Below, one piece after another: positions 1-36,760 of a DNA stretch of 36,760 nt (its first letter is position 1; each line of letters starts with the position of its first letter). Location: the IMG/VR virus record IMGVR_UViG_3300022200_000153, positions 1 to 36,760 of that record. One strand, 5' to 3'. This DNA comes from a virus. The notes under the pieces were generated by a model. That model did no database searches. It saw only the letters and a program-made list of their open reading frames with translations, and was not told where the DNA came from. The position numbers and the translations under genes were made by a program.

Positions 1-128
1 GCGTGACTACGCACTAGGAGAATGAACCAATGACCAAAAACGAAACCCGAGCACTCATTGTGATGTGCATGACCGCCCTAGAGAATGTGGCCTCGGAGGC
101 CGTGATTAAGCATGAGCTAGGCCTGACC
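1..128. repeat. Left copy of imperfect terminal direct repeat
   Basis: The first 128 bases match the last 127 bases of the window with nine substitutions and one single-base indel. The first 27 bases are identical in both copies. They encode the end of a gene (reading RDYALGE then stop) whose full version lies at 36425-36658. The rest is the start of the next gene. The simplest reading is that the molecule or assembly is circular or terminally redundant and the two ends came from slightly different genomes. A tandem gene duplication is the alternative. Confidence 0.85.
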
Positions 129-221
129 AGTGAAGACCTAGACCGATTCTATGGGTTCCTGTGCGAGCAGGAAATGGTCCTGCACGGTACACACCCCGAC
201 TTTAAACAGGAGGACCAATGA
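30..221 (+). CDS. Small early protein of unknown function (63 aa)
   Basis: I do not recognise this gene. It encodes a 63-residue, acidic, probably alpha-helical protein without membrane segment or cysteine motif. An AGGAG ribosome site sits 9 nt before the ATG. Its stop overlaps the start of the next gene (ATGA), so it belongs to the rightward early operon and is probably translationally coupled. A second version of its first 33 codons ends the window, differing by seven silent and two amino-acid changes (V11E, L30R). That pattern of mostly silent change supports it being a real, selected protein. Confidence 0.7.
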   Translation: MTKNETRALIVMCMTALENVASEAVIKHELGLTSEDLDRFYGFLCEQEMVLHGTHPDFKQEDQ

Positions 222-610
222 CCCCTATAGAACACGCCATCATGACCCGCATGGAGATGAACGAGGCAAACGACTGTTCGGTGCTCGCGCTTGCCATGGC
301 CTGCCGTATTGACTACCACCTGTCCCATGTCGCATTGAAGATGGCAGGCAGGAAGAACAGGCAGGGGGTCTTCCCTGAGCATATCAAGAAGGCCACGGAG
401 CACCTTGGGTTTACCTTAGGTCCTGTGATCAGGCCAAAGCAGGCCAACGGGTCCAAGTACACGCCTAGAACCATAGCAGAACAGTTCCCCGCAGGCCGCT
501 ATCTAGCGTTCAGCAGGGGTCATGTGTTTGCACTGGTAGACGGTGAGGTGAGGGACTGGCACAAAGGCCGCAGGTATCATATAATCAAGGTTCAAGAAGT
601 AAAGGAATAA
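218..610 (+). CDS. Papain-fold-like cysteine peptidase-like early protein
   Basis: A 130-residue protein with the layout of small phage papain/C39-like proteins: an N-terminal NDCSVLALA segment with candidate nucleophile Cys20 at the start of a helix, then a GHVFALVDGEV strand pair with His102, and DW with Asp113 as candidate third residue. Many phages carry such short NDC...GH...DW proteins in early regions; their substrates are generally unknown. It could cleave a host or phage protein early in infection, or be an inactive relative. The start overlaps the previous stop (ATGA). Family assignment rests on motif reading only; the function is inferred. Confidence 0.55.
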   Translation: MTPIEHAIMTRMEMNEANDCSVLALAMACRIDYHLSHVALKMAGRKNRQGVFPEHIKKATEHLGFTLGPVIRPKQANGSKYTPRTIAEQFPAGRYLAFSRGHVFALVDGEVRDWHKGRRYHIIKVQEVKE

Positions 611-615
611 TCATC

Positions 616-828
616 ATGACAATTTTAGACACACCCGAGCAGATCAATGCTTTCCGTCTCGCAACCCTACGCACAGGCCTTCGTACCGAGATCAGGGGCC
701 TACGCATGACCAGAGGCCGTACGTGCTACGCTATACTCAAGGACATGGGGTACAAAGGTTCCCGTGCGAAGGTACTAGAGCAGGTCACTGCTGACGTAGA
801 GGCACTGAAGGAGGCCATAACAGCATGA
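616..828 (+). CDS. Small early protein of unknown function (70 aa)
   Basis: Encodes a basic, helical 70-residue protein. The central stretch (RGRTCYAILKDMGYKGSR) resembles a short conserved segment I recall from small proteins of other podoviruses, but no function is known to me. It starts after a short leader ending GGAATAATCATCATG. Very similar leaders occur before the genes at 4085 and 35717. Its stop overlaps the next start (ATGA). It has no cysteine pair and no membrane segment. Confidence 0.65.
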   Translation: MTILDTPEQINAFRLATLRTGLRTEIRGLRMTRGRTCYAILKDMGYKGSRAKVLEQVTADVEALKEAITA

Positions 829-1031
829 TAGAATCACCACGCACCTACTACATATCAACACGTACAAGTGCGGGGTGGCATCGTCTGCACCCTGAGAACT
901 ATCCCTCACTGGAGACCGCCACGGTCGGCCTAGAGAGGCACTTGGACAGTATGTTTTTCGAGCACGGGGAGATGATCCCTAGTGGAATTTTTCGCATCGT
1001 AAGGTGCAAACCAAGGAAGGTAACAAAATGA
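825..1031 (+). CDS. Small early protein of unknown function (68 aa)
   Basis: A 68-residue protein, unrecognised, with a beta-rich look (YYISTRTSAGWHRL near the N-terminus, FRIVRC near the C-terminus) and a basic tail. It overlaps both neighbours by the ATGA arrangement, which supports translation as part of the early operon. No catalytic motif or membrane segment is visible. Confidence 0.6.
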   Translation: MIESPRTYYISTRTSAGWHRLHPENYPSLETATVGLERHLDSMFFEHGEMIPSGIFRIVRCKPRKVTK

Positions 1032-1156
1032 CTTTTGAACTACTCATGAAGGCCCTGATGGTAGCCTCTGGTGTCGCCATCTTTTTCGCCCTAGGTGCGT
1101 TGTTCGCCGACTACCTAGAGTCTGTCTCTTATCGCAAGCGCAACAAAGGAAAGTAG
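1028..1156 (+). CDS. Tiny membrane protein (42 aa)
   Basis: A 42-codon reading frame whose start overlaps the previous stop (ATGA). Residues about 8-28 form one hydrophobic helix (ALMVASGVAIFFALGALF), followed by a short acidic stretch and a basic tail (SYRKRNKGK). This is the profile of a single-span inner-membrane protein with a cytoplasmic basic end. Such mini-proteins are common in phage early regions and often act on host membrane processes, but no specific role can be assigned. It is supported by operon spacing and hydrophobicity, not by homology. Confidence 0.5.
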   Translation: MTFELLMKALMVASGVAIFFALGALFADYLESVSYRKRNKGK

Positions 1157-1162
1157 GCCCCT

Positions 1163-1234
1163 ATGATCAACCCTGTGACTGTTTTTTACGGGTACATTAT
1201 CGCTGTATGTGTACTGTTTTTTATTTGGTTTTAA
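1163..1234 (+). CDS. Possible 23-aa membrane peptide
   Basis: A 23-codon frame, almost entirely one hydrophobic segment (FYGYIIAVCVLFFIWF), begins 6 nt after the previous stop and ends at the ribosome site of the next gene. Its composition is exactly that of a single transmembrane helix, and it fills a gap that otherwise has no gene. There is no strong Shine-Dalgarno sequence before it, so translation would depend on re-initiation from the upstream gene. It could also be a chance frame. Confidence 0.35.
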   Translation: MINPVTVFYGYIIAVCVLFFIWF

Positions 1235-1247
1235 AGGAGCACACACC

Positions 1248-1493
1248 ATGGAACTATTCAAAATATCCAAGCTGACGGGTATGCCACACGTCATGACCAT
1301 ACCACTGACTGAGCAGGCCTACGGCTACCTGTACAACCAGTGGAAGAACGAAAACCGCCTGATACAGGATGTGTTCTGTATGCTGAACGAGGACGAACGC
1401 GAGTTCATCATGAACGGCATCACGCCTGAGGAGTGGAAGTCAACATGGTTGGCATACGATGATTATCAACAAGAGGAGAAGGACAATGCATAG
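1248..1493 (+). CDS. Early protein of unknown function (81 aa)
   Basis: I chose the internal ATG because AAGGAG lies 9 nt before it; the longer in-frame version would begin inside the preceding mini-gene. The 81-residue product is acidic and helical (TEQAYGYLYNQWKNENRLIQDVF). The motif NEDEREFIMNGITPEEW is typical of small phage proteins that fold as a compact helical domain. Function is unknown. The leader AAGGAGCACACACCATG is identical to that before the gene at 36425. The end overlaps the next gene by 8 nt. Confidence 0.65.
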   Translation: MELFKISKLTGMPHVMTIPLTEQAYGYLYNQWKNENRLIQDVFCMLNEDEREFIMNGITPEEWKSTWLAYDDYQQEEKDNA

Positions 1494-1683
1494 CGACAAA
1501 CTACTGGGGGTCGTATTGGACCAGATACAGCAGGACATAAAGGACGGTGATGTAACGTCACTGTTCGATATGTTAGAGAACATAGACCACGACACACTGG
1601 TGGGCTTTCTGTCCTACAGCCGCCTTGACAGTGCCTTGGAGCAGGGGTTAATAACGGAGGAAGAACATGAACAAGTTGTATGA
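1486..1683 (+). CDS. Small acidic early protein (65 aa)
   Basis: The ATG follows AGGAGAAGGACA, a good ribosome site, so I prefer it to an upstream in-frame start. The 65-residue product is acidic and predicted helical, ending in a Glu-rich tail. It is not recognised. It overlaps both neighbours, as is usual in this operon. Confidence 0.6.
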   Translation: MHSDKLLGVVLDQIQQDIKDGDVTSLFDMLENIDHDTLVGFLSYSRLDSALEQGLITEEEHEQVV

Positions 1684-1954
1684 TCAAGTTGAGGAACTGT
1701 TAGACGAACACCATGAGAATGAGATAGGCCGTTTGTTGGGCGTCCCTGACAAAGACGTCAAGCTGACAGCTAGGGAAATTCGTAGCCACATAAAAGACTG
1801 GTGTCCAGAGCAGGTGTGCGAGGATGTATGGGCTATTTTTAGCCTGTGTCACAGCGCAGAGTACATCGACGCTGATGGTGAAAACCAAGGCTTTGACACC
1901 AAGGAAGAGGCAGTAGAGTACATAAAACAGGAGAAGATCAATGAGCACAGCTAG
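1667..1954 (+). CDS. Acidic early protein of unknown function (95 aa)
   Basis: A 95-residue acidic protein with GGAGG before the start. The middle reads as helix-turn elements (LTAREIRSHIKDWCPEQV). The C-terminal half (GFDTKEEAVEYIKQEK) resembles a short two-strand plus helix module seen in small phage proteins. Its function is unknown. It precedes thyX and overlaps its start by 14 nt. Confidence 0.6.
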   Translation: MNKLYDQVEELLDEHHENEIGRLLGVPDKDVKLTAREIRSHIKDWCPEQVCEDVWAIFSLCHSAEYIDADGENQGFDTKEEAVEYIKQEKINEHS

Positions 1955-2570
1955 TCTAGTCTGGGCCACACCAGATGCAGAGGACGTAATTGCCTACTGT
2001 GCCCGTGTGTCAAACCCTGACAACCAGAACAACGTTAAGACGGCCTTACGGCTTCTTAAGTACCTGAGAGACCATAAGCACTGGTCGCCCTTCGAGATGG
2101 CCTCTGTGTGCATGGAGATCAACACAACGAGGGACATTGCACGTCAGGTGCTCAGGCACAGGTCCTTCAGTTTCCAAGAGTTTAGCCAACGGTACGCTGA
2201 GAACCTAGGGTTCGAGGAACCTACAGCACCACGGCTACAGGACTACAAGAATCGACAGGCCAGTATTGAGGTTGATGATGAGTACTTGGACCAGTGGTGG
2301 AAGAGCGTACAGCTACGGATGGCAGGGGAATCAGAGTTTCTGTACAAGCAGGCACTGGACCGAGGGATAGCCAAGGAGGTTGCACGTAAGCTACTGCCTG
2401 AAGGTCTCACACAGTCTCGGCTGTACATGGCGGGCACTGTGCGCTCATGGTTACACTTCATTGAGGTACGTACAGGCCCTGAGACTCAGAAGGAGCACAG
2501 GGACCTTGCAAACCAGTGTCTGACCGTGTTACAATCAGTCTCACCCGCAATCTTTGGAGAAACCTCATGA
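1941..2570 (+). CDS. thyX: Flavin-dependent thymidylate synthase ThyX
   Basis: ThyX makes dTMP from dUMP with methylene-tetrahydrofolate as carbon donor and FAD/NADPH as reductant. The signature RHRxxSxxExSxR is complete: Arg72-His73-Arg74, Ser77, Glu80, Ser82, Arg84. The upstream HWSPFEM segment (His47) is also typical. At 209 residues the length is normal for a phage ThyX. Together with the class II ribonucleotide reductase further along the strand it lets the phage make thymidine nucleotides during replication. It sits among small early genes, with short overlaps on both sides. Confidence 0.97.
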   Translation: MSTASLVWATPDAEDVIAYCARVSNPDNQNNVKTALRLLKYLRDHKHWSPFEMASVCMEINTTRDIARQVLRHRSFSFQEFSQRYAENLGFEEPTAPRLQDYKNRQASIEVDDEYLDQWWKSVQLRMAGESEFLYKQALDRGIAKEVARKLLPEGLTQSRLYMAGTVRSWLHFIEVRTGPETQKEHRDLANQCLTVLQSVSPAIFGETS

Positions 2571-2701
2571 CAGTAATAGAATGGGCCGCAGTCACCATGA
2601 TCACTTTGTTCGGTGCCTTTGTAGGTGCCGCTTTTGGAGCGTGGTACATCATTGGCTTTTCGTTACTCCATTGTCCTAAAAACATCCCATCACTACTATG
2701 A
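2567..2701 (+). CDS. Small membrane protein (44 aa)
   Basis: The start is the ATG that overlaps the thyX stop, with GGAG 8 nt upstream; a longer GTG-started frame would run inside thyX. Residues about 5-32 are hydrophobic with small residues (WAAVTMITLFGAFVGAAFGAWYIIGF), consistent with one transmembrane helix containing GxxxG-like packing motifs. The stop overlaps the next start (ATGA). Function unknown; it is one of three membrane mini-genes in this early block. Confidence 0.55.
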   Translation: MTVIEWAAVTMITLFGAFVGAAFGAWYIIGFSLLHCPKNIPSLL

Positions 2702-2907
2702 ACGATTACAAATTTGTTGAGATGGTGTACGAAGACGGCGGTCCTTGCATGGACTGTATGCACAAGTACATCGAAGAAGAGACCTACCCCTACGGAGAAG
2801 GCACAGTAACCCAGAACTTCAGGGGTTGCCTAGTGCTAGACACAGGGTTTGGAGTGTGCGAAACTGCACAGAAATGGAAGGAGAGTGAGAATGGAGAAGA
2901 TCTTTGA
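2698..2907 (+). CDS. Small cysteine-containing protein (69 aa)
   Basis: A 69-residue acidic protein with four cysteines, Cys17-x2-Cys20 and later Cys44 and Cys54, which could bind one zinc ion. Not recognised. It overlaps the previous gene by ATGA and the next by 17 nt. The next gene's ribosome site lies within its last codons. Confidence 0.55.
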   Translation: MNDYKFVEMVYEDGGPCMDCMHKYIEEETYPYGEGTVTQNFRGCLVLDTGFGVCETAQKWKESENGEDL

Positions 2908-3343
2908 GCCGTTTATTGGACCCAACGGTTGGTACTGCCACTTTGAGGGCCACGTAGGTGTGGGTCTCACTAAGCAGGAAGCAGAACGTGAAGCAGTAAA
3001 CAAATACGACATAGCAATGGAGAAACACTATATGGGCACGATGAAAAACCAAGTGACAGCAGAGATGGAGATTACAGGCAACGACATTCATGAGGTCCTT
3101 GAGGCCCGTGGGAGACGCTACGGTGAGTACCATATGGTCGCTCAGTTATCACAGGCACTTAAGGAGGCACTACAGGTGTCGCCAAGCTGGGTGCACATGG
3201 AGCCTCATCAGCAGGAGTCTCTGGAGATGATCTGCAATAAAGTGTCTCGTATTTGCAACGGTGATCCGTTCTACGTAGACTCATGGCGTGACATAGCAGG
3301 CTATGCACAACTGGTGGTAAACGAACTGGAGAAGAGCCAATGA
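2891..3343 (+). CDS. DUF6378-like, possibly MazG-related phage protein
   Basis: A 150-residue protein. I chose the ATG preceded 7 nt earlier by AAGGAGA; the longer in-frame start lies inside the upstream gene. The C-terminal 80 residues (EVLEARGRRYGEY, then ESLEMICNKVSRICNGDP, then DSWRDIAGYAQL) match what I recall of DUF6378, a domain frequent in phage genomes. The spaced Glu/Lys/Asp residues over two helices resemble all-alpha NTP pyrophosphatases of the MazG class. A role in nucleotide-pool or ppGpp hydrolysis is therefore possible but not shown. It sits two genes downstream of thyX. Confidence 0.65.
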   Translation: MEKIFEPFIGPNGWYCHFEGHVGVGLTKQEAEREAVNKYDIAMEKHYMGTMKNQVTAEMEITGNDIHEVLEARGRRYGEYHMVAQLSQALKEALQVSPSWVHMEPHQQESLEMICNKVSRICNGDPFYVDSWRDIAGYAQLVVNELEKSQ

Positions 3344-3516
3344 CTAGAGAAGAATTACGTCAGGAACTAATGAAGGACACCACGGAGTACTGCTGTTACT
3401 GTGGTGGTGAAAAAACAACATTTATGTGCTGTCATGAAACCCACTTCGAGACCTTTTCTGACATGGCGGCATTCGCACAGGAGGACTTTCTAGACTACGA
3501 AATGGATAACCAATGA
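3340..3516 (+). CDS. Mini zinc-binding-like protein (58 aa)
   Basis: A 58-codon frame coupled to both neighbours by ATGA overlaps. It has a dense Cys/His cluster: Cys18, Cys19, Cys21, Cys30, Cys31, His32 and His35, spaced like a small zinc knuckle. The C-terminal half is acidic. Function is unknown; it could be a small regulator or inhibitor of a host protein. The call rests on overlap spacing and the Cys/His pattern. Confidence 0.5.
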   Translation: MTREELRQELMKDTTEYCCYCGGEKTTFMCCHETHFETFSDMAAFAQEDFLDYEMDNQ

Positions 3517-3656
3517 ACCTAGAGAAGTACGGCTATAGTAGTATAACTGGCGTCTGCTTTAATCCTTTTGGTGTAAAACCCAGAGAGATTCAAGAGGCGG
3601 CGGCTAAACTAAGGCATTATATTCTTGTTGACGATACAGAGGAGGCATTATTTTGA
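3513..3656 (+). CDS. Small hypothetical protein (47 aa)
   Basis: A 47-codon frame whose ATG overlaps the preceding stop. The product has a helical C-terminal half (REIQEAAAKLRHYILVDDTEEALF). Its last codons contain GGAGG, the ribosome site of the next gene, whose TTG start overlaps this stop. Not recognised. Confidence 0.4.
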   Translation: MNLEKYGYSSITGVCFNPFGVKPREIQEAAAKLRHYILVDDTEEALF

Positions 3657-3814
3657 AAGAACACATGAAGAAGATGTCACTGACACAGGCCTATCACCTG
3701 ATTGCCATGTACAAGATATGGCCTGCCGCACAACTGACAACCGATCAACTGACTGAATTAGTGGAGGCATACAAGACGATAAAACAAGACAGAGAATCAA
3801 AACAGACCACTTAG
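3653..3814 (+). CDS. Small hypothetical protein, probable TTG start (53 aa)
   Basis: GGAGG lies 7 nt before a TTG that overlaps the upstream stop. The nearest in-frame ATG (3665) is 19 nt from that site, so the TTG is the better start. The product is basic and helical (SLTQAYHLIAMYKIWPAAQL). Its TAG stop is part of a 12-bp palindrome (3812-3823). Unrecognised; an early-operon member by position. Confidence 0.45.
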   Translation: MKEHMKKMSLTQAYHLIAMYKIWPAAQLTTDQLTELVEAYKTIKQDRESKQTT

Positions 3815-3823
3815 GTATACCTA
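3812..3823. promoter_or_regulatory. Perfect 12-bp palindrome TAGGTATACCTA, operator-like
   Basis: TAGGTATACCTA is a perfect inverted repeat, and it is followed at once by a partial copy, GGTATAGG. It lies in the short gap between two early genes. Short palindromes with a flanking half-site can be repressor or nuclease sites, but no binding protein is known here. Confidence 0.3.
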
Positions 3824-3851
3824 GGTATAGGTAGACGCCTAAAAACGCAAC

Positions 3852-3873
3852 AGAGGCCGTTCTGAGGCCTTTT
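3852..3873 (+). terminator. Weak terminator-like hairpin
   Basis: AGGCC and GGCCT pair around a 7-nt loop, extendable by one wobble and one A-T pair, and four T residues follow. The stem is short and the T run is interrupted by the next ribosome site (AGGAGG). It would at most attenuate transcription from the early operon. Confidence 0.3.
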
Positions 3874-3884
3874 AGGAGGACTTT

Positions 3885-4046
3885 ATGAGATGTGTGGCTT
3901 GCAACAAAGCACTGAGTGACAAAGAATCGACGTTCAAGAACCTGCAAGGCGACTACATGGATATGTGTTTCGACTGCCTACCTTATGTTTTCGACTCTTT
4001 TGAAGGTGATAACGAAGAAGATGTTGACAAGGAGGAAAAACCATGA
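3885..4046 (+). CDS. Mini zinc-ribbon protein (53 aa)
   Basis: A 53-codon frame preceded by TAGGAGG. It has Cys3-x2-Cys6 and Cys28-x2-Cys31, the spacing of a minimal zinc ribbon, followed by a strongly acidic tail (EGDNEEDVDKEE). Zinc ribbon plus acidic tail suits a small protein that binds nucleic acid or a host polymerase subunit, but that is speculation. The last 23 nt of the gene contain the -35 box and spacer of a strong rightward promoter, so its end is constrained twice. Confidence 0.55.
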   Translation: MRCVACNKALSDKESTFKNLQGDYMDMCFDCLPYVFDSFEGDNEEDVDKEEKP

Positions 4047-4052
4047 TACAAT
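4024..4052 (+). promoter_or_regulatory. Strong sigma70 promoter for SSB/replication operon
   Basis: TTGACA (4024-4029), a 17-nt spacer ending in TGA (extended -10 motif), then TACAAT (4047-4052). Only one base of the two hexamers departs from consensus. Transcription would begin near 4059 and lead into the small basic gene at 4085, ssb and primase-helicase. It belongs to a set of five look-alike sites in this genome. Confidence 0.85.
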
Positions 4053-4084
4053 AAATACATAAGGTAGCTAAAGGGATAATCATT

Positions 4085-4264
4085 ATGAATAATAAACCTA
4101 AGGAAAGAAACTACATAAAGAAATACATGGATCTACTCCATAGGAGTAAACCCTATGTTTCCCCTAAGAAAGAGTACAAAAGGAGTAAACTTAAGAGTTC
4201 CCTTAAGGTGGAGGTCTATCAAGAACTTGACGATGATGTCTCTTCAAAGACCCCCAAATCCTAA
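4085..4264 (+). CDS. Small very basic protein (59 aa)
   Basis: A 59-codon frame with about one third Lys/Arg in its first 42 residues (KKYMDLLHRSKPY, PKKEYKRSKLK), ending in an acidic, Ser-rich tail. It is the first gene after a strong promoter, with an initiation region resembling those at 616 and 35717. A nucleic-acid-binding role is possible. It is not recognised by family. Confidence 0.5.
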   Translation: MNNKPKERNYIKKYMDLLHRSKPYVSPKKEYKRSKLKSSLKVEVYQELDDDVSSKTPKS

Positions 4265-4311
4265 GTACTGTTTCTTTTTCAACCAAGTCCACGATCTTAC
4301 AGGAGGTAATC

Positions 4312-4692
4312 ATGGCAAATTCTAACTACACTAACGGCACAGCCGCTTTCGTCAACTTATTAGAGACCGACAAGTACAACGGTCAGGACACAGGCAAGTA
4401 CTCCATCACCCTAACCATGGATGAGGACGAAGCCACAGCGCTAGAGAACATGGGCATCAAGCTCAAGGAGTACCAAGGCAAGGCCCAACGCAAGTTCTCC
4501 ACCAAGTACCAAGTACCTGTGTATGACCCTGAGGGCAACGAGATCGACACAGCAGACCTGCGCTACGGTTCCAAGGTACGACTGAAGTGGGCAGAAGGTC
4601 GCCCTCACCCTGTACATGGTGTGTCCACATACCTGTCAGCAGTCAAGGTCATTGAGTTTGCTGAGAAAGCGGAGACTTCTGAGGAATTTTAA
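4312..4692 (+). CDS. Single-stranded DNA-binding protein, gp2.5-like
   Basis: A 126-residue protein placed directly before primase-helicase. It has alternating strands and basic/aromatic stretches consistent with an OB fold (residues about 8-115), and an acidic C-terminal tail ending in Phe (EKAETSEEF). An acidic tail with a terminal aromatic residue is the hallmark of T7 gp2.5-type proteins, where it contacts polymerase and helicase. It is shorter than T7 gp2.5 (232 aa). AGGAGG precedes the start. Its role is to coat ssDNA at the fork and in recombination. Assignment rests on tail, size and position. Confidence 0.75.
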   Translation: MANSNYTNGTAAFVNLLETDKYNGQDTGKYSITLTMDEDEATALENMGIKLKEYQGKAQRKFSTKYQVPVYDPEGNEIDTADLRYGSKVRLKWAEGRPHPVHGVSTYLSAVKVIEFAEKAETSEEF

Positions 4693-4698
4693 GACAAC

Positions 4699-4712
4699 GG
4701 GGCTTCGGCCCC
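4699..4712 (+). other. GGGGC-TTCG-GCCCC hairpin after ssb
   Basis: A 5-bp all-GC stem closed by a C(UUCG)G tetraloop, among the most stable RNA hairpins known. It sits between ssb and primase-helicase. No T run follows, so it is not a standard terminator. It more likely protects the 3' end of ssb mRNA or separates translation of the two genes. Confidence 0.6.
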
Positions 4713-4728
4713 AACTTAAGGTAAAAGA

Positions 4729-6351
4729 ATGCAAAAGCATAAAACTGAAGCTAATTTTGTAAAACATGAGCCATGTCCTAAGTGTGACTCAAAAGATAAT
4801 CTCGCGAGGTATGATGATGGGCACGGCTATTGTTTTGGGTGTAATAGTTATTTTCCTTCAGGGGAAGAAGCACAAGTAATGGATTTTCCTACGTCTCGAA
4901 CCTTCGAGCAGTTAGGAGTAGTAGCGGCTATCACAGACCGCAAGATCTCTCTGGAGACCGCCAAGAAGTACGGCGTCACCACTGAGTTCAAGGTCGGTAG
5001 CGCAGACGCTATGAAGCAGTACTACCCGTACTACGACAACAAGGGTACACAGTGTGGTCAAAAGGTCCGTGTGGTTCGTGACAAACGGTTCACAACCAGT
5101 GGCGACATGAAGGCTAACACTTTATTTGGTCAACAACTTTTTAATAATGAGGGTAAATATGTCACAGTGGTTGAAGGTGAGCTTGACGCGCTTGCGGGGT
5201 ATGAGCTACTCGGTTCGCGCTGGCCTGTGGTTAGCGTCTCTAAGGGTGCGGCTGGCGCTAAAAAGGATTTCCAACGCAATCTGGAATGGCTGGAAGGCTT
5301 TGAGAACGTAATCATTGCATTTGATGCGGATGAAGCTGGAAGAATCGCCGCAGAGGAGTGCGCCCAGATCCTGTCGCCCAACAAGGCCAAGATCGTCAAC
5401 TTTGAAGAGTTCAAGGATGCCAGTGACTACCTGAAGCATGGTAAGGCCAAGGCATTCATGCAGGAGTGGTGGAACGCCAAGTCTTACATCATCACTGGTG
5501 TTATCACACTGGCTGACGCATGGGAAGACTTCCTGCGCCGAGGCAAAGAGAAGATCATTCCGTTCCCTGAGTCCTTTGGGCAGCTGAACCAGATGATGAA
5601 TGGCGGTATTGTAGCTGGTGAGATCACTGTGCTCGGTGCGTTGACAAGTGTTGGTAAGACCACCATGGTTAACGAGATTGTCTACCATCTTTGGAAGAAC
5701 ACAGACCTAAATATTGGCTGTGCATTCCTAGAGGCTGACCCCGGCGAAGCAGTTCAGAACCTGTTGACAATACACAACAACATGAACTTCTCTCTCGAAA
5801 ACATGGAGGACCATGATCTTGAGAAGTACAAGTCCGACATCATCACAGACGGTCGCATCTTCCTGTATGATCACTTCGGTGCCGGAGACCCAGATGAGAT
5901 TTTCTTGAAGTTGCGGAGCATGGTCAAAGGTAACGGTTGTCGTATCTTGATTATCGACCCGTTACAGGCAGGTGTCTCCAACAACGGCAACGATGTGATT
6001 GATGACTTCATGGATCGACTGCTGAAGCTGGCTAAAGAGACCAATGTGGCTATCCTTGTGGTGTCTCATATGCGTAAGCCTAGCGCTACACAGCCCCACA
6101 ACGTGTCTGAGTATGACCTAAAGGGGTCAGGTAGTATCAACCAGATCGCCTTCAACACGATTCTCTTGAGCCGTGATAAGATGGCAGAGGGAGATTACGC
6201 AAAGAACAGTACCTTCGTGCAGCTTGTGAAGTGCCGTAGGACTGGACAGACAGGGCCAGCAGGTTGGTTATACTATAATCAGGTAACAGGACGGTTAGAG
6301 GCTGGAGTATCACCAGAGCTGAAAGCGGCTTCAGGAGAAGATGAGTTCTGA
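4729..6351 (+). CDS. DNA primase-helicase, T7 gp4-like
   Basis: A bifunctional 540-residue replication protein. An N-terminal zinc-binding domain has Cys16-x2-Cys19 and Cys35-x2-Cys38. A TOPRIM primase domain follows, with VVEGELDALAG (Glu149, Asp153) and FDADEAG (Asp199, Asp201). The C-terminal hexameric helicase domain has Walker A GALTSVGKTT (Lys310), Walker B ILIIDP, and a VVSHMRKP segment like motif H3. The length is close to T7 gp4A (566 aa). The acidic tail ending in Phe (GEDEF) parallels the polymerase-binding tail of T7 gp4. It would unwind DNA 5'-3' and lay primers for the family A polymerase encoded two genes downstream. Confidence 0.95.
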   Translation: MQKHKTEANFVKHEPCPKCDSKDNLARYDDGHGYCFGCNSYFPSGEEAQVMDFPTSRTFEQLGVVAAITDRKISLETAKKYGVTTEFKVGSADAMKQYYPYYDNKGTQCGQKVRVVRDKRFTTSGDMKANTLFGQQLFNNEGKYVTVVEGELDALAGYELLGSRWPVVSVSKGAAGAKKDFQRNLEWLEGFENVIIAFDADEAGRIAAEECAQILSPNKAKIVNFEEFKDASDYLKHGKAKAFMQEWWNAKSYIITGVITLADAWEDFLRRGKEKIIPFPESFGQLNQMMNGGIVAGEITVLGALTSVGKTTMVNEIVYHLWKNTDLNIGCAFLEADPGEAVQNLLTIHNNMNFSLENMEDHDLEKYKSDIITDGRIFLYDHFGAGDPDEIFLKLRSMVKGNGCRILIIDPLQAGVSNNGNDVIDDFMDRLLKLAKETNVAILVVSHMRKPSATQPHNVSEYDLKGSGSINQIAFNTILLSRDKMAEGDYAKNSTFVQLVKCRRTGQTGPAGWLYYNQVTGRLEAGVSPELKAASGEDEF

Positions 6352-6736
6352 GACTAGGGCTTGGGATAAGACTGGTAATCGAAACAGGGGTGCATACCTT
6401 TGGGGCAAAGTGAAGCTCAAATGCACGGACTGTAATAGAAAATACCCGCAGGCAGTGCTAGACTTCCATCACCCGATAGGGATTATAAAGACGATGGCGT
6501 TAGAGTACAAAGCTTGGAGAGGTAACGCAGGACCTAAGCCCGAAGTAGTCGCAGAAGCCGAGCAGTGCATGGTCCTTTGCGCTAACTGTCATAGATTGGA
6601 GCATATTAGGATGAAGAATGAGAAAAGTGATATTGGACATCGAGACGAACGGTCTGAAACCGAGCAAGGTTTGGGTAGTGGTGACCAAGGATCTGGATAC
6701 CAAAGAAGTTTTGACTTTGAGGAACCCGACACATGA
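6341..6736 (+). CDS. HNH endonuclease
   Basis: A 131-residue nuclease with a clear HNH/zinc arrangement: Cys28-x2-Cys31, a DFHH segment (Asp41, His43, His44) and VLCANCHRLEH (Cys80, Cys83, His84, His88). It lies between primase-helicase and polymerase. It may be a resolvase-like nuclease doing the job of T7 gp3, or a free-standing homing-type HNH gene; position alone cannot decide. The first 91 residues hold the whole domain. The last 40 codons overlap the start of the DNA polymerase gene in another frame, an overlap of 119 nt. Confidence 0.88.
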   Translation: MSSETRAWDKTGNRNRGAYLWGKVKLKCTDCNRKYPQAVLDFHHPIGIIKTMALEYKAWRGNAGPKPEVVAEAEQCMVLCANCHRLEHIRMKNEKSDIGHRDERSETEQGLGSGDQGSGYQRSFDFEEPDT

Positions 6737-8342
6737 AACCCTCAAAGAGTTCTTGGGCGGTGTTACACACATTATCGGGCACAACATTATTGCCTTCGAT
6801 GTACCTGTACTCGACAGACTCTTGGGATTTGATAGTGCCTCTGTACGACTTACAGACACTCTGGTTCTCTCGCGACTATGCAACCCTTCTTTGGAAGGTG
6901 GACACAGCCTCAGAGAGTGGGGAATACGACTGAATCTCCACAAAGGGGACTACGATGACTGGAGCAAGCTGACGGACGAGATGGTTGACTATTGTGTGCA
7001 GGACGTAGAAGTTACGTATGCGGTCTACAACAGGCTGACGGCAAAGCTGGCACCCTTTGGGAACGAGAGCATTGACCTTGAGCACGATGTGCAGAAGGTG
7101 ATCGCACAACAGATCAACAATGGTTGGTTATTAGATCAGAAGCAAGCTATAGATTTATTGGGAACACTGTATGACAAAAAACTTGAACTTGAAAATAGAG
7201 TCAGGGATACCTTCAAACCGTTACCTGTTTTTATCAAAGAAATCGTACCCAAATACAAGAAAGATGGTAGCCTGTCTAACGTGGGTCTTAAGTTTCTTGG
7301 GGATAGTTGTAATCTCGTGGGCGGGTCTTTTAGCCGTCTTGATTACCCTGACTTCAATCTAGGGTCTAGGCAGCAGATCGGTAAGTATCTCCAATGGTTC
7401 GGATGGAAACCTAAGGACTTTACTGAGCACGGTCAGCCGATTGTGGATGAGAAGGTACTGAGCAACGTGAAGGACATACCAGAGGCCCAGCTGATTGGCG
7501 AGTACCTCTTGGTCCAGAAGCGTATTGCACAGGTGGAATCATGGGTAGATGCTGTAGAGGACGATGGGCGTGTACACGGTTATGTTAATGCTATCGGTGC
7601 AGTCACAGGACGTATGACGCACAGTAGCCCTAATATGGCTCAGGTGCCTGCTGGTTATAGTCCTTATGGCAAAGAGTGTCGTGCTTGTTGGATTGTGCCT
7701 AAAGGTTACAAGCTTGTTGGCTGTGATGCCTCAGGTCTTGAGTTACGTATGTTGGCCCACTACATGGACGATGTTGGATACACAAAGGAAATATTACATG
7801 GTGACATTCACACAGCGAACCAAACAGCTGCGGGACTTGCAACAAGAGATCAAGCTAAGACTTTCATATACGCATTTCTTTATGGCGCCGGAGACGCAAA
7901 AATTGGTACTATCACCGGAGGATCAGCAAGAGATGGTAGAAGACTTAAGGAGAAATTTCTTACAAACACACCAGCTCTTGCAAACCTACGAGACAGAGTT
8001 GGAACAGCTGCTAACCGAGGTTATCTCACAGGGCTGGACGGAAGAAAACTCTGGATCAGATCGCCCCACGCGGCCTTAAACACTTTGTTGCAGTCTGCTG
8101 GTGCGATTGTAATGAAAAAGGCATTGACAATCCTAGCAGAGTATGCTAAAATATATAATATACAGTATAAATTCGTTGGCAACATCCACGATGAGATACA
8201 AGCAGAAGTCCGAGAAGATCAAGCACAGACGTTCGGGTGGTTAGCTGTAGAGTGTATAAAAGCGGCAGGCGTAAAGCTTAACTTAAGATGTCCTCTGGAC
8301 GGTGACTTTAAAATTGGAGAATCATGGGAACAGACACACTAA
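6618..8342 (+). CDS. Family A DNA polymerase with 3'-5' exonuclease
   Basis: A 574-residue replicative polymerase (T7 gp5 has 704). The exonuclease domain has DIETNGL (Asp7, Glu9), GHNIIAFD (Asp61) and YCVQD (Tyr125, Asp129). The polymerase domain has motif A CDASGLELR (Asp370, Glu375), motif B RDQAKTFIYAFLYGAG (Arg410, Lys414, Tyr418) and motif C HDE (524-526). Tyr418 aligns with E. coli Pol I Phe762. Tyrosine at this site is known for T7 polymerase and is associated with virulent phages. The shorter length suggests that the T7 thioredoxin-binding insertion is reduced or absent. The start lies inside the HNH gene, and a promoter lies near the 3' end. Confidence 0.96.
   Translation: MRKVILDIETNGLKPSKVWVVVTKDLDTKEVLTLRNPTHETLKEFLGGVTHIIGHNIIAFDVPVLDRLLGFDSASVRLTDTLVLSRLCNPSLEGGHSLREWGIRLNLHKGDYDDWSKLTDEMVDYCVQDVEVTYAVYNRLTAKLAPFGNESIDLEHDVQKVIAQQINNGWLLDQKQAIDLLGTLYDKKLELENRVRDTFKPLPVFIKEIVPKYKKDGSLSNVGLKFLGDSCNLVGGSFSRLDYPDFNLGSRQQIGKYLQWFGWKPKDFTEHGQPIVDEKVLSNVKDIPEAQLIGEYLLVQKRIAQVESWVDAVEDDGRVHGYVNAIGAVTGRMTHSSPNMAQVPAGYSPYGKECRACWIVPKGYKLVGCDASGLELRMLAHYMDDVGYTKEILHGDIHTANQTAAGLATRDQAKTFIYAFLYGAGDAKIGTITGGSARDGRRLKEKFLTNTPALANLRDRVGTAANRGYLTGLDGRKLWIRSPHAALNTLLQSAGAIVMKKALTILAEYAKIYNIQYKFVGNIHDEIQAEVREDQAQTFGWLAVECIKAAGVKLNLRCPLDGDFKIGESWEQTH
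8124..8152 (+). promoter_or_regulatory. Intragenic sigma70 promoter near 3' end of polymerase gene
   Basis: TTGACA (8124-8129), a 17-nt spacer ending TGC (extended -10), and TAAAAT (8147-8152). A further TATAAT follows at 8154-8159 but at poor spacing. It would drive the exonuclease, GIY-YIG-like and ribonucleotide reductase genes. The polymerase codons here are unusually AT-rich, as expected if a promoter is embedded in the coding sequence. Confidence 0.7.
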
Positions 8343-9172
8343 TCAAAGATATTTATGACTTACTAGAGAACAAGAAGGTCTCTAAGGATGTCAACATAGA
8401 CTTCTTAATCCACGAGTTCGGGGAGTCTATGAAGAAGATCATGAAGCGTCAACTAAGTGACTGGAAACCAGACCGTAGGACCATTAGACTCTCTAATGTG
8501 GGCAAGACGCCTCTGTACCTTTGGAACCTCATGAGGGGGACAGAATCAGAGAAGATGACGCCCAACACGCTACTGAAGTTCATGTATGGACACATCATTG
8601 AAGAGATGCTGTTGTTCCTTGTGAAGGCTTCAGGGCACAAGGTGACCGATGAGCAGAAACGCTGTGAGGTCGCTGGTGTCATTGGACACATGGATGGACG
8701 TATTGATGGTACTTTGATGGACGTTAAGAGTACAAGCTCTTATAGCTTTAAGAAGTTCAAAGATGGTTCACTGGTGGACAACGATGCCTTTGGATACATA
8801 GACCAGCTCAAGGCCTATGCAAAGTCCGAAGGGGACACAAAGATTGCTTGGCTTGCCATGGACAAGCAGAATGGACACCTAACTTGGCTAGAGTATGACC
8901 TCGAAACAACTGATCATCCTAAACTGAAGGAAGACATTGAAGAGAAAATCATAAATCTAAAAAAGGCGGTGGAATCGGATACTGCACCAGACTTGTGTTA
9001 CGATTCTGTAGAGGACGGGAAGTCTGGGAACGAAAAGCTTTCTATGGAATGCTCTTACTGTCAATACAAAAAGTCTTGCTGGCCCGGGTTAAGAACTTTC
9101 TTGTATTACAATGGACCAAAGCATTTGGTAAAGGTAGCTAACGAACCCAAAGTACAGGAGATCACACGATGA
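8324..9172 (+). CDS. PD-(D/E)XK exonuclease with Cas4/AddB-like cysteine cluster
   Basis: A 282-residue nuclease. Residues 89-135 carry the PD-(D/E)XK core: GHIIEEM (Glu93), GHMDGRIDG (Asp124) and DVKS (Asp133, Lys135). Near the C-terminus Cys243-x2-Cys246-x5-Cys252 matches the 4Fe-4S cysteine spacing of AddB and Cas4 nucleases; Cys225 or Cys114 could be the fourth ligand. It probably replaces T7 gp6 exonuclease, degrading host DNA and removing primers or processing ends for recombination. It overlaps the polymerase end by 19 nt and the next gene by ATGA. Confidence 0.85.
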   Translation: MGTDTLIKDIYDLLENKKVSKDVNIDFLIHEFGESMKKIMKRQLSDWKPDRRTIRLSNVGKTPLYLWNLMRGTESEKMTPNTLLKFMYGHIIEEMLLFLVKASGHKVTDEQKRCEVAGVIGHMDGRIDGTLMDVKSTSSYSFKKFKDGSLVDNDAFGYIDQLKAYAKSEGDTKIAWLAMDKQNGHLTWLEYDLETTDHPKLKEDIEEKIINLKKAVESDTAPDLCYDSVEDGKSGNEKLSMECSYCQYKKSCWPGLRTFLYYNGPKHLVKVANEPKVQEITR

Positions 9173-9441
9173 CTAGAGCGATTTTAAACAAACTGGTTGT
9201 CTACAAGCAAAGCAACGGTCACATGACCTTTAGGGAAGCAGTCTACGATGAGGAAGGTGACTTAGCACTCATGGGGGCAACCCCTGCCTTCCCAAGGGCA
9301 CTCAGTCTTGATGACCTAGAGGCTGACCTAGAGGAGTTCATGGCAGCTCTTGATAGGACTGTGGTCAATGAGGATGATCTTGATGTAGATGACGATGTTG
9401 ATCTGGAGGACTTTGAGGTAGGCGGGGAGTTACCAAACTGA
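9169..9441 (+). CDS. Small acidic protein (90 aa)
   Basis: A 90-residue protein with a mixed N-terminal half and an extremely acidic C-terminal third (VNEDDLDVDDDVDLEDFE). Such acidic tails can mimic DNA or contact basic partners. Not recognised. It is coupled to the exonuclease (ATGA) and to the next gene (TGATG). Confidence 0.6.
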   Translation: MTRAILNKLVVYKQSNGHMTFREAVYDEEGDLALMGATPAFPRALSLDDLEADLEEFMAALDRTVVNEDDLDVDDDVDLEDFEVGGELPN

Positions 9442-9611
9442 TGTTTACCATAGAAGAACTAAAAGAAAAGATCGTAGAGACTTATGACCCTGACCTTCTG
9501 GTTGATGTTCTTAAGGTGACTACAGAAGAACTGGTCGAGGCTTTAACGGACCAGATTCAAGAGATGGCAGACTTCTTTGAGGAGGAGTTTAAGCAAGATG
9601 AAGAAGATTAA
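9441..9611 (+). CDS. Small acidic helical protein (56 aa)
   Basis: A 56-codon frame starting on the last base of the previous stop (TGATG). The product is acidic and strongly helical (IEELKEKIVETYDPDLLVDVLKVTTEELVEALTD in part), ending in a Glu/Asp-rich tail. In T7-like genomes a small acidic gene often follows the exonuclease; no function is assigned. Its last codons carry the GGAGGAG ribosome site of the next gene. Confidence 0.6.
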   Translation: MFTIEELKEKIVETYDPDLLVDVLKVTTEELVEALTDQIQEMADFFEEEFKQDEED

Positions 9612-10059
9612 CCTACGGTGGAAAAATGGTACAGGGATAACGAACTACGTTTCACGTGTTGAAGACTTCCTAGGTTTTATTTATTTAATTGAATTAGAAA
9701 ATGGAGAATACTATGTCGGTAGAAAACAATTTTGGGCTAAAAGAGGCAATGGATGGATTGAAAACGATTGGAGAGAGTACTGTAGCAGCAGTAAAACAAT
9801 ACAGCGATCTCCAGACCAAATCGTTAGAAAAACTATACTCGCTATCTTCAAGTCAAAGTCAGCCATTAGATTTGCAGAAGCGTATGGAATCATCAATTCA
9901 GGAGCTTATCTCGACTCAGACAAAGGTCTTAACTGGAGCTTTGAAGGGTCTAGAGGAACAATCAAAATGGATGAAGAAGACACTGAACAGCTCCGACGCT
10001 TAATGAGCTGGTGCTTACGTTGGAAAAAGAAACAAGATAAGGAAAAGACAGAAGAATGA
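9598..10059 (+). CDS. GIY-YIG-like nuclease family protein
   Basis: A 153-residue protein. I take the ATG 10 nt after GGAGGAG; an upstream in-frame TTG would overlap that ribosome site. The segment GFIYLIELENGEYYVGRKQ (residues 26-44) matches the GIY...YIG core (FIY, YYVG, Arg42). DWREYCSSSK (58-66) and KSKSAIRFAEAYGI (86-99, candidate catalytic Glu94) match the pattern of phage GIY-YIG proteins that have a DW.Y.SSS motif. It may be a homing-type or recombination nuclease. A second 96-codon frame is nested in it (9713-10003). The end overlaps the reductase start (ATGA). Confidence 0.7.
   Translation: MKKINLRWKNGTGITNYVSRVEDFLGFIYLIELENGEYYVGRKQFWAKRGNGWIENDWREYCSSSKTIQRSPDQIVRKTILAIFKSKSAIRFAEAYGIINSGAYLDSDKGLNWSFEGSRGTIKMDEEDTEQLRRLMSWCLRWKKKQDKEKTEE
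9713..10003 (+). CDS. Nested (overprinted) helical, phasin-like ORF
   Basis: A 96-codon frame wholly inside the GIY-YIG-like gene, same strand, shifted frame. The ATG has GGAG 6 nt upstream. The product reads like a real protein: one long amphipathic helix rich in Gln, Ser, Lys and Leu (GLKEAMDGLKTIGESTVAAV, then LQTKSLEKLY, then LQKRMESSIQEL, then WMKKTL). This resembles phasins or other coiled-coil surfactant proteins. An in-frame ATG one turn earlier (9701) is less well placed. Codon choice is like its neighbours. It may be a genuine overprinted gene or a fortunate frame; family likeness is only by composition. Confidence 0.4.
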   Translation: MSVENNFGLKEAMDGLKTIGESTVAAVKQYSDLQTKSLEKLYSLSSSQSQPLDLQKRMESSIQELISTQTKVLTGALKGLEEQSKWMKKTLNSSDA

Positions 10060-11948
10060 ATACATACGAAACATTTATTGCCAAGAGCCGATACAGCCGC
10101 TTTCTGGATGACAAGCAGCGTCGTGAGCACTGGCCTGAGACCGTAGACCGCTACATGGAGTTCATCGACAAGCAGCTGTCCTCCAAGCAGAACTACATCA
10201 TGCCTGAGGACCTGTATGACGAACTACACACTGCCATCCTGAACCGTGAAGTTATGCCTTCTATGAGGGCTGTAATGACCGCTGGTGAGGCTCTAGACCG
10301 AGACAACACAGCAGGCTACAACTGTAGCTACCTGCCCGTGGATGACGTTAAGTCCTTCGACGAGGCCATGTACATCCTCCTGTGTGGTACTGGTGTAGGC
10401 TTTAGTGTCGAAAGCAAGTACATAAACAAACTGCCTGAGGTACCAGCACTGTTGTTTAATAGCCACACTAACATCGTGGTACGCGACAGTAAAGCTGGTT
10501 GGGCCAAGAGCCTGCGTCAGCTGATTGCCCTGCTGTACTCTGGTGAGATTGCCACATGGGATGTGTCCAAGGTACGTCCAGCAGGTGCTCGGCTGAAGAC
10601 CTTTGGTGGTCGTGCGTCAGGCCCACAGCCCTTGGTTGATCTGTTTAACTTTGTCGTTGGTAAGTTCAAAGGTGCCGCAGGCCGTAAGCTGACCAGCCTT
10701 GAGTGCCATGACATCATGTGTAAGGTCGGTGAGGTAGTTGTCGTGGGTGGTGTACGCCGTTCTGCCATGATCAGCCTGTCTGACCTGACCGATGACCGTA
10801 TGCGTCATGCTAAAGCAGGTAGCTGGTGGGAACGTGATGGTCAACGTGCTCTGGCAAACAATAGTGCAAGCTACAACGAGAAGCCTACTGTGGGCGAGTT
10901 CATGACCGAGTGGTTGTCTTTGTACCAGTCACACAGTGGTGAGCGTGGTATCTTCTCTAGAGCTGCCGCTAAGTACACTGTGGAGAAGTTGGGCCGTAGA
11001 GACTCTAGCTACGAGTTTGGTACTAACCCTTGCTCTGAGATCATCCTGCGTCCATATCAGTTCTGTAACCTGACAGAGGTTGTGGCACGAGATACAGATA
11101 CAGAGGCTACCCTGTCACGTAAGGTGGAACTAGCGACAATCCTAGGGACATTCCAGTCTACTATGACCGACTTCCCATACCTGCGTAGCATCTGGAAGAA
11201 GAACACCGAAGAAGAGCGCCTGTTGGGTGTGTCTATTACTGGTATCTTGGACTGTCCTCTGCTGAACAATGTCGATGACGAAGGCCTAGAGGAGCGCCTA
11301 GGGGCCATGCGTATGTTAGCCGTTACCACCAATAAGGAGTTTGCTAGTGCTTTATCTATCCCTGCGTCTGCTTCTATCACATGCGTTAAGCCTAGTGGTA
11401 CTGTTAGTCAGCTGGTCGATAGTGCCAGTGGTATTCATGCTCGCCATAGTCAATATTATATTCGACGAGTTCGTAATGATAATAAAGACCCCATTACAAC
11501 GTTTCTTCAAGAAAAAGGAATCCCCAACGAAGCGGATGTAATGAAGCCCAACGACACAACGATCTTTAGCTTTCCTATGAAGGCACCAGAGGGTTGTGTG
11601 CTACGTGACGATCTAGACAGCTTTACGCACCTGCGCTTGTGGTTGGCCTATCAGCGTCACTGGTGTGAGCATAAGCCCTCTGTGACGGTCTACGTTAAGG
11701 AAGAGGACTGGCCTGCTGTTGGTGCTTGGGTGTGGAAACACTTTGATGAGATCAGTGGCATTAGCTTCTTGCCATGGGACGGTGGTAGTTACCGTCAGGC
11801 TCCCTACGAGGAGATCAATGAAGAGACCTACAACCAATTGCTGGCTGGTATGCCTCCTGAGGTCAACTGGAATGACTTCATTGAGATGGATGACAATGTA
11901 GAGGGAGCACAGACCCTAGCGTGTACCGCAGGAGCCTGTGAGATCTAA
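10056..11948 (+). CDS. nrdJ: Class II (adenosylcobalamin-dependent) ribonucleotide reductase
   Basis: A 630-residue monomeric ribonucleoside-triphosphate reductase of the Lactobacillus type. It makes deoxynucleotides with a B12-generated thiyl radical and needs no oxygen or second subunit. Cys90 (YNCSYLP) and Cys337 (FCNLTEV) are the active-site disulfide pair. NPCSEI gives the thiyl Cys326 and Glu328. The C-terminal redox pair is Cys623-x4-Cys628 (CTAGAC). Phage B12-dependent reductases are common in marine podoviruses and imply a host that makes or imports cobalamin. It is the last gene of the rightward arm and ends just before a strong terminator. Confidence 0.95.
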   Translation: MNTYETFIAKSRYSRFLDDKQRREHWPETVDRYMEFIDKQLSSKQNYIMPEDLYDELHTAILNREVMPSMRAVMTAGEALDRDNTAGYNCSYLPVDDVKSFDEAMYILLCGTGVGFSVESKYINKLPEVPALLFNSHTNIVVRDSKAGWAKSLRQLIALLYSGEIATWDVSKVRPAGARLKTFGGRASGPQPLVDLFNFVVGKFKGAAGRKLTSLECHDIMCKVGEVVVVGGVRRSAMISLSDLTDDRMRHAKAGSWWERDGQRALANNSASYNEKPTVGEFMTEWLSLYQSHSGERGIFSRAAAKYTVEKLGRRDSSYEFGTNPCSEIILRPYQFCNLTEVVARDTDTEATLSRKVELATILGTFQSTMTDFPYLRSIWKKNTEEERLLGVSITGILDCPLLNNVDDEGLEERLGAMRMLAVTTNKEFASALSIPASASITCVKPSGTVSQLVDSASGIHARHSQYYIRRVRNDNKDPITTFLQEKGIPNEADVMKPNDTTIFSFPMKAPEGCVLRDDLDSFTHLRLWLAYQRHWCEHKPSVTVYVKEEDWPAVGAWVWKHFDEISGISFLPWDGGSYRQAPYEEINEETYNQLLAGMPPEVNWNDFIEMDDNVEGAQTLACTAGACEI

Positions 11949-11964
11949 GTAGCTTAGATAAACT

Positions 11965-11999
11965 AAAGGGGCCTTGGATAATCCTTGGCCCCTTTTTTT
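11965..11999. terminator. Bidirectional intrinsic terminator between convergent arms
   Basis: AAAGGGGCC (11965-11973) pairs with GGCCCCTTT (11987-11995), and a run of seven T follows on the plus strand. On the minus strand the same stem is followed by TTTAG. It ends the rightward operon after the reductase and can stop the leftward operon from the other side. The last leftward stop codon lies within the T run. Confidence 0.9.
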
Positions 12000-13770
12000 A
12001 TTCTTCCATCTGTGTGTTACTAGACCCGACATAAGCAGTCAACAGAGCGTTCTGTAAGACTTCTGCATAGTCTCTTAGCTCAGGGTTCTTACGCATCTCA
12101 GCGATAGCTCTTAACTGGTAGTTAGTAGCCTTCTCCCCCTTTTTCTTAGGAACACCTGAAAGCTTCTCAATGTCTGCTGTCTTTGCAAAACTATCAACAT
12201 CGTCTTTGGTTAGAAAACGCTCTAGTCGTGCATCTGTGGTTGCTCTAGAATCACCCAAGTTCCGCTGTTGAATGGGGAAAATAGAGGCTCTATCCTGCTT
12301 TGGGTTCAGGAAGTTTAAACCAAAGATGTCGTTCTTATCAGACATGCTAGAAAACAATCTATCCATTCCCTGTAAAGAAGACACGTCCCGTGTGCCCCCA
12401 ATTTCCTTTAGAGCGCTTACGTGAGAAGAAGCCCCATGTTGAAAACCAAGCTCATCTGCCGCATTTAACTTCGTTTTCTCATATTCACTTAAAGCCTTAG
12501 TTTCTTTCTCAGTAAGTTTCTTACCTTGTTTTTGTTTATCCAAAGCCTTGAGAATATAAGTAGCAGCCTCTACTTTACCACCGATGTTCAATCTAGGACC
12601 TTTACGAACACGTTCAACAACACCCTGTTGTCCGTTTAAGTAGTCAGCCGTTTTAGCGGCCTTCATAAGTTCAAACGGGCTTGTTCCTTCAGGCAACTTA
12701 CTGATACGGTCTTCTTTAAACATCTTGTGCAGCGCAGCTCCGGGCGCCTGATTCATAGGTTGGTTAGCGTATTCTGAACCTACGTTTCGAGTGTTCGGAT
12801 TGTAAACGTCAACCATAGTACCCTGAGAAGGTTTGTTAAACATTCCTGCTAAAAACCCTGTAATCGACTTCTCGGGAAGTAGCTGACTTTGATTAAAATC
12901 GTTGAGCTGTCTAGAAACAACCGAATCAGGAATGTCCCGCCCACCGATAACTTCCGCAATTCTGTTTAGATCAGTAGAAGGTATATCCGTAGCCGCATAG
13001 GTATAACGCTCAAGTGGAGAACCTTTTCCAAACATAGCAGGCACTTCACCATAACGCTGCCCCTGCATCATACGAGCAGTGGCTGCTTCGGCAATAGCGT
13101 TGTTTGTTTCACCTCTATTCAGAATACTTTCAATTTCTTTACGTTTACCTGTAGGGATGCCACTAGCCCTTGTGGTAGCACGTTGAAAAGGATTAAAACG
13201 GTCATTAACAGAGCTTATAAGACTGTTTAAAGCTTCTCCGGCAACGAGAGGAGCTTGAGGGCTGTTGTAAAAGTTTGGCTTCTCTGGAGCATCCTTTCCT
13301 TGACTCTCCGCTAGTTTGGTACGTGCTTTTTGCACAGCATCGCCAACAAAACCACCTTCGACTTTTGTCTTCATGTTGTGGAAGACATCGTTAATAATTT
13401 CTTTTGTTAGCTTAGACGCTGGAACTACTGATACAATGTCAAGAAGGTTGGTAATATCCTTAGCATACTTTGGGTTCTCTTCTGCAAGAGTAAGAAGCTC
13501 CTGACCTGTCTCAGTATCTAATCCCTTTTGAACAAGGGCTTTGATACCGTCATTGATACCTGTCATTTCAAACACCATATTGACAGGCGCAGCAACAACG
13601 TCCCCAACAGCTCCTAAAATGTCACCCCCGGCTCTCCCAAGAGCGCGTAAGTATTCTCCACGATCTGCGGCATCAACTGCTTCGGTATTAGTAAACCTAT
13701 CTCTAAGACTCTCAAAGGTATCTGAAAGACCAATGCTTTTAAGAAAAGGATTCTCTAGTCCTGTAGCCAT
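11998..13770 (-). CDS. Putative internal virion / DNA-ejection protein (590 aa)
   Basis: A 590-residue, Ala/Gly/Lys-rich, largely helical protein at the very end of the late operon, the usual place of ejection proteins in T7- and P22-like phages. Residues about 45-75 form a Gly/Ala-rich hydrophobic patch (GRAGGDILGAVGDVVAAPVN) that could insert into a membrane. I see no lytic transglycosylase or peptidase motif. Its start overlaps the preceding stop (TAATG). Role inferred from position, size and composition; no family recognised. Confidence 0.6.
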   Translation of the reverse strand: MATGLENPFLKSIGLSDTFESLRDRFTNTEAVDAADRGEYLRALGRAGGDILGAVGDVVAAPVNMVFEMTGINDGIKALVQKGLDTETGQELLTLAEENPKYAKDITNLLDIVSVVPASKLTKEIINDVFHNMKTKVEGGFVGDAVQKARTKLAESQGKDAPEKPNFYNSPQAPLVAGEALNSLISSVNDRFNPFQRATTRASGIPTGKRKEIESILNRGETNNAIAEAATARMMQGQRYGEVPAMFGKGSPLERYTYAATDIPSTDLNRIAEVIGGRDIPDSVVSRQLNDFNQSQLLPEKSITGFLAGMFNKPSQGTMVDVYNPNTRNVGSEYANQPMNQAPGAALHKMFKEDRISKLPEGTSPFELMKAAKTADYLNGQQGVVERVRKGPRLNIGGKVEAATYILKALDKQKQGKKLTEKETKALSEYEKTKLNAADELGFQHGASSHVSALKEIGGTRDVSSLQGMDRLFSSMSDKNDIFGLNFLNPKQDRASIFPIQQRNLGDSRATTDARLERFLTKDDVDSFAKTADIEKLSGVPKKKGEKATNYQLRAIAEMRKNPELRDYAEVLQNALLTAYVGSSNTQMEE

Positions 13771-15536
13771 TACTGCGCCCCTTCCATGCTTGATTGTCTC
13801 TGGTACTCCTTCATAACCTCTGCGGCTGTGATACTGCCTTCACGAGGAGCACGTTTTTTAAAGACTTCCCCTATCCTACGGACAATCTCAGGACGCTTGG
13901 TAGAAAGCATCTCAAGTGTCTTGAGTCCTGTTTTAGAGTACAAAGCAGCAACAGCTGGAACAGATGCAATAGCAACATAAGGGTTCGTAGCGGCACCATA
14001 GATACCTGCGGCCTGAGCAACCACACGACCTCCCATGATTGACTGTCCCTCAGGACCCAATGTATCTACAGCGGCATCACTAACCTGCTGACCTCTGGCC
14101 TGCCCTGAGGCAAAGGAGCGCTTACGGCGAGACTGGTCCCTCTGTCGTACAGCTGACTGATAGTTCTTAGGTGTAAACACACCATTAGTAGCGTTACCTG
14201 CGGCAGCTGCTGTCTCGACCACAGTAAGGTCACCATACGCGGCATTGATACGCTTTAGTTCCTGAGCATACTTAGGATTCTGTGAGCTTAGTTCATCACG
14301 CCAGATTTTCAAGGCATCTTGTAGGGAGTCTGCTATGTCTAGATCGCTAGTTGCTGTGCTCTTTCTATAACGTGATATTCTCTCGTTAAGAGAAGCTTCA
14401 ATCTTTTTAAACAAAGTCCCGTCAACAGTCCCTCTTATGCTATCATCTACAGGAACCTGAGAATAGATTACCTTGTTTAGTTCATCATTCAGTTTCTGTT
14501 TATCTGCTGCGCCTGTGAGCCTTGACTTAGAGATAACGTCACCAATACGACCAGATAAACCTTTGTCATACGTCATTGAAACATTTTCAAGGACTTTATC
14601 ATACTTATTGCCTACAATGCGTTGTACATACGCAACAGCGTCACGACCAATCACATCTTCTGGTAGCTTCTCTTGTACTTTACGAAGTGTGTTATTAAGG
14701 ATACCTTGGTTAAACTGAAAGAGTTGTCGCTCTCTAGCGTTGCTAATAAAAGAACCAACTAAAGGCAAGTTCTGAGCAAAGTCCTCTATGTTCTTTCCTT
14801 GGCGACCCATCATTTGACCGGGAGTCATTGGGACGTTCAAAGCGCGCATGGTCTTCTCTGCCTGAGAAACCAATGGGCTTAATACCCGACCAGCCCCTGT
14901 AGCTACAAGACTACCCGCAGGCCCTAGGACAGCTCCGGTTCCAGCCTGCATAGCCTTCTGTTCACCAAAGGATTCCTCAGAGGTGTCTGTAACTGGTTGC
15001 ATTGCTCCTGCAAATGCTCCTGTGGCTGCTGCTTGGGCCGCAGGTGCCTTAGTAAACAGTTGAGCACCACGCATACCAGCAGCCAAGTTAGCTGGATTAA
15101 CAATATTACCTGCCATACGTTGAGCATCAAAGCCCTCACGTCCTTGGGCTGCTCTAGCTGCTTGGTATTGTTGTTCCTCTTGTTGAGCCATCTGGTCAAC
15201 CCTAGCTGCCTCTGAGCCAAAGAACTTACTGACCACGTTAGGGTAGTTACCGCCCATAGACGTAAGCATCTCCAGACCCCTAGGGAGCATCTGAGCACCA
15301 GCGGTAATTGGATCCTTAAGCCCCATAGCGTAGCCTGAGGTGATAGCGTCCTCCTCTGGAGCCGTAGGAGCCGCCTGAGGGGTCTTAGTTGCCCTGCCGC
15401 CATCAATGTTTACAACCTGCTTACCAAACTGTTGTGTAGCCTTTTGTTCAACCTGAGCAGGTGTTACATTCTCTGGTACATTCTCGTACACATGAGAAGA
15501 ACCATCGTTGAACGTGACTGTGATTTTTCTTGCCAT
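13770..15536 (-). CDS. Putative DNA-ejection (injection) protein (588 aa)
   Basis: A 588-residue protein. The N-terminal 45 residues (ITVTFNDGSSHVYENVPENV) form a small beta domain often found at the start of phage structural/transfer proteins. The middle is Ala/Gly/Gln-rich with several hydrophobic stretches (AAATGAFAGAM, GAVLGPAGSLVATGAG) and a long helical part. Near the C-terminus IYGAATNPYVAIASVPAVAAL is another hydrophobic segment. This resembles P22 gp16/gp20-type DNA-transfer proteins that form the conduit across the envelope. No enzymatic motif was seen. Assignment is by composition and position. Confidence 0.65.
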   Translation of the reverse strand: MARKITVTFNDGSSHVYENVPENVTPAQVEQKATQQFGKQVVNIDGGRATKTPQAAPTAPEEDAITSGYAMGLKDPITAGAQMLPRGLEMLTSMGGNYPNVVSKFFGSEAARVDQMAQQEEQQYQAARAAQGREGFDAQRMAGNIVNPANLAAGMRGAQLFTKAPAAQAAATGAFAGAMQPVTDTSEESFGEQKAMQAGTGAVLGPAGSLVATGAGRVLSPLVSQAEKTMRALNVPMTPGQMMGRQGKNIEDFAQNLPLVGSFISNARERQLFQFNQGILNNTLRKVQEKLPEDVIGRDAVAYVQRIVGNKYDKVLENVSMTYDKGLSGRIGDVISKSRLTGAADKQKLNDELNKVIYSQVPVDDSIRGTVDGTLFKKIEASLNERISRYRKSTATSDLDIADSLQDALKIWRDELSSQNPKYAQELKRINAAYGDLTVVETAAAAGNATNGVFTPKNYQSAVRQRDQSRRKRSFASGQARGQQVSDAAVDTLGPEGQSIMGGRVVAQAAGIYGAATNPYVAIASVPAVAALYSKTGLKTLEMLSTKRPEIVRRIGEVFKKRAPREGSITAAEVMKEYQRQSSMEGAQ

Positions 15537-15538
15537 AT

Positions 15539-16885
15539 TTAATCCCAGTTAGAAGTAGTAGCTGACCCAAAAGTTATTGGTGCCATCTCGCGTCCTTGGG
15601 CTTTTTCATAATTCTTAAAATAACCCTCTGACAGTTTTTTGTTGTATTTATCCACAGCACGTTGGGCAATACGCTGCCGTATTTCAGTCATCTCAATCAA
15701 GGTCTCATTGCTCATAGCTATTGTACCTGTAAAGACACCCCGTAAGAACTCTCGTTCAGCTGGAGTATCCAAACCACGGGCACCAATACCTAACGCAGTG
15801 ATCATTGGGAAGACCTCAGAACCTAAGAAAGCATCCAAAAGCTCGGTATTTTTTACTTTCTCTATAGAACCTTTATCTTTCAAGAGCTTGGCTTTTACAC
15901 GCTCAAAGTTTAATAGAATCTCAGCACCAACACCTGTAATTGGGCCATCCTTTTCTTTTCGTAGAACAGCTAGAGTGTCTTGAATCTTAGGCATACTCTC
16001 TGCCGCTGTTTCAGCAACAGTAACAATATTTACGTCTTTCTTAGCTACTTCAGAGCCAACAATCTTTGCGTACTCACTTAGGCCTCTTTGGTCTACGTTG
16101 ACTGATACCCTAGGGGCTGTGGAAGGCGCTGCACCTAATACTTCACGGCTAACAATATTACCCGCAGGGTCAGTTACAACAGCCTCTACGTTGCCATCTA
16201 CTGTCTTAAAGGCAACGTTGTTCTTTGTATCTTTTACCTTAAACTGTGCCTTAGCAAACTCTCCAAACAAAGTAGTGTCTGAAGCAATACCTGCGGCAAG
16301 CTCTGGATCCATCTCTGGGGATAACCGCTGAACAGCCCCTGTGCGGGATTCAAGGCCCGTTAGTCGCTGTTCTTCTGCTTTCTGTTCTTTAACTAGAGCC
16401 ATGGCTTGGTTACGCATAGCCATGCCAGCTTGCCTGTCACCAGCAGCAAAAGCAGCTTTAGAAGCGTTAATGTAGTCCTGAGGGGTCTGAAGCTCTGGCC
16501 CACTAGCCATCATCTGATTAAAGCCCTGAGCCTCCCGTGCCTTCTTCAGCTCATCTACACGCTCCATGGCAACCTGAGCCTCACGACCCATACCGTTGGC
16601 TGAGAATAGCTCATAGGCCTTTATAGCCTGTGCCAGAGGGTTAGCACCCTTAGATGCTTCAGCCATGATCTGATCCATGGTCTCTGCCTTTTGCATACCA
16701 GCAGGCTTATAACCCGCTAGGCCACCTAAGGCGTAGCCTAAGAGACCGCCCGTGGTGTTACCTGCTTGAGCTAGTTGACTATAAAGATCACCACCAGTAG
16801 AACGAGGAAGAATACTATCTAAATAATTTCGTTTAATTACCTGTGGGCTTTGATAATCAAACATTTTGTAAATACTTTCAGCCAT
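15539..16885 (-). CDS. Putative internal virion protein (448 aa)
   Basis: A 448-residue protein with a Gly/Ala-rich N-terminal segment (NTTGGLLGYALGGLAGYK) and a long run of helices with repeat-like Ala-Met-Glu spacing (residues about 70-180). This composition is usual for inner-core or ejection proteins. It lies between the 266-aa and 588-aa virion proteins with only 2-10 nt spacing, so the four form one translational block. No recognised domain. Confidence 0.55.
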   Translation of the reverse strand: MAESIYKMFDYQSPQVIKRNYLDSILPRSTGGDLYSQLAQAGNTTGGLLGYALGGLAGYKPAGMQKAETMDQIMAEASKGANPLAQAIKAYELFSANGMGREAQVAMERVDELKKAREAQGFNQMMASGPELQTPQDYINASKAAFAAGDRQAGMAMRNQAMALVKEQKAEEQRLTGLESRTGAVQRLSPEMDPELAAGIASDTTLFGEFAKAQFKVKDTKNNVAFKTVDGNVEAVVTDPAGNIVSREVLGAAPSTAPRVSVNVDQRGLSEYAKIVGSEVAKKDVNIVTVAETAAESMPKIQDTLAVLRKEKDGPITGVGAEILLNFERVKAKLLKDKGSIEKVKNTELLDAFLGSEVFPMITALGIGARGLDTPAEREFLRGVFTGTIAMSNETLIEMTEIRQRIAQRAVDKYNKKLSEGYFKNYEKAQGREMAPITFGSATTSNWD

Positions 16886-16894
16886 GTCTACTCC

Positions 16895-17695
16895 TTAAAA
16901 ACCAAAAATGTTCTTGCCCTTCTCTAGGCCAACCAAAGACTTTCCAAGGTTACCAAACATGTTAGCTTGGTTAATACCTCCAGCAAGGTTAGCCTGAGCA
17001 GCCCCTTGGCCTCCAGCAAGCAACGCTTGGGCTTGGTTACCACCAGAGACTGCCTGACGAGAACCAATGTCAGCACCAATGGTCAACGGACGCATACCCA
17101 TCTCTTCAATACCAGAACCAGCCTGAAATAGACCTGTAGCCCGTGAAATGGCCTTATCAATGTCTGCCTGAGCCAGTTGTTGTGACTGAGCAGCCAATTG
17201 CTGATCCTGTTGAGAACGGGCAAGCTGTTGTTGGTACTGTTGTGGGTTAACATACCCTGTACCAGCGCCAGCACCCATAGCCGCGCCTGACAAGCCTAGA
17301 CCAATACGACCACTGTTTAGCTGTTGTTGTCGAAGGGCTATGTCTTCTGCACCACGACCACCTGCCATCAACGCTTGTTGTTGGTTATAGTAGTTCTGAG
17401 CAGCTTCCTGAGGGTCTGATTGAACTTGGCCCATAAACTCACCAGCACCCGCGTACATGGAGTTACGGAAGGCCTCCAGTACAGGGTCTAGCTGGTAGCC
17501 AGCCTGTTGAGTCTTAGGATCAAAGTAGCTAGTACCAAAGCCCGTAGTGACCCCGTAGGGTTTAAACTCAGCTGCGGCGGCTGCTTGATTGCCTGCTGCG
17601 GTGCTTGCCGCTGCTGCCCTATCTGCTGCATCGCCTGCTGATTTGTTTGAAAAATAACTACTACCGATGGCAAGAGTTGGAAGTAACCATGACAT
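16895..17695 (-). CDS. Putative internal virion protein, gp14-like (266 aa)
   Basis: A 266-residue protein starting with a short hydrophobic stretch (SWLLPTLAIGSSYF), then an Ala-rich run (AAAASTAAGNQAAAAAEF) and a Gln-rich coiled segment (QQQLARSQQDQQLAAQSQQL). The C-terminal half is Gly/Ala-rich. Size, composition and position as the first of the internal-protein block match T7 gp14 and P22 gp7-type ejection proteins, which are expelled into the outer membrane. Evidence is compositional. Confidence 0.6.
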   Translation of the reverse strand: MSWLLPTLAIGSSYFSNKSAGDAADRAAAASTAAGNQAAAAAEFKPYGVTTGFGTSYFDPKTQQAGYQLDPVLEAFRNSMYAGAGEFMGQVQSDPQEAAQNYYNQQQALMAGGRGAEDIALRQQQLNSGRIGLGLSGAAMGAGAGTGYVNPQQYQQQLARSQQDQQLAAQSQQLAQADIDKAISRATGLFQAGSGIEEMGMRPLTIGADIGSRQAVSGGNQAQALLAGGQGAAQANLAGGINQANMFGNLGKSLVGLEKGKNIFGF

Positions 17696-17696
17696 A

Positions 17697-18005
17697 TTAT
17701 ACCTCTTTCTTAATTAAAACCTGATCCACTTTAGTCGCATCTGTTTCATCAGTAGCGTGGATACAATACCAAACACAATCTTCTAAGGCTAAGACACCAT
17801 GGGAGATTTCTTTTTCAATATCAATACAGCAGGGTGCTTTGTACACAGTAAGGTCACCCTCTTTATTGACAACGACAGAACCTTTGGCTAGAATCGAAAG
17901 GTGTGAATAGTTATGCTTATGTTGCTTAAGAATCATATCCTTAGGGATAAACGTTTCCTTAGCGTACAAACCGTCACTAAAGTGGTGTTGAATCTCTGGA
18001 AGCAT
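17697..18005 (-). CDS. Cupin-fold protein
   Basis: A 102-residue single-domain cupin. Motif 1 reads His29-x-His31-x3-His35-x6-Gly42, where His35 takes the usual Glu place. Motif 2 is around His69 (EKEISHGV), with His83 in the last strand. The His set could hold a metal such as Zn, Fe or Mn. Cupins are common in marine phage genomes but their role is unknown; here the gene lies among virion genes, so it may be a decoration or receptor-modifying protein, or an accessory gene carried along. It overlaps the upstream stop by TAATG. Confidence 0.75.
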   Translation of the reverse strand: MLPEIQHHFSDGLYAKETFIPKDMILKQHKHNYSHLSILAKGSVVVNKEGDLTVYKAPCCIDIEKEISHGVLALEDCVWYCIHATDETDATKVDQVLIKKEV

Positions 18006-18220
18006 TAGTAAGTTCCACCGCTAATAGTAGCGCCATCTAGTGTTGTCATTGTTACAGTCCCAGTAAACGTAGGGCTTTCTGTGTCGGCTTTAGAAATTAT
18101 AGCAGTTTCAATCAAGTTAAATTCAACATCAATCTCTGTGCCTTTAACAAGCTTCGCTGCGTTACCCGGAGCGAGGATATCTTTAACAGCAAAATCTGTT
18201 GCTTTTGTATAGTTAGACAT
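18005..18220 (-). CDS. Small fibre-like virion protein (71 aa)
   Basis: A 71-residue protein with a Thr-rich, beta-looking C-terminal half (PTFTGTVTMTTLDGATISGGTY). The ending resembles the end of the 299-aa fibre-like protein (STIDGGSY), suggesting a shared small module of fibre or tail proteins. The N-terminal half (FAVKDILAPGNAAKLVKGTEIDVEF) resembles short conserved tail proteins of podoviruses. It follows the tail nozzle gene directly (stop and start adjacent). Confidence 0.5.
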   Translation of the reverse strand: MSNYTKATDFAVKDILAPGNAAKLVKGTEIDVEFNLIETAIISKADTESPTFTGTVTMTTLDGATISGGTY

Positions 18221-19767
18221 TAACTAATCCTTCCTGTTTTAACAAACATATCTAATTTCTGAACGCTAATTTCACTTCCTTCAACATTAGCCTCAAAACC
18301 AATCTGTACTACTTTACCTGTACCCTGCACTTGAGCGTTAACCCTATCGATTAACACGCCAGCAGTGTACTCAGCAATGCCATATTCACCTATACCATAC
18401 TCACTGCCAACGCCTTCATTAATTGTAAAAGGGTAGGAGAAGTCCGCGCCTGAGTAGTCATAGCCTGTCTTAATAACAAAGTCTTGACCACTACCGCCAA
18501 TGACTGTTATACTCACCTTCTTAACCATCTTGGTCATAGAGCTGTTCTCCATGTCCATGTAGTTAGAAGAGTAACGCATACGGTACTGTGCTGTTTCGTC
18601 TAAGTAGTTAATGTACTTTCCTATACCATTCTTTTTCCCTAACAAGAGGGTTCTAGCACGTGTGCGTAAAAAAGCTGTTGTCTTTGTTGACCAACTTGTG
18701 ACACGAGAAGAACCATCCTCAAGGGGTTGTCTCATGTCCAAACAATAGACAATCTGTGAGGCAGGGAAAGACAAAAGATAAAAAGCATTGATTTCTGAAT
18801 AAACAGAACGGACTTTGTTATAAGTACCTACGCTCCCAGTTTCAATTTGCATTGTCTCCAACACGTCATCTCTTACGTTCTTGGTAAGGTCACGCATGGG
18901 CAACGACTTCTCTTGTAACAAGCGACCCAACGAACGAACACCTGTGTCTGACAGGAAGATCAAATCGTTACCTGTATTTTGTACTGTATCACGGGCCACA
19001 CAGCCCACACCAGCAATTATATCGTTAAGTTGGAACTGACCAAGAGGATCATTAGCCCCTGAGTAGATAATAATGTTACGAGAACAGAAGATGATTAGGA
19101 AGTCATTATGAGCCGCCAGAGCCGTTACAGTGTCTACGTTGTTAGGTAGTACAGCAGCTATGTTTAAAAAGCCGCTACTGCCCCCTGCAAAGGCTGGAAA
19201 GGCTGTATCTGCTATGTCGGTAGTCCAGTATACATTAGACCCATCGTGCGCCCAGAATCGCCCATAGGCTGCTATGGTATCACGAGGGTAGCTAGTACCA
19301 TAAGACTGGGCTACTCCTGTGTAATCGACTAGCTTCTGTAAATTAGGGGTGTCGCTCTCAGTGTAAACCAGAGTCTCATGTGCCTCTTGAACTATGAGGG
19401 CATGGTCATTAAGAGTAGCCACCTTCCAGTTGTTAGCTGAGATAGCGTAACCAACAGGGGTCACATCGGTTAACACAGCATCAACACCGCCTGTGAATAA
19501 CTTCTGATTCCCTGCGCTGATGGTAACGGTAGTGTCATCGGCGTTGACGTGTTCAGCCAACATTTCAATATTGAGGTTGCTCAACTCATCTACACCGTCA
19601 GTAGTCTGTTGTTCCCAACCTTTACGCGCACCTAACCGACCAAACTTATCAATAATACAGTTGTCGGCAGTTAGGGCAAAGTTGCTAGAAAGGCCAACAC
19701 TGCTGTCTTGGGTGTTTAACCCAAAGAAGCCGGGGGAGACAACAGAGACTGTTTGTAACTGCTTCAT
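18220..19767 (-). CDS. Tail nozzle / tail tubular protein B-like
   Basis: A 515-residue beta-rich protein with recurring four-strand units (NVYWTTD, FLIIFCSRNIIIYSG, DLIFLSDTGVRSLGR, AFYLLSFPASQIVYCLDM), the look of a beta-propeller. The N-terminal part (GFFGLNTQDSSVGLSSNFALTADNC) matches the conserved opening I recall in podovirus tail nozzle proteins (T7 gp12, P22 gp10-like). It would form the distal end of the short tail. The next gene upstream is the adaptor, which overlaps by 4 nt. It is shorter than T7 gp12 (794 aa). Confidence 0.75.
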   Translation of the reverse strand: MKQLQTVSVVSPGFFGLNTQDSSVGLSSNFALTADNCIIDKFGRLGARKGWEQQTTDGVDELSNLNIEMLAEHVNADDTTVTISAGNQKLFTGGVDAVLTDVTPVGYAISANNWKVATLNDHALIVQEAHETLVYTESDTPNLQKLVDYTGVAQSYGTSYPRDTIAAYGRFWAHDGSNVYWTTDIADTAFPAFAGGSSGFLNIAAVLPNNVDTVTALAAHNDFLIIFCSRNIIIYSGANDPLGQFQLNDIIAGVGCVARDTVQNTGNDLIFLSDTGVRSLGRLLQEKSLPMRDLTKNVRDDVLETMQIETGSVGTYNKVRSVYSEINAFYLLSFPASQIVYCLDMRQPLEDGSSRVTSWSTKTTAFLRTRARTLLLGKKNGIGKYINYLDETAQYRMRYSSNYMDMENSSMTKMVKKVSITVIGGSGQDFVIKTGYDYSGADFSYPFTINEGVGSEYGIGEYGIAEYTAGVLIDRVNAQVQGTGKVVQIGFEANVEGSEISVQKLDMFVKTGRIS

Positions 19768-20423
19768 ACGCTATACCAAATAGAGTCCTCTGGATGACGA
19801 GCAGCATCGAAAGCAATCTCGTCTGCCAAGGCCGACCGAGCAGCCCCATAGGCATTAACACTTTGTTGACCACCGTCCTCACCACGTTCCTCAATTGCCA
19901 TCGCTGTAGCAAACAGGATGATAGGACGGGTAGGCAACACAGTAACATCAGTATCAGCCGCTAAGGGAAGATTACGGGCTGTCATGTTAAACCTAAGGGT
20001 ATAAACACCATCAGGAATAGGGAAGAGATCTACTTGTATATCGCCATCTGAACTAACACCGTTAAAGTTGTAGTACTGAGGGCTTCCTGTCGGGGGGTTG
20101 TCAATCAAAAACTGTTGATTAAACCAACTACTAGACTGATACAGCATCTCAAAGTCATTGGTATCGTTTAGAACATCTAAAACTTTAGCACTATTACGAA
20201 TACCCTGTAGCTCATAGTTAAAAACATTAGCGCTAGTTGTGACTGTGTTTGTAGTACGTAAGGCAGTCCAGTCATACGCAGCTTCTACTTGGCTCTTGGA
20301 CTCGTTAATAAAGTCTCCAACCAAACGAGCATAGCTATTGGTATTACCAGTACCCTGTACTGTAGTTACTTCACTCTCCCGAAGTCTCCTTAGTACACCA
20401 TTGACAAGTTCTAGATATGTCAT
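19764..20423 (-). CDS. Head-tail adaptor / tail tubular protein A-like
   Basis: A 219-residue protein beginning with a helix (TYLELVNGVLRRLRESEV) and a second long helix (ARLVGDFINESKSQVEAAYDWTAL in part). A beta section (QVDLFPIPDGVYTLRFNM) follows, then a C-terminal helix (PIILFATAMAIEERGED). This is the layout of T7 gp11-type proteins, which form the ring between portal and nozzle. Length agrees with T7 gp11 (196 aa). It lies immediately upstream of the nozzle gene. Confidence 0.78.
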   Translation of the reverse strand: MTYLELVNGVLRRLRESEVTTVQGTGNTNSYARLVGDFINESKSQVEAAYDWTALRTTNTVTTSANVFNYELQGIRNSAKVLDVLNDTNDFEMLYQSSSWFNQQFLIDNPPTGSPQYYNFNGVSSDGDIQVDLFPIPDGVYTLRFNMTARNLPLAADTDVTVLPTRPIILFATAMAIEERGEDGGQQSVNAYGAARSALADEIAFDAARHPEDSIWYSV

Positions 20424-20432
20424 TTTATTCCT

Positions 20433-20780
20433 TTATTCACCATCAAATGCTACAGTTTGTGCTTCTTTTCTAAGGTCAAACGAGGCAATAACACTCATCT
20501 CTGACCCTGCCTCTGTTAACACCTGTATGGAGTCCCCGCTTTGCATCACCATACTGTCGCTAAACTTTAAGTAGTCGTTAGCATTGATTACAAAACCAGT
20601 TACAATGTAAATCTTGTGGGTAATGTCGTGGGCGTGTTGCCAGTATAGGGTGATAAACTTGTTATTTCCTTGATGGTTACTAGCAAACAAGGTACTAACC
20701 TCGGCTTTGTAACCAGCAGGGACTTTGAACAACTCTGTCAACGTAGCTGGTGTTATTACTTTTCCTACTGAATGTTTCAT
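20433..20780 (-). CDS. Small beta-rich virion protein (115 aa)
   Basis: A 115-residue protein predicted to be nearly all strands (AEVSTLFASNHQ, FITLYWQHA, KIYIVTGFVINANDYLKF, DSIQVLTEAGSEMSVIASF). Proteins of this size and pattern next to tail adaptor genes in marine podoviruses are thought to be minor structural proteins. No catalytic motif. Its start overlaps the preceding stop (TAATG). Confidence 0.5.
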   Translation of the reverse strand: MKHSVGKVITPATLTELFKVPAGYKAEVSTLFASNHQGNNKFITLYWQHAHDITHKIYIVTGFVINANDYLKFSDSMVMQSGDSIQVLTEAGSEMSVIASFDLRKEAQTVAFDGE

Positions 20781-21499
20781 TACCAGCCACCATAACCGTA
20801 ACCACCAGCAGCGTTACCGCCACCATAACTAACACCGCTACCTCCTACACCTTCCGGTCCAGAGTAACCGCCGCCCCCTGCTTCTACATTGCTTGCTTGG
20901 TCTGGCGTTAAACCTTGGTTTATAGCATCAACATAAGCACCGCTAACAACAGGCGCATTCTTACCGGCCTCTCTTGCAGGCATGCGAGAATCAGAATCAG
21001 TACGACCGTATGGATCTCCTGAAACAGTTCGCGCATGACCCCGCATCATGTCGTTGTAAGCCTCAGTACCCATTTGGGATATAGACAGTGCAGGCAGTCC
21101 CGGAACAATGCCTTGAGCAAAAAGAGAAAGCATACTGTTTATTCGACCCATACGGGCATCACGTGCGCCGGGTATCGCCGCCTCTGCATCAAGGAAGGCT
21201 ATTTGATCCTCTGTTAGTCCTATAGAGTCGCCCGGGCTACCTTCGTTCTTTAAATAAGGAGCGAACATACCACCAAGACCAACGTCAGGTGTGTCTGTTT
21301 CTAGTGTTTCATCAATGGCACCAAAGCGTTTGTTTGTGTAACCAAAGGGGTCTGCGTAGTAGTCATTAGCCGTGGTACTCAACATACCACTTTGGTAAGG
21401 ATCTGGTCTCACTGGTTGATACAGACGCTCCTGTAGCACAGGGTCTAGTGTATATCTTGAGGTATTTGGTAGTGCTTGACTATAAGGAGTGTATGCCAT
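20780..21499 (-). CDS. Glycine-rich-tailed protein of unknown function (239 aa)
   Basis: The first gene after a strong leftward promoter. Its N-terminal half contains many Tyr, Pro and Asp residues. The last 35 residues are a Gly/Ser/Tyr repeat tail (GGGGYSGPEGVGGSGVSYGG) ending in aromatic Trp. Low-complexity Gly/Tyr tails can mediate virion assembly contacts. No family recognised; the operon suggests a tail or virion protein. Confidence 0.5.
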   Translation of the reverse strand: MAYTPYSQALPNTSRYTLDPVLQERLYQPVRPDPYQSGMLSTTANDYYADPFGYTNKRFGAIDETLETDTPDVGLGGMFAPYLKNEGSPGDSIGLTEDQIAFLDAEAAIPGARDARMGRINSMLSLFAQGIVPGLPALSISQMGTEAYNDMMRGHARTVSGDPYGRTDSDSRMPAREAGKNAPVVSGAYVDAINQGLTPDQASNVEAGGGGYSGPEGVGGSGVSYGGGNAAGGYGYGGW

Positions 21500-21570
21500 T
21501 ACTGTATTCCTTGTGTATTCTTAAGTTAATAATCTTTATGTTGTTCTTTAACCTTAGGTTACTAATGTAT

Positions 21571-21599
21571 AGTATACCATAGTTTATGTCTTTTGTCAA
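21571..21599 (-). promoter_or_regulatory. Strong sigma70 promoter for tail/ejection operon
   Basis: On the minus strand: TTGACA (21599-21594), a 17-nt spacer ending TGG (extended -10), and TATACT (21576-21571), one base off consensus. It sits in the 113-nt gap after the endolysin gene and leads into the gene starting at 21499. The surroundings (TGGTATACTATAC) closely match the promoter at 30.3 kb (TGGTATAATATAC). Confidence 0.88.
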
Positions 21600-21612
21600 G
21601 TAGTTTTTTACT

Positions 21613-22077
21613 TTATTTTACTAAGCCTTGCAAATAGACTGTTTTACCACCTTGTTTGGTCGCCGTAAGAACCTGCTGCTTGTTGTCTCCGGGGTTGTAG
21701 CTAACATGTACCCATCCTGAGTCAGGAATGCCCGGAGTGTAGAACTCAAGTATCACTTGACGGAAGCTTAGGTTGTCTACAATCCACTGAGCTAGTTCCC
21801 CATTAGGAACACCGGGAATCTCAATGTCAGCTGCCATCCCTCTTGTGTGATCTGAGGTCTTAGAGCCTCCTACCTTGGCATTAACATCACGATGACGGAA
21901 GCCAGAGCTAACGTGTACACCCTTGCCAAAATGATCCCTAACGGGCTGTAGGACGCACTCACACAGGATAGTTAGATTCTCTATCTCCTCTGCACGAGGG
22001 GTGTTGTCCATCCCAAAGCGATCTGCTGTGGAACTCTTAGTCATCTCTGCAAGAGAAAAGTTAGGTGTTAGTTTCAA
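21613..22077 (-). CDS. Endolysin, M15A-type peptidase
   Basis: A 154-residue zinc peptidase of the D-Ala-D-Ala carboxypeptidase-like M15A family that cuts peptidoglycan cross-bridges to release progeny. Zinc ligands are visible as SDHTRGMAAD (His77, Asp84) and GWVHVSY (His124), with upstream VSSGFRHRDVN typical of the family. No signal peptide is seen, so it needs a holin. The neighbouring upstream genes encode small membrane proteins that could serve. It is the last gene before the promoter gap. Confidence 0.93.
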   Translation of the reverse strand: MKLTPNFSLAEMTKSSTADRFGMDNTPRAEEIENLTILCECVLQPVRDHFGKGVHVSSGFRHRDVNAKVGGSKTSDHTRGMAADIEIPGVPNGELAQWIVDNLSFRQVILEFYTPGIPDSGWVHVSYNPGDNKQQVLTATKQGGKTVYLQGLVK

Positions 22078-22277
22078 AGGTCAACCCCCTGTGCTCTCTG
22101 TGGTTCTAAAACAACACATGTTGTCTTATAGGCCTGTACGGTTTCATCCATCTGCATCAGTTTCTCAGCAACTTCGTTTTGAGCAGTGCAGTTCTTTACA
22201 TCTGTAGTCAGCTGTCCTTGGTTAAAAACACAAGCACCGCCAACGTAGCAGTAGAAGGCAATAGGTAGAAATATCAT
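22074..22277 (-). CDS. Small exported or membrane protein beside the endolysin (67 aa)
   Basis: A 67-residue protein with a hydrophobic N-terminus (IFLPIAFYCYVGGACVF) that could be a signal or anchor segment, and a polar remainder with two further cysteines (KNC, TTC). In small lysis cassettes such proteins may be spanin-like or periplasmic; a proper lipobox is not evident. The start overlaps the upstream stop and the end overlaps the endolysin start by 4 nt. Confidence 0.5.
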   Translation of the reverse strand: MIFLPIAFYCYVGGACVFNQGQLTTDVKNCTAQNEVAEKLMQMDETVQAYKTTCVVLEPQRAQGVDL

Positions 22278-22702
22278 TTAACACCTACTTTCTTATCAAT
22301 AATCTTCTCTAGTAACCCACGCATACCGTAGATCACCACCACCATGCCAATGATTATGTACTGATACCAGTCAGGCATCTTAGCGATAACCTCAAAGCCT
22401 GCCAATGCATATTTGTCCATATCAGGAACAAAGGCCATAATCATGGGGATCAAAAAGACTAATAATAAGACTTCATCTTTCCAGCTCTTAGACATCTGCT
22501 CCATAGCAAGCCTGTCTAGGTCATAGTTCTGTGCTTGGCCTGCTTCTGCCATCTTAGTGGCACAAAGGGCCTTAGCGGCCTTAATATCAGCCTCAGACTT
22601 GATTTCTACAAGCTTTGCTTCAGCCTTAGCTTGAGTCTCCTCTTGCTTGCCTTTGAGCCATGTGCCCCCTAGCTCTACTAAACTACCCAGAAGTGGTATC
22701 AT
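22274..22702 (-). CDS. Holin-like membrane protein (142 aa)
   Basis: A 142-residue protein with a charged helical N-terminal region rich in Ala/Lys/Glu (KQEETQAKAEAKLVEIKSEAD), then hydrophobic segments at about 79-93 (VLLLVFLIPMIMAFV) and 115-128 (YIIIGMVVVIYGM) and a basic tail. The layout recalls the holin-of-three-TM type found in phages and gene-transfer agents. It would permeabilise the inner membrane to release the endolysin. It lies two genes from the endolysin. Confidence 0.65.
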   Translation of the reverse strand: MIPLLGSLVELGGTWLKGKQEETQAKAEAKLVEIKSEADIKAAKALCATKMAEAGQAQNYDLDRLAMEQMSKSWKDEVLLLVFLIPMIMAFVPDMDKYALAGFEVIAKMPDWYQYIIIGMVVVIYGMRGLLEKIIDKKVGVK

Positions 22703-23142
22703 ACTTGTCCCTTGGTTGCTATAAACCAGATAACAGCAGCAATAAAGATTACACCAGTAAGCACTGATATGATAATAAGACCACCGTTAATCCATGCCCA
22801 CAGTTCTTCTTTACGTTTAATCTTAGCCAACACAGCTGCTTTAGCTTCTGCGTCACGCTTACGTTTAGCTTCTGCTTGGAAGGATAACCAGTCATCCCAA
22901 AGGCCAGCTCTACCCTGATAGATGAATAACTCTTGTAGGGCTTTCTCATGCTGCTTGATCTGCTCAAGGGCAAAGAAAGCTTCTGAGTCTGACCCTGATG
23001 AATTAGCCTTCTTGGAAAGCTCAGACTTAGAATCAAAGAATTTGAAGATATGCTGACCCGCTGCCATGATGTCACCACCATTGGCTACAGTCTCTTTGAT
23101 GACACCAAAGGCAGCGTTGGCAATTGCCAGTTCAGCAAGCAT
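22699..23142 (-). CDS. Membrane-anchored coiled-coil protein, lysis region (147 aa)
   Basis: A 147-residue protein: a helical N-terminal part, a long charged coiled coil (QAEAKRKRDAEAKAAVLAKI) and one C-terminal transmembrane segment (INGGLIIISVLTGVIFIAAVIWFI). The topology would be soluble domain inside, anchor at the end. It lies between two holin-like genes, so a part in lysis timing or envelope disruption is plausible, but the family was not identified. Confidence 0.55.
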   Translation of the reverse strand: MLAELAIANAAFGVIKETVANGGDIMAAGQHIFKFFDSKSELSKKANSSGSDSEAFFALEQIKQHEKALQELFIYQGRAGLWDDWLSFQAEAKRKRDAEAKAAVLAKIKRKEELWAWINGGLIIISVLTGVIFIAAVIWFIATKGQV

Positions 23143-23345
23143 TATCTATTCCAATATGTTAGAAGCCATGTAAGTAAACCACCAGCAATAGAGGCAATAG
23201 TCATACCCATCCAGAACCCACCTTTGCTTTTGTTAGCCAAGGCCAGTAGCTCTTTAATGTCTGTCTCCATGCTCTCTACCTTACAAGTTAAATTCTCAAC
23301 CTGTGCTGTCAGTCTCCCATATTCTACTGGGTCTATGTTTGCCAT
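23142..23345 (-). CDS. XhlA-like membrane protein / second holin candidate (67 aa)
   Basis: A 67-residue protein with an N-terminal amphipathic coiled coil (LTAQVENLTCKVESMETDI) and one C-terminal transmembrane helix (FWMGMTIASIAGGLLTWLLTYW) ending in NR. This is the arrangement of XhlA-type hemolysin/holin accessory proteins. It is the first of four membrane or signal genes ahead of the endolysin. Confidence 0.6.
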   Translation of the reverse strand: MANIDPVEYGRLTAQVENLTCKVESMETDIKELLALANKSKGGFWMGMTIASIAGGLLTWLLTYWNR

Positions 23346-23348
23346 TTA

Positions 23349-23888
23349 TCACTCCCAGTTTTGAGAGCTAACCACCTCAATCAACGCAACTACATCAGCA
23401 CAGGCGGTAATGGCTGTCTCCAGTCGGTTAGCCTCTGCGACAATGGCGGCTCTAGCGGCAACCGTAGCAGTAGGGATAGCCACATCACGCTCTGCCTTGC
23501 GAATCACCATCCAGTCGCTGCCAGCCAGCATAGAGCCAGCGGTAGCCTTGACTTGAGCAATCCAGTTGGACTTCAAACCTTTAGTAACCAGACGCTCATC
23601 GCTGTCAACCATAGCTGGGTTAGCGGGGTCAGAGTTGTCCAGCACCTTGACGTACACGGGGTTGCCGTCTTGGTCAACTTCCTCTTTGTCTTCCAATGCC
23701 TTGGGGTTGTTAATGTCGCCGTTCCAATAGAATCGGTCATCAGCACGGGTTGCATCAGCTTCCCATGTGATGCCCAAGGCTAGTCGGGCTTCAGACATTG
23801 ACCTGCGTAACCAGTTGGCGGGGTATTGAATGTCACCCAACGTAAAGGCACGGTCGAGTGGGAGGGTTTTGTTGTTTACTTTGTACAT
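23349..23888 (-). CDS. Tail-fibre-associated / assembly-like protein (179 aa)
   Basis: A 179-residue protein. The first 40 residues include a PANWLRRSMSEARLALGI segment, and the C-terminal half (GSMLAGSDWMVIRKAERDVAIP, then a long helix) resembles C-terminal regions of phage tail-fibre assembly and DUF4376-like proteins, where LAxTDWxxxRxxE is a common motif. It directly follows the large adhesin gene, supporting a role in fibre folding or attachment. Exact family uncertain. Confidence 0.55.
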   Translation of the reverse strand: MYKVNNKTLPLDRAFTLGDIQYPANWLRRSMSEARLALGITWEADATRADDRFYWNGDINNPKALEDKEEVDQDGNPVYVKVLDNSDPANPAMVDSDERLVTKGLKSNWIAQVKATAGSMLAGSDWMVIRKAERDVAIPTATVAARAAIVAEANRLETAITACADVVALIEVVSSQNWE

Positions 23889-23897
23889 ATGTTTTCC

Positions 23898-26312
23898 TTA
23901 GCCTGCAAGTGAGTTCTTAAATGGGTTCTCGGCAAATGCCATGTAGATGTAAGTAGCAGAGCCTGTGTTATTGACAGCCGAGTTCGTTCTTGCTTTCATA
24001 CCATTAGACACAAAATCCCAAACTTGAGTTCCTGCGTAGTTGTATTCGGAGTTTGGATAGTTAGGCCATATCGCCAACCGTTTATAGTTGTCAGGCTCAC
24101 GCTCAGAATCCCAAATATACCAATCGCCACTAGAATCACTACGCTTATGTAAAACGAACTTTGGCTTAAATCCCAGATGCACAAAAACTCCGTCAGCAAC
24201 TCCATTGCCCGTGTAAGTTCCGAACTTGCTATACCCTTCTACTTCGGCGAAGCAGTAGGCTACCATTGTCCAGCCAGTATTGTTTACATAATTACCTGAC
24301 GCACCACCCGAAAACACAGTGGATGTTGGTGCTGTGGAGTTCCAGTAACCTGCGTTTGTTGCCGCTCCCAAAGGTGAATCTAACCATATTATTGAACTTG
24401 ATGCGTTAGTTAACGCCGAATGATAAACCGCGTGGTTAGTCGAGCCACCTGTTCTACCAAAAGTAATAATCATGTCAGGAGTAGCCCCAAGACCATGCCC
24501 AATTGTTGCCGTAGCCACGCCATCAGCCGTATAGGTCACAATTGAAAACCCAGCAGTCGTGTTCGCACTGACTTGCGAGGTAATTGAGCCTAGCTCGTTT
24601 GTCACTGCTGCACCACCTGCTTTCCAGTTCCATGCGACAAAGGTTTGACCTGACCCAGAATTATTAACAGTGGAATCTGCACTTGTCCCTAACGTAAACC
24701 CGTCAGAATCAAACGACATTAAACCAGTAGTTTCCGTTAACTCACTAGTCGTATCGTTAGAGACAAGTGGTTTATTCGCACCGCGGACTGAGTCAAACAA
24801 TTTATGCCAGTACGCATTTGTCCTTGCTTTTATCCATACAAAATCAGGCTGAAACCCAATGGTTCTTGCATTTGTCGCGCCTGTCCCTGCGTAGGTGTCC
24901 ACATTAAACGCTGTACTCCCATTCACAATAGTCGAGTCTGGCAAGTTACCCGTGTGCAGGGGCAAGAAGTCCGTTGGAGGCGTGTAAGCGAATGGGCGCT
25001 GACCGAAGTTGAACCTAAAACTGCCGTTAGGGTCTGAGTCAGCGCCGAACAACCAACCACCGCCAGAATTAGTCATGCCTGTAAAAGCAACACCAAGACT
25101 AACACCGTTTTTATAGAACGTAATTGAACCCGCATCTGCGTCCATTGCAATACCGATAATATCTCCTGTAGTGGAAGATGCGGCGTAAGCTGTCCCAGTG
25201 TTAGAGTTATTACATTTATTACCAGTACTAACTCTATATGCGTAGCCGGGATTTCTAACACCAGCCCCATACAAACCCAACCCAGCGGCTGTTACATTTG
25301 AGCAAACACCAATCCATTGCCCAGTTGCCGTGGTAACAATTTGAACTTCAGCAAACCATTTTCCAGATGTCATTGGCATAGTAGCAAAGATTACATCTGT
25401 TGCACCGCCGTTTGCACCCACCTGATATTTTAAATTACCTTCTGAGGCAAAATCAACAGTGCTGTACTGACGGATTGCGGGATTCAACACAGCATAGTTA
25501 CCACCGTCCGCATAAATCGTGGGTGTGTCTGTCATGCTGTCGTAGGTAGCACCACTGGTCAGCGAGATGCCGTTAGGTGTCCAGTCGTTACCGTTGCCTG
25601 ATGAGTCAGCTACCAAGGTTGTCGTGTTGGTTGCATCGCTAAAGGGCAGGTAGAAGCCGTTATTGCCGTATGTGCCTTCGTAGGCGACAGGTTGCCATAC
25701 ACCCGTGTCTTCGTTGTACTCACCAAAGGATGATGGGTCTAGGGCTTGTCCGTCGATAAAGTTGACTTCTGCCATGTAACCGTCAAAGAATGCCCCTGTA
25801 TCTGCTCTATACCCGATGGTATGCGGTGACGCGCCATTAACATAGCTACCTGCATTTAAAGGCAAGTTACCATAATCCGCAGAAAAACTTTGCACCCTTT
25901 CGCCATTAACATACAAACGCATCCTATCTGCTGGAGTTGCGTCTGTTGAATCATAAACAAACGTAAAGTGATACCACGCCGAAGGGTCACGATAGACTGC
26001 GGTAGTGGTTTTTCCGTAGTCGGTTGCACCGTTAATATAATAAAAGAATAGTTTATTGTCAGGAGCAAAAGCCAAAAGAAAGAAATCTGACCCGCCAAGA
26101 TAAACTCCTAAAAGAGGGTCGTGAACACCAAGAGAGCCGCGTTTAACCCAAGCACTATAAGTCCACTTCTTGTTCTCAGTCGGAGTCCCAAACGTCCTAC
26201 TCAAATAAGCAGACGCACTTGAGCGAAAGCGCAGGGAGTTCTCAATGGTGTAGCTAGCGCCCCCACCTTGACCCGATGCACCCGCTAGGATGTTTGAACC
26301 AATAATGCTCAT
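23898..26312 (-). CDS. Large tail adhesin with LamG/SPRY-like and DUF7483-like regions
   Basis: An 804-residue protein. I take the ATG overlapping the upstream stop (ATGA) rather than an earlier in-frame start. Residues about 45-215 look like a LamG/concanavalin fold (WTYSAWVKRG, WYHFTFVYDS, MRLYVNGERV). Residues about 290-440 look like a SPRY/lectin fold (GKWFAEVQI, IGIAMDADAGSITFYKNGVSLG). The rest (PDFVWIKAR, FVAWNWKAGG, TIGHGLGATPDMII, MVAYCFAEVEGYSKFG) matches a repeat region I recall as DUF7483 in marine phages. It is probably the receptor-binding fibre or tailspike that recognises cell-surface glycans. The domain borders are rough. Confidence 0.75.
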   Translation of the reverse strand: MSIIGSNILAGASGQGGGASYTIENSLRFRSSASAYLSRTFGTPTENKKWTYSAWVKRGSLGVHDPLLGVYLGGSDFFLLAFAPDNKLFFYYINGATDYGKTTTAVYRDPSAWYHFTFVYDSTDATPADRMRLYVNGERVQSFSADYGNLPLNAGSYVNGASPHTIGYRADTGAFFDGYMAEVNFIDGQALDPSSFGEYNEDTGVWQPVAYEGTYGNNGFYLPFSDATNTTTLVADSSGNGNDWTPNGISLTSGATYDSMTDTPTIYADGGNYAVLNPAIRQYSTVDFASEGNLKYQVGANGGATDVIFATMPMTSGKWFAEVQIVTTATGQWIGVCSNVTAAGLGLYGAGVRNPGYAYRVSTGNKCNNSNTGTAYAASSTTGDIIGIAMDADAGSITFYKNGVSLGVAFTGMTNSGGGWLFGADSDPNGSFRFNFGQRPFAYTPPTDFLPLHTGNLPDSTIVNGSTAFNVDTYAGTGATNARTIGFQPDFVWIKARTNAYWHKLFDSVRGANKPLVSNDTTSELTETTGLMSFDSDGFTLGTSADSTVNNSGSGQTFVAWNWKAGGAAVTNELGSITSQVSANTTAGFSIVTYTADGVATATIGHGLGATPDMIITFGRTGGSTNHAVYHSALTNASSSIIWLDSPLGAATNAGYWNSTAPTSTVFSGGASGNYVNNTGWTMVAYCFAEVEGYSKFGTYTGNGVADGVFVHLGFKPKFVLHKRSDSSGDWYIWDSEREPDNYKRLAIWPNYPNSEYNYAGTQVWDFVSNGMKARTNSAVNNTGSATYIYMAFAENPFKNSLAG

Positions 26313-26818
26313 CGCTTGTAATCTCCAGTCCACACAGCTTGGATTTCGCTTGCACCTTTAACAATGTAATCTACACGGTCAACAGCGTCACCAGCCGTGC
26401 TTAGGGTGGGTACAACACCCGTAGCAAACTTCCATGCTGTATTCCAGCCTAATGTACGCCCACCAGTTGCATCTTGAATAACAAAGATTGAACCACTCTG
26501 ACCAGCCACCACATTCGTAGGCGCACCCACGTCAGCAGCAGTGCCTGTGAGCGTAAGCGTAAAGTTGTTACCTAACGCCAAGTCAACCGCAACCGTGGCA
26601 GTTTCCGTTAGCGTAGCGACAGTACCACTTTGACCAGCAGTAAAGGCGTTAACCTCATCAGCCTTAACACCAGAGATTTCAACTACAGTACCACCACTGG
26701 TCTTAGTAAAAATCTTACGGTCAGTGGTGTTTAAGGCAAGTTCTGCCTCTGTTAACGCACCAGCGCCGGGGACAGCAGTGGTCGTTGAACTGTTTTTAAT
26801 AATAATCGTATTAGCCAT
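26309..26818 (-). CDS. Fibre-linked beta-rich protein (169 aa)
   Basis: A 169-residue protein. Its N-terminal 50 residues (IIIKNSSTTTAVPGAGALTEAELALNTTDRKIF) match the short virion-attachment module common at the start of phage fibre proteins, where a LxxAELALN motif recurs. The rest is Thr/Gly/Ala-rich strands ending WTGDYKR. It lies between two fibre genes and overlaps the adhesin start, so it is likely part of the same fibre or a linker between fibre parts. Confidence 0.6.
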   Translation of the reverse strand: MANTIIIKNSSTTTAVPGAGALTEAELALNTTDRKIFTKTSGGTVVEISGVKADEVNAFTAGQSGTVATLTETATVAVDLALGNNFTLTLTGTAADVGAPTNVVAGQSGSIFVIQDATGGRTLGWNTAWKFATGVVPTLSTAGDAVDRVDYIVKGASEIQAVWTGDYKR

Positions 26819-27717
26819 TAGTAAGAGCCTCCGTCAATAGTGGATGTGTTTTGTAGGGCAGTGTCAGCGAGAGCACCTTGAGCCGCTGTAGCGTAATCAG
26901 TTGAAGCAGTCGCTGCTGCTGTGCCTAGTGTAGGTTGGTTTATTAAGTCAGTGTAACTACCAGTTGTTGCTACCGTAGCTAAGTCTGCTGGTTGGGTAGC
27001 TGTATCTGCCAAAGCCCCTTGAGCCGCTGTAGCAAAATAACCAACATCTTGAGCCGCCGCTGTGCCAATATCTGCTGGTTGTACTGATGTGTCAGCCAAA
27101 GCCCCCTGAGCCGCCGTAGCGTAGTCAGAAGAAGCTGTGGTAGCCGCAGTACCAAGACCTAGGTTTGTACGCGCTGTGGCGGCACTGGTGAGGTCTGAGA
27201 GGTTGTTAGCAGCTAGTAGCCCACCTGCGTCACTGTCAGTTAACGTAGCCCACGAGGAACCTTTGTAAACCTTTAGGGCATTTGTTGTCGTGTTGTAATA
27301 GAGAGCACCTGAGACAAGTGGGTTACCATCGTTGTCAAGAGTGGGATCACTAGCTTTAGAGCCTAGGTATACATCATCAAACGCATCTAAGGCAAGCTCT
27401 GCGGCTTCTTGTGCGTCCTCTGCCAACCCTTGTGCTATTTCGGCTAATCCTTGAGCAGTTTCAGCATCTGCTCTTGCAAGGTTAGCATTAGTTTCTGAAG
27501 TGAGAGCATTACCAGCCCTAGTTAAAGCAAAACCAGCTTGATCCGTAGCAATACCCGCTTGATCCGTAGCCGTACCAGCAGCGTCACTCGCTGTTCCTGC
27601 ACTACTAGCCGCTGCTTCTGCCGAGTCTTCTGCTGCTAAGGCTTGTGCTGTAACCTCAGATAAGTAAGAATCTGTAGTACCGCTCCCAGCCCCACCAAGT
27701 CCACGAAAGATTGCCAT
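26818..27717 (-). CDS. Repetitive tail-fibre-like protein (299 aa)
   Basis: A 299-residue Ala-rich protein. Residues about 25-115 are a heptad-like Ala/Glu/Gln coiled coil with short repeats (ATDQAG twice, AQGLAE twice). A central beta region (GALYYNTTTNALKVYKGSSWATL) is a common fibre module. The C-terminal 120 residues hold repeated units of the type YATAAQGALADT-x2-QPAD, present three to four times and also visible as DNA repeats (26870-27130). It is probably a trimeric fibre shaft. It ends TIDGGSY, like the small protein at 18005-18220. Confidence 0.7.
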   Translation of the reverse strand: MAIFRGLGGAGSGTTDSYLSEVTAQALAAEDSAEAAASSAGTASDAAGTATDQAGIATDQAGFALTRAGNALTSETNANLARADAETAQGLAEIAQGLAEDAQEAAELALDAFDDVYLGSKASDPTLDNDGNPLVSGALYYNTTTNALKVYKGSSWATLTDSDAGGLLAANNLSDLTSAATARTNLGLGTAATTASSDYATAAQGALADTSVQPADIGTAAAQDVGYFATAAQGALADTATQPADLATVATTGSYTDLINQPTLGTAAATASTDYATAAQGALADTALQNTSTIDGGSY

Positions 27718-27881
27718 TATTTAGTTCCCTTAGGTTTAGTTTTTCTGGTCTTTGCAGGAGGACTCTCTTGTATTTCTTCTTCTACTTCTTCGTAGTCTTC
27801 TTGTAAACGAATTTGTTCAATATCATATTCATTATGAAATTCTACAAAATTACCACTTTGTTTACATCTAAATTTAGCCAT
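27717..27881 (-). CDS. Small charged protein after the capsid gene (54 aa)
   Basis: The start is the ATG with GGAG 5 nt before it, giving MAKFRCKQSGNFVEFHNEYD; an earlier in-frame start lies within the upstream hairpin region. A short N-terminal part with one Cys is followed by a Glu-rich stretch and a Lys/Pro-rich basic tail (PPAKTRKTKPKGTK). The N-terminal pattern is like small proteins found beside capsid genes in several aquatic phages. Function unknown. Confidence 0.55.
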   Translation of the reverse strand: MAKFRCKQSGNFVEFHNEYDIEQIRLQEDYEEVEEEIQESPPAKTRKTKPKGTK

Positions 27882-27897
27882 AGAATCTCCTAGTTCA

Positions 27898-27952
27898 TTT
27901 AGTCCCCTCATGGGAAGAGACTAAAGGAACGGGGCTGCTCATAACAACCCCG
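27898..27952 (-). terminator. Two tandem hairpins behind the major capsid gene
   Basis: In the leftward RNA the first hairpin (27952-27930) has an 8-bp stem, CGGGGTTG with CAGCCCCG including one wobble, and a 7-nt loop, followed by TTCCTTTAG. The second (27925-27898) has a 12-bp stem, TTTAGTCTCTTC with GAGGGGACTAAA including two wobbles, and a 4-nt loop. Neither has a long T run, so they should act as a partial terminator or an RNA-stability element that raises capsid mRNA above the downstream fibre genes. Confidence 0.7.
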
Positions 27953-27968
27953 CTGTTCTACTTAGCTA

Positions 27969-28895
27969 TCAGGCAGCCATTGCAATTGCAACAGCGGCTT
28001 CATCACGCAGCTCTTTCACGCCATACAGCATGTCAGAGGTGAACAATGTTGCCAAGTAGTCTTGCTTGTACTGAGTCTGTGCGCGAACGCCCATCTGCTC
28101 TGCCAACACAAAGGCGTCCTTGTGGAACATCATACCAATACGAGCATCGCCAGTGGCAGTCTCGCAGTTGGTAGAAACGTAAACTTTCACGCCATAGACG
28201 TTACCGATTTGACCGTTACGGATAGTGTTGCTACTACCAACGTCACCCACAAAAGCTTGCTCAGTGAAACGAGCCAAGCCCATCATCACGTTACGAGCTA
28301 CAGGAGGCAGGACCAAACAACGATTGTCCATAGGCACGTCTGCATCATCCAACGTCTGGATAACCTTACGGATACCAGCATCAGTGATTGCAGCTTCGTT
28401 AGCGCCAGTGTACAGGGTAGTACCGTCAGAAGCGATAACAGCCTTGTCATAAGCGATAGTGCCATTACCACCTTGAGCACCACGACCCAATTGAATCAGG
28501 TCGGTGTCTACTTGACGAGCCAGAGCGTAGCCAGCATCAGCAGTATAGAACTGACGCAGTGAAGACAGAGCTTGGGTCTCTGTAATGTCTTCAATAAAGC
28601 GGCTGTACTCATAGTGCTTGTTAACCAACACTTGGATTTCGGTCTCAGCGTCTGCTTGGATCGTAACTGCGGTTGCAGCTGCTTTCACAGCGGCGTTGCC
28701 ACGGGTAGGCTTAGGGATGTGCAAGGTGTCGCCCTTTTTGCCCTTGAAGGACATCTTAGAGACGAGGTTTGCCATAACGAGGTTTTGCTTGTAGGCTGCG
28801 ATAATTTCGTCAGACCACAATTCTGGGATAAATACACCAGCGTTTGCTTTGGTTACTACACTACTTGCGCCGCCGGGATATGCTGCTGTTGCCAT
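27969..28895 (-). CDS. Major capsid protein
   Basis: A 308-residue protein directly after the scaffold gene. The opening (VFIPELWSDEIIAAYKQNLVMANLVSKM) and the following KKGDTLHIPKPTRG match the N-arm and E-loop region of HK97-fold major capsid proteins. The long middle helix region (TADAGYALARQVDTDLIQL) and the QMGVRAQTQYKQDYLATLFTSD end segment are also typical. The length is near T7 gp10A (345 aa). AAAGGA precedes the start. Two hairpins after the gene suit high expression. Confidence 0.88.
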   Translation of the reverse strand: MATAAYPGGASSVVTKANAGVFIPELWSDEIIAAYKQNLVMANLVSKMSFKGKKGDTLHIPKPTRGNAAVKAAATAVTIQADAETEIQVLVNKHYEYSRFIEDITETQALSSLRQFYTADAGYALARQVDTDLIQLGRGAQGGNGTIAYDKAVIASDGTTLYTGANEAAITDAGIRKVIQTLDDADVPMDNRCLVLPPVARNVMMGLARFTEQAFVGDVGSSNTIRNGQIGNVYGVKVYVSTNCETATGDARIGMMFHKDAFVLAEQMGVRAQTQYKQDYLATLFTSDMLYGVKELRDEAAVAIAMAA

Positions 28896-28918
28896 GATAA
28901 TTTCCTTTTAAAAATGTT

Positions 28919-29722
28919 TTATTTAACTCGACCTTCGGAATAAGCTCTCATGATTTCATCAGAAAGTGCTTGATACCGATCAGGGTCTCGTCGCATGAGT
29001 TCAATGATGTCGGAGCGTCGGTATGTCTTCTTAGAACTCTCTCCAGTGCCTTTGCTGCTTCCGGTACTAGCGGCTTTTATTGCCTGCTTACGGGAAACCT
29101 TCTCAACATCAGCGGTCTGTTGTACTACATTTTGTCTTTCTTTCCATGTAGATAACAGTTCACTGGCTGCGTCAAAGTCAAACCGTTGATCAGCACGGAC
29201 ATATAGCTCTTGGCGAACCTTACTGTTCATCACCCAGTCTTGAAACGAACTACTTTGTATAATGTCCGTATAATCAGGATGACTTGCCTTAAGGTTGTTT
29301 AAAGCTTCTGCCTTTTGCATTCGGGACGCAAGCTCTTCAGCTTGACGTACCTTAGGGTGCTTATCAATAGCTCTTGCTACAGCTGCATTGGGATCGTCAT
29401 AAAAATCGATCTCTTCTTCTTCGACTTTAGGGGCTTGTTGTGAGATGGTTTGGGCGCGAATGTAATCATCTACTACTTTACGAAGTTCTCCAACTTCACT
29501 CCCTTGTTTACCCATAGCCCTTTCGGCCTCTTGGTGCATACGAACAATGTCTTTAACAGATTTGTTCTTATACTTCTCAGGAATATCGTCTTCATCTTCG
29601 TCTTCGTAAGAATCAGTGGTTTGTTCCTCTAAGGAATCCTCTGTTTCTGTATCGAGGGTGTCGAATTGTTCGTCCTCGGTTGCTTGAGATGTATTCTCGT
29701 CTTCATCAATAAATGTTGCCAT
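28919..29722 (-). CDS. Capsid scaffolding protein
   Basis: A 267-residue protein with a very acidic N-terminal 60 residues (DEDENTSQATEDEQFDTLDT and onward), a helical middle (HQEAERAMGKQGSEVGELRKVVDDYI in part) and a basic, Ser-rich C-terminus (KKTYRRSDIIELMRRDPDRY). Acidic helical body with a basic end immediately before the capsid gene is the standard layout of T7 gp9-type scaffolds; the basic end binds coat protein. It is absent from mature particles in relatives. Confidence 0.85.
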   Translation of the reverse strand: MATFIDEDENTSQATEDEQFDTLDTETEDSLEEQTTDSYEDEDEDDIPEKYKNKSVKDIVRMHQEAERAMGKQGSEVGELRKVVDDYIRAQTISQQAPKVEEEEIDFYDDPNAAVARAIDKHPKVRQAEELASRMQKAEALNNLKASHPDYTDIIQSSSFQDWVMNSKVRQELYVRADQRFDFDAASELLSTWKERQNVVQQTADVEKVSRKQAIKAASTGSSKGTGESSKKTYRRSDIIELMRRDPDRYQALSDEIMRAYSEGRVK

Positions 29723-29773
29723 ATTGTACTCCGTGCTCTAAAGCATTGTGGAAAAGAAACTAGTGCTTGTGCG

Positions 29774-30007
29774 TTAAGCGGCACCTTTTTGTTCTGCTTT
29801 AATCTTCTCAGCACGTTTTCGTTCCCATTGCATTGATGCTCCGGGAAAGTCGCCAGTAACGCCCTCAAGTTTTACCATTGGCGTGCTTATGATTCTTTCA
29901 GCAGTTTTGTCACAGATCGGACAGTGGGTTGCCCGGCATTCCGAGTCCACTAATTTGTCTGATAAGTGACCGTCTTCGCAAACAAACTCAAATATCCGTC
30001 TAGCCAT
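29774..30007 (-). CDS. FmdB-like zinc-ribbon protein (77 aa)
   Basis: I choose the ATG giving MARRIFEFVCEDGH; an earlier in-frame start lies inside the neighbour. Cys10, Cys24 and Cys29-x2-Cys32 form a zinc ribbon, followed by AERIISTPMVKLEG and a basic tail with WERKRAEKIK. This is the pattern of the FmdB-type zinc-ribbon proteins common between portal and scaffold genes in aquatic phages. The function is unknown; a morphogenesis or regulatory role is possible. It overlaps the previous gene by 8 nt. Confidence 0.7.
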   Translation of the reverse strand: MARRIFEFVCEDGHLSDKLVDSECRATHCPICDKTAERIISTPMVKLEGVTGDFPGASMQWERKRAEKIKAEQKGAA

Positions 30008-30242
30008 TATCTTCCTCCAATGCGTCTTCATAACTATTTTTTATGGTAGACTCATAAGAGAGGATACGGTTGACAGCTTCAAGTTGTCCACGTCGATACC
30101 ACAGTTGTTTCTCGTCTGTAATGGTTAGAATGTCACCAAGTACATCAGCGTTTCCTTTGATGTCCTCAATGAAGTCTTTCCACCCATCTTGAGTAAACAG
30201 ATGTAGTAAGTTTTCGTAATAATCTTGTAATTCTTTATTCAT
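30000..30242 (-). CDS. Small helical protein at head of capsid operon (80 aa)
   Basis: The first gene after a strong leftward promoter, about 30 nt from the expected RNA start, with AAAGGA before the ATG. The 80-residue acidic product (LQDYYENLLHLFTQDGWKDF, then LWYRRGQLEAVNRIL) is of a type often seen between portal and scaffold genes in marine podoviruses. No function is assigned. Confidence 0.6.
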   Translation of the reverse strand: MNKELQDYYENLLHLFTQDGWKDFIEDIKGNADVLGDILTITDEKQLWYRRGQLEAVNRILSYESTIKNSYEDALEEDNG

Positions 30243-30279
30243 CTCTTTGTCCTTTCGTATTAGGAGAGACCCTGTGTAT

Positions 30280-30308
30280 ATTATACCACACTTTTACTGT
30301 TTTGTCAA
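30280..30308 (-). promoter_or_regulatory. Consensus sigma70 promoter for capsid operon
   Basis: On the minus strand: TTGACA (30308-30303), a 17-nt spacer ending TGG (extended -10), and TATAAT (30285-30280). Both hexamers are perfect. The -35 box and part of the spacer lie over the last codons and stop of the portal gene. It would boost scaffold and capsid transcription relative to terminase and portal. Confidence 0.93.
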
Positions 30309-32279
30309 GCTATTTTTATTCATCATTTGCATTGTGGCTATACGCTCATTGCTGACAATGTCACGTTCTTTTAGCATCAGCTCCGCAATCTTAGCTCGTT
30401 TGGCAAACTCATCCTCATCTGCGTTACCTTCTTGAAGGTTAGTAGAGAGGGCTGCTGCCAGTTTAGCTTTGACCACTTCAGGCTCTAATTGAGCCTCTAT
30501 AGCGTACTTTTGTGCCTTAGCCTGTGTTTCAGCCACCTGAGCCTGCAAAAGCTGCATCTGAAGCTGTGCCGTCTGCATCTGCATTTGCATCTGTTGTTGT
30601 TGCATTTGCTGCTGCTCAGGGTTAGGCTGAGAGGCTTTCTTCATTTGAGCCATTAGCTCCTCACGGTTAGATATGCCCATGTTATCCACAACAGCTGAGA
30701 TCAGCATGGGGTAGATGGGGTTATCTTGGCCTACGGTCTGCAAGAGTTGTACAAGTTGTGTTACCTCATATTCACGAGCAATAACACCCAATGATGATGA
30801 AGGTATAAACTTATAATCGCTAACGGGATAATTATCTGGATCAAATTGCATGTACCTCCACGCTGTCTTCTCAATCATGGGAATTAGGAAGGATTCTTGG
30901 AAGTTAATCAAGGTACGCTTATGACGCTTGATAATCGCACCCAAAGACATGGATACAGCCCCTGCTGCTGCTTCACCGTTGATACTACCGGGAATACCAG
31001 CGGCATCTACAGCTCCTGTAGCCATCTGGACCATCTTCTGGAGTTCTCCGGCCTGTGCAAAGGTAACTTGGTCTAACTGACCAAACTTAAAGGGCTGTAG
31101 GATCTCCGCAGGGTTACCGTTGGTAAGGATAGTCTTACCGGGACGAACTTCCAACTTAGCTCCACGGGGCATACGAGAGGCATCCATGGCAATCATGGGA
31201 TGCACTGTAAGCGCTAGGGCATCAATACGAGCACGTAACTCAGCATCCAAAGCCTTCTGGCTGTTATAGCCCTTCTCACAGATACCACGGCCCCAGAAGC
31301 GACTTGGGACCACATCCCAAGGGAAAGCTACAACAGGACGATCCTGCATCATGTAGGGGTTCTCTTCGATCTTTAACAGCTGACCACCGTTAGCAACAAC
31401 AATAATTACTTCGATGTAACCATCATCCTCGTCATCGTCTTCTTTAGAATCCTCTGTTTCTAAGTCAGACATTTCGTCTTCTTCTGAATCGTTAAGAGCA
31501 TTCGTATACAGATGTTTAGGAACTAAACCATAATAACGGGTTAAACGAACCTTGTCATCCTCATAGGCAGTAATGTCTTTATCTGCTTCAAGATCAGTGT
31601 CCGTAGCAGCATCCTCAAGCTCAACATCGTTATAAATGCCAGATTCAATACCTTGCTGAACTTGGTGCTTGGGCACAAACTCGTCAATAATGACACCCAT
31701 GGCATCTTCAATGGTCGTTGCTACAGGGTCAATCAAAAAGTTCTGAGGAAGCACAGGACGCAGTTTAACAACAAAGCGGTCACTAATGTTTACACCTACG
31801 GCCTGCATAGCACCATCCATAAGAGGCTGTGTAGCAGGTTTCATCTCTTTGACTTCTTCTAGTACTATTTCAGCACAACCAGTACCAAAGACTGCGGAGT
31901 TAATAAGACATTCTGCTACAGCACGACGAGTCTTTGTAAACTTAAAGTCCTCATCTAGCTGGTTCTTAAGATACTCAACGTCACCCTTTTGCTGGTCGTT
32001 TCGGTCATCTTGAATATCAAACCACTTACCTCGACCAAAGGTGGCCTCTTCTACCTCGGCGACAGCACTTTCGACTGCCTGTTGTAGGGCAGGGGAGATC
32101 AGACGTGAGCGCTCTGAGTCACGAGTTCTGTCCTCTGCGTTCCAGACACCACGCCAGAGGCGGTAGTACTCGTCAAACTTGTCTTTGTAGTTAGTGTTGT
32201 AATGGTCGCGCCAGCGCTCGGCCTTGTCCATCACCCACGCTTCAACCTTAGGCTCTGTGTACTTTTTATCGTCGTCCAT
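30294..32279 (-). CDS. Portal (head-tail connector) protein
   Basis: A 661-residue protein. The N-terminal half (WVMDKAERWRDHYN, YYRLWRGVWN, SRLISPALQQAVESAVAEVEEATF) and the central YTRYY-like and PFPWDVVPSRFWGRG-like segments (here VVAFPWDVVPSRFWGRGICE) are typical of podovirus portals. The C-terminus carries a Met/Gln-rich coiled coil (about residues 550-580) like the barrel region of P22-type portals. As a dodecamer it would form the DNA channel at one capsid vertex and the docking site for terminase. The start shares a base with the upstream stop (TAATG). Confidence 0.88.
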   Translation of the reverse strand: MDDDKKYTEPKVEAWVMDKAERWRDHYNTNYKDKFDEYYRLWRGVWNAEDRTRDSERSRLISPALQQAVESAVAEVEEATFGRGKWFDIQDDRNDQQKGDVEYLKNQLDEDFKFTKTRRAVAECLINSAVFGTGCAEIVLEEVKEMKPATQPLMDGAMQAVGVNISDRFVVKLRPVLPQNFLIDPVATTIEDAMGVIIDEFVPKHQVQQGIESGIYNDVELEDAATDTDLEADKDITAYEDDKVRLTRYYGLVPKHLYTNALNDSEEDEMSDLETEDSKEDDDEDDGYIEVIIVVANGGQLLKIEENPYMMQDRPVVAFPWDVVPSRFWGRGICEKGYNSQKALDAELRARIDALALTVHPMIAMDASRMPRGAKLEVRPGKTILTNGNPAEILQPFKFGQLDQVTFAQAGELQKMVQMATGAVDAAGIPGSINGEAAAGAVSMSLGAIIKRHKRTLINFQESFLIPMIEKTAWRYMQFDPDNYPVSDYKFIPSSSLGVIAREYEVTQLVQLLQTVGQDNPIYPMLISAVVDNMGISNREELMAQMKKASQPNPEQQQMQQQQMQMQMQTAQLQMQLLQAQVAETQAKAQKYAIEAQLEPEVVKAKLAAALSTNLQEGNADEDEFAKRAKIAELMLKERDIVSNERIATMQMMNKNSLTKQ

Positions 32280-32410
32280 TACATGCCCTTCTTAGCGCGA
32301 CTGTTGCGTTTTGGCAACGGACGTGGTGTTTTCTTTAGGCACTTGCCTGCTGACTTACATTTAGCAGGGGTAGGGCAACCGGGGCATGGTTTAAAACTCT
32401 TTGGAGTCAT
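32279..32410 (-). CDS. Tiny Cys-rich basic protein before portal (43 aa)
   Basis: A 43-codon frame whose stop overlaps the portal start. It has four cysteines (Cys9, Cys12, Cys18, Cys24) that could bind zinc, and a strongly basic C-terminus (KKTPRPLPKRNSRAKKG). Pro and Lys richness is like the two neighbouring basic mini-proteins. It has no known family. It is supported by the exact overlap and by filling a gap between coding genes. Confidence 0.55.
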   Translation of the reverse strand: MTPKSFKPCPGCPTPAKCKSAGKCLKKTPRPLPKRNSRAKKGM

Positions 32411-32430
32411 TGTTTACCTTTCTAGTTTAA

Positions 32431-32670
32431 TTAACATTTCCACTTTTTAAGTGCTAATGCTTTACGGGTAGGACTTCCGTCCGGTTTCTTCATAGGTCCT
32501 TTGACACCACCCATACGAGCACAGAAGGAGTTCTTTCGTGCTCCACCCTCAGGCTGAGGACGCTTTAGGTTACTACCTGTGGCTGCGTTGATACGCTTAC
32601 GGCCTGACTCTGACAGACCTCCTGTGGGGTTCTTGTCCTTCTTGGTAAGAGAGATCTTCTTATCAGCCAT
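32431..32670 (-). CDS. Small basic conserved phage protein, DUF6321-like (79 aa)
   Basis: I take the MADKKISLTKKDKNPTGGLS start, which overlaps the previous stop by 8 nt. The sequence GGLSESGRKRINAATGSNLK...GGARKNSFCARMGG...PTRKALALKKW is a well conserved short phage protein I recall as DUF6321, found near terminase or portal genes in T4-like and podovirus genomes. It is Lys/Gly-rich and may bind DNA or act in packaging; its function is not established. Confidence 0.7.
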   Translation of the reverse strand: MADKKISLTKKDKNPTGGLSESGRKRINAATGSNLKRPQPEGGARKNSFCARMGGVKGPMKKPDGSPTRKALALKKWKC

Positions 32671-32818
32671 TTTTGACCTTCTTGGCTGTCTTAGCAGCCT
32701 TCTGGAACTGTTTAGCCGTAGGAGCACCCTTTGTACCGGGTGTTCTCATCTTCTCTTTACTACCCGCAGCTATGCGCTTACGTTTAGCATGAATATTTGC
32801 ATAGAGTCCATTTGCCAT
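32663..32818 (-). CDS. Small basic conserved phage protein (51 aa)
   Basis: A 51-codon frame starting 1 nt after the terminase stop. ANGLYANIHAKRKRIAAGSK followed by MRTPGTKGAPTAKQF is a short motif seen in many podoviruses and myoviruses next to terminase. It is highly basic with no acidic run, which suggests nucleic-acid binding, but no role is established. The family likeness is from memory of the motif. Confidence 0.65.
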   Translation of the reverse strand: MANGLYANIHAKRKRIAAGSKEKMRTPGTKGAPTAKQFQKAAKTAKKVKNG

Positions 32819-32819
32819 C

Positions 32820-34073
32820 TTACCACCCCGCTACTGCGTCCATAGGTTCCCAATCGTCTTCCTCAAAGTCAGACACATAAGATACCTTTGCCAATTGTTC
32901 GATATACGATAACGAGTCTACCAAGTCATCATGTACCAGCTTATTTGGGAATTGAAACAACTGGTCCAAGAACTCGCTATTCCAATCACCTTTGTTTAGT
33001 GTTACGTAGCCGTTCTCAAAACGACCTTGTAGAGACCAAACAACCCTGTCTGTCTTTTTCTTGTTACCATGGGTCAGCTCCTCAACCCTAAAGAATGTCT
33101 GGGTTCTCTTCATTATATCGGTCATGTAGGGCATAACTGCCTGTTTAGCGATACCCTTCTCAATCCCTACGGCATTTGGTTCATACTTCTTGACAGCATC
33201 AAAGATCTTCTTGGCTGTTTTCTTTACGTCCCAACGACCATAGATAATCTCTGCAACCCACCAACCCTTCTCGTTTGCTTTTACAACAGCAATAGAGGTG
33301 TTGTCTAGACGCTTGTTCTTAACTCCTGTAGAACCTTCTTCTTCAAAGCCTGCCAAGTCAATTGCAATGTAGTAGTCGCCAGACTCAGGTTCATCTTCAT
33401 CGAACTTAATCCACTTCTCTTTGAATAGTTCGCCTCCAGCAGCCTCGAAGGATGCCATAAATTCCTGCCGGAACGAGAATGAGGACATACTCTTTTTTGC
33501 TGCTTCAATTTCATTAGGGTCTAGTAAGGGGTTATCAAAAGAAGTAAAGTGGAAAGACTTAAAGGTGTCATCTTCGCCTTTTAAGCCGTATTGGTATAAA
33601 TCATAGAAGTGGTTACGACCCATTGGCGTACCAATGAACATCGCTCTACCCTTCAAGTCAGCCAGAGCAGGCCTAAGGATCTGTTCCCAGACCTCTGGCT
33701 TCATGTCAGCATACTCATCAAGTACCAGAAACTTTAGCGAGACACCTCGCATTGTTTCAGGACGATCAGCCCCTTTGAGGCTAATGGTTGCTCCATTGAC
33801 AAGCTTAAGCTGCAAGTTGTTAATATGACTATTGGTAATAACCGAATGACCAATCTCAAGCAGGACTTGCCACATGATGTCACGGGCCTGTCCTTGGGTG
33901 GGAGCAACGTAGAAGACATGACCTTTGTCACTTTGTAGTGCTTCGACTATTAGACGATCAGCAGCTAAGTGACTCTTGCCTGTACGCCGACCAGCGGCTA
34001 CTACGTGGAACCGAGTATCATCATTCCAGACCTCCTGTTGCCAAGGAAGTAGTTTAATTTGTAGATCAGACAT
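32820..34073 (-). CDS. terL: Terminase large subunit
   Basis: The 417-residue DNA-packaging motor and nuclease. Walker A is GRRTGKS (Lys33), Walker B is LKFLVLDE (Asp119, Glu120), and the C-terminal RNase H-like nuclease starts at YIAIDLAG with the later acidic DDLVDSLSY site. It is shorter than T7 gp19 (586 aa) and closer to compact terminases. It acts with the small subunit and portal to cut concatemers and fill capsids. It overlaps the small-subunit gene by 8 nt. Confidence 0.94.
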   Translation of the reverse strand: MSDLQIKLLPWQQEVWNDDTRFHVVAAGRRTGKSHLAADRLIVEALQSDKGHVFYVAPTQGQARDIMWQVLLEIGHSVITNSHINNLQLKLVNGATISLKGADRPETMRGVSLKFLVLDEYADMKPEVWEQILRPALADLKGRAMFIGTPMGRNHFYDLYQYGLKGEDDTFKSFHFTSFDNPLLDPNEIEAAKKSMSSFSFRQEFMASFEAAGGELFKEKWIKFDEDEPESGDYYIAIDLAGFEEEGSTGVKNKRLDNTSIAVVKANEKGWWVAEIIYGRWDVKKTAKKIFDAVKKYEPNAVGIEKGIAKQAVMPYMTDIMKRTQTFFRVEELTHGNKKKTDRVVWSLQGRFENGYVTLNKGDWNSEFLDQLFQFPNKLVHDDLVDSLSYIEQLAKVSYVSDFEEDDWEPMDAVAGW

Positions 34074-34443
34074 CTTTGATCTCCACGTCAGTTACTTCAT
34101 CGACAACCTCAGGCTCGCTTACGCTAGTCCCTAGGCCAGTAATATTGATCTGTATAGCAGACCTACCACCTTGTTTAACAACTTCTTGCTCAAAGGCCGA
34201 CACAGGGATAATTCTATCTACGACCAACTTCCATGCAGCTGCTTGGTTCTTATGTTCGTTATCTAGAGCAGCATCAAAGATGGCATCTAAGACCTTCCTT
34301 GACTTTGGGCTAGACAACATCCTAGCTTTATATTCGTTAATGATTGCAGCATCACCTTTAGGGCGACCTACAGCATTACGTTTAGTATTGGCAGACAACT
34401 CATTCTTTGGTGGTCTTCCAATTTTTCTTTTTATTTCTGACAT
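34066..34443 (-). CDS. terS: Terminase small subunit (probable)
   Basis: A 125-residue protein immediately before the large subunit. I prefer the second ATG (34443), which has GGAG 6 nt upstream; the first ATG (34455) would add four residues but lies 14 nt from the nearest AGGAG. The N-terminal part has two AT-hook-like GRP cores (residues 9-11 and 26-28, IGRPPK and VGRPKG). A helical middle (NEHKNQAAAWKLVVDRIIP) and an acidic tail follow. The layout and position fit a packaging-site recognition subunit. It is the first gene of the late operon. Confidence 0.75.
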   Translation of the reverse strand: MSEIKRKIGRPPKNELSANTKRNAVGRPKGDAAIINEYKARMLSSPKSRKVLDAIFDAALDNEHKNQAAAWKLVVDRIIPVSAFEQEVVKQGGRSAIQINITGLGTSVSEPEVVDEVTDVEIKDV

Positions 34444-34461
34444 TAAAGTCTCCATAGTTAT

Positions 34462-34477
34462 CTTAGGAACTCCTAAG
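34462..34477 (-). other. Hairpin in leader of terminase operon
   Basis: CTTAGG and CCTAAG pair around a 4-nt loop in the leader RNA just before the small terminase gene. The AGGAG it contains is too far from an ATG to be the main ribosome site. A second leader hairpin, TTGGTTA with TAACCAA around 11 nt, lies at 34500-34524. They may shape the leader mRNA. Confidence 0.4.
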
Positions 34478-34586
34478 GCTATACACGAGTATTTATACTT
34501 TGGTTAGTGTTTGTTAATAACCAACATAAAGTATCATCACTATGTGGTGTATGGGTTTCTCGTGTTTGTGTCTCTATATACCTTAT

Positions 34587-34615
34587 ATTATAGCACAAAA
34601 ATCCCTATTTGTCAA
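34587..34615 (-). promoter_or_regulatory. Consensus sigma70 promoter for the late (leftward) arm
   Basis: On the minus strand: TTGACA (34615-34610), a 17-nt spacer ending TGC (extended -10), and TATAAT (34592-34587). Both boxes are perfect. The RNA would start near 34580, leaving a leader of about 135 nt before the small terminase gene. It sits at the left edge of the gene-free region. Confidence 0.93.
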
Positions 34616-34719
34616 GTGTTTTCTTATCTGTCCCTAATTAAACCTTAGTTTAGTACCATTTAAACAACAGTTTCTCTTTAGAATACATAAGCTTATATTA
34701 CTTTTAGTATATAGAGGAG

Positions 34720-34770
34720 TTTCTTTAGTTTCTTTAGGATCTAAAGGAGACTTAAGGGGACTAAAGGGGC
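34720..34770. repeat. Purine/pyrimidine 10-bp repeats (TTTCTTTAG and CTAAAGGGGA types)
   Basis: TTTCTTTAG occurs twice at 10-nt spacing (34720, 34730). Three 10-nt units follow directly (CTAAAGGAGA, CTTAAGGGGA, CTAAAGGGGC at 34741-34770). Unit spacing equals one helical turn. The last unit shares a 12-mer, ACTAAAGGGGCC, with the terminator at 11962-11973. Confidence 0.6.
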
Positions 34771-34940
34771 CAATGTAGTTCCAAATTACCCTTATTTTGT
34801 ATCTGGGCGGGTACAGCTAAAATACAACACAGGCTGTCCCCTCCCCCGGGGGTCCTAAAGACCCTATAGAATACTCAGGAACCCAATGCATTGGTACTAC
34901 ATAAGGGTTCATGAGTACTACTAATGATCCAATGGACACA

Positions 34941-34980
34941 CAGGAGGCCACAGGAGGCCACAGGAGCCATTGGAGGCCAT
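34941..34980. repeat. Four 10-bp units of CAGGAGGCCA type
   Basis: CAGGAGGCCA is perfect in the first two units; the third and fourth (CAGGAGCCAT, TGGAGGCCAT) are degenerate. The 10-nt spacing puts each unit on the same helix face. It is part of the candidate origin. Confidence 0.75.
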
Positions 34981-35030
34981 GGGCTAGGGGTAGGCCTAGG
35001 TAACAAGTGTGTGTGTCAACGTGGGACCCC

Positions 35031-35070
35031 ATTGGCCACCATTGGCCACCATTGGCCACCATTGGCCACC
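35031..35070. repeat. Four perfect tandem ATTGGCCACC units
   Basis: Four exact head-to-tail copies of a 10-mer. The core TTGGCCA is a partial palindrome. The repeats lie 50 bp after the CAGGAGGCCA array, with which they share GGCCA. Exact copy suggests recent or maintained repetition. Confidence 0.9.
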
Positions 35071-35118
35071 ATCAGTTAGCAGGACCTAGGCAGCACTTAA
35101 TAACCCCACTGCCACCAG

Positions 35119-35206
35119 TGTCAATAAACCGACAGTAGGTGTCAATAAACCGTCAATAAGTGTCAAAATATTGACAGTTTAGGGGTCTAGTGTCAAAATA
35201 TTGACA
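35119..35206. repeat. Cluster of TGTCAA boxes including two TGTCAAAATATTGACA inverted repeats
   Basis: TGTCAA-type hexamers begin at 35119, 35140, 35151 (CGTCAA), 35161 and 35191, with inverted TTGACA at 35171 and 35201. Spacings are 21, 11, 10, 10, 20 and 10, so nearly all face one side of the helix. The first two lie in repeats TGTCAATAAACCG. The last four form two copies of the 16-bp imperfect palindrome TGTCAAAATATTGACA set 30 bp apart. It looks like a binding array for an initiator or repressor. Confidence 0.8.
35171..35199 (+). promoter_or_regulatory. Possible early rightward promoter inside the TGTCAA array
   Basis: TTGACA (35171-35176), 14 nt, TGT, then CAAAAT (35194-35199). This has the same frame as the five strong promoters but only 4 of 6 matches in the -10 box. 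On the other strand the same pair of palindromes gives TTGACA, 14 nt, TGT, CAATAT, so the element is promoter-like in both directions. It would feed the early genes from 35316. Confidence 0.45.
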
Positions 35207-35315
35207 GGGTCCAAGGGTCTAAAGTAATACTCAAGTATACAAAAAGACTATCTTTAGGGGTTGGCACAGGGTTTGCTTAGGTGTTGTCAGTTAAACCACC
35301 AAGGAGACCACCACC

Positions 35316-35507
35316 ATGATCTATACCAGAACCCTAGGCACAGCGCAGGTCGCTGAGTGGGTCCTAGAAGAAACCCAACAGGCCGACTGTTTCACAGCGG
35401 CACTTGAGGCAGTGGCTGAGGAGCTAAAGGTAGACCCTGCTGACCTGTGGGTAGACTTGAAAAAGTATTGGGACCATGAGGCCCACCTGAAACACCACGA
35501 ATATTGA
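35316..35507 (+). CDS. First rightward early gene, unknown function (63 aa)
   Basis: A 63-residue acidic helical protein with AAGGAG 10 nt before the ATG. The sequence (AQVAEWVLEETQQADCFTAAL, then DPADLWVDLKKYW) shows no known motif. As the first gene after the control region it should be among the earliest expressed. Confidence 0.6.
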   Translation: MIYTRTLGTAQVAEWVLEETQQADCFTAALEAVAEELKVDPADLWVDLKKYWDHEAHLKHHEY

Positions 35508-35520
35508 TAAAGGAGACACC

Positions 35521-35703
35521 ATGGAAATCATTGTAACCATAAAGAACAATTATGGCACCGACACAATCTACCCATCATGCCCCAAGGGTCAGGCCTTCGC
35601 CAAGATAGCAGGCACCAAGACCCTGACCCTAGACACCATTAAGTTAATCAAGGCCTTGGGTTATACTGTATCGGTCGCAGGCCCTGCCATCAAATCACTG
35701 TAA
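35521..35703 (+). CDS. Small early protein (60 aa)
   Basis: A 60-residue protein starting after AAAGGAGACACC. It alternates strands and a helix (EIIVTIKNNYGTDTIYPSC, then LDTIKLIKALGYTVSVAG), suggesting a compact alpha/beta fold. Not recognised. It stands 13 nt from both neighbours. Confidence 0.6.
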   Translation: MEIIVTIKNNYGTDTIYPSCPKGQAFAKIAGTKTLTLDTIKLIKALGYTVSVAGPAIKSL

Positions 35704-35716
35704 AGGAACCATCATT

Positions 35717-36412
35717 ATGCAAACTAAACAATTCGGAACCCTTATCGGGTCCTATGGCAAAGGCGTCACAGGCAGTGCCACAGTCAATTTCACCACCAGT
35801 GGCGGCAGGCACTGTGATGACTCATGCCCCCTCAAGGGTAACGGATGCTATGCGATCACCACGGAGGCCATGAAGCCCTCCATCACGATAAACCTAGAAC
35901 GGAAGCAGGATAACGTAGGCGACTACCTACAGGCACTGGTGACCCCTAAGGCACTGGCGAAGCTTAAGGCGGCCCCTTGGGTTCGTTTTGCGGCCTTTGG
36001 GTCTATACCTGCCCCTCATGAGTTGACCCTGCAAGACTTTAACCACCTTCGGACCCTTGGGGCATCATTGGACCACAGCAGGGTCCACTGGCCCACTGAA
36101 ACCTTAGCCAAGGCCGATATGCTTAAGGTGGCAGGGTTCACCCCTAGGGTCTCGGTGGCCTCCAACGTTCACCACCTGCCTGACGTGATCAAGGCAGGCC
36201 ATGTCGCCTCATGCGCCATCAAGGGCGATAAACTGGCACGGGGTAAAAACAAGCGCTCGCACAGTGCACAGGCGGTCACCTTCATGCGGGACCTGAAGGC
36301 ACAGGGTATCAATGCTAAAGTGTGTCCTGCTGTCGCAGGGAACGCCAAGTGTGGCGCCTGTACGGCCTGTGCGGATAAGGCAGTGCAGGTCATCGTTTAC
36401 CCAATGCACTAA
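35717..36412 (+). CDS. Cys-rich early phage protein, DUF7227-like (231 aa)
   Basis: A 231-residue protein. Near the N-terminus RHCDDSCPLKGNGCYA gives Cys33, Cys37 and Cys44. The C-terminal end has CPAVAGNAKCGACTACA with Cys203, Cys212, Cys215 and Cys218. The middle contains WVRFAAFGSIPAPHEL and VHWPTETLAKADML. The CxxxCPLKGxGCYA signature occurs in a phage family I recall as DUF7227. The paired Cys clusters could bind zinc or an iron-sulfur cluster. The biochemical function is unknown. It is the largest gene of the early block and well conserved in style, so it probably has an enzymatic or DNA-related role. Confidence 0.6.
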   Translation: MQTKQFGTLIGSYGKGVTGSATVNFTTSGGRHCDDSCPLKGNGCYAITTEAMKPSITINLERKQDNVGDYLQALVTPKALAKLKAAPWVRFAAFGSIPAPHELTLQDFNHLRTLGASLDHSRVHWPTETLAKADMLKVAGFTPRVSVASNVHHLPDVIKAGHVASCAIKGDKLARGKNKRSHSAQAVTFMRDLKAQGINAKVCPAVAGNAKCGACTACADKAVQVIVYPMH

Positions 36413-36424
36413 GGAGCACACACC

Positions 36425-36658
36425 ATGAAGTACACCAAGCCGATAAATATTCAAGGCCTAGGGTCCCGTGCCCTTCGAAGGGTCCAAGTGGGCCAGTGGG
36501 TCACAGCAGGCGAAGGCGGCCCCCTTGGGCGCTACCTAGGCTGTAAAAAGTCTAGGACCCTCATTGTCGTTGTAGGCTGGCATGAGAACGCCAAGCGATA
36601 CCCTGAAGGTCCTACGGCCTACTGGCAAACCCTGCGTGACTACGCACTAGGAGAATGA
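36425..36658 (+). CDS. Early protein of unknown function (77 aa)
   Basis: A 77-residue basic, beta-rich protein (VQVGQWVTAGEGGPLGRYLGCKKSRTLIVVVGW) with some likeness to small SH3-like folds, but no family recognised. AAGGAGCACACACC before the ATG is identical to the leader at 1233-1250. Its last 9 codons also occur at the left end of the window, which is the basis for closing the genome here. Confidence 0.6.
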   Translation: MKYTKPINIQGLGSRALRRVQVGQWVTAGEGGPLGRYLGCKKSRTLIVVVGWHENAKRYPEGPTAYWQTLRDYALGE

Positions 36659-36760
36659 ACCATGACCAAAAATGAAACCAGAGCACTGATTGAGATGTGC
36701 ATGACTGCACTCGAGAATGTGGCCTCCGAGGCCGTGATTAAGCATGAGCGAGGCCTGACC
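36634..36760. repeat. Right copy of imperfect terminal direct repeat
   Basis: The partner of bases 1-128, at roughly 92% identity, with identical first 27 nt. Nine substitutions fall after position 27; seven are silent in the shared reading frame. One A is missing just before the ATG. Confidence 0.85.
36662..36760 (+). CDS. Partial variant copy of the gene at 30-221
   Basis: The first 33 codons of the same small early protein, cut by the window end. It differs from the left-end version at residues 11 (Val to Glu) and 30 (Leu to Arg). It is either the same locus from another strain, if the contig is circular, or a tandem paralog. Confidence 0.7.
   Translation, partial: MTKNETRALIEMCMTALENVASEAVIKHERGLT

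Follow-up and report, generated by a model that had tools for sequence, protein, structure and literature searches.

The TGTCAA-type array in the sole divergent intergenic region of this phage (34456-35315) is non-random and real, and likely acts as a sigma-54 enhancer of some kind. Its unit is best read as a 16-bp dyad, TGTC-N8-GACA, present in four copies (O1-O4, Table 1), and on the interpretation that the sequences make probable the array would serve as the upstream activating sequence of a predicted sigma-54 (-24/-12) promoter, capturing a host flagellar regulator for the early operon. Dimers of a host enhancer-binding protein of the FleQ/FlrA type, i.e. the flagellar master regulator, would bind the phased dyads, loop across about 54 bp and remodel the closed complex of sigma-54 RNA polymerase, so driving the rightward early/replication gene block. 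The evidence is computational, comprising the dyads and the sigma-54 site, their conservation and geometry, an exchange of enhancer cassettes among related phages and the occurrence of this arrangement beside host motility genes. Early promoters of phages are, in the usual view, served by the housekeeping sigma factor or by a phage polymerase. A sigma-54 promoter fires only with an ATP-driven activator, so that a phage with such an early promoter would start only where the regulator is active; given a FleQ-type enhancer, the early block is predicted to depend on the flagellar or c-di-GMP state of the host, and the host state that is read before infection starts may differ between related viruses. 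A literature search of incomplete coverage turned up no phage promoter reported to be driven by FleQ or NtrC.

The window, i.e. the whole stretch of DNA analysed here, spans the virus record whole (36,760 bp) and appears to come from a marine phage encoding a T7-like primase-helicase and DNA polymerase, ribonucleotide reductase, ThyX, a Cas4-type exonuclease, a portal protein and the large terminase (terL). A gene for a GIY-YIG SegE-like homing endonuclease (9577-10059) directly precedes the ribonucleotide reductase gene. Two gene arms diverge from the intergenic region that holds the array: structural genes run leftward from 34455 to 11998, and early/replication genes run rightward from 35316 to the record end, resuming from position 30 to 11948. 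Because its two ends are near-duplicate, though non-identical (1-127 and 36630-36760), the record comes close to being a complete circle, which suggests a complete genome, circular or terminally redundant, put together from a mixture of strains. No RNA polymerase, transcription regulator, enhancer-binding protein, repressor or Rep initiator was found among the phage ORFs scanned; small phage ORFs could encode a dyad-binding protein. Relatives of the window were located via the small-terminase-like gene, which has no family match and no match among isolated phages. Also in the intergenic region are a 10-bp repeat, CCATTGGCCA, in four tandem copies (35027-35072) whose number differs among relatives, and, at 34790-34850, an element TTTTGTATCTGGGCGGGTAC followed by a C-run, which is conserved family-wide, resembles TTTTGTGCCTGAGTGGCTAC and is possibly a genome end or origin core.

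Table 1. Features of the divergent intergenic region and its flanks (window coordinates).
Feature	Position	Strand	Remarks
Small-terminase-like gene	34066..34455	-	first leftward gene; adjoins terL, upstream of terL
Sigma-70 promoter, perfect TTGACA-17-TATAAT	34587..34615	-	for leftward terminase/structural arm; conserved in L003-L013 and L158
Dyad O1, TGTCAATAAACCGACA	35119..35134		FleQ-type half-sites; conserved in L003, L004, L006; TGTCAAAAAACCGACA in L158
Dyad O2, TGTCAATAAACCGTCA	35140..35155		degenerate right half; missing in L158 (sequence, alignment)
Dyad O3, perfect TGTCAAAATATTGACA	35161..35176		L004 version TGTCAAAAAATTGACA
Sigma-70-like TTGACA-17-CAAAAT	35171..35199	+	10/12; arms of O3 and O4; spacer 18 in L158
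Dyad O4, perfect TGTCAAAATATTGACA	35191..35206		identical across five aligned phages
Spacer, last dyad to sigma-54 site, 54 bp	35207..35260	+	includes conserved block CTAAAGTAATACYCAAGTATACAWAAAG
Predicted sigma-54 (-24/-12) promoter, TTGGCACAGGGTTTGCT	35261..35277	+	top match of the 36.8-kb window
Shine-Dalgarno-like AAGGAG of first rightward ORF	35301-35306	+
First rightward ORF, 63 aa	35316..35507	+	opens rightward early/replication gene block
60-aa ORF	35521..35703	+	shared by window and L003-L006; not in L158
DUF7227 protein gene, 231 aa	35717..36412	+	downstream gene, conserved whether relatives are array-type or NtrC-type

Six of the seven TGTCAA-type hexamers counted in the initial annotation are exact (TGTCAA/TTGACA at 35119, 35140 and 35161 (+), 35171 (-), 35191 (+) and 35201 (-)), whilst the seventh is partial (CCGTCAA, about 35151). 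Six hexamers per 88 bp were reached neither in 200 genome dinucleotide shuffles (largest count 5) nor in 1000 shuffles restricted to the intergenic region (largest count 2), and the two palindromes 30 bp apart, found as described and corresponding to O3 and O4, had no equivalent as a pair of perfect TGTCAA-N4-TTGACA sites in 200 shuffles. Grouping the hexamers into dyads gives a better reading than counting them singly, with a start-to-start pitch of 21, 21 and 30 bp from O1 to O4. An RNA hairpin was considered and rejected: the fold is strong (z -5.8), but palindromes alone produce that, and the arms are without covariation.

The sigma-54 site, overlooked in the first reading, scored 22.5 of 23 in a -24/-12 scan (next-best site in the window, 19.5), and amongst 300 whole-window shuffles two scored at least 22, one of them reaching 22.5. 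It conforms to TGGCAC-N5-TTGCW with GG and GC invariant and ten bases apart, both of which are kept in relatives, and is oriented toward the first early ORF, 38 nt from its ATG. Confirmed E. coli sigma-54 sites share this form, e.g. those of glnA (TTGGCACAGATTTCGCT) and rpoH (CTGGCACAGTTGTTGCT) (PMC4591121). The site is much stronger than the sigma-70-like element on which an earlier proposal of a two-way promoter was based. Sigma-70-like pairing is indeed present on both strands (TTGACA-18-AATATT on the minus strand also scores 10/12), and arises because the dyad sequence itself yields it; as a functional promoter the element fares less well, since a stronger sigma-54 site lies 54 bp downstream and relatives lose the minus-strand -10 (O3 becoming TGTCAAAAAATTGACA) whilst retaining the dyads, the plus-strand element being kept in close relatives. 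The hexamer is, as had been noted, the -35 box of five strong promoters (TTGACA in 4024+, 8124+, 34615-, 30308- and 21599-, scoring 11-12/12), and the promoter at 17866+ likewise scores 11/12, although the dyad arm probably shares it by coincidence.

It is quite improbable that the array is a phage or host repressor operator, or a sigma-70 promoter/operator occluding TTGACA-containing promoters. Phased palindromes are operator-like, the plus-strand pairing over O3-O4 scores well, most viral contigs with such dyads are without nearby sigma-54 sites, and FleQ also represses at some promoters (PMC6120874); against these points stand the weak -10 and its loss on the minus strand, the failure to find a repressor gene, and the presence in sister phages, at the same place, of NtrC-type dyads, a classical activator site. 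The dyads also share features with two known classes of regulatory site. They have the half-site spacing of CooA-type sites of the CRP/FNR family, which we take TGTC-N8-GACA to represent, but no such regulator gene was found and the inner AA/TT and the sigma-54 site of the window suggest an enhancer-binding protein. They resemble GlrR/QseF sites in their TGTC...GACA arms and enhancer position, the GlrR/QseF consensus being TGTC-N10-GACA upstream of sigma-54 promoters (PMC8745638), but differ in having an N8 spacer and a conserved inner AA/TT. The string TGTC-N8-GACA itself appears in a non-phage paper (PMC7306483).

The spacing of the array, which the initial annotation had proposed to check in related genomes, is conserved in close relatives. 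In L003, L004, L005 and L006, O1, O3 and O4 lie at exactly 42 and 30 bp, and L158, which is ~74% identical in this region, has three dyads at 31 and 31 bp; one interval has thus lost a turn and the other gained one base, so that the dyads still lie on the same side of the helix. The gap between the last dyad and the sigma-54 site is 54 bp in the window, L003, L004 and L006, and 53 bp in L158/L163 (the L158 sigma-54 site being weaker, GTGC), and dyads with a 53-54-bp gap are conserved across five relatives. The suggestion that one protein binds the array and acts at RNA polymerase is probable.

Relatives that keep the flanking genes and lack the hexamers, a combination that the initial annotation regarded as telling against the array, do exist (L007, L009, L012 and L013), but these carry a different phased enhancer, of the NtrC type, and such a replacement offers an explanation of the array, not a refutation. 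Over 674 bp L009 shares 93% identity with the window, the match ending at the array start (window about 35099), where L009 has two DnaA boxes and three NtrC-type dyads instead; its contig stops short of its sigma-54 site. All four phages contain three TGCACY-N5-RGTGCA-like dyads at a pitch of 20-21 bp; in L007, L012 and L013, 64 bp separate the end of the last dyad from the sigma-54 site. Shuffling each region 1000 times produced no such triplet, nor did any occur in 679 kb of other phage contigs, although the four regions are homologous and hence do not represent independent events; the window intergenic region contains no TGCACY-N5-RGTGCA dyad. In the more distant L164, NtrC-type dyads end 65 bp before the sigma-54 site, with TGTCAA dyads further upstream. 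The gaps of 64 and 54 bp differ by about one helical turn.

NtrC sites are textbook sigma-54 enhancers, and an array in the same place is thus most simply an enhancer of other specificity. The window array shares with NtrC enhancers (e.g. that of glnA), a type that occurs in L007, L012 and L013 as well as L009 and L164, an arrangement of phased 16-17-bp dyads in tandem ahead of a sigma-54 site, and differs from them in half-sites that are TGTCAA-type, not TGCAC-type. The best explanation for these observations is an enhancer that behaves as an exchangeable cassette, apparently alternating between FleQ-type and NtrC-type versions. We put at about even the chance of a wider pattern, in which related phages swap the enhancer of one sigma-54 early promoter (NtrC for nitrogen, FleQ for motility or c-di-GMP) and so gate the lytic early programme on a host signal, other lineages having reached the layout independently. 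If true, the swap between almost identical phages would make the awaited host state directly testable, and would provide a genomic handle on marine phages tied to motile or nitrogen-limited cells.

The case for FleQ in particular comes from the dyads themselves and from bacterial genomes. Consensus sequences for FleQ have been given, both with caveats, as GTCaNTAAAtTGAC in P. aeruginosa and GTCAaAAAAtTGAC in P. putida; the consensus is weak, and FleQ represses as well as activates (PMC6120874). The array contains two copies of GTCAAAATATTGAC and one of GTCAATAAACCGAC that match these consensuses; the match of O1-O2 is partial, whilst the L004 version of O3 contains the P. putida consensus at 14/14 letters. 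We searched 369 gammaproteobacterial genomes for the pattern GTCAAN4TTGAC-N38..68-TGGCAN6TTGC, which was matched in 7, compared with 0/369 for a composition-matched scrambled dyad plus sigma-54 site. All seven chromosomal matches fall at flagellar, flagellar-regulator or GGDEF loci: three precede fliL-fliM (Pfam FliL, NCBIfam FliM), two precede the same type of GGDEF diguanylate cyclase, one adjoins flagellin, and one lies between a FleQ-like gene, for which FleQ is the best match among solved structures (8p53, E 1.7e-113), and a gene for a histidine kinase at the fleS position. The seven are partly dependent, with two homologous GGDEF genes and fliL three times. Gaps between host dyad and sigma-54 site are 44-60 bp, a range that includes the 54 bp of the phage. 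The stricter TGTCAAN4TTGACA plus sigma-54 pattern gave 0/369 matches, and the outer T/A pair is thus not the host norm; the paired dyads found on 31 contigs of bacterial genomes (mostly Prevotella, Demequina and others) formed a mixed set that was not informative.

The phage element therefore resembles the FleQ-dependent sigma-54 flagellar promoters of gammaproteobacteria (fliLM, fleSR), with a GTCAAN4TTGAC-type dyad 44-60 bp upstream of the -24/-12 site, and differs in its three to four phased dyads, its extra terminal T/A pair and the early, rather than motility, genes downstream. The probable binder is FleQ/FlrA, which would activate rather than repress and would gate early transcription by motility or c-di-GMP state. 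A sigma-54 enhancer bound instead by another CAA-N4-TTG enhancer-binding protein, such as NtrX or one encoded by the phage, appears unlikely. NtrX recognises CAAN2-5TTG (PMC9223101), which sits within the dyad core, and the host might be no gammaproteobacterium, tail-protein relatives infecting alphaproteobacteria, Methylophilales and others; however, the TGTC/GACA outer arms extend past the NtrX core, the chromosomal matches of the same geometry are all at flagellar or GGDEF loci, and the phage ORFs scanned include no enhancer-binding protein.

Similar arrays are found in other viruses. Two TGTCAAN4TTGACA dyads 3-30 bp apart occur, nearly always in intergenic positions, in 86 viral stretches (25-31 groups by shared proteins), and their pitch has maxima near 21, 31 and 41 bp, plus an additional class at 16, indicating that phasing to the helix is a general feature. 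Near these arrays, sigma-54-like sites are 30-100 times as dense as elsewhere on the same contigs, this being the case in only 5-6 of 31 groups; in most array-bearing phages, which have no nearby sigma-54 site, the dyads may serve another protein or mode. Three dyads precede a sigma-54 site with a gap of 53 bp in L211, the terL of which is 27% identical, and of 66 bp in the T7-like phage L166. Scans of the whole viral collection returned 15 contigs with dyad and sigma-54 site, 4 with a scrambled dyad and 16 with reversed promoter orientation; by lineage there is no clear excess over controls, and the case is accordingly built on conservation, cassette exchange and the test in host genomes. No HTH or enhancer-binding family appeared among the Pfam matches listed (25 of 35 families) for 117 ORFs around arrays of other groups. 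HMO-2011 and CRP-1 were considered as characterised relatives and set aside, the homologous region being without dyads or sigma-54 sites. Paired TGTCAA dyads together with several sigma-54-like sites are present in L092 (which matches HMO-2011), L114, L120, L130, L134, L141, L150 and L165.

A link between the array and replication, which the initial annotation had also raised, is circumstantial, drawing on the DnaA boxes of relatives and on the cumulative GC skew minimum, which falls in the divergent intergenic region and is confounded by divergent transcription. Many terminase-region relatives have DnaA-box arrays in the homologous intergenic region, L009 has its two DnaA boxes exactly at the position of the window's array, and the array includes 21-bp repeats, so that the dyads could be conceived as origin iterons to which a replication initiator binds, in place of the DnaA boxes of relatives. 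We regard this as very improbable: no Rep initiator was detected in the phage, and an origin would not need the conserved gap between dyads and sigma-54 site. As the sole reading, simple substitution for DnaA boxes was rejected, because DnaA boxes coexist with TGTCAA dyads in L164 and L095. The relatives' arrays themselves comprise 4-8 DnaA boxes TTATCCACA (L025, L027, L034, L037, L049, L051, L055 and L060-L062), sometimes followed by one sigma-54-like site, and are probable DnaA-dependent phage origins. Upstream of the small-terminase-like gene, again in this intergenic region, L053, L035, L028, L045, L030 and L068 contain up to eight sigma-54-like elements TTGGCACGAGTCTTGCATGG, arranged in tandem and sometimes convergent, often with a pitch of 47 or 56 bp.
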